From a virus, in the IMG/VR virus record IMGVR_UViG_3300031972_000768, positions 1-31,791 of that record: a stretch of 31,791 nucleotides of DNA. The stretch is one strand, 5' to 3'. The notes beneath the pieces were generated by a model. The model saw only the letters and a list, made by a program, of their open reading frames with translations, did not search any database and had not been told where the DNA came from. Position 1 is the first letter of the stretch. Each line of letters opens with the position of its first letter. This document shows positions 1 through 31,791 of the stretch, piece after piece. The position numbers and the translations under genes were made by a program.

Positions 1-22
1 AATCATAACAAGGGGAAACGAT

Positions 23-406
23 ATGAACTGTCTAGAATGCGGTAAGCATGAAATTCACTGTAAGGGATTCTGTAACGCCTGTTACACACGCTGGCAGAGA
101 GCCGGCAGACCACCCGTAAGATTCGATTACAAGTCACCAGTAGAGCGTTATCGAGCAGACTGTCAGAACGGCATAGTTCTTGGCTTACTGGCTGGTAAAG
201 TGACCCACCTAAACATTGCTCGTAAGTACGGCATCTCTGAGAATACGGCCAGAAGATACATGGTCCACTATGGATTGATTGACTCTAGCGCCAAGTCGGC
301 CAAGAAGAATGAGCATAAAAAGCTAGTACAGAGTCCAGCTAAGAAGATGGCTGTCAGCATGGCATGGGTGAAGAATGAAACACCTAAATATCATTTACCT
401 GTCTGA
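23..406 (+). CDS. Zinc-binding / helix-turn-helix protein, putative early regulator
   Basis: 127 aa, ATG start preceded by an AGGGG ribosome site. The N-terminus carries a CxxC pair (C3, C6) followed by C13, C17 and C20, so a small zinc-binding knuckle is likely. Residues about 51-84 look like a helix-turn-helix of the resolvase/sigma-like class, with NIARKYGISENTARRYM as the core and the turn at KYGIS. The tail from residue 88 is Lys-rich and probably disordered. The layout of zinc site plus HTH is common in small phage DNA-binding proteins; the target is not known. The gene heads the rightward cluster, and three phased TGTGTAYA repeats lie immediately after its stop codon, so it could act on them. 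That link is inference only. Confidence 0.8.
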   Translation: MNCLECGKHEIHCKGFCNACYTRWQRAGRPPVRFDYKSPVERYRADCQNGIVLGLLAGKVTHLNIARKYGISENTARRYMVHYGLIDSSAKSAKKNEHKKLVQSPAKKMAVSMAWVKNETPKYHLPV

Positions 407-430
407 CTGTGTGTATACATTGTGTATATT
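403..430 (+). promoter_or_regulatory. Possible rightward sigma70-like promoter
   Basis: CTGACT (403-408) and TATATT (425-430) with a 16-nt spacer resemble weak -35 and -10 boxes. The -10 sits inside the second of three TGTGTAYA repeats. It would drive the genes from 482 onward. The call depends on motif likeness alone. Confidence 0.35.
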
Positions 431-442
431 GTGTGTACACAT
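410..442 (+). repeat. Three tandem 11-bp TGTGTAYA repeats, operator-like
   Basis: TGTGTATACAT (410-420), TGTGTATATTG (421-431) and TGTGTACACAT (432-442) lie head to tail with an exact 11-bp period, about one helical turn. The first contains the palindrome TGTATACA and the third contains TGTGTACACA (432-441), which is also palindromic. They occupy the gap between the zinc/HTH gene and the next gene and overlap a candidate -10 box, which fits an operator array. Confidence 0.6.
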
Positions 443-481
443 CGGATTAATATTCGCACCAACTAATATAGGTTAAATACT

Positions 482-649
482 ATGGAACTAACGACAGCAG
501 AACTAGAGACTATATTTGAAGCACTAGAGGCATATGGCGGTGAGCTTGAGCTGATGGATGCTGTGTCACTTGAGATCGAAAAGCGTGAGCTAGAAGAAGT
601 AGATTTCGATGACGATGATGGCTGTGCAGGCGGTGCCTGTAAGCTGTAA
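482..649 (+). CDS. Small acidic protein of unknown function
   Basis: 55 aa from ATG at 482 to TAA at 647-649. The body is Glu/Leu-rich (many EL pairs, predicted helical), followed by an Asp cluster (VDFDDDD) and a short tail GCAGGACKL with two cysteines spaced like a flexible Cys-x4-Cys end. The upstream AGGTTA is a weak ribosome site. Strong acidity in a very small early phage protein is typical of host-takeover factors or DNA mimics, but nothing here proves it. The opposite strand is also open here (a Ser-rich reading), which is a composition shadow of the Glu/Asp codons. Confidence 0.65.
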   Translation: MELTTAELETIFEALEAYGGELELMDAVSLEIEKRELEEVDFDDDDGCAGGACKL

Positions 650-852
650 CAGTTAAGGGCGTGGCGGTTATTACATTCAATTAGAGAGGGATCGATGGCC
701 GTCATGCCCGCCTTACAGTGACACCATATCTGCTCATTTTGGCGCGATATGGCGCATAGTGAGTAAGATATGACACATTAAGCGAGAAAGAGTGATGAGG
801 TTCGCATCGGCTTTGTGGATATGGGTAAGGATACAAGGTTTGGGAGGGATAA
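650..852. other. Mostly non-coding gap in the early cluster
   Basis: About 200 bases with no convincing long reading frame. It contains the direct repeat GGCGC-GATAT-GGCGC near 741-756, several GATATG copies, and at the end a GGGAGGG ribosome site serving the next micro-gene. A 21-codon frame (795-860) is listed separately as doubtful. I see no clear terminator. Confidence 0.5.
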
Positions 853-860
853 GTGATTAA
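795..860 (+). CDS. Doubtful 21-aa micro-ORF
   Basis: ATG at 795 to TAA at 858-860. The peptide begins MRFASALWIWVRIQGLGG: two Trp, two Arg and a hydrophobic middle. It overlaps the start of the next micro-gene (853) by eight bases, a pattern of coupling seen elsewhere in this genome. The ribosome site is poor (GAGAAAGAG). It may be chance. Confidence 0.25.
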   Translation: MRFASALWIWVRIQGLGGISD

Positions 861-939
861 CGATACAGACGCTTTTCTAACGCTAGTATTTGTTGCAATT
901 GCAATTGCTTTTATTGATTGGTTGATAATTGGATATTAG
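853..939 (+). CDS. 28-aa single-span membrane micropeptide
   Basis: GTG start at 853, TAG at 937-939, preceded by a very good GGGAGGG ribosome site (842-848). After a short polar start (VINDTDAF) about 18 uninterrupted hydrophobic residues follow (LTLVFVAIAIAFIDWLIIG), interrupted only by one Asp, ending in Tyr. This fits a single inner-membrane helix with almost no soluble part. Function unknown; small phage membrane peptides often serve in exclusion, lysis timing or inhibition of host membrane proteins. The strong ribosome site is the main argument that it is translated. Confidence 0.55.
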   Translation: MINDTDAFLTLVFVAIAIAFIDWLIIGY

Positions 940-946
940 TGTAATC

Positions 947-1033
947 ATGACATTTGATGAAGGTTTAAAATGTGCGCTAAAGCAGGATTCTAACACCCTG
1001 AATAAACTACAACTTACACTGGAGGAAGAGTGA
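947..1033 (+). CDS. 28-aa micropeptide coupled to the DUF3310 gene
   Basis: ATG at 947, TGA at 1031-1033 overlapping the ATG of the next gene (TGATG). The peptide starts MTFDEGLKCALKQDSN, is predicted helical and ends in LTLEEE. Its last codons contain the GGAGGA ribosome site of the next gene, so it could be a leader peptide that couples translation, or a small protein. No recognisable family. Confidence 0.45.
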   Translation: MTFDEGLKCALKQDSNTLNKLQLTLEEE

Positions 1034-1326
1034 TGAACTTTGATTACATGACACCAGAAGAAGAGGCAATCATGGATGAGATGCTAGAGGTTATCAATGA
1101 TGATAACTTGCCGGACATTAAACCGGACATGGTAAACCATCCTCCACACTACACTCAGGGCGGCATTGAGTGCATAGAGGCTCTGGAGGCTATGCTAGGC
1201 AAGGATGCATTTTATGCATATTGCCGTGGCACTGCCGTTAAGTACCTATGGAGAACCGGACATAAGTGGGACGACCAAGAAGATATTAAGAAGGCTATCT
1301 GGTATCTCGAACGGATTGTCAAATGA
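1033..1326 (+). CDS. DUF3310 family protein (T7 gp1.7-like)
   Basis: 97 aa from ATG at 1033 (a GTG three bases upstream is in frame, but the ATG fits the GGAGGA site at 1021-1026). The second half holds the hallmarks of the family: VNHPPHYTQGGIECIEALEAM, then FYAYCRGTAVKYLWRTGHK and a C-terminal AIWYLERIVK. The family is widespread in phages; as I recall, T7 gp1.7, a nucleotide kinase affecting dTMP/dGMP metabolism, is a member, so a nucleotide-metabolism role is plausible. The acidic N-terminal 35 residues are an extension. The stop overlaps the next start (ATGA). Confidence 0.85.
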   Translation: MNFDYMTPEEEAIMDEMLEVINDDNLPDIKPDMVNHPPHYTQGGIECIEALEAMLGKDAFYAYCRGTAVKYLWRTGHKWDDQEDIKKAIWYLERIVK

Positions 1327-1484
1327 GTTTTTTGAAGCACACTTGCCGACACTGTGGTGGTAGAATGATCTTACTCACCAGTCTTAACCAATTGATGTGC
1401 TCCGATTGTAAGCGCACCAGAGATTGGCGACTCAAAGAAAACCAACCAAGTGTTCTGATAGAAGGATTAAAAGGCAATGGCTGA
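1323..1484 (+). CDS. 53-aa zinc-ribbon protein
   Basis: Starts at ATG 1323, overlapping the preceding stop by four bases (ATGA), and ends with TGA at 1482-1484. Two CxxC knuckles, C8-x2-C11 (CRHC) and C26-x2-C29 (CSDC), are separated by 14 residues, the spacing of a minimal zinc ribbon. The following TRDWRL stretch is basic and aromatic, as in small phage zinc-ribbon proteins found next to replication or early genes. Its ligand is unknown. Nucleic-acid binding is the usual expectation for this fold, but is not shown. Confidence 0.75.
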   Translation: MSFLKHTCRHCGGRMILLTSLNQLMCSDCKRTRDWRLKENQPSVLIEGLKGNG

Positions 1485-1665
1485 TAACGTAGCATTCCTA
1501 ACTAACAAAATTAACGCGTACAAAACAGATATTGACCACATCAAATCAATGATGGGCAAGACACTAGATTCATCGGAAGAACAAAAACTACGATCGGAAA
1601 AGATCAAATACACGAACGAGATGATGAACTACATTCAGTTACTTGATCAGTTCAAAGCATCATAA
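1477..1665 (+). CDS. 62-aa helical / coiled-coil protein, unknown
   Basis: ATG at 1477 lies inside the end of the zinc-ribbon gene (8-base overlap) with AGAAGGA upstream. The sequence is nearly all helix-forming, with hydrophobic residues at heptad-like spacing (FLTNKINAYKTDIDHIKSMM, then EEQKLRSEKIKYTNEMMNYI), so a helical hairpin or dimer is likely. No Cys, no Trp, no family I recognise. It is the last gene of the rightward cluster. Confidence 0.7.
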   Translation: MADNVAFLTNKINAYKTDIDHIKSMMGKTLDSSEEQKLRSEKIKYTNEMMNYIQLLDQFKAS

Positions 1666-1703
1666 AAAAGAAGGCCGGTACAGCAAGGGGAACTGACCGG
1701 CCT
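1664..1703 (-). terminator. Rho-independent terminator of the leftward late unit
   Basis: AGGCCGGT (1672-1679) pairs with ACCGGCCT (1696-1703), an 8-bp GC-rich stem. Read on the - strand it is followed by TTCTTTTTT. It lies between the convergent stops at 1665 (+) and 1737 (-). There is no T-run for rightward transcripts, so it should work in the leftward direction only. Confidence 0.8.
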
Positions 1704-1736
1704 AATCCAACAACGGAGGAGTGTGTTGAGGCTTAA

Positions 1737-2915
1737 TTATCTCAGAACCTGAGAGATATTAACAGTGTGACGTTCAACTTCTCCATAATCTTTATGGAAA
1801 ACCAACGCCTTACTATCCTGACCGGCTCTGTACCCACCACTATAGGCATACCCATCCTTTGCGGCAAGCGTTCTGAATGACTCGACAATACAACCAGAAT
1901 ACTCTTTACGAGTGTCATGATGTATATGACCAGTCAACCATAACCTGCTCCCATCTTGGGAGTCTGCCCATTCAGTCGGATGATCGGTAGCCATTACCAT
2001 TGGTAGCTTATCTGGCTTGCAGGTGTGGCCATGATGCACACCAAAGAAGTTCTTACCAAAGCTGAAGTATTGGAACACAGAGCTAGTCATGTCGATTTCT
2101 ACACGCGGCTCATTCTGATACATATGTTTCAGTGCAACCTGTAGGAACATTGCACCGGTATCGTCATGGTTCCCGATGGTAGTAATGACCTTAACTGAAC
2201 TGTGGCGTTCTAATGCAGAGTTGATCATCTGGATCATAATCTTCAGGCCGGTATCGACCATCATGATGTAATTACCATCTGTATCGAGAACGTGCCTGTG
2301 ACGCTCTGTAACGCCCGCTACATTATCCCTGTGAAAGTAGTCGCCTAAGTTTACGATTACCGCCTGAGAGCAGTGTGGGGCCGTTTTAACGAGCCTGTCG
2401 AATACTCCGCAGAAAACTTCTTGGGCTTTCTTCAGATCCCAGTCATCGCCAGTCTCTTCCCTGTATGCCAGCATACCGATATGAGGATCGCCCAATGGGT
2501 ATACAGCCATAAGGTCATCAGCCGCTAAAGATGGGCAGTATGGTTTTGTTTCAAATATGGGTAATTGTTCAACATATGATTCAACAAGCTCCTTTATGGA
2601 TTCCATGTAGGCTTGCTTATCTATGTCAGTTTTAACCCATTGCTGTTTGACCTGACCATCATCGCCATAAAGAGTCGATACCCCTTTAACGACAAAACCA
2701 TCCGCAGTGGGATGGCTCATGTCATGATCGGGCGCATAGCCACGCTTGGCGGCATACTTCTTAGCTTTGGTCTTAGCACTGCGTACATACGATCTACCAA
2801 CGCCTAGCTTTTCAGCTATCTCAGCATTAGTTAAACCTTGCACAGATAGTTCACAAACTGTGTATTGTCGGGTGCTTTTATCGAGTAGATTTAGAATCTG
2901 CGGATCAAGGGACAT
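1737..2915 (-). CDS. HTH plus calcineurin-like metallophosphoesterase
   Basis: 392 aa; ATG at 2915 chosen because CGGAGGACG precedes it. Residues about 15-55 form a LuxR/sigma-4-like HTH (LTNAEIAEKLGVGRSYVRSA). A phosphoesterase domain from about 135 to 350 shows the five standard blocks in order: GDPHIG (D143, H145), NLGDYFH (D192), GNHDD (N249, H250, D251), HHGH (H295, H297) and TGHIHH (H330, H332). All metal ligands are present, so a dinuclear-metal phosphodiesterase or phosphatase is expected. Fusions of this type occur in other phages; the substrate is unknown, with DNA or nucleotides the likeliest. It is the last gene of the leftward unit, next to the endolysin. Confidence 0.88.
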   Translation of the reverse strand: MSLDPQILNLLDKSTRQYTVCELSVQGLTNAEIAEKLGVGRSYVRSAKTKAKKYAAKRGYAPDHDMSHPTADGFVVKGVSTLYGDDGQVKQQWVKTDIDKQAYMESIKELVESYVEQLPIFETKPYCPSLAADDLMAVYPLGDPHIGMLAYREETGDDWDLKKAQEVFCGVFDRLVKTAPHCSQAVIVNLGDYFHRDNVAGVTERHRHVLDTDGNYIMMVDTGLKIMIQMINSALERHSSVKVITTIGNHDDTGAMFLQVALKHMYQNEPRVEIDMTSSVFQYFSFGKNFFGVHHGHTCKPDKLPMVMATDHPTEWADSQDGSRLWLTGHIHHDTRKEYSGCIVESFRTLAAKDGYAYSGGYRAGQDSKALVFHKDYGEVERHTVNISQVLR

Positions 2916-2932
2916 CACCGTCCTCCGTTTGA

Positions 2933-3295
2933 TTAGCCCTTCCAGCGAGCAGGGCCGTTCGTGCGAGTGTCTACATGAGTAAACGTCTCATAAGATCCAA
3001 CGCCACCAACGCCCTTCATTAGGGATGCGACTAGCTCTTGGACTTCCGCTGGAGAATGGCCTTTAACGACAATATCAGCCGCCCGACCATATAGGTGCTG
3101 TGACTTAGGAGAGCCACCAATATTGTGATTATGCGCTCGGCAACGGCAGGCAGAGTTAATGGTTACTGGCGCATCGAAATGAGCACGAACACATTCTAGC
3201 AATGTCATTAGCTCTGTATCTACAGTATCGAAACCACAGCCACATTTACAAGCAAACTCGGACCTATGAAAGTGTGAACCTATTTTACCATCCAT
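2933..3295 (-). CDS. Endolysin, peptidase M15 family (D,D-carboxypeptidase fold)
   Basis: 120 aa. The zinc site reads SQHLYGRAADI (H67 and D74) with H107 in THVDTR, the HxxxxxxD...HxD arrangement of Peptidase_M15 (VanX/DacA-type) phage endolysins that cut peptidoglycan cross-links. The N-terminus (HFHRSEFACKCGCG) is the usual cysteine-containing start of the M15_3 subgroup. There is no signal peptide, so release should depend on the holin encoded just upstream, whose TGA overlaps this ATG (TGATG). A domain-only length of 120 aa is normal for the group. Confidence 0.92.
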   Translation of the reverse strand: MDGKIGSHFHRSEFACKCGCGFDTVDTELMTLLECVRAHFDAPVTINSACRCRAHNHNIGGSPKSQHLYGRAADIVVKGHSPAEVQELVASLMKGVGGVGSYETFTHVDTRTNGPARWKG

Positions 3296-3669
3296 CACTT
3301 CTTCCTCTTTTCCATTACACCTTCAAAGGCTCCACCACCAAAGTAGAAGCCGACAATGGCAAGCATAATCTCACCCAGCCACATCTCATTGGCATAGTCT
3401 TTGGCACGATCAACGGCATCTAGGTCAATCACGCCATATAATGCGCCAACGACCCCGTTAGCCATAATAAATAGAAACATAAACGTAAACGCGAAGGCAA
3501 TAACGCGCTGTGCAATCTTGAATGGAGCATAAGCGGCTAAGAGGTCAATCTTTGCTTTTGACTTTGCGGCAATCTCTTCTTCTGTGCTTGTGTGCATTGA
3601 GTCAATTAGATCGATGCCTTTAGAAATAACATCACCAGAACCGAATATCTTAGATAATACGCTGAACAT
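3295..3669 (-). CDS. Holin-like membrane protein
   Basis: 124 aa. A charged N-terminal helix (STEEEIAAKSKAKIDLLAAYAPFK) leads into a long hydrophobic span at about 56-78 (VIAFAFTFMFLFIMANGVVGALYGVI) and a second at about 98-113 (GEIMLAIVGFYFGGGAF), with a basic C-terminus (MEKRKK). The pattern resembles the 3TM holin family found in gene-transfer agents and many marine phages. The position directly before the M15 endolysin, with overlapping stop and start, supports a role in releasing the endolysin. Confidence 0.75.
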   Translation of the reverse strand: MFSVLSKIFGSGDVISKGIDLIDSMHTSTEEEIAAKSKAKIDLLAAYAPFKIAQRVIAFAFTFMFLFIMANGVVGALYGVIDLDAVDRAKDYANEMWLGEIMLAIVGFYFGGGAFEGVMEKRKK

Positions 3670-3866
3670 TATTTGGCACTCGCATCAGCCTGTAGCCGCC
3701 ATTCAAGCTCTTTAATAGATAGTCGCATCTCGTTAATGTCGGCTTGGTTAGCGTATTTATACATAACCGTTTCCATCTTTAACTGCATATCGTTCAGCGT
3801 CTTAAAGTTCCATGTTATAAGTGCGAGCAAAAGAGCTAGTACACCTTGTATGATCTTCTGCTCCAT
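3669..3866 (-). CDS. Small N-anchored coiled-coil protein, lysis cluster
   Basis: 65 aa. One N-terminal membrane helix (IIQGVLALLLALITW, residues 5-19) is followed by an amphipathic helical region to the end (KMETVMYKYANQADINEMRL onward). This is the topology of an i-spanin or of a small holin-associated factor. Its stop overlaps the ATG of the holin-like gene. No outer-membrane lipoprotein partner with a lipobox is visible, so a spanin assignment is tentative. Confidence 0.6.
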   Translation of the reverse strand: MEQKIIQGVLALLLALITWNFKTLNDMQLKMETVMYKYANQADINEMRLSIKELEWRLQADASAK

Positions 3867-3869
3867 AAC

Positions 3870-4142
3870 TTAGAACCTCGCTAAATAAAACATGAAGCTG
3901 ACAGCGCCAGCTAATATAATCCAGAACATCCGATCAGCGAACCGAGCGACTCCTTCATTATCTCGAACAATCTTAGCCAAACCGTCAATATCGACTTCTG
4001 CCTTCTCAACGCGTTGCTCAACATTATCAAGCCTACGGTTGGAGCTAATCATCTGTTCTTCAACACGAACAATCTTTGTCACAGCGTCAGTTAGCTTATC
4101 TATTTTTGACTCAAGTCTGTCGAATCGCTGATCGGTATCCAT
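3870..4142 (-). CDS. Coiled-coil protein with C-terminal membrane anchor
   Basis: 90 aa. Residues 1-68 are heptad-rich and highly charged (RFDRLESKIDKLTDAVTKIV, then RRLDNVEQRVEKAEVDID), and residues about 72-88 form a membrane helix (MFWIILAGAVSFMFYLA). Similar tail-anchored coiled-coil proteins sit in the lysis cluster of many phages; roles proposed include holin partner or spanin-like factor. It has the reverse topology of its neighbour at 3669-3866, so the two could pair. Confidence 0.65.
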   Translation of the reverse strand: MDTDQRFDRLESKIDKLTDAVTKIVRVEEQMISSNRRLDNVEQRVEKAEVDIDGLAKIVRDNEGVARFADRMFWIILAGAVSFMFYLARF

Positions 4143-4450
4143 TAGTAGTTTCCTTTCCAGTCAGAGCGGAATGCATCAAAATCCCCTGACAGGATCTTGC
4201 GCTTAATAACATCGCCTCGTGCCGCCGCATCAGACCAACTTACGCCAGCCTCTTTGCACCACTGTTCAGCTAGGGCCATAGGTATGCGTCCAATAAATCG
4301 AGCGTCACCTTTACCAGTTTTGTCGCCATCCATACCAATAATACCATTACGGCGGATCTCTTCCATCTGCTTCAGTATAGGTGAGAAGTCATGGCTTTTT
4401 TTGACGATCAGCTTACCATCTTCTTCATAAATCTTTTCATTAGCGCTCAT
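4142..4450 (-). CDS. Conserved phage protein downstream of the capsid, unknown
   Basis: 102 aa with a basic, helical C-terminal half reading GRIPMALAEQWCKEAGVSWS and then VIKRKILSGDFDAFR, a block I associate with a small phage protein family encoded next to head genes. The N-terminus is charged and probably flexible. The start ATG overlaps the previous stop (ATGA) and the stop overlaps the next start, so it is made together with the small head protein. A minor head or completion role is possible but not shown. Confidence 0.65.
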   Translation of the reverse strand: MSANEKIYEEDGKLIVKKSHDFSPILKQMEEIRRNGIIGMDGDKTGKGDARFIGRIPMALAEQWCKEAGVSWSDAAARGDVIKRKILSGDFDAFRSDWKGNY

Positions 4451-4638
4451 ACTTCAACGTCCTTCTTAACAGTACGCTTTATGGTACGTTTAGGCTTAGG
4501 TGTTGACTCTTTGGCAACCGGCTCTATGTACGGTTCAGCGCGAACACCTAAATCTAGATCTGTTTCAACAACCTCACCACGACGGTAGCGCTTACCATCG
4601 ATCATGATTGAACTATTAGTTACTACATACTTTGGCAT
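4447..4638 (-). CDS. Small head-region protein with basic tail
   Basis: 63 aa. An N-terminal beta-rich part (KYVVTNSSIMIDGKRYRRGE) is followed by a Pro/Lys/Thr-rich disordered tail (TPKPKRTIKRTVKKDVEV). Short proteins with this beginning are common after capsid genes. AGGAGAG lies just upstream. It is the first gene beyond the strong terminator after the capsid gene, so it depends on read-through. Confidence 0.6.
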   Translation of the reverse strand: MPKYVVTNSSIMIDGKRYRRGEVVETDLDLGVRAEPYIEPVAKESTPKPKRTIKRTVKKDVEV

Positions 4639-4657
4639 TTACTCTCTCCTGATGTTT

Positions 4658-4680
4658 AAAAAAAGGGGCCGAAGCCCCCT
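4658..4680 (-). terminator. Strong intrinsic terminator after the capsid gene
   Basis: On the - strand GGGGC-TTCG-GCCCC (4678-4665) forms a perfect 5-bp GC stem closed by a UUCG tetraloop, followed by seven T (4664-4658). It lies 16 bases past the capsid stop codon (4696). As the head-completion and lysis genes continue on the same strand without an obvious promoter, it probably lets only part of transcription through. Confidence 0.9.
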
Positions 4681-4695
4681 TTATATTACTACAAC

Positions 4696-5661
4696 TTACG
4701 CAGAAGTAGTGTTGTCTGCGATGAACGCGTTACCAGCTTCGTTACGGCACACGAGAGTAGCCTCTGCCACGATCTGGCGAGCTTCAGAGTCACCAGTCTT
4801 GGCAAGAGCTTCGTTCTTCATGTTACGTAGAGAAGCCATAGCCCACATATCTGGATCGATGATGAACACATCGCGTGAACGCACGTTGCGTGAAGGTACG
4901 AACTCTACAGTGCCGAAGCTTGTAACGTAAACGTCTAAAGCATTTACGACAGAGTTATTACCGCCAACAGCCGCGCCGATAGTTGAACGCTGGTTGTTCA
5001 TACCGTTGAAGCCAGATACCGCTACACCCATGTTGTAAGCAGATAGGTAAACCTGCGAAGGTGTGCCCCCATTCTCCCATGCGGACTGCATTGCGGAATC
5101 GAAACGAGCCTGAGTGAATGCTTCCTGAGTACCGTCAGTGTAAGTGTCAGTACCGTCACCAGTAGCAACCGCACCATCAGATGCACCTTCTACGTTAGAA
5201 GTAAGCCATGCAGGAACACCAGCAAGCTGACGCGCAGTAGTGCTGTTACCAGCAACGCGAGCTTGGTTGTTGAACATGGTAGCTTCCATGTCTAGCTTCA
5301 AAGTTTTACCAGCGCGTAGGATGGCATATGCCATTTCCTTGCCGCGGCCAGCTTTCTTAAGGCCATCATCAGTACCAGAAACGCGAATAGCGTCCTTGAA
5401 GATTTGCGTGTATGACCCGAGTCGAGTAGTTGGAGCTACGGCAGTTGCAGTAGTCTCGTCACCTTCGATGTGGGCATTTGAAGTAGACGCGCTACGAAGT
5501 GCATTAGTCTGCCACTCATGGTAAGTGTTAGCCGCTTTCGTTTTAGCGATAGCAGAAAGGAATGGAGTTTCTGAAGGAGAAACGTCATAAATTACGTCAG
5601 CCAAGTCTTCCTTGATGCCGTTCATATCGTACGAATCGTACGTGTTAGTAGGTTGTGCCAT
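4696..5661 (-). CDS. Major capsid protein, SU10/DUF5309-like HK97 fold
   Basis: 321 aa, GAGGTAA ribosome site. The N-terminus (YDMNGIKEDLADVIYDVSPSETPFLSAI) and the following motif with TRLGSYTQIFKDAIRVSGT are typical of the DUF5309/SU10 major capsid family, which has the HK97 fold without the long N-terminal delta domain; the scaffold is a separate gene here. The C-terminal segment (SRDVFIIDPDMWAMASLRNM, then EATLVCRNEAGNAFI) is the usual P-domain end. It lies directly downstream of the scaffold, as in P22-type phages, and has its own terminator for high, separate expression. Confidence 0.93.
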   Translation of the reverse strand: MAQPTNTYDSYDMNGIKEDLADVIYDVSPSETPFLSAIAKTKAANTYHEWQTNALRSASTSNAHIEGDETTATAVAPTTRLGSYTQIFKDAIRVSGTDDGLKKAGRGKEMAYAILRAGKTLKLDMEATMFNNQARVAGNSTTARQLAGVPAWLTSNVEGASDGAVATGDGTDTYTDGTQEAFTQARFDSAMQSAWENGGTPSQVYLSAYNMGVAVSGFNGMNNQRSTIGAAVGGNNSVVNALDVYVTSFGTVEFVPSRNVRSRDVFIIDPDMWAMASLRNMKNEALAKTGDSEARQIVAEATLVCRNEAGNAFIADNTTSA

Positions 5662-5682
5662 GAGAAATTACCTCAATATAAG

Positions 5683-6672
5683 TTATTTGAACATTAACGC
5701 CAGTGCGTCATCGACGCTACCGGACTTCTTCAGTTTAGATTTGCTCTGCTGTACCTGCTTGCGCTTAGGATCGGCAGTTCGTTTAGCCTGCGGTTTAATA
5801 ACCGGACGAGCCTTACTAGCTTTCTGTTCGGCCTTAGACTTGTTTGCTTGGCTCTTTCTCCAACGCATAGCATCGGCAAGAACCATTAGTGCGCGATGAT
5901 CAGTCACGCCTTGCAAGTCTTCTGGCGCGTAGCCGTAGAACTCGTTAGCAGTCTTAACAAGATCTTCCTTGAATTTACCGGCCCGTTCAGGGTCTTTAAA
6001 CTCAGGGATTTTCTCTGTCAACTTCTCCATCTCTTGAGTCAGGCGAACCTGTTGCTCTTGAGCTTGCATCTGTTGAGCATATGCCTGTTGCTGGCGCAAT
6101 TGCACCTGCTGTTCGTTAAACGCCTTCATGCCCTCGTCGTACTGCATCTTAGCTTCCATATAGCCTATGGGGTCGCTGTCGAACAGTTCGCGTGACGGCT
6201 CTTCAGGTGGCTTAACAAAACCTTCCTGTTGCACCTTCTGGTACATCGCTTGGATGGCTTGCGCGGCTTGGGCTACCTGTTGGGCTTGTGCCTGTGCCTG
6301 CTTACGCATCTCAGCGGCTTCTTGCATACCTTTCTGAATCTTGCCTTGTCCTGAATAACTACGCTTGAGATCTTCGAGAGTTACATCAACTTCTTCCCCG
6401 TCAACTTTAACGCGGACTGTCGATGGCTCAGATTGATCTGGCTCATCATCTTCGTACTCGGTAGATTCTTCTTCGGTATCGTCCTCGTCAGAGTATTCCT
6501 CTTCAGAGTATTCAACTTCGGAATCTTCCTCAGTTTCTACTTCAGGGGCTGGAGCATATTCAGCCTCTAAAGATTCTTCGATTGTATCATTTTCTGATAC
6601 TTCCTGAACAGGCTCTTCTGGAGCCATAAATGCTTCGACCGCTTGGTCTAAGTTCATGCCTTCGGTGCTCAT
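5683..6672 (-). CDS. Scaffolding protein
   Basis: 329 aa from ATG at 6672 (a TTG eight codons upstream also opens the frame, but AGGGAC precedes the ATG). The N-terminal third is extremely acidic (runs of Glu/Asp with SEEEYS repeats), the middle is a Gln/Ala-rich coiled coil (about residues 120-220), and the last 60 residues are Lys/Arg-rich with SVDDALALMFK at the end. An acidic N-terminus, central helix and basic C-terminal capsid-binding end are the signature of phage scaffolds. Position between portal and capsid agrees. No protease is encoded nearby. Confidence 0.88.
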   Translation of the reverse strand: MSTEGMNLDQAVEAFMAPEEPVQEVSENDTIEESLEAEYAPAPEVETEEDSEVEYSEEEYSDEDDTEEESTEYEDDEPDQSEPSTVRVKVDGEEVDVTLEDLKRSYSGQGKIQKGMQEAAEMRKQAQAQAQQVAQAAQAIQAMYQKVQQEGFVKPPEEPSRELFDSDPIGYMEAKMQYDEGMKAFNEQQVQLRQQQAYAQQMQAQEQQVRLTQEMEKLTEKIPEFKDPERAGKFKEDLVKTANEFYGYAPEDLQGVTDHRALMVLADAMRWRKSQANKSKAEQKASKARPVIKPQAKRTADPKRKQVQQSKSKLKKSGSVDDALALMFK

Positions 6673-6698
6673 GTGAACGTCCCTACTATGTGGCAAAG

Positions 6699-6932
6699 CT
6701 ATTTAATTAGCTTGCGTTTCTCTTTTATGGCCTCGTCCGATCTAACGGATTGGAGAGCCTGCTCTACTTTGTCCATAGCCCGCAGAATGTGCTTTGCGTC
6801 TTCACGCTCTTCTACATCCCATCGACCACTATTAACAAAGATGTCGATCTGCTCACGGCGTACCCTGTGGATAACTTCCTTGAACACATCGTCATTCAGT
6901 AGTCGCTGTACGTCAGCGGCTGTTAAATTCAT
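6699..6932 (-). CDS. Small helical protein between portal and scaffold
   Basis: 77 aa with AAGGGGAA upstream. Predicted all-helical, charged (VQRLLNDDVFKEVIHRVRRE, then DAKHILRAMDKVEQALQSVR). Proteins of this size and kind appear between portal and scaffold genes in many podovirus genomes, without an assigned job. Head assembly is suggested by place only. Confidence 0.7.
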   Translation of the reverse strand: MNLTAADVQRLLNDDVFKEVIHRVRREQIDIFVNSGRWDVEEREDAKHILRAMDKVEQALQSVRSDEAIKEKRKLIK

Positions 6933-6963
6933 TTTATTCCCCTTGAGTTATACTTTGTTATAC

Positions 6964-9174
6964 CTAGATGTTACCCATGTCATCACGCGGTGCCTGTTGC
7001 ATTGCGCGTACACGCTCTACATCTACCGCAGAACCATATTGCCCTAGAACCTTAGCGGCCTCAATCAGCAAATCTTGATGCATTTGGTCGCGGTTTAGAT
7101 CATCCTCACGCGCCGCCAACTCGAACTGAGTCTTCAGCTTGTTCAGGTCGTTCTGCTGACGTAGGTTCAACTCAGCCATCTTAGCTTGCTGATTGGCTTG
7201 AATCTTAGCCGCATCAGTCTGTGCCTGTAGTTGCATCTTAGCCGCATCCGACTGCATCTTAGCCTGAGCCTTGATCTGCTCTGCCTGAATCATAGCCTGC
7301 GCAGTAGCCGCATTAGGATCTGCTTGACCCTGCTGTGCCGCCTGCTGTTGCGCCATCATCTGCTGAACGATCTGCTGGTCCACCTGTGGGTTCATTGGGT
7401 TGAAGTAACGCTCTGCATTACGGTAGCCACCAAGAGCCAAGATGTCAGCCAGTGTGTTGCGGATCTGAGTCAAAGTAACTAAACCATTACCTGCGCCGTA
7501 CTGCTGGTAGATCATAGATTGAGTCTGGAATGTCTGCTGTAGTGTTGCCAGCTTCATATCTTCCTGACCAGTACCAAGACCTACGTTTGCAGATACATCC
7601 ATAGACGTATTCCAAGCGCGAGGATCTACTGGGATAAACTGACCCTGTAGGCGCATTAGCTGTTGCTCTGGTGAGTTCTTCACAAGTAGCTTAAGCATTA
7701 GCTTGAACAGTCGGCGCATACCAGTTTCTGCTAGGTTGCGAGCAATAACCTCTACCTGACCCTGACCACCAGACTGAGCTAATTTAGCCGCAGTAGCTGA
7801 TGTGTTTTGTAGAACGTCTGGATCAAGACCTAGAGATGCGCGTGAGACACCCGTTTTGGTCTCTGTGAGCTGATCTAGGTACTGTAGTGCTGGTAATGTA
7901 CTACCTGCAACAAACGGCACTGTCATCGGCGCTACGGAGCCAATCTGACGCGAGCGCATAATTGCACCGATCTCGTTGTTTAGAACGTCATCGATATTAA
8001 CCATGTCGTCTAGAACTTCTAGGCGTGGGTTGTTGGTTAGCGCCACGTTATCTAGGATACCGCGAAGCATCGATGTAGCCGCGTCTTGATCATTGATAAC
8101 TAGGTCAGCAATAGAGCGACCGTAGAATGCGTGTGGCTCTGGATCAACCTCGAATACTGCGAATGGAATCTCGTCCCATAGCTCGTAATCGATCATCTCG
8201 TAGTTGGTGCCACCTAGAAGGAACTTGTACAACATTGGTACGCCAGTGCCTTCGATGTCCATCTTCATGTAGGCTTCAGTCACTAGAACCAGCTTCATAG
8301 ATGGATCAGCGGCAGACTCGTCCTGATCATCTTCCATAAAGCCTTTACGCTCATAGATCTCCATGTCGTTGCCGGTAGAGCCAGATGTTAGTGAGTCGAA
8401 CTCTGATACTTCATCAAAGTCATAGCCCATAGCAACCAGATCACCTACGCGCATTTCTGTGCGGTGTGCGACAACATAAGCATCTTCAATCGATGTAGCG
8501 TTACGATCTACAAAGAATTCTTCAGGAGGTACTGACTTAACGCAAATCTTACCTTCAGTCGATGTATGGCTGATCTTAAGTGAGTGCTCTTTGTGCTCTA
8601 CTTCCTGATCAATAACCTGACCATCTGGAGTCTGCATCTGCTGGATCTCAACAGTCGCCTCTTCAGAGTGCTCTAGGATCTCAATCTCAGGATCGTTCGC
8701 AATAGCGTAGAACTCTTCATCAGTCAGGTTGTCGTATGTGTGGATCTCACCGACAGAGTATTCATCCCAGTAAATCTTTAGTACGCCTTGCTTCTTAACT
8801 AGCGCATCGTGGAACGCATCAGTTAGTAGGCGGAAGCCACCGGCCTCGTTAAACGAGTAGTTGACGTAGCTAGTAGCTGTCTCAGCCATAGGAACGTCTT
8901 TAGGTGCCTTAGGGATAAACTCAACAGCCTTCTCGTTAGACGCGAAGATGCGAAGTAGTGACGGCTTGATGTTACGAACAGTGTCACGAACCTTAGTAGA
9001 GACTACTTTAGATCGACCTTCTTCGTGACCAAGGTCAGTCTCACCATCGAAGTAGCGCTGTGCCTTGATACGATCTTCTGCGATCTCAGACTCTACAAAG
9101 TCTACCGCCTCATCTACTGCATCCGAGACGATGTTCTCAATCTCGGTTGCGTCCATTGGCTTTAACTCTGCCAT
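6964..9174 (-). CDS. Portal protein, P22-like
   Basis: 736 aa. The N-terminal stretch (DRIKAQRYFDGETDLGHEEG, then GRSKVVSTKVRDTVRNIKP), the central wing and stem with YGRSIADLVINDQDAATSML, and VSRASLGLDPDVLQNTSATA are hallmark blocks of podovirus portals of the P22 type. The last 130 residues are Gln/Ala-rich helices (about 610-700) that would make a helical barrel like that of P22 gp1. The dodecameric ring is the DNA gate and the site of terminase and adaptor docking. Its ATG overlaps the stop of the large ejection-type gene upstream (TAATG). Confidence 0.93.
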   Translation of the reverse strand: MAELKPMDATEIENIVSDAVDEAVDFVESEIAEDRIKAQRYFDGETDLGHEEGRSKVVSTKVRDTVRNIKPSLLRIFASNEKAVEFIPKAPKDVPMAETATSYVNYSFNEAGGFRLLTDAFHDALVKKQGVLKIYWDEYSVGEIHTYDNLTDEEFYAIANDPEIEILEHSEEATVEIQQMQTPDGQVIDQEVEHKEHSLKISHTSTEGKICVKSVPPEEFFVDRNATSIEDAYVVAHRTEMRVGDLVAMGYDFDEVSEFDSLTSGSTGNDMEIYERKGFMEDDQDESAADPSMKLVLVTEAYMKMDIEGTGVPMLYKFLLGGTNYEMIDYELWDEIPFAVFEVDPEPHAFYGRSIADLVINDQDAATSMLRGILDNVALTNNPRLEVLDDMVNIDDVLNNEIGAIMRSRQIGSVAPMTVPFVAGSTLPALQYLDQLTETKTGVSRASLGLDPDVLQNTSATAAKLAQSGGQGQVEVIARNLAETGMRRLFKLMLKLLVKNSPEQQLMRLQGQFIPVDPRAWNTSMDVSANVGLGTGQEDMKLATLQQTFQTQSMIYQQYGAGNGLVTLTQIRNTLADILALGGYRNAERYFNPMNPQVDQQIVQQMMAQQQAAQQGQADPNAATAQAMIQAEQIKAQAKMQSDAAKMQLQAQTDAAKIQANQQAKMAELNLRQQNDLNKLKTQFELAAREDDLNRDQMHQDLLIEAAKVLGQYGSAVDVERVRAMQQAPRDDMGNI

Positions 9175-11141
9175 TACTTAGAGCCTCTCTTTAGTAGTTC
9201 TTCCATAGACCTAAACGCATTATACTCATTTATATCTTTTACGTCTTTTAACTTCTTGCCGGCCCAGTCTACGGTAGCTTTAATCATTCCAGATTTACCG
9301 CCTGTTGCAACTTCTTCCATGCCTCTCATTGCATTGGCCACACCAGCTTCTATGCCTCCCTCAAAGCCAGTCTTAGCGACAGCTCCAAATTGGCGATCAA
9401 GAGCGTTTGCAAACATGGCAAGATCACGAACACTTTCGTTGAACTGAGGAATATCTTTAGCTTTTGCATTAGGGACTACAAAACCCACATCAGTTCCGGC
9501 AGGCTTACTAAACTGTTCAACAAGATCATCAAGATCAGCCAAAGCATTATCTAGACCAACGCGAGTCTGGTAATTACTAAATAGCTTTCTCAGCTCTTGG
9601 CCCATCATCTCTGAGTCAAAGATATCAATCTTTCCTGCTGTGTTTGAGTTAAGGTTATCAAAAACCTGTAGCGACTTAGACATTGTGTCATTAACGCGAG
9701 CGTAATCAGGGTTTGCCTCTCGAAGCGTGTCGTTTAGAGATGCACGAACATTTTTAAGGAGCCTGCGCCCCTCTTCAGTCAACCCAGACTTGGACTTCTT
9801 CTGGAAATCAATTAGGGAGTCTAGCTGGCGTTTCAGCATATGCATTCTATAAGCATCTACATTGCCAGCGTTCGCCATTAGGTTCGCTGTGCGCTTTAGC
9901 ATTGTCTGTGCAGATGGATCTGCCTCAATAACTGAGCCTTTAAAGTCAAACTCAGGCTTGTAGCCGGATTTTGTTTCTACCATCTTGAATCCAACATCAA
10001 GATTATTTAGGCCATCAACAAACGACTGCTCAACAGGGGCGGTATCTATACTTTGTCCCTTAAGTTTATTTTCAGCAATTGACTGCAACTCAACACTTGC
10101 TTCTCTTAACTTATTTTTTACAAAGTTAACTCGCTTGGCTACGGCAATACCAACAACGTCTGACGGCCTAGTGCGCTGAGATGGGTTATTTCTTATGCTC
10201 TCCATATATTCAAGCATTTTTGACATCTGTGTTTTGGTGTCAGGGTTGGCAACCTTTACCATCTGAACAATGCCTTTATCCCATTCCTGACCAATAGCTT
10301 CTTTGGCTTCTTGGCTTTTTCGAGTACCGCCAAATGGTGACTGTTCATATGGCGCAAGACCCTGCTGTCTGCCGCCTGCCTCTAACTCTCTAGCCGCAAT
10401 CTCACCAGATGTCTGACCAACTGGTGCGCCAGTAATCTCAGAGCGCGGTATCTCAGCAGGAATGGATTTTTGAACTTCAGGTGTTAGTACTTCGTAAGAC
10501 AGGTTTTTCTCGTTAAGTAAATCTCTCAGGTAGCGCGTAGGAGAGCCATCTGGGTTCTTTAGCTTAACTGGCCCCTGTAATGTGCGAGCAGACTTAATGC
10601 CTGTTAGTGTCTCAAGAACAGTAGGTAGCGTCTCGTATGCGGTAGCAAGCAACGGACTGCCTGTTCGCTCAAGCGCCTGACCGCCCATTTCTTTACCAAG
10701 GCCAAGCAAACCAAGACCCTCTTCACCAAGGTATCTGTCTGCAACATCTGAAATAACACCTAGGTTGCGCTTGGTGACTTCAGATTCCGGTTTAAAGAAT
10801 GGGTTTGCCTGAGACTCAGCAACAGCTCTTGCGCCAGCACCAGATGTCTCTTGAGGATTAATTGCCGCACCAATACCCTGATAACCAGACAGGATTTCAT
10901 CAGCAATCCCTCCGCCAATGGCACCAAGCGTCTGAACCGCCCCTGAAAACTCTTCGGCAACAGAAGGATTTAATTCACCCTGAACGCGTCCAGCTTTTGG
11001 GCTAGATGTCATTACTTCAGGGTTGTATAAACGAATCCGCTCTGCCTGAACTCTTCGCTTTAGCTCTTCAGAGTTGGGATCGATATTATCAGGAATATCT
11101 TCAATGATAATCCCATCTTCTGTCTCAATTGAATATGGCAT
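9174..11141 (-). CDS. Large internal virion / DNA-ejection-type protein
   Basis: 655 aa. It begins with the short beta motif YSIETEDGIIIEDIPDNID followed by a helix, a start that recurs in podovirus internal virion proteins. The rest is mostly helical and soluble: repeated charged helices between 280 and 520 and a C-terminal amphipathic part. No transglycosylase or protease motif was seen. Lying between a second large helical protein and the portal, it fits the group of ejected proteins (P22 gp7/16/20 or T7 gp14-16 in role, not in sequence). Confidence 0.7.
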   Translation of the reverse strand: MPYSIETEDGIIIEDIPDNIDPNSEELKRRVQAERIRLYNPEVMTSSPKAGRVQGELNPSVAEEFSGAVQTLGAIGGGIADEILSGYQGIGAAINPQETSGAGARAVAESQANPFFKPESEVTKRNLGVISDVADRYLGEEGLGLLGLGKEMGGQALERTGSPLLATAYETLPTVLETLTGIKSARTLQGPVKLKNPDGSPTRYLRDLLNEKNLSYEVLTPEVQKSIPAEIPRSEITGAPVGQTSGEIAARELEAGGRQQGLAPYEQSPFGGTRKSQEAKEAIGQEWDKGIVQMVKVANPDTKTQMSKMLEYMESIRNNPSQRTRPSDVVGIAVAKRVNFVKNKLREASVELQSIAENKLKGQSIDTAPVEQSFVDGLNNLDVGFKMVETKSGYKPEFDFKGSVIEADPSAQTMLKRTANLMANAGNVDAYRMHMLKRQLDSLIDFQKKSKSGLTEEGRRLLKNVRASLNDTLREANPDYARVNDTMSKSLQVFDNLNSNTAGKIDIFDSEMMGQELRKLFSNYQTRVGLDNALADLDDLVEQFSKPAGTDVGFVVPNAKAKDIPQFNESVRDLAMFANALDRQFGAVAKTGFEGGIEAGVANAMRGMEEVATGGKSGMIKATVDWAGKKLKDVKDINEYNAFRSMEELLKRGSK

Positions 11142-12394
11142 TAGTATTTAACCCTTACAGTGTTAGATCCAGAAGGCTGGCCCTCGTTCTGAGTAAATGG
11201 CTTAACAACCTCTTTAACCCAATCTGTATATGGTACACCAGATGCGAGTCTGTCTGCCTGTTTTGCAATCTCTCTTTGCAGTTTTTTCTGAGCTTCAAGT
11301 TTCTTATTAACCCACTCAAGTAGCTGTGGCTCATCAAGACCTTGAGGTAGCGCAGTGTCAAGCGCAAGTTTCAACTCGGTTGCACTTAGAGCACCAAACG
11401 TAGCAGAGTTAATTACATCAATACCCAAGCTGTTAGCCGCAGAGCGAAGTGTGGCAGTTGCCTCAGAGAATGCAGGCATGAACTGATCAATAACACCTGT
11501 ACGGGCATTACCTGTATTAAGCTCAGACTTGATTGTTTCAAGATTACGGATCTGGCTAGAGATGTTAGAAAACTGTTTGTAGGTATCTGCCGCCGCAGTC
11601 TGTGACCGCTTCATATCTGCAAGTTTTAGTGCATTAGATGACTCAAGGCCAGCTTCTTGCTCTGGAGTTAGGCCAGTTGCACCCTCTACATTCATACGAG
11701 TAACAGAGCCAGTATTTGGATCTGTCGCAATGACATACTTCTGCCCTGTATCTGGATCAGTGAACGCCTGCGAAGTCTTTAGACCGGACTTGGAGCCATA
11801 CTTTTGCTGTAAGAACTGTGTAAGTGCAGTTTTAGCCATTGTTGGGTTTTGCTCGATCATATCGGCAAGATCGTTTTGACCATTCTTGCGTAGCATATCT
11901 ACTGTAGCGTTAGCTGATTTTCTGGTCTGTGCTTGATCTAAACCTCTAGTTCCCAAGGCGCGTAAAGCAGGATCGTTTCTTGATGCTAAGTATGTGTTAG
12001 AAATTGCACCCAATCCCTGCTTACTAAATAGCTTATCCATAAACGACTGCTCTTGTTGTGGCTCTTGGGTAAAACCGGAACCAGTGTTGATAGGAGTTTC
12101 TTCAGTGGCAGGGCCGGCGTATGACCCACGACCACCAACATTCAGGCCTTCGATCAAGCCTTGTGGCTTAGATACTGGTGAGAATGGTGAAGAGTTTACT
12201 GCCGCATTTGCCTTGGTAAATGGCATTGCGCCAGACATAACATCAAGCGCAGACTCTACAGGTTTAGGTCTCTCTATGGCAGGAGACATTGCAGGAGTAA
12301 TCGACCTCATCGCCTCTGCGTATGTATTAAATACGCCAGCTTCTGTTTGAAAGCGGCCATCGCCAAGTGGGCGAATCTTCTGTTGTCCTAGCAT
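11141..12394 (-). CDS. Internal virion / ejection-type protein
   Basis: 417 aa, AGGAGA ribosome site. It starts LGDGRFQTEAGVFNTYAEAM, then has a Pro/Ser/Asn-rich flexible region to about residue 115 and a helical remainder (MKRSQTAAADTYKQFSNISS through the leucine-rich C-terminus). No enzymatic motif. The stop overlaps the next start by one base. A place in the inner core or ejectosome is inferred from the gene order and the composition. Confidence 0.65.
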   Translation of the reverse strand: MLGQQKIRPLGDGRFQTEAGVFNTYAEAMRSITPAMSPAIERPKPVESALDVMSGAMPFTKANAAVNSSPFSPVSKPQGLIEGLNVGGRGSYAGPATEETPINTGSGFTQEPQQEQSFMDKLFSKQGLGAISNTYLASRNDPALRALGTRGLDQAQTRKSANATVDMLRKNGQNDLADMIEQNPTMAKTALTQFLQQKYGSKSGLKTSQAFTDPDTGQKYVIATDPNTGSVTRMNVEGATGLTPEQEAGLESSNALKLADMKRSQTAAADTYKQFSNISSQIRNLETIKSELNTGNARTGVIDQFMPAFSEATATLRSAANSLGIDVINSATFGALSATELKLALDTALPQGLDEPQLLEWVNKKLEAQKKLQREIAKQADRLASGVPYTDWVKEVVKPFTQNEGQPSGSNTVRVKY

Positions 12395-12403
12395 TACTAT
12401 CTC

Positions 12404-13075
12404 CTAAAGACCTGAGTAAATACTACCGCCTAGTGCTAGGTAGTCGAACAATCCACGGCTAGGTGCCTGACCTGTCGTAGTAGATGTTTGTCCATATGGT
12501 GTTCCGCCTAATGCCTGCGTGTAAGCCGATAGCGCAGTGTACGGAGATTGTGCGTAACCTTGGTACTGTTGGCCTGCTTTATCCATTGCCATCTGCTGTA
12601 GAGCTTGTTGCATAGCGCCCTGTTGAGATAGGTTCTGGTTAATAGTCTGACCCATGCCGAAGCCAAGGTTAGACAAGTTCCCAAGCTGGGAGGCCGCACC
12701 CATACGCATCTGCTGATCAGCCGCCGCACGAGACATGGCATCACCGTAGCCTTGGTAGCGTAGGTTTCCGATCTGATTGTTAAGTGCGTTCTGTGTGTTA
12801 GCCGCCATAGTACCCTGAGCAACACCGTGGCGAGAACCACCAAATGCGCCGGCCGCTGTAGCCTCTGCGCCTAGTTGGTTTACACCCTGCTGGTAGTTAG
12901 TCAGTGCATCTTTCTGCATACCCTGAATAACATTCTGCTGGAATGGGTTAGCGTACTGGTTAGCCGCCTGAGCTGAGTTAAAGCCCATGCCTGCCGCTGT
13001 ACCTGCCATTGCACCCTGCAAGCCCTGAGAGGCCGCAGTGTTTACGTTAAAGTTTTGTCCTGCTGAAGCGCCCAT
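12404..13075 (-). CDS. Gln/Ala/Gly-rich virion core protein
   Basis: 223 aa, made almost only of Ala, Gln, Gly, Asn, Ser and Met, with few charges. Segments such as ANQYANPFQQNVIQGMQKDA, AAGAFGGSRHGVAQGTMAAN and AMSRAAADQQMRMGAASQLG are amphipathic helices typical of small DNA-ejection proteins of podoviruses. The C-terminus (RGLFDYLALGGSIYSGL) is hydrophobic and may insert in membrane. The opposing frames are open because of this composition and should be ignored. AGGAT precedes the ATG. Confidence 0.72.
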   Translation of the reverse strand: MGASAGQNFNVNTAASQGLQGAMAGTAAGMGFNSAQAANQYANPFQQNVIQGMQKDALTNYQQGVNQLGAEATAAGAFGGSRHGVAQGTMAANTQNALNNQIGNLRYQGYGDAMSRAAADQQMRMGAASQLGNLSNLGFGMGQTINQNLSQQGAMQQALQQMAMDKAGQQYQGYAQSPYTALSAYTQALGGTPYGQTSTTTGQAPSRGLFDYLALGGSIYSGL

Positions 13076-13087
13076 TATCTTATCCTC

Positions 13088-13933
13088 TTACCAGCCGCCG
13101 AATGAATATCCGCCAGCCGCGTTGCCACCGCCTGCGCCAATACCTGATCCTGTCCCGCTATCTAGCGCGCTAGACTGTCTTGACGATGAACTTGCGCTAG
13201 TGCTTGGATTGTATGACTCGTAGTCACTCCATGAACCACCTGCATTTACAGGGATTACAGTTTGCTGATTACCAACAGGCTGATAATCATTCATATAATA
13301 ATCTTCTACGCGATTTCTAGCCAAGGAACCGAGTATTGACATAACTGGGCTTGTGATAGCTTGAGCCGCAGTTGGCTCACCAAAGTTTTTAGATAGCCAC
13401 TCAACTGGAGCGCTACTGATAAAGTCGTAGTAGTCACCCTTTTGTCCAGATACACCGGAATCGCTTGAACTGTAATCGACCATTGACTGTACGGATGCTG
13501 GAGCAACTTCCGATGCGACAGATCCGTAAGGAGTAAACATTGTATTAGCATCGCCAGATGTAGGATCGATAAACATAGAGTTGATCGCCTCGTACTGTGC
13601 AGGTCGATTCTGAGCAAGTTGTGCTAGAGACTGATCATAAAGATCGCCAGAGCTGTAACCAGAGAAGCCAAGGTTGTTAGTCTGCTGTGCAGGCATACCA
13701 GCCATTGCATTAGTCGGTGCCGATAGACCAAACGCCGAAGCCGCATCAGCAGTGTTCTGCATTGCGCTCTGTTGCATTGGAGTAAAACCGGCAACGTCTA
13801 GACCGTATTGGGGAACATAGCCAAGCTGTGAAACGTAATCAGCGCGAGCTAAGTTAGACTGAGCCGCATCTTGAAGCCATGATGGCAACTCAGTTTGAGT
13901 TACCTGTGTAGTAGTACCACCGCCACTACTCAT
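13088..13933 (-). CDS. Ser/Gly/Ala-rich virion protein
   Basis: 281 aa with AAGAGGAT ahead of the ATG. An N-terminal helix (QTELPSWLQDAAQSNLARAD) is followed by low-complexity Gln/Ala/Ser stretches and a C-terminal Gly/Ser tail (SGTGSGIGAGGGNAAGGYSF). The beginning is of the kind found in podovirus proteins encoded just upstream of the Gln/Ala-rich core protein. Core or ejection role inferred from position and from composition. Confidence 0.65.
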   Translation of the reverse strand: MSSGGGTTTQVTQTELPSWLQDAAQSNLARADYVSQLGYVPQYGLDVAGFTPMQQSAMQNTADAASAFGLSAPTNAMAGMPAQQTNNLGFSGYSSGDLYDQSLAQLAQNRPAQYEAINSMFIDPTSGDANTMFTPYGSVASEVAPASVQSMVDYSSSDSGVSGQKGDYYDFISSAPVEWLSKNFGEPTAAQAITSPVMSILGSLARNRVEDYYMNDYQPVGNQQTVIPVNAGGSWSDYESYNPSTSASSSSRQSSALDSGTGSGIGAGGGNAAGGYSFGGW

Positions 13934-13935
13934 AA

Positions 13936-14295
13936 TTAAATCCTCTTAATCATACTGGTATGGGCATAATCCCAACCGTCATTCTTTAGAGCCTTTTCCC
14001 AGCCTTTACGGCCTGTGAGCGTGAAGGCACTACAACCTATTGATTTAGCCCATTCTACCGCTTTTTCTTCTAAAGCGCGAATATGGGATAACTTACCACC
14101 AGCCAAGAAGATGTGTAGAACTCTCTTCTTAGGATAGTCGATTACTTCTGTGATAACACAGCACTTCTCGTTGGACCAGAACTGAAACTTACCCTCTATC
14201 AGTCCATCAACAATATGTACAAAGTCATGTGTGTCACCAGAGTGCCTGAGAGCCGCCTCAATCCATTTTCTGCACCGGATAAGCTCTTCATTCAT
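13936..14295 (-). CDS. T7 gp13-like small virion protein with GNAT-like fold
   Basis: 119 aa. Helices at the start (IRCRKWIEAALRHSGDTHDF) lead into beta strands (CCVITEVIDYPKKRVLHIFL) and a conserved end (AVEWAKSIGCSAFTLTGRKGWEKALKNDGW). This matches the small family that includes T7 internal virion protein A, related in fold to N-acetyltransferases; the GRKGW motif followed by a YxxTSMIK strand is the recognisable part. It lies among the tail and core genes. Whether it is catalytic is unknown. Start overlaps the preceding stop (TAATG). Confidence 0.72.
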   Translation of the reverse strand: MNEELIRCRKWIEAALRHSGDTHDFVHIVDGLIEGKFQFWSNEKCCVITEVIDYPKKRVLHIFLAGGKLSHIRALEEKAVEWAKSIGCSAFTLTGRKGWEKALKNDGWDYAHTSMIKRI

Positions 14296-14942
14296 TACTG
14301 GTGAATCCTAGCTACTGACAAGGTAACTGATGGCGTAGCTGGGCAGAATGACTCAGCCGCGTGAGCCTCAAGTGTAACCGCTGTATCTGATGTCGCCCAC
14401 TTAGCTTCTAGGTAGTCGCCTGCTGATACTGTAAATAACGCGGTACGACTCATTACGACTGTGCCACCATTCATATCAATAGATATCTTCATTGTAGAGC
14501 CACCAACATCAGTGCCGTTTAATGCAGGCCAAAACCATAGATCTTTCAGGTTAGCGTTAGATGATGTGATCTGAACTGAGAATGCCAGAGAGTACATACC
14601 CCCATCACTGAAGTGTATCTCAGTACCATTTTCTAGAGATATTCCATCGGCATTTTCGATACCATCCCACTCAATTGCATAAGCGGTATTATTGGCCGCC
14701 GCAGTGATGTTTGTGTTGCTGTACGCCATGCCAGAGCCATCCTGAATAACCAGAGGTCTGTATATACCATCAATAGATACGACAGGCTCTTTCTCTGCGT
14801 TATCCCACAGCAATATGCCATCTTCAGGCGCTTTCTGCTCACCCCTACGCCACTCAAGCCTACTGCGAGCAGAGTCTAGGTATTGACCTAAACGGTTGCC
14901 CCAGACGATCCAGTTTTCACCAAACGGCTTAGGAGAACTCAT
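14295..14942 (-). CDS. Jelly-roll (C1q/TNF-like) tail-associated protein
   Basis: 215 aa. The first 70 residues look like a short anchoring segment rich in Trp and Arg (WIVWGNRLGQYLDSARSRLE) with a beta motif. From about 75 the sequence is strand after strand, ending in the C1q-like pattern MYSLAFSVQITSSN, RTALFTVSAGDYLEAKWATS, and VTLSVARIHQ. Such trimeric jelly rolls decorate heads or tails and bind ligands. The ATG overlaps the stop of the tail-hub gene, so it probably attaches to the hub. Assigned on pattern alone. Confidence 0.62.
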   Translation of the reverse strand: MSSPKPFGENWIVWGNRLGQYLDSARSRLEWRRGEQKAPEDGILLWDNAEKEPVVSIDGIYRPLVIQDGSGMAYSNTNITAAANNTAYAIEWDGIENADGISLENGTEIHFSDGGMYSLAFSVQITSSNANLKDLWFWPALNGTDVGGSTMKISIDMNGGTVVMSRTALFTVSAGDYLEAKWATSDTAVTLEAHAAESFCPATPSVTLSVARIHQ

Positions 14943-16429
14943 CGCTGACCACCAGCCTTAACTTCTAGTCGGTTTGTACCAACGCGCCAATCTCCAGTTT
15001 TAACACCTTCAATCCGCATTTTTATCTGGCGACCAGTGAATCGCATTGAGGTTGGGTTGCTCATGCTATAAGCACCGTACTCTCGCTCATCGCCGTTCGG
15101 GTAGAACTTGGTTTTGAACTTAACCTGTACATCACCCTGAGTTAGCTCATCTGGAATCATGCCAGTCACTACCATAACCTGATCGCCGTTGCCTAGATTT
15201 ATAGCACCAGTCTCAGCCCAAGGCATTTCCATGTTGTGGTAATCCCAACCAGATTCGTGATCGAATGGTCGGCATGTTGCTGAACAGAAGAATATTGGGT
15301 TGCGGTATATACCTGCATCCACACCTGTAGTGCGACCCATATAGCCGGTAAACCAGATGTTTTCTCTGTAGTTGTAAACTACATAGCTATCATTCTCTGT
15401 TGAATCCTCGGATGGGTAAAACCACCAGATCTCATTAAATGCTTTGTTAGGCACTGCGCAGATCTTAGACTTCTGAGATCGGTTGATGTTACTGAACACG
15501 TAATCATCTACCTCAGATGTTAACTCCTGAACCGATCCACCAGTGTAAACGTAGAAGTTTCGATCACCCATCCAGAAACAGCCAGCCTGAACCGGCACAG
15601 CAGATTTCTTAGAAATAACGCCACACGCAGAGCCAACGCGCTCAAAACCATACACAAACTGACCGCCAATATATGTGGCTACGTGAGCATCCTGATCGGT
15701 AAGTATGATGGTTTGACCTTGAACCTTATGACCACACTCAATCAAGCCGTTTGTCTGTAGCTCGATATCGCCAGCCTCGTTAGTGGCAAGCGGAGTCCAA
15801 GTAGTATTATCTTCACGATCACACCACTGAACCTTTCGCGGATTGCCGTCAGCACCAAGAGCAAACACAAAGCGCTCTTCTGTAACTACTACAGAACGGT
15901 TATCCACAGGCGCATTAGAAAGCTGTGCCGCCACAGCTGGGGTGCCGCGATCAAGTTGCCATTCATAGATCTTGCCATCGCTAGAGCCACAAGCAATTAG
16001 GTATTCGCCCCAAGTATCGAGAGCCCATGTGGTAGCCGGTAGCGATGCCTGAGAGTCATAACGCTCAGTGCCGTAGTACTCGTATCCGTAGTAAGAACCA
16101 CCGAAGCCAGTATTTAGCGATGCATCAGCGCGACCAGCAGTTAAGCCTGCTGGCGTAATATCGATAAGGTTTCCGTTATCAAGATATGTAACAAGCTGAG
16201 TCGCGTTACCAGCCGCTAGGTAACGGTTGCTATCGTTATCTTTCCAAGTTAGAGCACCGCGCATCGGGTAATCACCCTCATCTGTGGTGCGTGGAGTCCA
16301 GCCGCCTACTGGGCGAATAGTATTATCAATCCAACGAACTAGGTTAGAGTCGCGCCAGCGTCCAGCAGACTGAAACTCTGTGCCGTTGCGGTATATGCCA
16401 GCGGGTAGCTGTAGTGGTATTAACGGCAT
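14939..16429 (-). CDS. Tail hub / nozzle beta-propeller protein, P22 gp10-like
   Basis: 496 aa, beginning MPLIPLQLPAGIYRNGTEFQSAG, a start found in podovirus tail hub proteins. Repeated strand units with Trp/Tyr/Gly pairs (RYLAAGNATQLVTYLDNGNL, then WALDTWGEYLIACGSSDGKI, and CGHKVQGQTIILTDQDAHVA) fit a beta-propeller of the P22 gp10 (DNA stabilization protein) type, which extends the tail below the adaptor and holds fibres. The C-terminal 80 residues are a separate beta domain. A promoter-like sequence lies 33-61 bases upstream of its start. Confidence 0.75.
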   Translation of the reverse strand: MPLIPLQLPAGIYRNGTEFQSAGRWRDSNLVRWIDNTIRPVGGWTPRTTDEGDYPMRGALTWKDNDSNRYLAAGNATQLVTYLDNGNLIDITPAGLTAGRADASLNTGFGGSYYGYEYYGTERYDSQASLPATTWALDTWGEYLIACGSSDGKIYEWQLDRGTPAVAAQLSNAPVDNRSVVVTEERFVFALGADGNPRKVQWCDREDNTTWTPLATNEAGDIELQTNGLIECGHKVQGQTIILTDQDAHVATYIGGQFVYGFERVGSACGVISKKSAVPVQAGCFWMGDRNFYVYTGGSVQELTSEVDDYVFSNINRSQKSKICAVPNKAFNEIWWFYPSEDSTENDSYVVYNYRENIWFTGYMGRTTGVDAGIYRNPIFFCSATCRPFDHESGWDYHNMEMPWAETGAINLGNGDQVMVVTGMIPDELTQGDVQVKFKTKFYPNGDEREYGAYSMSNPTSMRFTGRQIKMRIEGVKTGDWRVGTNRLEVKAGGQR

Positions 16430-16461
16430 TTACTCGGCCTCAAAAATTTAGTATTGCAGTG

Positions 16462-16497
16462 ATTATACACTAGCTAGTCTGATTTGGTCACACTAGC
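16462..16497 (-). promoter_or_regulatory. Sigma70-like promoter with CTAGTGT elements, for tail hub and head genes
   Basis: On the - strand a perfect TATAAT (16467-16462) has GTGACC (16491-16486) 18 bases upstream. CTAGTGT occurs twice, at 16496-16490, overlapping the -35, and at 16474-16468, touching the -10, exactly 22 bp apart. The 10-bp palindrome ACTAGCTAGT (16469-16478) is part of it. It sits in the only sizeable gap of the tail region, between the carbamoyltransferase stop and the tail hub start, so it probably re-starts transcription for the virion genes downstream. Confidence 0.72.
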
Positions 16498-18134
16498 CTC
16501 AGCGTATCACCATCAACAAAAACAACATAATCAAGCTCACTACGCATAAGTGTGCTCAAAGCATCATCAACAGTTTGAACAAGCGGATCACCTGCGAGGT
16601 TGAAGCTAGTATTCATCAGTGCTGGTATACCTGTAAGCTTGTTAAACTCACGGATGATATCTGCCAGTTTACCTGATGAAACAGTCTGCACCCTGCAAGA
16701 TCCATCAGCATGAACGATGCCGCCAAGCTTGCTTAACGCCTCGCGTTTAACGTCAAACGATATAGTCATATCTGGCGCTGACTTTAAACCAAGAGAGTCA
16801 AAGTATTGATCAAAATACTCTTCAAGAATGACACCGGCAAACGGCCTGTACCACTCGCGCTTTTTGATCTTATTCATTTGATCCTGAGCATCAGGTATCG
16901 ATGGATCAAGCAGTATAGACCTATGACCAAGCGCCCTAGCGCCAGCCTCTGGTTTCCCCTCAAATATGGCAACGCTCTTACCTAGCGCAAGTAATTTAGC
17001 TACCTGCTCAGCAGTTGTTTCAGCACCACACATGGGCTCTTCTTCCCAGTAGTGGTAAAAGGTGTCGGTAAGTCGATCGGGCACTATGCCGAATCGTTCG
17101 AACCCATACAGCATAGCCGCACCTATGGTTAGGCCGGTATCGTCAGCAACAGGCTCAAAATAAAACTCAACATCAGGCATGCTCTTTATCAGGTGATTGT
17201 TCGCAACTACGTTCATCGCGTATCCACCAGACAGGCAGACCTTCTTTATGCCAGTTTCATCGACCCACTTTCTAATTAGGCGTAGCACCACATCTTGAGT
17301 CTGAAGCTGAACCTGCTTAGCTTTGTCTGCGTAAAATTGACAATTCTGAGGCACAAGCTCGCTTGTTACTCGATCCACATCATCAAAGAAGCAGTTGCCT
17401 AGCCACCAACGACCCTGTGGATCTGAGTCACCAATATCAGCAACCATCTTTGAGCTTATGGGTATGTCGTTATCATCGAACAGAGGCTCAAAGTCAGTCT
17501 TATCAGAGTAAGCCGCAAGACCCATTGTCTTGCCGTTCTCAAGTGGGTTTTGGTTGATCAGCGTTGTGGCACACTCATATGTCGATACGATACCGAACGG
17601 CGACCTTGCCTCTGTTGTACAGTTAAATTTACTTCGTATCTTTTGTGATACAACATTTGAATATTGAGTGCCTGTGTTTAGATTGAATCGTTTAAACACA
17701 GGAGCCCAGTGACTGCTCTTGTTGAACACGAAAACAGACTCTGCCTCTCTGGCGATCTCTGTGTTCTGCTCATCAAAGAATCCGCTACCATTCCTATCAA
17801 TCACGAATACCAGCGACTCATCAAAGCCACTGTTAAAATACGATATAGCCGCATGCGATGCATGGTGCGTCATGTCAGAGTACTGTTCGACTCTGCAGTC
17901 TAGCTTCTTTTTTATGTACTCTTTGAACAGCCTGCGCTCACTGGTTGCTGAGCAGAATAGAGCGACATCTATTTTACTTTTGTATAACTCAGATGCCTTA
18001 TCAATCGAAAAGAAGGGCATACCATCTCGCTTGTTGCCAGATAGGCGCTCTTCCTTACAAAAGAACTCAAGCTTGCCGTCATTGAAGATAGCAACAGAGC
18101 TATCATGGGTTGCATGGATTGCGGCAATTCTCAT
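16488..18134 (-). CDS. Carbamoyltransferase, NodU/CmcH/TobZ family
   Basis: 548 aa, full length for the family. The N-terminal YrdC-unlike, ASKHA-type part shows HATHDSSVAIFNDGK (H7, H10, D11), an EERLSG block, HHASHAA (H90, H91, H94) and VIDRNGSG (D113); then GLAAYS, LSGGYAMNVVANN (301-313) and EPVADDTGLTIGAA (327-340). The C-terminal part has EAGARALGHRSIL, REWYRPFA and MNTSFN. All match enzymes that carry carbamoyl phosphate through carbamoyl-adenylate to a hydroxyl of a sugar, antibiotic or nucleoside. In a phage, the target could be a surface sugar or a hydroxylated base; unknown. It ends the cargo cassette after two oxygenases. The stop overlaps the promoter of the tail hub. Confidence 0.92.
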   Translation of the reverse strand: MRIAAIHATHDSSVAIFNDGKLEFFCKEERLSGNKRDGMPFFSIDKASELYKSKIDVALFCSATSERRLFKEYIKKKLDCRVEQYSDMTHHASHAAISYFNSGFDESLVFVIDRNGSGFFDEQNTEIAREAESVFVFNKSSHWAPVFKRFNLNTGTQYSNVVSQKIRSKFNCTTEARSPFGIVSTYECATTLINQNPLENGKTMGLAAYSDKTDFEPLFDDNDIPISSKMVADIGDSDPQGRWWLGNCFFDDVDRVTSELVPQNCQFYADKAKQVQLQTQDVVLRLIRKWVDETGIKKVCLSGGYAMNVVANNHLIKSMPDVEFYFEPVADDTGLTIGAAMLYGFERFGIVPDRLTDTFYHYWEEEPMCGAETTAEQVAKLLALGKSVAIFEGKPEAGARALGHRSILLDPSIPDAQDQMNKIKKREWYRPFAGVILEEYFDQYFDSLGLKSAPDMTISFDVKREALSKLGGIVHADGSCRVQTVSSGKLADIIREFNKLTGIPALMNTSFNLAGDPLVQTVDDALSTLMRSELDYVVFVDGDTLRLV

Positions 18135-18634
18135 TTGAAATTCCAGACAATTACTGTGCGCTGTCCACCTTTTACTTCAGGTACACAGTGAACCACCTGA
18201 GAAGGGAACATCAGTATATCGCCCTCTTCAACATGACCGCTCACAACCTTCTGCTTTTCAGCATCCCAGAACACGGTATCTGGAGAGTTGTCCGGCTTTT
18301 CTAGGTAGTACACACAATTCCAGCTTGTTTCTGGATGCCTGTGCCAGTGATGCCAATCACCATCTTGGTACTGCTGGAACCAGTAGTTATCTAGCTGGTA
18401 ATCAACGTGCCTGAACTTGAGACGCAATAACTCATCAAAATCATCTTTTACGTCATTCCATAATATATCCCAATACTCACGCTTTGCATTTTTATCTACA
18501 TTCCAATCGGTATGGGTAACCCAATTCCAGTTATCTCGGATCTCACCACCTTCTGCTGTGTTGATAATTTCCATCAACTGATCTTTCAGTGCGGCGTGAT
18601 TCTTATGCTTAATATGTGTGAATGGAATATCCAT
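18131..18634 (-). CDS. 2-oxoglutarate/Fe(II)-dependent oxygenase (second)
   Basis: 167 aa from ATG at 18634, one base after the stop of the gene upstream, with GAGAG ahead; a longer in-frame reading to 18754 overlaps that gene fully and is unlikely. The beta-helix core reads FQQYQDGDWHHWHRHPETSW, VYYLEKPDNSPDTVFWD, GDILMFPSQVVHCVPEVKGG and RTVIVWNF. Candidate metal ligands are H98/H100, E102 and H149; R159 would hold 2-oxoglutarate. This layout (HxHP, distal H, final R) matches the phage and marine 2OG-Fe(II) group. It could hydroxylate the group that the neighbouring transferase then carbamoylates. Confidence 0.85.
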   Translation of the reverse strand: MDIPFTHIKHKNHAALKDQLMEIINTAEGGEIRDNWNWVTHTDWNVDKNAKREYWDILWNDVKDDFDELLRLKFRHVDYQLDNYWFQQYQDGDWHHWHRHPETSWNCVYYLEKPDNSPDTVFWDAEKQKVVSGHVEEGDILMFPSQVVHCVPEVKGGQRTVIVWNFK

Positions 18635-18635
18635 G

Positions 18636-19421
18636 TTATCTCTCGCTAAATGGTTTGATTGGGCAACGGATGCGATTCTTGGCATTCTCTGTTTGCGATC
18701 TGCCGAACTTGGAATGCGGATTCTTTGCCAGTAGCATTTCTTTCCACTGATCATCCGTTACAAGCTCACACACAACGCGCACTGGTCGCTCTGTTAGTGG
18801 TATTAGCTGAACAATGGGCTCGCCTGCAGGAAAGATAGTAAATATATCGTTACTCTGGCGCGGAACCATAATGTTCACATTGGTATCTGATATACGGCTG
18901 TAATTAACAACCGCAGGTAGTGTTAACTTATGCTCTGGATGATCTTGGTTCCATACAGGCTGTTGCCATAACCAATCAACATCTTCCTCACAATGCAGAA
19001 CCCAAGGCGACTCGATCTTAAGGTGGCAGTATTCTTTAGCAGGCAGGTATTCGCCACGCTGAGATTCTGCATGATATTCTGCAGAGGTCATGCCGTCAGC
19101 AAAGCGCCACTTGTATGATCCTGTTACACCGTCTTTTGATTCAGCCGTAAAAGCGAGGTCAGACCAGAACGGCATCATTACACCCTTCTTGAATAACCCT
19201 GTAAAACCGGCGCAAGACTTCATTGAGAATTCAAACTCAAGCTTGTCGGTATCGACCTTGGTTTTACTTGGTAGCCTCTTGAACCACTCTGGGATCATGT
19301 ATGCGCTTTTAACTACTGGGTAGTTATAGAACACATCTGGTCGATTTGTGTAGCAGTACAGCACAACCTCATCAGGCTTGCTTAGCTTATTTTTTAACCA
19401 CTTAATCAAAACTCTACCCAA
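18636..19421 (-). CDS. Unknown protein of the oxygenase-carbamoyltransferase cassette
   Basis: 261 aa when read from TTG at 19421, which overlaps the end of the upstream oxygenase by 16 bases; the true start is uncertain (first ATG only at residue 42). Sequence features: VLYCYTNRPDVFYNYPVVKS, then YMIPEWFKRLPSK and MKSCAGFTGLFKKGVMMPFW, with beta-rich middle ending in IVQLIPLTERPVRVVCELV. It has many aromatic residues and a C-terminal basic Asn/Arg block. I do not recognise the family; marine phage genomes seem to carry related genes beside oxygenases. A cupin-like or double-stranded beta-helix fold is possible. Confidence 0.72.
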   Translation of the reverse strand: MGRVLIKWLKNKLSKPDEVVLYCYTNRPDVFYNYPVVKSAYMIPEWFKRLPSKTKVDTDKLEFEFSMKSCAGFTGLFKKGVMMPFWSDLAFTAESKDGVTGSYKWRFADGMTSAEYHAESQRGEYLPAKEYCHLKIESPWVLHCEEDVDWLWQQPVWNQDHPEHKLTLPAVVNYSRISDTNVNIMVPRQSNDIFTIFPAGEPIVQLIPLTERPVRVVCELVTDDQWKEMLLAKNPHSKFGRSQTENAKNRIRCPIKPFSER

Positions 19422-20014
19422 CCTGTAAGAATGTATTTTGTATTACTCATTGGCGGGTTGCCTCTATGAGTATGCGTCAGCCCAGATGGGAATATGACCA
19501 GAGTGCCTTTCTTTGGTTTGACGCGTTTAGGGAAGTATAGAAACTCAGTTTCGCCACCCTCTTCTACATCGTTCAGGTAAAGTATGTAAGCTAGAACCCT
19601 GCGAGATGATGCCGCATCGCCCTGTTCGCAGTGCCAGATATGGTATCCACCACCAACCATAGTACGCTGAATCTTCTGCGCCTGAATGGTGTGTGTATCC
19701 ATTGTGTGCAAGATATCGAACTGGTCAGAGTAAGCTTTATAGCCCACATCCCAGAATCGATCTATGAATGTTTTATGAAGGTCGCGTGAGTGTACGAATG
19801 ATAACTCTTCTTCAAAACCGCAAAGCGAGTCATCTTTCTTTTGGAACGCTGGGGTTTGTTGCCACTTCTGGCGATCTGTTGTAAACCCTGCCTCATCCAT
19901 CTTCTCAAAATAATCAATGACCTCATCGCACCACTCTGGCGAGATGAAGTCATCGATAATGCCCACAAAATTATGTGAGTGATAGCTAGGCTGGATCTCC
20001 TGCTTCTGAGTCAT
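19406..20014 (-). CDS. 2-oxoglutarate/Fe(II)-dependent oxygenase (first), P4H-like
   Basis: 202 aa from ATG at 20014, chosen since AGGAGA lies upstream (a TTG one codon earlier also fits). FVGIIDDFISPEWCDEVIDY is the common first helix-strand. The double-stranded beta-helix follows: YHIWHCEQGD (metal site H128-x-E130), LAYILYLNDVEEGGETEF, KGTLVIFPSGLTHTHRG (distal H181 or H183) and KYILTGW with K193 as the 2-oxoglutarate contact. An HxE in place of the more common HxD is seen in this phage subgroup. The gene starts inside the preceding small gene by 29 bases. Substrate unknown. Confidence 0.88.
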   Translation of the reverse strand: MTQKQEIQPSYHSHNFVGIIDDFISPEWCDEVIDYFEKMDEAGFTTDRQKWQQTPAFQKKDDSLCGFEEELSFVHSRDLHKTFIDRFWDVGYKAYSDQFDILHTMDTHTIQAQKIQRTMVGGGYHIWHCEQGDAASSRRVLAYILYLNDVEEGGETEFLYFPKRVKPKKGTLVIFPSGLTHTHRGNPPMSNTKYILTGWVEF

Positions 20015-20210
20015 CAACTGGTTCTCCTATGCTGTCATCCTGCACATTCTTCCACTCAGGTGTTTCGAATGTCATGGTTGATCTGTTTAGGATATCACCA
20101 ATTGCAACATTACCTCCAGTAATGTCAATAAACTCTATTGCAGAATGCATCTCAGGCTTTGTCACATGAAGTGACACTACTGAATCATCAACTCCGATTT
20201 GTGCCCACAT
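19986..20210 (-). CDS. 74-aa acidic protein between adhesin and oxygenase
   Basis: Starts at ATG in TAATG, overlapping the stop of the Gly-rich protein. Sequence blocks: MWAQIGVDDSVVSLHVTKPE, then IEFIDITGGNVAIGDILNRS, then an acidic C-terminus (GEPVDDSEAGDPA). Mixed alpha/beta with no known motif. Its last 29 bases are shared with the start of the first oxygenase, whose AGGAGA site lies inside it, so translation is likely coupled. Function not recognised. Confidence 0.65.
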   Translation of the reverse strand: MWAQIGVDDSVVSLHVTKPEMHSAIEFIDITGGNVAIGDILNRSTMTFETPEWKNVQDDSIGEPVDDSEAGDPA

Positions 20211-21013
20211 TAGCCGCCAAACTCCTCTACGTAAACAACACCCTGACGGCCTGAGCCACCGTAGTACTGTACTGAGTTATCACGGTATGCCGCGCCGCCG
20301 CCGCCAACACCATAGCCATCGCCTGAGTTGTTAGCATGTTCGCCGTTAGCACCATACGAATTTGCAGAGTTTGTTACAGATGAAACATCTGCAATAAGCG
20401 CACCATTGTATGATGTGTAATTCATCGTGCTAGCGCCACTTGTAGCACCAAGGCCGTTACCACCAGCATTACCAGTGTAATTTCCGATGTTGCCGCCTGC
20501 ACCAGTACCACCAGCACCACCGCCGCCCCAAGCTGATCTGTTCCAGTAAACAGAACCACCACCACCACCACCGTTAGCGGATGCGTATGAGCCGTATGAA
20601 GATGCACCGCCAGCACTAGCAGAACCGCCGCCACCGCCAACTGTTACAGATACGCTAGAACCAGCACCTATAGCCACCTCGGTAACAGCACCGCCGCCGC
20701 CACCGCCTGCGCCGCCACCGCCGCGAGCACCGTAACCAGAGTGTGAGCGACCATTGCCGCCGCCACCGCCGCCACCTTGAATCCATGCGCGCACAACATT
20801 AGTACCAGCCCCCACTACATGAGTAGAGCTAGATGTATAAGTTAGAGTGCGAATTGGTGGTGGTTGCTTACCGTAAAAGTCAGCCATCTGGAATTCACCA
20901 GAAGATGGCAGACCCTGACCACCGTAGCGCTCAGACATGCTGTAAGGAGCAGTGTCACCATAAGCCTGAGCAAGTGTTTTAAGTGATAGTTGTCCAGAGT
21001 TAGCAAAAGCCAT
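20210..21013 (-). CDS. Glycine-rich fibre-tip adhesin
   Basis: 267 aa, GGAGGG ribosome site. The N-terminal 55 residues (SGQLSLKTLAQAYGDTAPYS, then LPSSGEFQMADFYGKQPPP) are a module recurring at the start of phage tip proteins. From about residue 80 the chain is dominated by Gly runs of up to eight (IQGGGGGGGNG, GARGGGGAGGGGGGAV, GGGGGSVYWNR) separated by short Tyr/Asn/Ser-rich loops. This is the layout of T-even gp38-type adhesins, where Gly runs pack as polyglycine-II helices and loops read the receptor. The loops probably set host range. A very short C-terminal end (YVEEFGG) finishes it. Confidence 0.78.
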   Translation of the reverse strand: MAFANSGQLSLKTLAQAYGDTAPYSMSERYGGQGLPSSGEFQMADFYGKQPPPIRTLTYTSSSTHVVGAGTNVVRAWIQGGGGGGGNGRSHSGYGARGGGGAGGGGGGAVTEVAIGAGSSVSVTVGGGGGSASAGGASSYGSYASANGGGGGGSVYWNRSAWGGGGAGGTGAGGNIGNYTGNAGGNGLGATSGASTMNYTSYNGALIADVSSVTNSANSYGANGEHANNSGDGYGVGGGGAAYRDNSVQYYGGSGRQGVVYVEEFGG

Positions 21014-21015
21014 GA

Positions 21016-21828
21016 TTAGCCCTCCAGCTCTTCAACTCGCTTAGTAAGCTCTTTAATTGCTTCGATAAGCAAGCCATGCAGAGCATCATAGTTAACAACT
21101 TTGTATTCAACGCCATCGTCAGCTTTAAGCGGAAGTAGCTTCTCTGTTACAGCTTCTGGTAATACTGCCTCTACCTCTTGTGCAATAACACCGGCAGAAA
21201 CCTTGCCATCAGCTTTGTACTTGAAGGTGTAACCGCCTAAGCTGTTTACCTTATCAAGCGCGCCATCGATACCAACGATGTCATCCTTCAGGCGCTCATC
21301 TGAGATAGTTGTTGAGTATGCGATAACGTCACCATCACAGTGCAGGTCACCGTCATTCTCAAGGCGCATATCCACGTTACCATCAAGAACGAAGTCAATA
21401 TTGGTAGTGTTTACCATGATGTAATCACTGGTATCACGACCAATCGCATAAGCATCACCACGAAGGTCTGACTCGATGCTCACTGTAGATCCAGATACAT
21501 CGATACCTGCGCCAGCAATTGGTGCTGGGCTATCCCAAGTGAATGAGCCATCGCCATCAGATTTTAAGTACTGACCTGAAGTACCGTTACCAGATACGTT
21601 TAGCTCAGCCGCGCTTACAGAGTTATCAGTGATAGTCGAACCGTTAACTGTGCTTAGGTAGGCAAGAGCACCTAGGCTTGAGTTGATTGAAGCAATACCA
21701 TTGGCATTGGCTTTCATCTGTGAGTCAATTGTATCGAGGTTACTGTTGAGCTTAGTACCCCAAGTATCCTCTGATGCGCCTACCTCTGGCTTAACCAGAG
21801 AGTAGTTAGTAGTAGTAGTATCAGCCAT
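21016..21828 (-). CDS. Tail fibre with C-terminal peptidase S74 self-cleaving chaperone
   Basis: 270 aa. Residues 1-60 start with TNYSLVKPEVGASEDTWGTK, a phage fibre module. A beta-rich shaft or head runs to about 170. Then the S74 intramolecular chaperone begins: S176-D-E-R-L-K181 is the catalytic Ser/Lys pair, followed by VNSLGGYTFKYK, GVIAQEVEAVLPEAVTEKLL and the closing coiled coil LIEAIKELTKRVEELEG. In this family the chaperone trimerises the fibre and is cut off before the Ser. The gene is near two other fibre-like genes, so more than one fibre component is probable. Confidence 0.9.
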   Translation of the reverse strand: MADTTTTNYSLVKPEVGASEDTWGTKLNSNLDTIDSQMKANANGIASINSSLGALAYLSTVNGSTITDNSVSAAELNVSGNGTSGQYLKSDGDGSFTWDSPAPIAGAGIDVSGSTVSIESDLRGDAYAIGRDTSDYIMVNTTNIDFVLDGNVDMRLENDGDLHCDGDVIAYSTTISDERLKDDIVGIDGALDKVNSLGGYTFKYKADGKVSAGVIAQEVEAVLPEAVTEKLLPLKADDGVEYKVVNYDALHGLLIEAIKELTKRVEELEG

Positions 21829-23244
21829 TTAAGCTACCTCATTCCAAGTGCCGCCACTGGCTGACACATCATTCCAAGTTTCATTTTCTTTAGCCTGCCT
21901 CTCATACTTGAGCCTAGCATTAGCCTCAAATGAAGATTCTGCAGACATAGTCTGTGACGCGTTTCGCTCCCTAATGTACTCAATACCTACATTAGACTCA
22001 GATAATACATCTGCTGAACCGGCAACAGTTATGCGACCCTTAGCGGCAACATAAGCATTTGCCACTATTGTAACACCTGTGTTGCGAGTAGCGTAGGCGT
22101 TAACATTGTTACTGGCTACACCAGACACAGCGCCTTCACCAAGCTTAATAACCTCGCCGGATGCAGTGTTACTTGCCGCGCAGTAAGAGATCATTGTTGT
22201 TTGACGCTTGCGTATATACACAACTGTTAAAACAGAATCACCCATACTGATCGCACCAGATTCACCGATGCGCTGAGAGTCTGCATTTGTACCAGATGTG
22301 CCAGAGCCGCTTGCAACAATATCAACAACTGTCACAGCATTGGATGAACTGTCGCTATTTGCCGATACTATACCGCCACGCTCACCGACTTTCTGCGCCG
22401 ATACGCTTGATCCAGATCCTGCAGTGCTGACAGCGGATGCTGTACGAACCCTATTGAACGATGCGTGCTCACCAGACTGAGCATCAACAACAGCATCGCC
22501 AGCAAATGTAGCACGACCATCAATTGATGCGCCTGATTGCTCTGGGTATGCACTTGCACTATCTTCTCGCACACGCTCCATGTCTGATGAAACAACAGAC
22601 ACTGAGAATATGGCTGACTGGCCAATCAGTGATACCTGAGCATGAGCATTAGAGCCACTTGTAGCCGCTGTAGAGCCCCCAGAAAGAAGTATCTGCTCAG
22701 CACTAGCGCTAGACCCAGAAGTCGCCTGAGAATAGCCCACAGCGCCTCTGGTAGCATATGCATTAGTGCTGTTGGTAGCCTGCGCTGATACCTGAGCACC
22801 AGTTGTACGAATTCTTGAACCGTTGGCGTTAGTGTTTACGCTTGTGGTTGAAGAGCTGTTAACCAGTGCAGAGCCCTCTGGAACACGCCTAGCTGACGCG
22901 GCAACAGATGACTGAGAATCAATATTAGACGCTCTGCTTGCAGTCAGATATGCCGAGGCATTTACTGAAGAGTTTGCAGATGCGCTTGGAGCGACTTCAC
23001 GCTTACGCTCTACCGATGCACTGGTAGATGAAGATGCGCTCACAGATGCCGAAGCATCAACAACGGTAACGCCAGAGGCGCTAGCACCAGTAGTGGCACT
23101 AGCAACCGCTGGGATTACGTATTGACCAAAAGGCTTCTTGCCATACAGCGATACGCCATATGTAGAAGAAGAACTCTCTACGTGTGGATCGGCAGAGTAC
23201 AGTGAAGTGCTGTACTCGCCAACGCCGTAATAGCTGTAAGCCAT
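21829..23244 (-). CDS. Ser/Ala-rich repetitive fibre-like protein
   Basis: 471 aa. The N-terminal YSYYGVGEYSTSLYSADP and YGVSLYG repeat a Tyr-Gly motif. After that the protein consists of degenerate units of about 25-35 residues combining a charged strand (such as ERKREV, RVREDS, RKRQTT, IRERNA) with Ser/Ala/Thr/Asn alternation (SASANSSVNASAYLTASRAS). The C-terminus repeats TWNDVSASGGTWNEVA. Such alternation suits a beta-solenoid or trimeric fibre. Almost no Cys, Trp or Lys occurs in the core. The ribosome site is weak. Frames open on both strands here are shadows of the composition. Confidence 0.7.
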   Translation of the reverse strand: MAYSYYGVGEYSTSLYSADPHVESSSSTYGVSLYGKKPFGQYVIPAVASATTGASASGVTVVDASASVSASSSTSASVERKREVAPSASANSSVNASAYLTASRASNIDSQSSVAASARRVPEGSALVNSSSTTSVNTNANGSRIRTTGAQVSAQATNSTNAYATRGAVGYSQATSGSSASAEQILLSGGSTAATSGSNAHAQVSLIGQSAIFSVSVVSSDMERVREDSASAYPEQSGASIDGRATFAGDAVVDAQSGEHASFNRVRTASAVSTAGSGSSVSAQKVGERGGIVSANSDSSSNAVTVVDIVASGSGTSGTNADSQRIGESGAISMGDSVLTVVYIRKRQTTMISYCAASNTASGEVIKLGEGAVSGVASNNVNAYATRNTGVTIVANAYVAAKGRITVAGSADVLSESNVGIEYIRERNASQTMSAESSFEANARLKYERQAKENETWNDVSASGGTWNEVA

Positions 23245-23248
23245 TTAA

Positions 23249-23629
23249 TTAGTCCAGAGTGATATCTAGGTCACCAGCAGGTACGCGGAATACGTCACCT
23301 GTTTCGATAGTCTTAGCGCTTGATAGCGAAGCGTAAGCCATCAGGTTACCGCCAGATGCCGCATCGAATACACCAACGTGAGTTACAGTGCCGTAGTTAG
23401 CAGTAGCAGTTGGGTACTCAACAGCCGCTGAGTTAGAAGTAGTGTTGCCAGAAGTAGTGAAGGCAACAGTCTGACGTACGTAGCCGCCACCAGATACTTC
23501 AGTGCCACCACCTGAATCAGATGGAGCGGCAGTGTAAAGTGCCAAGTAAAGAGTTGAAGGTGCAGTGTAAGCCGCGCCGCCGAATACGTGATCTAGAATT
23601 TCAGTTTCTAGGTAGTTTGAAAAGCTCAT
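23249..23629 (-). CDS. Gp80-like small virion protein
   Basis: 126 aa, AGGAGC ribosome site; start overlaps the adaptor's stop (TAATG). The N-terminus (YLETEILDHVFGGAAYTAPS, then LYLALYTAAPSDSGGGTEVS) and GGYVRQTVAFTT are hallmarks of a small phage structural family (Gp80-like) with a beta-sandwich fold. In other phages it lies near tail or decoration genes; exact place in the particle not known. Between the adaptor and fibre genes it may connect fibres to the tail. Confidence 0.78.
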   Translation of the reverse strand: MSFSNYLETEILDHVFGGAAYTAPSTLYLALYTAAPSDSGGGTEVSGGGYVRQTVAFTTSGNTTSNSAAVEYPTATANYGTVTHVGVFDAASGGNLMAYASLSSAKTIETGDVFRVPAGDLDITLD

Positions 23630-24249
23630 TAGTAGCTCCTGATATTTAATTTAAGACCAGTGCCGCTAACAGTAGCTTTATTACCACTTGTGTTTAGTGC
23701 GGCTAGTTTTGATTGGTACATCCCAGCATATGCTGTAATGCGCTCATCATCCCGTAAGTATATCGCAGTTTCAAGTAAAACGGCATACAGGTACAAATCT
23801 GGAGCTTCAGTTAGCAACCAGTTAGATGTATTAGAGTCCGACAACGCCTCAATCTTCTGTGTGTATAACAGTTCAATGTCATATGTTGCGTCTGGTGTCG
23901 GATACATTTCGATCTCGCCAGCGATGTGAGCGTAGTACACAGGCTTACCTGATACATCGTCACCTTGGAAGCGTATGTCTTGCATACGATCGCGGCTAAC
24001 TAGGTTCATTGCATACGGTACAGTGTCTTTAACTGTAAGGCGTATAGTCTCAACCCAGTCTGTCGGTAGTGTTAGATACTGATCGTCGATCTCTGCCTGT
24101 GAGCGCTGTTCCATCTTCCAGTGACGTACATCACGGTTCAGATTGGCCTCTGCCATATCAATGAACGTATCGATAGTGCTAGTCAGGTCATCACGGTTAA
24201 GAAAATCCGCTACCGCTGACTTTAGCTCTGCATAAGTAGTAATCGCCAT
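23629..24249 (-). CDS. Head-tail adaptor, P22 gp4 / SU10 adaptor-like
   Basis: 206 aa. The N-terminus TTYAELKSAVADFLNRDDLT, IDTFIDMAEANLNRDVRHWK and the following DQYLTLPTDWVETIRL are typical of the podovirus adaptor family that docks under the portal and connects to the tail hub. The middle is beta-rich (PVYYAHIAGEIEMYPTPDAT) and the last part contains YLYAVLLETAIYLRDDERIT. Length agrees with the family (about 170-230 aa). It is preceded by a 20-aa basic peptide. Confidence 0.88.
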   Translation of the reverse strand: MAITTYAELKSAVADFLNRDDLTSTIDTFIDMAEANLNRDVRHWKMEQRSQAEIDDQYLTLPTDWVETIRLTVKDTVPYAMNLVSRDRMQDIRFQGDDVSGKPVYYAHIAGEIEMYPTPDATYDIELLYTQKIEALSDSNTSNWLLTEAPDLYLYAVLLETAIYLRDDERITAYAGMYQSKLAALNTSGNKATVSGTGLKLNIRSY

Positions 24250-24251
24250 TA

Positions 24252-24314
24252 TCAGCTACCTTTCTTGGTTTTCTTCATTTTACCAGAAGATCGTTTCTTT
24301 GTGCTACAGGCCAT
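24252..24314 (-). CDS. 20-aa lysine-rich micro-gene
   Basis: ATG at 24314 overlaps the TAA of the 177-aa gene (TAATG) and the TGA at 24254-24252 is two bases from the adaptor start (TGATAATG). The peptide is MACSTKKRSSGKMKKTKKGS: eight Lys and one Arg in 20 residues, no acidic residue. A CGGGGG stretch is upstream. Junction placement on both sides argues that it is translated; it may bind DNA or capsid, or be a coupling element. Confidence 0.55.
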   Translation of the reverse strand: MACSTKKRSSGKMKKTKKGS

Positions 24315-24847
24315 TAATATCTACCCCCGAGCGTTTTACCGTATATCCAAGGGATAGTTCTATCCAATAGGCCGGTGTTCTCGCCGCCGTAGTTTTCATA
24401 CTGCTGGCCTTCGCCTTTAGCTAGTCGATCCTTGGCAAACTGCACAGCTTGTTCGTACAGCTCTTTGTCTGATAAGCGGCCAACCTTAGCGTCATACGCC
24501 TGAGTTCCGGCAATGTTCTCCCAGAAGTCACCAATCGAGTCATTAGGTCGTGAGCCATAATCACCATACTGATAAGCCTTAGCAAGAGCTTCTACCTTTT
24601 GCGGGGTATCTGGCGAGCGAGCCATCATGTCGTAGCCGCCCATATAGTTCATAACCATATCAAGCAGACCACGATCTGTTCGCTTAACATCCTTCATTGA
24701 TGGATCCATTTCTCGGATCATGCTGGGCAGACTGTTGTAGTATGCAGTGTGCTCATCCTTACCTTTGAAGTCATCATCGAAACGGTACGCTTGGTCATCC
24801 CACCATTCGCCCATTCTGTAATCTCGGTATGGGTTATATTCAGACAT
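24314..24847 (-). CDS. 177-aa unknown protein of the packaging-adaptor region
   Basis: Begins MSEYNPYRDYRMGEWWDDQA and is rich in Tyr, Asp and Gly, with a helical middle (LLDMVMNYMGGYDMM, then KELYEQAVQFAKDRLAKGEG) and an Arg/Tyr end (WIYGKTLGGRY). No motif I know. Overlaps its neighbours by one base on both sides. A minor virion protein is plausible from place. Confidence 0.62.
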   Translation of the reverse strand: MSEYNPYRDYRMGEWWDDQAYRFDDDFKGKDEHTAYYNSLPSMIREMDPSMKDVKRTDRGLLDMVMNYMGGYDMMARSPDTPQKVEALAKAYQYGDYGSRPNDSIGDFWENIAGTQAYDAKVGRLSDKELYEQAVQFAKDRLAKGEGQQYENYGGENTGLLDRTIPWIYGKTLGGRY

Positions 24848-26229
24848 TATAATATCGCATCCAATAGTGAGGTACTGCTATTCACAACACCAGTTTTGCG
24901 TGACTGGCCTATATCTAATAGACCCTTAACAATTTCATCAAACATGGTCGGCACAGCCAAGCTGTAATCACCGCTAACGACATTGCGTTTAATCGGCGCA
25001 ATCTCACCGTAGTTGTAGATATCGGGGTTGCGATCCATGAATTCATCATACTGACCCATCAGGCTATCTAGCCCAACCTGAGCATTGTCCTGCTGAATAG
25101 CATCAAGCAATGACGCACCACCCACAACTGAAGGTGAACTAATGATTCCAGCTCTCTGTAGGTTCTTTAGGTGCTTATCAGTAATGATGCCGCCACGAGC
25201 ACCCATTTGCAGTGATCGCAGGTCTTGAGATGTTGGGTTCATTGGGTCTTCAACATAGCGCAGAGGATCGACACCTTTATGTTGCTTGATAGATCGTGGA
25301 TCTAAGAAGTACGCTGGGATGTCCTCTTTCAGTGTGCCCATAGGCTCACCGCTGATGTAGAACGGGTACGATGGATGGCGTGGATTAACACCGATACCTT
25401 TATCAAGGTCAACCATTGCCACGTTCTGCAGGTTACCCTCTTTAGCGTTAATCTGGCTTGGTTGCGCAATAGATAGACGAGCTTCACCTAAGCTTAGGCC
25501 ACCCTCATTACGGAATTGCACATCCATATCGCTCTTGAGCTTTTTGCGGATAGCATCAGGTGCTTTTTCAAACTGAGTGATCGACTCTGGGTTATCAACA
25601 CCTTTCCAGTTAGGGATGGATTCTTTGATCATGCTGTTCAGTGCTTTCTTCTCAGAAGCACCCATATTTGCTTGCGCAAACTTCAGCATGGTTTCGCCTG
25701 TCATTGATGCGAAGTCTGAACCAGTAGGTGCCATTCGCCAAGGCATAAGTATCGGGTTCTGACCTGTGCCCATGCCTTCACTGCGACCAATCTTATCATC
25801 ACGCATATACTTGCCTAGGTTCATAATTCCGCTCAATGCAGATTTAGCTGAGGCCCATACATGATCATCGTTGTTGAACATATAGTCTTGTCCGCCAAGT
25901 AAGCGAACTGGATCAGATAGGTCAACACCGTTGATACGAGCAAGCAGGCCGCCAGCATCTGTACGATCAGACATAGTGGTAATGAATGGTCTACCCTCTA
26001 GGTCGACGATAGAGATCTGATCTGGTGTAGAGGTGTTAGTACGCTCTACAACCGTCTCTAGATTCTGTGCTCGCTCTAGGTCACCACCACGCGGAACATA
26101 AACACCCTGTTTCTTAGATGCATCCTGATTCTTTTCTAGGTAACGCAGGTCTTCTAGACCAAGGCCACGCATAAGCGTCTCGTAGACAGCGTCAGTACCT
26201 TCACCTACGGTTTTGCTGATAACACCCAT
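24847..26229 (-). CDS. 460-aa virion-associated protein of unknown function
   Basis: Starts directly at the end of the large terminase (TAATG overlap). The N-terminus is helical (VISKTVGEGTDAVYETLMRG); the middle has mixed alpha/beta segments with PSYPFYISGEPMGTLKEDIP and VDLDKGIGVNPRH, reminiscent of enzyme-like domains in large marine phage virion proteins; the end contains a twice-repeated SLLDAI (about residues 373 and 453), a Pro/Ala-free linker between them. I cannot assign an activity. Location suggests a packaged protein or head factor. Confidence 0.6.
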   Translation of the reverse strand: MGVISKTVGEGTDAVYETLMRGLGLEDLRYLEKNQDASKKQGVYVPRGGDLERAQNLETVVERTNTSTPDQISIVDLEGRPFITTMSDRTDAGGLLARINGVDLSDPVRLLGGQDYMFNNDDHVWASAKSALSGIMNLGKYMRDDKIGRSEGMGTGQNPILMPWRMAPTGSDFASMTGETMLKFAQANMGASEKKALNSMIKESIPNWKGVDNPESITQFEKAPDAIRKKLKSDMDVQFRNEGGLSLGEARLSIAQPSQINAKEGNLQNVAMVDLDKGIGVNPRHPSYPFYISGEPMGTLKEDIPAYFLDPRSIKQHKGVDPLRYVEDPMNPTSQDLRSLQMGARGGIITDKHLKNLQRAGIISSPSVVGGASLLDAIQQDNAQVGLDSLMGQYDEFMDRNPDIYNYGEIAPIKRNVVSGDYSLAVPTMFDEIVKGLLDIGQSRKTGVVNSSTSLLDAIL

Positions 26230-27521
26230 TAGTACATACCCTGTATGTTTCGTTTAATAGCGCCACCCTTCCAAGAGTTACGCTCTCTGTAACCTACTGC
26301 CAAGTAACGGAATGAATCCGCTGGATGGCTCGACCAATCGTGTTCAGGTCTGCCTTTCCATGTCATGCGCTGGTCATCGTATTCTCGATGGTATGCTCTG
26401 AGGGCTTCTACTAGATGGTCGCACTTCTCGGCATCGAACCAGCATAACGGTAACATGGACCGTACAGCTTGAATGCCATCGTCTACTTGAAGTTGAGGTG
26501 CGATGGTGATCGGATTAATTCCTAGAGATTGTAACGTCTCGTAGCGTGATTTACCACTACCTAGCTCCTTGACCCTAACGTCATGCGGCAGGATGTGCTG
26601 ATCGTATCGATAGCCTTTGTCCTGTAGTACACGAGCATAGTGATCTAGACCTACACCTGAGTTCTCATAGAAGTCTATGATGCGAACCTCTGAGCCGTGG
26701 AACTGTGCGAACGTAATCGCTGTGCTGTCACCTATACCCAAGTCCCATGCAGTCACTACCGGTAGTGCTCTATCGTATGGAACGATGGTAATACGACCTT
26801 CGTCACGAGCATCACGCAGTTCGATGTTATAATATGCACCGTCATGGTGAGTTAAGAAATTTCCGAGCCAAATCCATTCATATGAATCAGGGCGTTTCTT
26901 CTTATCTTCTAGACGCTCTTGGTTAAGTACCTCTGGGAACCAGTCGTTGTCACTGTAGTTGATCTCTACGATCTTACAGTCATCTGGTGTCTCTTCACGG
27001 AATCGCTTATGCGTAGGTGATAGCTTTGACTCAGGGTTCCAGCTTACCCAGATCTCTGAATCCTCTTCACGGACAGTAGGTATTAGCTTTGCCCATGCCA
27101 TTTCACTGACTGTCTCTGCCTCATCAATCCAACAGATGTGGATAAAGCCTCGACCCTTGAGTGAGTCAAGGTTACGGCGCAAACCGGCAAAGGCGTATGA
27201 GATGCGACCATCCTTAGTGCGGATGTAGTTCTGTCCTATGTCGTAGAATGACTCTAGGTATTTGTCAGACATGATCGCCTGCTTGATCTCCTCAAACGAA
27301 GAGTCAGCTAGACTGTTCATGAACTCACGAGCACACAGGATGATGCCAGACTTACCTGCCTTGGCTAACTCCATGCCTCGTACAGCAGTCATTATGGCAA
27401 ACGATCTAGTCTTACCTGATCCACGACCACCATAGGCACAACGGTAGCGAGCCTTACCATTAAAGATATTGTACATCTTGGCCGGTAGCTGAACCCTGAG
27501 CTTACCCTTACTCATCACCAT
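26229..27521 (-). CDS. terL: Terminase large subunit, PBSX/Terminase_3 type
   Basis: 430 aa from ATG at 27521 (ATG at 27515 is an alternative). ATPase: Walker A GGRGSGKT (31-38), Walker B with acid pair CWIDEAE (130-136), and the motif WVSWNPE (158-164) acting as coupling motif. Nuclease: TAWDLGIGDSTA (D260, D265) and the C-terminal HDWSSHPADSFRYL with the third acid group. This is the engine that cuts and packs DNA through the portal. It overlaps the small subunit gene by 14 bases, as in many phages. Confidence 0.95.
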   Translation of the reverse strand: MVMSKGKLRVQLPAKMYNIFNGKARYRCAYGGRGSGKTRSFAIMTAVRGMELAKAGKSGIILCAREFMNSLADSSFEEIKQAIMSDKYLESFYDIGQNYIRTKDGRISYAFAGLRRNLDSLKGRGFIHICWIDEAETVSEMAWAKLIPTVREEDSEIWVSWNPESKLSPTHKRFREETPDDCKIVEINYSDNDWFPEVLNQERLEDKKKRPDSYEWIWLGNFLTHHDGAYYNIELRDARDEGRITIVPYDRALPVVTAWDLGIGDSTAITFAQFHGSEVRIIDFYENSGVGLDHYARVLQDKGYRYDQHILPHDVRVKELGSGKSRYETLQSLGINPITIAPQLQVDDGIQAVRSMLPLCWFDAEKCDHLVEALRAYHREYDDQRMTWKGRPEHDWSSHPADSFRYLAVGYRERNSWKGGAIKRNIQGMY

Positions 27522-27894
27522 AGTCTCTCTGCGATGGCTCGATACCTACAAGCTCAATGCCTATAGGTGACATACTGCCGTCAGATGATGACATATCCTG
27601 CTCTATGCGATCAGAGTATCCGTGCTTGGTCATGAGTAGCTTAGTGATAGGTGATACGAACTCACCAGTAAGGCCGCTATCGATCAGCAAAGCCTCTTGT
27701 TCTGCCTGTATAGCCTCTAATATGTCCTGAAACTCAGGGTATTCATCACGCCATACATACAACTGTGATCGTGCCACGTTGAGGATACGAGCAAGCCTAG
27801 CAGTGCTTGGTACTACACCATGCTTCTTGAAGTTGTCTAAGTATTCATATGCTTTGTCTAGTACGTCTTGTCCGTACTTGGTTGGTCTGCTCAC
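27508..27894 (-). CDS. terS: Terminase small subunit, P22 gp3-like
   Basis: 128 aa, GTG start with a perfect AGGAGG four bases upstream. The N-terminal HTH region (VVPSTARLARILNVARSQLYVWRDEYPEF, residues about 26-54) binds DNA in this family; FQDILEAIQAEQEALLIDSG is the oligomerisation helix, and TKLLMTKHGYSDRIEQD is the typical end of the DNA-packaging protein gp3 family. It recognises the packaging start site. Directly precedes the large subunit. Confidence 0.88.
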   Translation of the reverse strand: MSRPTKYGQDVLDKAYEYLDNFKKHGVVPSTARLARILNVARSQLYVWRDEYPEFQDILEAIQAEQEALLIDSGLTGEFVSPITKLLMTKHGYSDRIEQDMSSSDGSMSPIGIELVGIEPSQRDYGDE

Positions 27895-28030
27895 GATGCC
27901 TCCTAGTGCTTAACAGCGTCCCAAGATATTTGCAAGCATTGTATCAGTAATCACGGACTAGTACACACTCCAGTCTATTAATGGGTGTTTTAAGAGCGAA
28001 AGCCTCGTCATTGCTGGCCTTGAGGTGTAT
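27895..28030 (-). promoter_or_regulatory. Gap upstream of the terminase genes
   Basis: 136 bases without a gene. It holds the terS ribosome site (AGGAGG) and a weak TACAAT (27944-27939) that lacks a good -35. TGTGTAC occurs at 27967-27961 (- strand), recalling the TGTGTAYA repeats at the left end. The inverted repeat TGAGGT/ACCTCA (28021-28026, 28041-28046) overlaps the end of the upstream gene; with no T-run I do not call it a terminator. A packaging site could lie here, but I cannot see one. Confidence 0.3.
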
Positions 28031-28354
28031 TTAATCCCAAACCTCACTTAACTGGCTTTTTAGCTCCCTATCCTCTATCAGGTTATCTATAAACCTTCGA
28101 TCTATATTGTTTCCGTGAAGGAACTTTTTCTTGCAGTTTTTTGCCCTAGTGCTTCTTAACTTACACTTCCTACAGGTGCTCTTCTGCTTTACATAATACA
28201 GATGGGTTCCACACTTAGGGCATGGCTTATCCCTCCTATACCAAGTATCACCTCGACTTAGGGCCATGTCGTAATCATGTGCATTAGCCTCATCCATTCT
28301 ATGTCTGCGCATGGTGTCTGTTGGGCCGTACTTCTTTAGAGCTTCAGGTATCAT
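28031..28354 (-). CDS. 107-aa zinc-ribbon protein
   Basis: GGAGGGG precedes the ATG. Residues 45-64 make a CxxC...CxxC ribbon (CPKC at 45-48 and CRKC at 61-64), flanked by a basic region (KLRSTRAKNCKKKF) that would contact nucleic acid. The N-terminus is helical with Arg-His pairs. No nuclease core is seen, although the Asp/His-rich start (DEANAHDYDM) resembles parts of small HNH-associated proteins. Last of the small-gene chain before the terminase. Confidence 0.68.
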   Translation of the reverse strand: MIPEALKKYGPTDTMRRHRMDEANAHDYDMALSRGDTWYRRDKPCPKCGTHLYYVKQKSTCRKCKLRSTRAKNCKKKFLHGNNIDRRFIDNLIEDRELKSQLSEVWD

Positions 28355-28374
28355 TAGCCACCCCTCCGTAAAAC

Positions 28375-28542
28375 CTATTTATTCTTATTCTTCCAGTGTT
28401 TTGCACAATCTAATTTATGCCCCTTGGCTGAGTCATTGCCACACTCTGGGCATGGCCATTGTGCTCCGAAGATCTTCTTGAAGTTCTCTTCAAACTTCTT
28501 CTGATCCTTGTGGTGTCCACCACTATCGTATGACCAGTTCAT
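28375..28542 (-). CDS. 55-aa zinc-binding micro-protein
   Basis: ATG at 28542 overlaps the TGA of the upstream gene (ATGA), with AGGAGG just ahead; TAG at 28377-28375. The C-terminal half holds CPEC, then C and H in LDCAKHW, giving a CxxC...CxxxH zinc site. The N-terminal half is basic and helical (KDQKKFEENFKKIFGAQW). Too small for the usual length cut-offs, yet well supported by its ribosome site, its overlap and its cysteine pattern. Confidence 0.7.
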   Translation of the reverse strand: MNWSYDSGGHHKDQKKFEENFKKIFGAQWPCPECGNDSAKGHKLDCAKHWKNKNK

Positions 28543-28730
28543 ACATCCTCCTGTGCGGCTTGTATCATGGCTTTGTATGCTTTCACTTCGTCAAGCGTCT
28601 CGCCATCCACATGGGTATCCCACCAAGCATCAATCATCTTCTCTGTAGGCTCTACAGGCACAATGACATACCCTTCAGGTAATCCTAGCCCGTATGCCTC
28701 TACTTGTTCCCACCATTCTTCAAATGTCAT
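28539..28730 (-). CDS. 63-aa small phage protein
   Basis: ATG at 28730 (after a GTG codon), AAGGAGAAG upstream. The peptide starts MTFEEWWEQVEAYGLGLPEG and contains VIVPVEPTEKMIDAWWDTHV, a short module often seen in small phage proteins of unknown role (PTEKM followed by a Trp-rich helix). Overlaps the genes on both sides. Confidence 0.7.
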   Translation of the reverse strand: MTFEEWWEQVEAYGLGLPEGYVIVPVEPTEKMIDAWWDTHVDGETLDEVKAYKAMIQAAQEDV

Positions 28731-28902
28731 CACTCTTCTCCTTCAAAGGTACATGAGCAAAGCATGGCCCAGACAAGTCAGCTAGAGATACTGGCAAGTC
28801 AGACTCAACAGCTTCATTGCGTACATCTTCACTGTACTTACGTGGACACTCTCTGTTAGCACAAGAGGCTATACAGAATGTCATGTCTCTATAGCTAATC
28901 AT
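28720..28902 (-). CDS. 60-aa cysteine-containing small phage protein
   Basis: ATG at 28902 within TGATG of the previous stop. MISYRDMTFCIASCANRECP places cysteines at 10, 14 and 19, followed by an acidic helix and LADLSGPCFAHVPL with a fourth Cys. This Cx3Cx4C pattern recurs in short hypothetical proteins of many phages, possibly a metal site. Function unknown. Confidence 0.7.
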   Translation of the reverse strand: MISYRDMTFCIASCANRECPRKYSEDVRNEAVESDLPVSLADLSGPCFAHVPLKEKSDDI

Positions 28903-29087
28903 CACTCTTCCTCCACTACAGGTACATCACGCCATTCTTCAGACACAATCCTACCTCCGTAATAGCTAGCCTCGTTGTGCTTCCACTTCTGCTGAAGGAT
29001 GCGTAGTTTATGTGGATGCAAAAAGTTATCTTGTGGAGCCTCACGCTCAACAAACCGTAGTTCATTAGTTGGTATCCAGTTACTCAT
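28902..29087 (-). CDS. 61-aa small unknown protein
   Basis: ATG at 29087 overlaps the TGA of the 43-aa gene (ATGA) with GGAGGAG upstream. The sequence contains LRFVEREAPQDNFLHPHKLR and ILQQKWKHNEASYYGG, with a C-terminal RDVPVVEEE. The RFVER and ILQQKW pieces suggest an edge-strand plus helix seen in short phage proteins. No assignment. Confidence 0.65.
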   Translation of the reverse strand: MSNWIPTNELRFVEREAPQDNFLHPHKLRILQQKWKHNEASYYGGRIVSEEWRDVPVVEEE

Positions 29088-29215
29088 ATCTCCTCCATTG
29101 TAAAGCGGTTGTAACGGTTCTTTAGTGACTGGCGTAAGTCATGTGCATCGGTTGCACTAATGACAGTCGTGTACTTGCCACCATCTTCCCAGTATTGGAT
29201 ACGGTACTGTTTCAT
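29084..29215 (-). CDS. 43-aa small unknown protein
   Basis: Starts at ATG 29215, overlapping the TGA of the alpha-CTD-like gene (ATGA), and ends in TGA 29086-29084. MKQYRIQYWEDGGKYTTVIS is a strand-loop-strand, followed by a helix ATDAHDLRQSLKNRYNRFTM, the pattern of a beta-beta-alpha mini-domain. Its 3' end carries the GGAGGAG site of the next gene. Confidence 0.62.
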   Translation of the reverse strand: MKQYRIQYWEDGGKYTTVISATDAHDLRQSLKNRYNRFTMEEI

Positions 29216-29655
29216 AACAACTCCTCAAAATCCTCAAATGACAGGTGGTCAATGTCGTGGCTATCTAAAACCTTTAGCAGATACCTGTGGTACTTGCCGA
29301 CATTCTGAACGTAGTCATACATAACTCTGTTATTTTCAGCTATTGACTCATTATTTTTAGATAGGTTTTCTATCAATTCTTTTTGGCCTAGATACTTACC
29401 GTTAATACAATCGATAGTATCGTGCGCCCTTTTTAGCTTAAACCCTATCTCAGCGGTTCTATAATCGGCTGGGACTTTGAGATTAAATAACGCAATTATC
29501 TCCCTATCTGCCTTGCGACCGATGTTTGGCAAGTTAGAAAACGTAAAGTAAGTGTAGTAATAGCTTACAATCTTATCGCGTGACTCAAGACCTGCCGCCT
29601 TTAGAGCGTTCTGGCTTCTGACCGATAACTGATCAATTAATCTTGGCTGACTCAT
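29212..29655 (-). CDS. RNA polymerase alpha-CTD-like domain protein with coiled coil
   Basis: 147 aa from ATG at 29655, selected because GGAGGG lies seven bases upstream and the frame above it overlaps another gene. Residues 6-55 (LIDQLSVRSQNALKAAGLES, then SNLPNIGRKADREIIAL) line up with the alpha subunit C-terminal domain of bacterial RNA polymerase. Counterparts of its UP-element contacts are present: R13 (R265 in E. coli), N16 (N268), N44 (N294), G46 (G296) and K48 (K298); S299 is Ala. Two extra residues lie between helices. After residue 60 comes a charged helical region (LGQKELIENLSKNNESIAEN). It may bind promoter DNA or compete with host alpha. The related helix-hairpin-helix fold of other DNA-binding proteins is the main alternative. 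Confidence 0.72.
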   Translation of the reverse strand: MSQPRLIDQLSVRSQNALKAAGLESRDKIVSYYYTYFTFSNLPNIGRKADREIIALFNLKVPADYRTAEIGFKLKRAHDTIDCINGKYLGQKELIENLSKNNESIAENNRVMYDYVQNVGKYHRYLLKVLDSHDIDHLSFEDFEELL

Positions 29656-29741
29656 AGTACGCCCTCCAGCCAAGCGGCAAAGATAAATAGACCAAGTATT
29701 ACAGTCATGGCGTATGGGACGCTCTCCATCCAGAATCTCAT
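29652..29741 (-). CDS. 29-aa single-span membrane micropeptide
   Basis: ATG at 29741 overlaps the TGA of the 119-aa gene (ATGA), and the TGA at 29654-29652 overlaps the ATG of the alpha-CTD-like gene (ATGA). Sequence MRFWMESVPYAMTVILGLFI then FAAWLEGVL: one membrane helix of about 18 residues with positive N-end and an acidic residue near the C-end. The four-base overlaps at both ends make chance very unlikely. Target unknown. Confidence 0.7.
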   Translation of the reverse strand: MRFWMESVPYAMTVILGLFIFAAWLEGVL

Positions 29742-30097
29742 AGCACTTCACTCCAGCCTTCAGGCATACACATCAGTCTATTCCAGATCTGGAACCCGTC
29801 ATCCTGTACGACCATGATCTCTACTACGTCACCTACTGACAGTGAACGAGTCTTGCCTTGGATAAGCACACGTTCTACTTCCATGCGTGGGTTGTTAGAC
29901 AGGTCGAATGCGTACTCTGCCGCCTCTTCATCTTCCAGCTCAGTGTAGAAGCTACCTACTGGCTCCCAGTTAAGGTGGTTGTCGCTGTACTGATCAAGTA
30001 GATCAGAGTAACCATCAGCAGGTGAACCCTTGACCTGAGCTAACAGGTTTGGGCGGTACTGCTCTTCATTGGCTAGGTATAAAGTAACTGTGTTCAT
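29738..30097 (-). CDS. 119-aa small protein, possibly YodL-like
   Basis: GGAGGAG ribosome site. The N-terminus (VTLYLANEEQYRPNLLAQVK) has beta strands; DEEAAEYAFDLSNNPRMEVE followed by RSLSVGDVVEI resembles the YodL-type module seen in proteins of phages and plasmids (a helix, an aspartate-rich turn, then SLSVGDVV). The end (FQIWNRLMCMPEGWSEVL) completes the sheet. Likeness is modest and the biochemical role of the module is not established. Confidence 0.68.
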   Translation of the reverse strand: MNTVTLYLANEEQYRPNLLAQVKGSPADGYSDLLDQYSDNHLNWEPVGSFYTELEDEEAAEYAFDLSNNPRMEVERVLIQGKTRSLSVGDVVEIMVVQDDGFQIWNRLMCMPEGWSEVL

Positions 30098-30123
30098 ATC
30101 AACTCCTCCAGAAGAAGCGAACC

Positions 30124-30342
30124 TTAACGGCTCGCAACCCCAAATTTATAATTATTGCTTCTGCTTAGGTTCATCAGCTCTTGGAACTCATCCATCATTG
30201 CAAACACTACAGGAGAAAAGCGACCATCTGCCTGAGCTAGGATTGCGTAAGTAACCTCACGACCATCCAGAATCTTGAACAGTGCTTTCTCAGCGTTATC
30301 GTAAGTAGCGTAAGAGTGTGATTCGTTAAGTAGCTGGTTCAT
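30124..30342 (-). CDS. 72-aa small protein, first of the leftward small-gene chain
   Basis: AAAGGGGAA precedes the ATG. MNQLLNESHSYATYDNAEKA is followed by LFKILDGREVTYAILAQADG and the C-terminal part with RFSPVVFAMMDEFQELMNLS: a compact alpha/beta domain with no recognised family. It follows a good promoter-like sequence and so is probably the first product of this transcript. Confidence 0.68.
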   Translation of the reverse strand: MNQLLNESHSYATYDNAEKALFKILDGREVTYAILAQADGRFSPVVFAMMDEFQELMNLSRSNNYKFGVASR

Positions 30343-30373
30343 ATCTATTCCCCTTTATTTAAGATATGAGTTC

Positions 30374-30407
30374 ATTATACACGCATTAATATCTGTTGCA
30401 ACACTAG
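30374..30407 (-). promoter_or_regulatory. Sigma70-like promoter with CTAGTGT element, for the small-gene chain
   Basis: On the - strand TTGCAA (30401-30396) and a perfect TATAAT (30379-30374) are 16 bases apart. CTAGTGT (30407-30401) touches the -35 on its upstream side, and GTG precedes the -10 as in the promoter at 16462. It lies in a 75-base gap between the primase-like gene and the 72-aa gene, with the -10 box 32 bases before that start codon. Confidence 0.75.
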
Positions 30408-30417
30408 TCGCGGCAAA

Positions 30418-30819
30418 TTAATTTTCGTTTGCCCTTGATCGCATCTCAGCAATACCTTGTAGCCTTGAATGCGCCAATTGTACACGCCTCTTATCGGCTA
30501 GTGTGGTTGGCGGTGTTACCTTAGCCATCTCGACTATTAACTTATCCTGCACCTCTTTCTCTTGCATCTCACGACTAATCACTGGGCGCTTGTAGTCAGA
30601 GTCTGGTGCGAATACCTCATCCTTGTTTAGTCCAAGAGCATCAGCCACATCGACAGCGCTACAACCACATACAAAACAATATCCACCAACAGATCCATCG
30701 CGTCTCTCCGATAACATAAGGTTTAAGTCTTTACCATTGTGTACAGGACATGGCGCCCTGTACTTGTTGCCGAACTTCTTATAGCGTGGCAATGCCGCCA
30801 ATACTGACTCAATACTCAC
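30418..30819 (-). CDS. Stand-alone primase zinc-finger domain protein
   Basis: 133 aa, GTG start inside the end of the helicase gene (11-base overlap). CPVH (C24, H27) and CFVC (C48, C51; C53 adjacent) give the CHC2-type site of DnaG or T7-like primases, preceded by FGNKYRAPCPVHNGKDLNLM. No TOPRIM or RNA-polymerase domain follows: the rest is a basic helical tail (LADKRRVQLAHSRLQGIAEM). The catalytic half may be encoded outside the window, so this could be one part of a split primase, or a regulator derived from it. Confidence 0.85.
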   Translation of the reverse strand: MSIESVLAALPRYKKFGNKYRAPCPVHNGKDLNLMLSERRDGSVGGYCFVCGCSAVDVADALGLNKDEVFAPDSDYKRPVISREMQEKEVQDKLIVEMAKVTPPTTLADKRRVQLAHSRLQGIAEMRSRANEN

Positions 30820-31789
30820 TTACTCGACCGTCCATTGATTTCTTAACTTTGTGTGCCCACGCTATCTGGCGCGAAGTGATCCACGACTGTACCTCTGGAG
30901 TGACATTCTCCATAGGTAGATCGTGCTTGTTTCCGTACCCGTACCAAGTGCCGAATTTTTCACGGTACTTATGGTCTGCCCAGTTTGGACTGTAGTTCTT
31001 CTTATGGGCATAGTTTTTAAGCTGTGCGTAGAAGGAGATCTTATCTTCCTTAGTCGCTACCTTGGCCTCAGCCTTCTCTAGCTTCTTAAGCTCTTCCTGA
31101 GTGGTCTCAATCTGCTCCTTAATAGGGATCTCATAGCCACACGAACAGCGGATACCTACGAACTCACGGTAACACTGCGGGCAGTCGCGTACCTTTGGCT
31201 CTGACTTCTCTTCATCTTTATTGGTCAGCTTCTTCTCATTGTACTTGTCTGAACCATCGTCCAGCTTGGTTGGGTACCAGTCTTCAGCAAACCCAAAGCG
31301 AGACACGTTCTGAGCGTGATCCAATACGATACACTCTGTCTTACCTTCACAGGTCCTAAGCCCTCTTCCAATTCTTTGGATATAAGTGGAAATTGACCTC
31401 GTCGGATAAGCATCTAAAATACAGCTCGTCTGTGGGCTGTCCCAGCCGGTATTCAGTAGGCGCGAGCAAGACAGGATAGTGAACTCACCATTGTTATGAG
31501 CCTCGATGATATCGTCACGCTCTTCGTGGTCCATGTACCCATCAACGTGCTCTGCTGAGATACCTGCCTCTTGGAACTCTCTGACCAATGCCTTGCTATG
31601 AATAATTGAAGGAGTAAACGCTACCGTCTGACGGCCTTTGGCAAGTTTGAGCCAGTTATCGATAACGCCGCCTACAAGCTGTGTATCGCCTTCTACAGCT
31701 TCAGCCAATGCAGATGGATCATAGTCAGTAACACCGTTGACTGTACGGCTCTTTACGCCCTCTACAGAGATCTTGTGACCACCGTAGTA
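30809..31789 (-). CDS. SF2 DNA helicase, C-terminal part (runs off the window)
   Basis: The frame is open to the right edge of the window; about 326 residues are visible. RecA-like domain 2 shows VAFTPSIIHSKALVREF (motif IV region), FTILSCSRLLNTGWDSPQTSC (motif V) and STYIQRIGRGLRTCEGK (motif VI with the Arg finger region) of DEAD/DEAH helicases of the RAD3/UvrW/type III Res group. A zinc ribbon CPQC...CSCGY follows, then a coiled coil and a basic aromatic C-terminus (NWADHKYREKFGTWYGYGNK) known from phage helicases of this kind. DNA replication or recombination is the expected role. Confidence 0.92.
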   Translation of the reverse strand, partial: YYGGHKISVEGVKSRTVNGVTDYDPSALAEAVEGDTQLVGGVIDNWLKLAKGRQTVAFTPSIIHSKALVREFQEAGISAEHVDGYMDHEERDDIIEAHNNGEFTILSCSRLLNTGWDSPQTSCILDAYPTRSISTYIQRIGRGLRTCEGKTECIVLDHAQNVSRFGFAEDWYPTKLDDGSDKYNEKKLTNKDEEKSEPKVRDCPQCYREFVGIRCSCGYEIPIKEQIETTQEELKKLEKAEAKVATKEDKISFYAQLKNYAHKKNYSPNWADHKYREKFGTWYGYGNKHDLPMENVTPEVQSWITSRQIAWAHKVKKSMDGRVSEY

Positions 31790-31791
31790 AT

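Follow-up and report, generated by a model that had tools for sequence, protein, structure and literature searches.

How does a phage come to carry a run of very small genes whose stops and starts overlap, and are the joints between such genes translation signals alone or also the places at which genes are exchanged? This question is posed by a marine phage represented by a linear IMG/VR virus record of 31,791 bases, the whole of which is referred to here as the window. The terminase large subunit, the portal and other structural proteins are encoded on the minus strand, and the chain of small genes lies between a primase-zinc-finger-like gene (30819-30418, weak matches) and the gene of the terminase small subunit (27894), a name given from its position and from relatives of the L002/L058 type. 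A megablast search with window bases 20000-31791 against a collection of 50,697 phages returned no matching record. Relatives of the terminase reach at best 50% identity in that collection and up to 99% in IMG/VR, and a terminase search of genome contigs gave nine loci at 36-69% identity, from which no host was assigned. The L-numbers used below denote related IMG/VR contig loci; L121 is L002, L123 is L092, and L133 is the contig of L092. Elsewhere in the window, a carbamoyltransferase-like gene (16488-18134; phrog_1601, E 3e-111) lies amid structural genes, and a plus-strand gene at 1033-1317, which matches PHROGs annotated as nucleotide kinase, has a relative that belongs to the chain of L093.

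The first-pass annotation had described at least seven small genes linked by overlapping stops and starts, and all seven joints are where it had placed them, on the minus strand. Five of the seven are the four-base ATGA (29741, 29655, 29215, 29087 and 28542), as it had also noted, and the other two are a TGATG with a 1-nt overlap at 28902 and an 11-nt overlap at 28730. Every joint thus overlaps (7/7), as looked for in a lambda-nin-type chain of small co-directional genes. When open reading frames of at least 25 aa are linked by 1- or 4-nt overlaps, the longest run comprises six frames in the block versus 0-3 in 500 dinucleotide shuffles of the same block. Four-base joints account for 5/7 in the chain versus 3/26 elsewhere in the window, where consecutive minus-strand open reading frames of 100 aa or more were compared (Fisher P 0.004). 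The Shine-Dalgarno (SD) sites of the chain starts fall within the last codons of the preceding gene; by pairing energy, the starts of all eight genes between and including the 119-aa and 55-aa ones rank within the best 7.3% of the 762 minus-strand ATGs and seven of them within the best 1.8%, the weakest being that of the 29-aa gene (best 7.3%). The chain extends leftwards by a 107-aa gene (28354-28031) after a gap of 20 nt. Upstream of the unit's first gene lies a sigma70-like promoter candidate (TTGCAA-16-TATAAT, 30374-30401, minus strand, 10/12 matches), which is insignificant on its own because the scan returned five sites against a shuffle mean of 7.1. Bases 30381-30339 match L093:5254-5296, which precedes another first gene, at 84% identity, this leader homology being a single 43-nt match. 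Promoter or terminator signals were dropped as proof of an operon, since their counts are no higher than in shuffles.

From right to left, all on the minus strand, the unit begins with a 72-aa gene (30124-30342, SD -7.8), which has no relative among the loci searched and whose frame is without conservation support. The 119-aa gene g119 (29738-30097, SD -9.3) follows; its last 33 codons are kept in L009 (pS 0.47, pN 0.095), and in the phage collection it has one weak match, in Variovorax phage V45v66 (E 3e-5). The 29-aa micro-gene g29 (29652-29741) has 100% amino acid identity in L009 and further relatives in L007, L008, L010, L011 and L087 (60-75%). It contains one membrane-span-like stretch, judged by eye, and its tail codons LEGVL hold the SD for the next gene. 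Membrane-span-like peptides of 28-37 aa occur in several chains (window 29652-29741, L090:4704-4793, L128:3034-3120 and 2066-2179), most of them with no obvious sequence similarity between chains, and at L008:5190-5455 a relative of the 29-aa peptide comes directly before a 59-aa protein whose start resembles a signal peptide. The 147-aa protein g147 (29212-29655) is alpha-CTD-like over residues 9-55 (PF03118) and has no close relative in viral contigs or the phage collection. The 43-aa micro-gene g43 (29084-29215), with relatives in L009, L126, L127, L128, L148 and L149, carries the SD for its neighbour in the tail codons MEEI. That neighbour, the 61-aa gene g61 (28902-29087), has relatives in L002, L092, L109, L126 and L127; compared with L002:350-553 and L092:3822-4001, its ends are near-identical (NWIPTNELRFV ... 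EWRDVPxVEEE) and its middle is strongly divergent.

The 60-aa four-cysteine protein g60 (28720-28902, N-terminus MISYRDMTFC) matches phrog_23031 (E 1.4e-10) and has an annotated relative, AGR47974.2 of Sinorhizobium phage phiM12. An AlphaFold2 model of its family reached a pLDDT of 65.5, and a Foldseek search with this model gave no match at E<=0.001. The first 31 nt of g60 (28872-28902) are 94-97% identical in distant phages (L094, L096-L100) in which the protein is only about 40% identical overall. Next comes the 63-aa gene g63 (28539-28730; phrog_5913, E 2.8e-9), which is 73% identical in L002 and opens with a common MTFEEW start that heads different bodies in L088-L093 and L126. The 55-aa micro-gene g55 (28375-28542) is zinc-ribbon-like, by a weak match to Zn_ribbon_8 that falls under the cut-off. 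The unit's end before the terminase small subunit is the 107-aa gene g107 (28031-28354), which has a zinc-ribbon-like motif (Zn_ribbon_RPB9, E 2e-4, 21.4 bits, under the 25.2 cut-off) and is 100% identical in L002 and 99% in L009.

Are frames of this size genes at all? Comparison of g29 with L009 reveals seven synonymous and no non-synonymous differences (P 1e-5), and g43 has a pN/pS of 0.24 against the same locus (P 7e-7). For g55 the ratio is 0.05 against L009 (P 4e-12) and 0.20 against L093 (P 1e-9), and for g60 it lies between 0.02 and 0.17 in comparison with five relatives; such a signal of purifying selection is absent when these stretches are read in shifted frames. The terminase large subunit has a pN/pS of 0.27 against L009, and the small frames are therefore at least as constrained as this one large neighbour. 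No clear purifying selection was found for g61 against L002 (pN/pS 0.93, P 0.44; 0.65, P 0.02 against L092) or for g63 against L002 (0.62, P 0.09). That the micro-frames are chance open frames yielding no products is highly improbable. Three of them fall short of 60 aa and the SD of one is weaker, as might be expected of chance frames, but the purifying selection on the 29-, 43-, 55- and 60-aa frames, the SDs, the chain length relative to shuffles and the annotated relative of g60 all stand against it. As judged from these codon changes, the four micro-frames are real genes. The first-pass annotation had pointed out that three genes (29, 43 and 55 aa) fall under usual annotation limits and that micro-genes not kept as frames in relatives would speak against its chain; all three are conserved as frames, and because these and the 60-aa frame are under purifying selection, that objection falls away.

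The same gene families recur in related phages in altered order. Before the terminase, L002 carries a 93-aa gene, g61, a 44-aa gene, g63, g55 and g107, and L009 carries g119, g29, g43, a 186-aa gene, g55 and g107; other loci with altered order are L088-L093, L109, L126-L128, L148 and L149. In a joint list curated by hand from the output of a simple gene caller in 11 sequences, with L109, L128, L148, L149 and the L007/L008/L010/L011 loci standing outside the counts, 52 joints represent 40 different family pairs, and g43 has six different right-hand neighbours. In related phages the chain families are spread over five genomic places or more. In L088, members are found between thymidylate synthase (Thy1) and the small chain of ribonucleotide reductase; in L092 they are flanked by DNA polymerase A and a 5'-3' exonuclease; those of L093 lie downstream of Sak/YqaJ recombination genes and a MazG-like gene (MazG by eye); and those of L126 and L127 sit within a gene for RNA polymerase. 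The L093 contig holds them in two places, with g60/g55 upstream of a helicase and g43 before the terminase.

What recurs between different genes is the joint itself, GGAGGAAGAGTGATG, in which ribosome site, stop and start are combined, and GGAGGAAGAGTG directly before the start is common to joints whose genes differ on both sides. Of 1161 joint pairs with different genes on both sides, 46 are identical over at least 11 nt running up to the start codon, with jointly inherited joints counted separately; these 46 are not independent events because many common joints descend from one ancestral g61 tail. The controls were starts of long genes with good SDs, from which pairs with similar downstream sequence had been removed, and at least 8 nt was common in 0 of 1945 such pairs (longest 6). 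The same short sequence is thus found at the boundaries of different genes, in pairs that are non-independent. The g61/g60 joint GTGGAGGAAGAGTGATGA (VEEE stop, SD and TGATG; 28899-28916, minus strand) is an 18-mer carried by 18 viral contigs. Four of these, which are related, have it as the link from the g61 tail to four genes, namely g60 (L123, that is L092), a relative of g63 (L109), another MTFEEW gene (L110) and a 44-aa gene (L121, that is L002), and L123 has a second copy before an MTFEEW gene. The remaining 14 have it between other gene pairs, some of them mutually homologous, and the string therefore also arises or persists elsewhere. The string GAGGAAGAGTG is kept before g60 in L089, L090 and L093, where the gene caller saw no gene directly upstream. 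The g60/g63 joint GAAGGAGAAGAGTGATGACATTTGA (28720-28744, minus strand), with its 11-nt overlap, has one base less than GGAGGAAGAGTGATGA of L090 and L093. The overlap at 28730 looks like the same joint minus one base, a difference that shifts the frame and turns the g60 tail from KEEE into KEKSDDI.

In one pair of relatives, breakpoints fall at these joints. L126 and L127 are 93-97% identical in three blocks; the former has the order g61, MTFEEW gene, g43 and the latter g61, g43. The extra 97-codon cassette of L126 lies between exact 15-nt copies of GGAGGAAGAGTGATG (2937-2951 and 3230-3244), and L127, in which the cassette is absent, has one copy. Homology stops at L126 position 2951 and resumes at 3230-3382 and at 3754, all of them at joints, so that in this one contig pair the breakpoints coincide with the boundary sequence. 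In L133, exact 19-nt copies surround a two-gene cassette of g60 and a 53-aa gene. The repeats of L126/L127 and L133 are, on comparison of the sequences, what recombination between direct repeats would be expected to leave. Within the window, a repeat finder detected no such repeat pair of at least 14 nt at two joints, and no recombinase was identified among about 22 window proteins scanned. Upstream of its block, L093 encodes a YqaJ exonuclease together with a protein for single-strand annealing (SSAP_Sak, E 2e-33). Rad52-like phage recombinases are reported to recombine diverged sequences in lambda-like phages (PMC3945230).

The cassettes of L126 and L127 lie within a T7-type RNA polymerase. 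In both contigs the polymerase is divided into one part of 258 residues (RPOL_N, E 5e-12) and another of 553 residues (RNA_pol, E 4e-105), and the chain stands between them, with five micro-genes in L126 (2003-5416) and two in L127 (3917-6662). The two contigs come from different metagenome records, and an assembly error is therefore less likely. Out of hundreds of phage records, 12 (three of them RefSeq copies of others) are common to both top-25 lists, and in all 12 the parts lie next to each other, their gap or overlap never exceeding 25 bases; Vibrio phage 1.204.O has one annotated gene at the polymerase. The L126/L127 polymerase is a candidate for a natural split T7-type RNA polymerase and is worth assaying.

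The frames, the joints, the reshuffled order and one cassette present or absent with exact flanking repeats are matters of observation; the reading of them that we favor, and consider probable, is a coupled micro-gene chain like that of lambda nin whose joints double as crossover points. The ribosome-binding site would be contained in the final codons of the preceding gene, which are mostly acidic (EEE, MEEI, LEGV, QEDV), with the stop overlapping the next start. A ribosome ending one micro-gene would then restart at the overlapping start with the aid of the SD, as the anatomy suggests and as has been established for overlaps of this kind in other organisms (PMC6728339). The SD-stop-start joints common to different gene pairs would at the same time act as microhomologies in direct repeat, where single micro-genes could be inserted, removed or exchanged by homologous or annealing recombination with the overlap left intact, as the breakpoints indicate. 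Against the crossover part of this reading, a purine-rich SD-stop-start of such a shape could converge under selection. This is the substance of an alternative that we regard as possible but rather unlikely, namely an ordinary dense accessory operon with illegitimate gain and loss of genes, of which only products with an in-frame SD-stop-start survive, such that the likeness of the joints reflects selection for good coupling together with common descent and no recombination site is involved. Overlapping pairs are common in prokaryotes, at about 15% of pairs in most groups (PMC6728339), the joint is under functional constraint, and GTGGAGGAAGAGTGATGA stands between other genes in other contigs too. 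Against an ordinary operon speak the exact 15- and 19-nt direct repeats around cassettes, the free spacer letters AAGAG that are common too, beyond SD and start, and the fact that g60 keeps GAGGAAGAGTG where no gene adjoins upstream.

A wider form of the crossover reading, which we hold to be unlikely as yet, is that the joint acts as a cassette port of general use that needs no enzyme of its own, admitting micro-genes at any coupled joint in phages that share a habitat. Cassettes would bring their own coupling and could therefore settle in an essential gene at a domain boundary. If so, the system would to some extent resemble an integron, but one that lacks an integrase and relies on the ordinary annealing recombination of phages, and a single-subunit RNA polymerase would have been turned into a two-chain enzyme.

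What the chain does for the phage is a separate matter, and the first-pass annotation had proposed near-equal amounts of every product and a block for host takeover or anti-defence. The former is not supported as put. Of 14 overlapping pairs studied in E. coli and Haloferax, 13 were strictly coupled (PMC6728339), with wide variation in the SD contribution, and output differences of 5-10-fold are possible in pairs coupled by another mechanism; strict equal stoichiometry was dropped on these published figures. The latter, in the form of an operon whose g147 redirects host RNA polymerase, is compatible with a chain whose joints double as crossover points, and we judge it a tentative, rather improbable proposal. 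Residues 9-55 of g147 match PF03118 (RNA_pol_A_CTD) with E 3.1e-5 and 24.1 bits, a marginal pass of the 23.8 cut-off; alignments to alpha subunits in the PDB are weak, and in that to 8syi_A (E 0.24) the R, N, K, N, G and K positions are kept. The single-sequence AlphaFold2 model of g147 has a mean pLDDT of 47.8, too poor for use. An RNA polymerase alpha-CTD protein is annotated in Erythrobacter phage vB_EliS-L02 (PMC9127768). By the PF03118 match g147 is a candidate transcription modifier and the one chain protein linked to transcription, which speaks for host takeover together with the quick gene turnover and several small zinc-ribbon-like or cysteine-rich proteins. Against it, none of 10 chain proteins matched PADLOC-DB at E<=0.1, in a library of defence rather than anti-defence models, the alpha-CTD domain was found in 0 of the 50 related records searched (50 of 80 loci), and a place directly before the terminase is no obvious early region. 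The idea of host takeover or anti-defence thus keeps weak support, from g147. The fast-changing gene content would fit an accessory block of this general sort, and the chain proteins most likely have host-specific accessory functions. Beyond its alpha-CTD-like N-terminal region, g147 has about 90 residues of unassigned kind. The 186-aa protein of L009, 42% identical to g147 over 38 aa and similar to an alpha-CTD by eye, was considered as an alpha-CTD protein and rejected, having no Pfam or PDB match.

Among known systems, the nearest likeness is to the lambda nin region. Both consist of small accessory genes with 4-nt overlaps, which account for 7 of the 11 joints from O to Q in lambda (NC_001416), and both have one 11-nt joint (ninF/ninG in lambda) and start contexts within the upstream gene. 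They differ in that the chain families here occupy several genomic places, one of them within a polymerase gene. No nin homologue was found among the Pfam, NCBIfam or PHROG matches of 10 chain proteins, and membership of lambda nin was dropped for lack of homology; the chain would therefore work like lambda nin without being a member of it. Kroger and Hobom are said to have published a study on ninR in 1982. For the polymerase, the nearest counterpart is N4 RNA polymerase II, likewise a T7-type polymerase made as two proteins. In N4 (PMC4496689) the DX2GR region belongs to gp15 (269 aa) and the palm and fingers to gp16 (404 aa), whereas the split in L126/L127 separates RPOL_N (258 aa) from the catalytic part (553 aa), with micro-genes between the halves.

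The joints themselves recall the boundary sequences of lambdoid phages (Clark 2001; Susskind and Botstein 1978, as cited in PMC3029335), short common sequences at gene boundaries that were proposed as crossover points for mosaic exchange. In our system, unlike those described there, the boundary is the SD-stop-start joint itself, it flanks single micro-genes, and the cassette-free relative has one copy. PMC3029335 also describes gene 68 of the mycobacteriophages Island3 and Brujita, a small gene present or absent through recombination between similar gene ends of about 50 bp. That is one case in one place, whereas the joint here recurs across gene pairs and contigs and comprises only 12-19 nt. 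Whether phage mosaic joints arise via short boundary sequences or by illegitimate exchange has been asked for a long time, and at most such joints no boundary sequence can reportedly be identified (PMC3029335). Here they are visible and double as translation signals, and in one close pair a cassette is present or absent with the expected repeat count. The formation of mosaic joints becomes directly testable in this system. Micro-genes of 29-60 aa, easily missed in annotation, emerge as conserved, mobile units, and the phage alpha-CTD-like protein g147 is offered as a test object. Chains of this kind are known from phage lambda; in the phages compared here the apparent exchange is open to direct reading, even within a polymerase gene.

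Follow-up and report, generated by a model that had tools for sequence, protein, structure and literature searches.

Why should a phage carry a gene for what appears to be the DNA-binding tip of the alpha subunit of bacterial RNA polymerase, with the polymerase-binding part of that subunit left out? The question arises at positions 29212-29655 of a 31,791-base virus sequence, here called the window, which is an entire IMG/VR record. The strongest bacterial promoters, ribosomal RNA ones included, owe their output to UP elements, and a phage-borne polymerase tip that binds them could shut down or redirect UP-driven output while leaving the enzyme itself untouched. By profile and alignment comparison, the product of this gene is a detached alpha C-terminal domain (alpha-CTD), a compact helix-hairpin-helix domain related to that of RNA polymerase alpha, and it probably belongs to a little-studied kind of transcription regulator.

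The phage and the gene

The window belongs to a marine-type tailed phage, encoding a terminase, portal, scaffold, capsid and ejection-type proteins. The best match to its capsid among annotated phages is Octadecabacter Antarctic DB virus 2, at 57% identity; by capsid and terminase the closest isolates are Octadecabacter and Paracoccus phages, while the closest genome match is a fragment of a Pseudomonadales MAG. Among the window ORFs scanned with PHROGs, neither a phage RNA polymerase nor a sigma factor was found in this record, which may be a fragment, and the phage therefore appears to use the polymerase of its host. The structural region carries an unusual cargo between its structural genes (16488-20017, minus strand), consisting of a Nol-like carbamoyltransferase along with two ORFs that match 2OG-Fe(II) oxygenase PHROGs; of these two, one also has endonuclease PHROGs matches.

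The alpha-CTD-like gene is preceded by helicase, primase, orf72, orf119 and TM29, and is followed by small genes and the terminase. It lies on the minus strand, with an ATG at 29655 and a TGA stop at 29214-29212, and encodes 147 aa; a good ribosome-binding site, GGAGG (29663-29667, minus strand), stands 7 nt 5′ of the ATG. An earlier sequence-only reading of this DNA had called a gene at this position, and its frame proved sound. The gene overlaps both of its neighbors through an ATGA, at its start with TM29, a 29-aa membrane micro-gene directly upstream (29652-29741, minus strand), and at its stop with orf43, the next gene downstream (29084-29215, minus strand). Its G+C content of 39.6% is the lowest in the neighborhood, against 46.7% for the window.

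Identity of the domain

A Pfam-A scan of the 147-aa protein returned a single family, PF03118 (RNA_pol_A_CTD), over residues 9-55 (29491-29631, minus strand; E 3.1e-5), with no match to other helix-hairpin-helix families such as HHH_5 up to E 1. Because the score of about 24.1-24.4 bits (24.4 in the genome search) lies only marginally above the curated cut-off of 23.8, we built an independent profile from 33 phage and bacterial alpha-CTDs, leaving the window protein out. On this profile the window protein scores 26.2 bits, as against 18.1 for the best of 20,000 shuffles, and ranks first among 27,176 ORFs from related phage loci, with the next distinct ORF at 9.4. Comparison by hhalign gives a probability of 95.5% (E 1.4e-8); the controls, comprising five shuffles, four neighboring proteins and the tail alone, stay at or below 2.1%. 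In a phmmer search of solved structures the three best-ranked matches are RNA polymerase alpha, at weak E-values of 0.24-0.95, and no close homologue was found in annotated phages, IMG/VR or 50 related contigs.

Structural modeling agrees with this assignment. The AlphaFold model guided by an alignment of the window protein with 28 others (27 alpha-CTDs and an ORF of contig L068, considered below) leans on these alpha-CTD relatives and reaches a pLDDT of about 95 over residues 11-60. RNA polymerase alpha chains make up 21 of its 26 Foldseek matches, headed by 7vpd_S (probability 1.00, TM 0.76 by target), with E-values that stay above 0.4 because the matched domain is short. Single-sequence AlphaFold gave a pLDDT of 48 and, through Foldseek, no useful structural match.

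The alpha N-terminal domain, which provides dimerization and beta/beta′ binding, is absent: PF03118 is the only family found and the domain already begins at residue 9. Pfam also found no Sigma70_r4. The C-terminal tail (residues 65-147; 29215-29463, minus strand) is predicted to form two long helices, 65-99 and 103-131, modeled with low to moderate confidence (pLDDT 58-75), and neither Pfam nor hhalign (0.13% for the tail alone) found a family match or relative for it. The earlier proposal of an alpha-CTD in which a helical tail takes the place of the polymerase-binding domain is thus borne out by profile and structure comparison, and the protein did not fall among unrelated helix-hairpin-helix proteins, since Pfam, phmmer and Foldseek all favor RNA polymerase alpha.

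The DNA-contact and sigma-contact faces

The five UP-contact residues that had been read as kept, R265, N268, N294, G296 and K298 of E. coli alpha, are indeed all present in the alignment, as R13, N16, N44, G46 and K48. S299 of E. coli alpha also contacts DNA; its equivalent here is alanine (A49), as is that of C269. A two-residue insertion (YY) separates the second and third helix.

The opposite holds for the surface through which alpha meets sigma. The acidic 261 surface of E. coli alpha touches sigma region 4, and at positions 257-259 and 261 the window protein reads RLIQ, where most phage relatives read I-E/D-E/D-E/D; of 31 phage-borne relatives, 26 carry E or D at position 261. Placing the alignment gap differently leaves the window protein one acid, D8. 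The acidic surface, a functional trait that PF03118 membership does not require, was therefore not found, and both the activator-contact position 287 and the sigma-contact position 261 are changed. As judged from the alignment, the DNA-gripping face is kept and the sigma-touching face is lost, which favors occupancy or competition over classical activation.

A single-gene cassette

Contig L068, whose terminase is 80% identical, has both flanks of the alpha-CTD-like gene and lacks the gene. TM29 there runs directly into orf43 through one ATGA; in the window, each end of the gene has an ATGA of its own. The gene is thus a single-gene cassette, with TM29 marking the insertion slot. TM29 is kept in L066, L067, L068 and L070 while the genes around it change, and in L061 the position just ahead of the orf61b homologue is taken by a 93-aa ORF whose helix-turn-helix similarity is no more than weak. 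The conserved TM29 with its changing neighbors, the L061 ORF included, points to a slot for exchangeable accessory genes.

The TM29 product is a single-pass membrane protein of 29-33 aa across relatives, with the sequence MRFWMESVPYAMTVILGLFIFAAWLEGVL in the window. Near the empty site of L068, a 186-aa ORF (324-881) was considered as a member of the family; it has the YY two-residue insertion and some helix-hairpin-helix core residues (phmmer E 0.013), and was rejected on an hhalign probability of 4% and the loss of the DNA contacts. The window further encodes a 107-aa protein (28031-28354, minus strand) with a zinc-ribbon-like stretch, its Zn_ribbon_RPB9 match being weak and below the cut-off, and near-identical copies of it occur in L061 and L068.

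A UP-like site at the operon promoter

The run orf72-orf119-TM29-alpha-CTD is headed by P30374 (TTGCAA-16-TATAAT; 30374-30401, minus strand), which precedes orf72 and is the joint best promoter of the scanned region at 10/12. The consensus of the UP distal subsite is AAAWWTWTTTT. The stretch AAAATTAATTT (30415-30425, minus strand) agrees with it at 10/11 positions and ends 13 nt before the P30374 -35; it is the only minus-strand 10/11 match in the window, and its spacing to P30374 is correct (the distal subsite occupies -58 to -45; PMC2613000). None of the other 15 promoter-like sites exceeds 8/11, and by calculation about 0.01 matches at 10/11 would be expected over 16 promoters and nine spacings. 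The site fits UP-element binding by the alpha-CTD-like protein, and it may simply serve the host alpha-CTD.

A second motif, CTAGTGT, had been proposed to mark phage promoters next to the -35. The two best promoters do carry copies of it, and exact copies of GTGTATAAT occur only there, with near-matches at chance level. With five copies of CTAGTGT observed against 5.2 expected, however, the motif is no more frequent than chance; we rejected it as a phage operator, and this part of the proposal is unsupported.

Detached alpha-CTDs in other phages

Seven named isolates have detached alpha-CTDs, supported by Pfam in three of them, and so do 37 places in IMG/VR, two of these being the copies in the Goe8 record. 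A translated search with E. coli alpha recovered Goe8, Ruegeria V16 and Mazun (Pfam 78, 41 and 50 bits, respectively), and one with the Goe8 domain added Atraxi, TrippleS and Morrill, as well as Zenteno07 weakly; several further matches in the annotated-phage collection are full-length host rpoA. In an aligned set of 32 proteins, which includes the window protein and the L068 ORF, PF03118 was present in 31 and Sigma70_r4 in 13, and none of the 25 families listed of 26 was an alpha N-terminal family. Genes next to them at the loci sampled have phage-family matches, to a DNA polymerase, an Erf-like annealing protein and a DnaD-like loader. The alpha-CTD is C-terminal in most phage relatives, and N-terminal, as in the window protein, in L162, L164 and V16.

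In a group of proteins from the IMG/VR loci L156-L192 (for example L163:2527-3195 and L167:2341-3204), sigma-70 region 4 and an alpha-CTD share one chain, and some of these fusions carry an N-terminal Cro-type helix-turn-helix, while none has an alpha N-terminal domain among its listed families; from their domain content they look like one-piece promoter-recognition factors. The fusion of relatives to sigma region 4 or helix-turn-helix domains points to transcription control. Detached alpha-CTDs are found in phages whose hosts belong to several groups, in many cases alongside sigma region 4, and this wide spread and choice of partner make them look like a recurrent, undescribed class of phage transcription factors.

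The sequence-only reading knew of no phage system that uses a free alpha-CTD. As to occurrence this does not hold, given Goe8, V16, Mazun, others and dozens of IMG/VR contigs; as to function it may stand, as full-text searches, whose coverage leaves out most subscription journals, found no paper describing what a free phage alpha-CTD does. This kind of sequence is already in the databases, once annotated as RNA polymerase subunit alpha, and the window protein is a divergent variant of it.

Proposed mechanism and alternatives

Our favored model, which we judge slightly better than even, is that of an accessory phage regulator that would bind AT-rich upstream DNA and modulate or compete with the host alpha-CTD. 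The DNA binding, dimerization, competition and regulation that we infer in this model would proceed as follows. At UP-like sites, the protein would most likely bind AT-rich DNA upstream of promoters through the minor groove, and it would probably do so as a dimer, or else together with a partner that its tail retains. There it would occupy, or compete for, the sites of host alpha-CTD and so modulate the transcription that host RNA polymerase carries out in the infected cell, the UP-like site before the promoter of its own operon being a candidate target. Displacement of host alpha-CTD, as first suggested, is possible.

It is also conceivable, if unlikely, that the protein acts at phage promoters as an activator or adaptor, recruiting host RNA polymerase via sigma region 4 or host alpha-CTD and taking the place of one host alpha-CTD at the UP site. 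The retained alpha-CTD and the UP-like site at the operon promoter are in keeping with such a role, as are the phage relatives fused to sigma region 4, most of which have the acidic 261 surface. The window protein, however, has no sigma domain and shows RLIQ in place of the known E. coli sigma contact, which makes the activator role through sigma region 4 that had been considered for it less likely.

Rather more doubtful is the reuse of the alpha-CTD fold as a plain helix-hairpin-helix DNA module in replication, packaging or nucleoid binding. The gene does stand between replication genes (helicase and primase) and the terminase, the V16 relative joins its domain to a MazG-like C-terminal part, and the tail has no transcription-factor match; yet the preference of Pfam, phmmer and Foldseek for RNA polymerase alpha over other helix-hairpin-helix proteins speaks against it. 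We regard as improbable a protein decoy that would bind host transcription factors touching alpha-CTD, with no need to bind DNA: a free alpha-CTD would present the same faces, and other kinds of phage attack on alpha-CTD are known (PMC2988021, PMC7552054), but here it is the DNA-contact residues that are kept and the 287 and 261 protein-contact positions that have changed. Chance resemblance, or the decay of a horizontally acquired fragment without function, might be read from the near-cut-off score, the lack of a close homologue and the low G+C, but is very improbable given the intact frame, the good ribosome-binding site and the exact ATGA coupling on both sides; the shuffle and hhalign controls already go most of the way to refuting the chance reading.

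Comparison with known systems

With the CTD of bacterial RNA polymerase alpha, the window protein shares the fold, the helix pattern and the equivalents of R265, N268, N294, G296 and K298. Unlike bacterial alpha, it has no N-terminal domain, carries its alpha-CTD at the N-terminus, contains a two-residue insertion, has lost the acidic 261 surface and has gained a helical tail.

Its phage counterparts differ in how the domain is mounted. QDP42789.1 of Bacillus phage vB_BmeM-Goe8 ('RNA polymerase subunit alpha') is likewise a phage alpha-CTD without the alpha N-terminal domain, although there the domain is C-terminal, following about 145 unrelated residues, and the 261 surface is kept. Gp23 of Ruegeria phage vB_RpoS-V16 (AWY09459.1) resembles the window protein in its near-N-terminal alpha-CTD, its non-polymerase C-terminal part, its marine host and its retained DNA contacts, and differs in having a MazG-like C-terminal part and the acidic 261 surface, at an identity of about 28% or less. 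This protein (L140:2016-2882) is annotated in RefSeq as a pyrophosphatase, and its C-terminal part reads like MazG. The Microbacterium phages Mazun (gp26), Atraxi, TrippleS and Morrill also encode small alpha-CTD proteins ('DNA binding protein'), confirmed by Pfam for Mazun gp26 and by translated search for the other three; in Mazun gp26 the alpha-CTD is at the C-terminus and some DNA-contact positions are changed. The IMG/VR fusions (for example L163, L165-L169 and L173-L178) again show a detached alpha-CTD in phage, but with Sigma70_r4 and sometimes an N-terminal helix-turn-helix, neither of which the window protein has.

T4 Alt and ModA and the phiKMV-like Rac likewise interfere with host alpha-CTD function, a comparison of how they work with no claim of sequence relation. 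T4 Alt and ModA disable host alpha-CTD by ADP-ribosylation of Arg265 (PMC2988021), and Rac causes cleavage of the host alpha linker (PMC7552054); unlike the window protein, all three are enzymes or enzyme-like, and act by modifying alpha or by having it cleaved. We tentatively raise the broader possibility, itself less than an even prospect, that phages repeatedly capture a polymerase-free alpha-CTD that would compete at UP elements, silence UP-dependent host promoters and tune phage promoters such as P30374. If this is true, phages would have, in competition by a free domain, a third means of influencing host alpha-CTD function, beside modification by Alt and ModA and cleavage through Rac.
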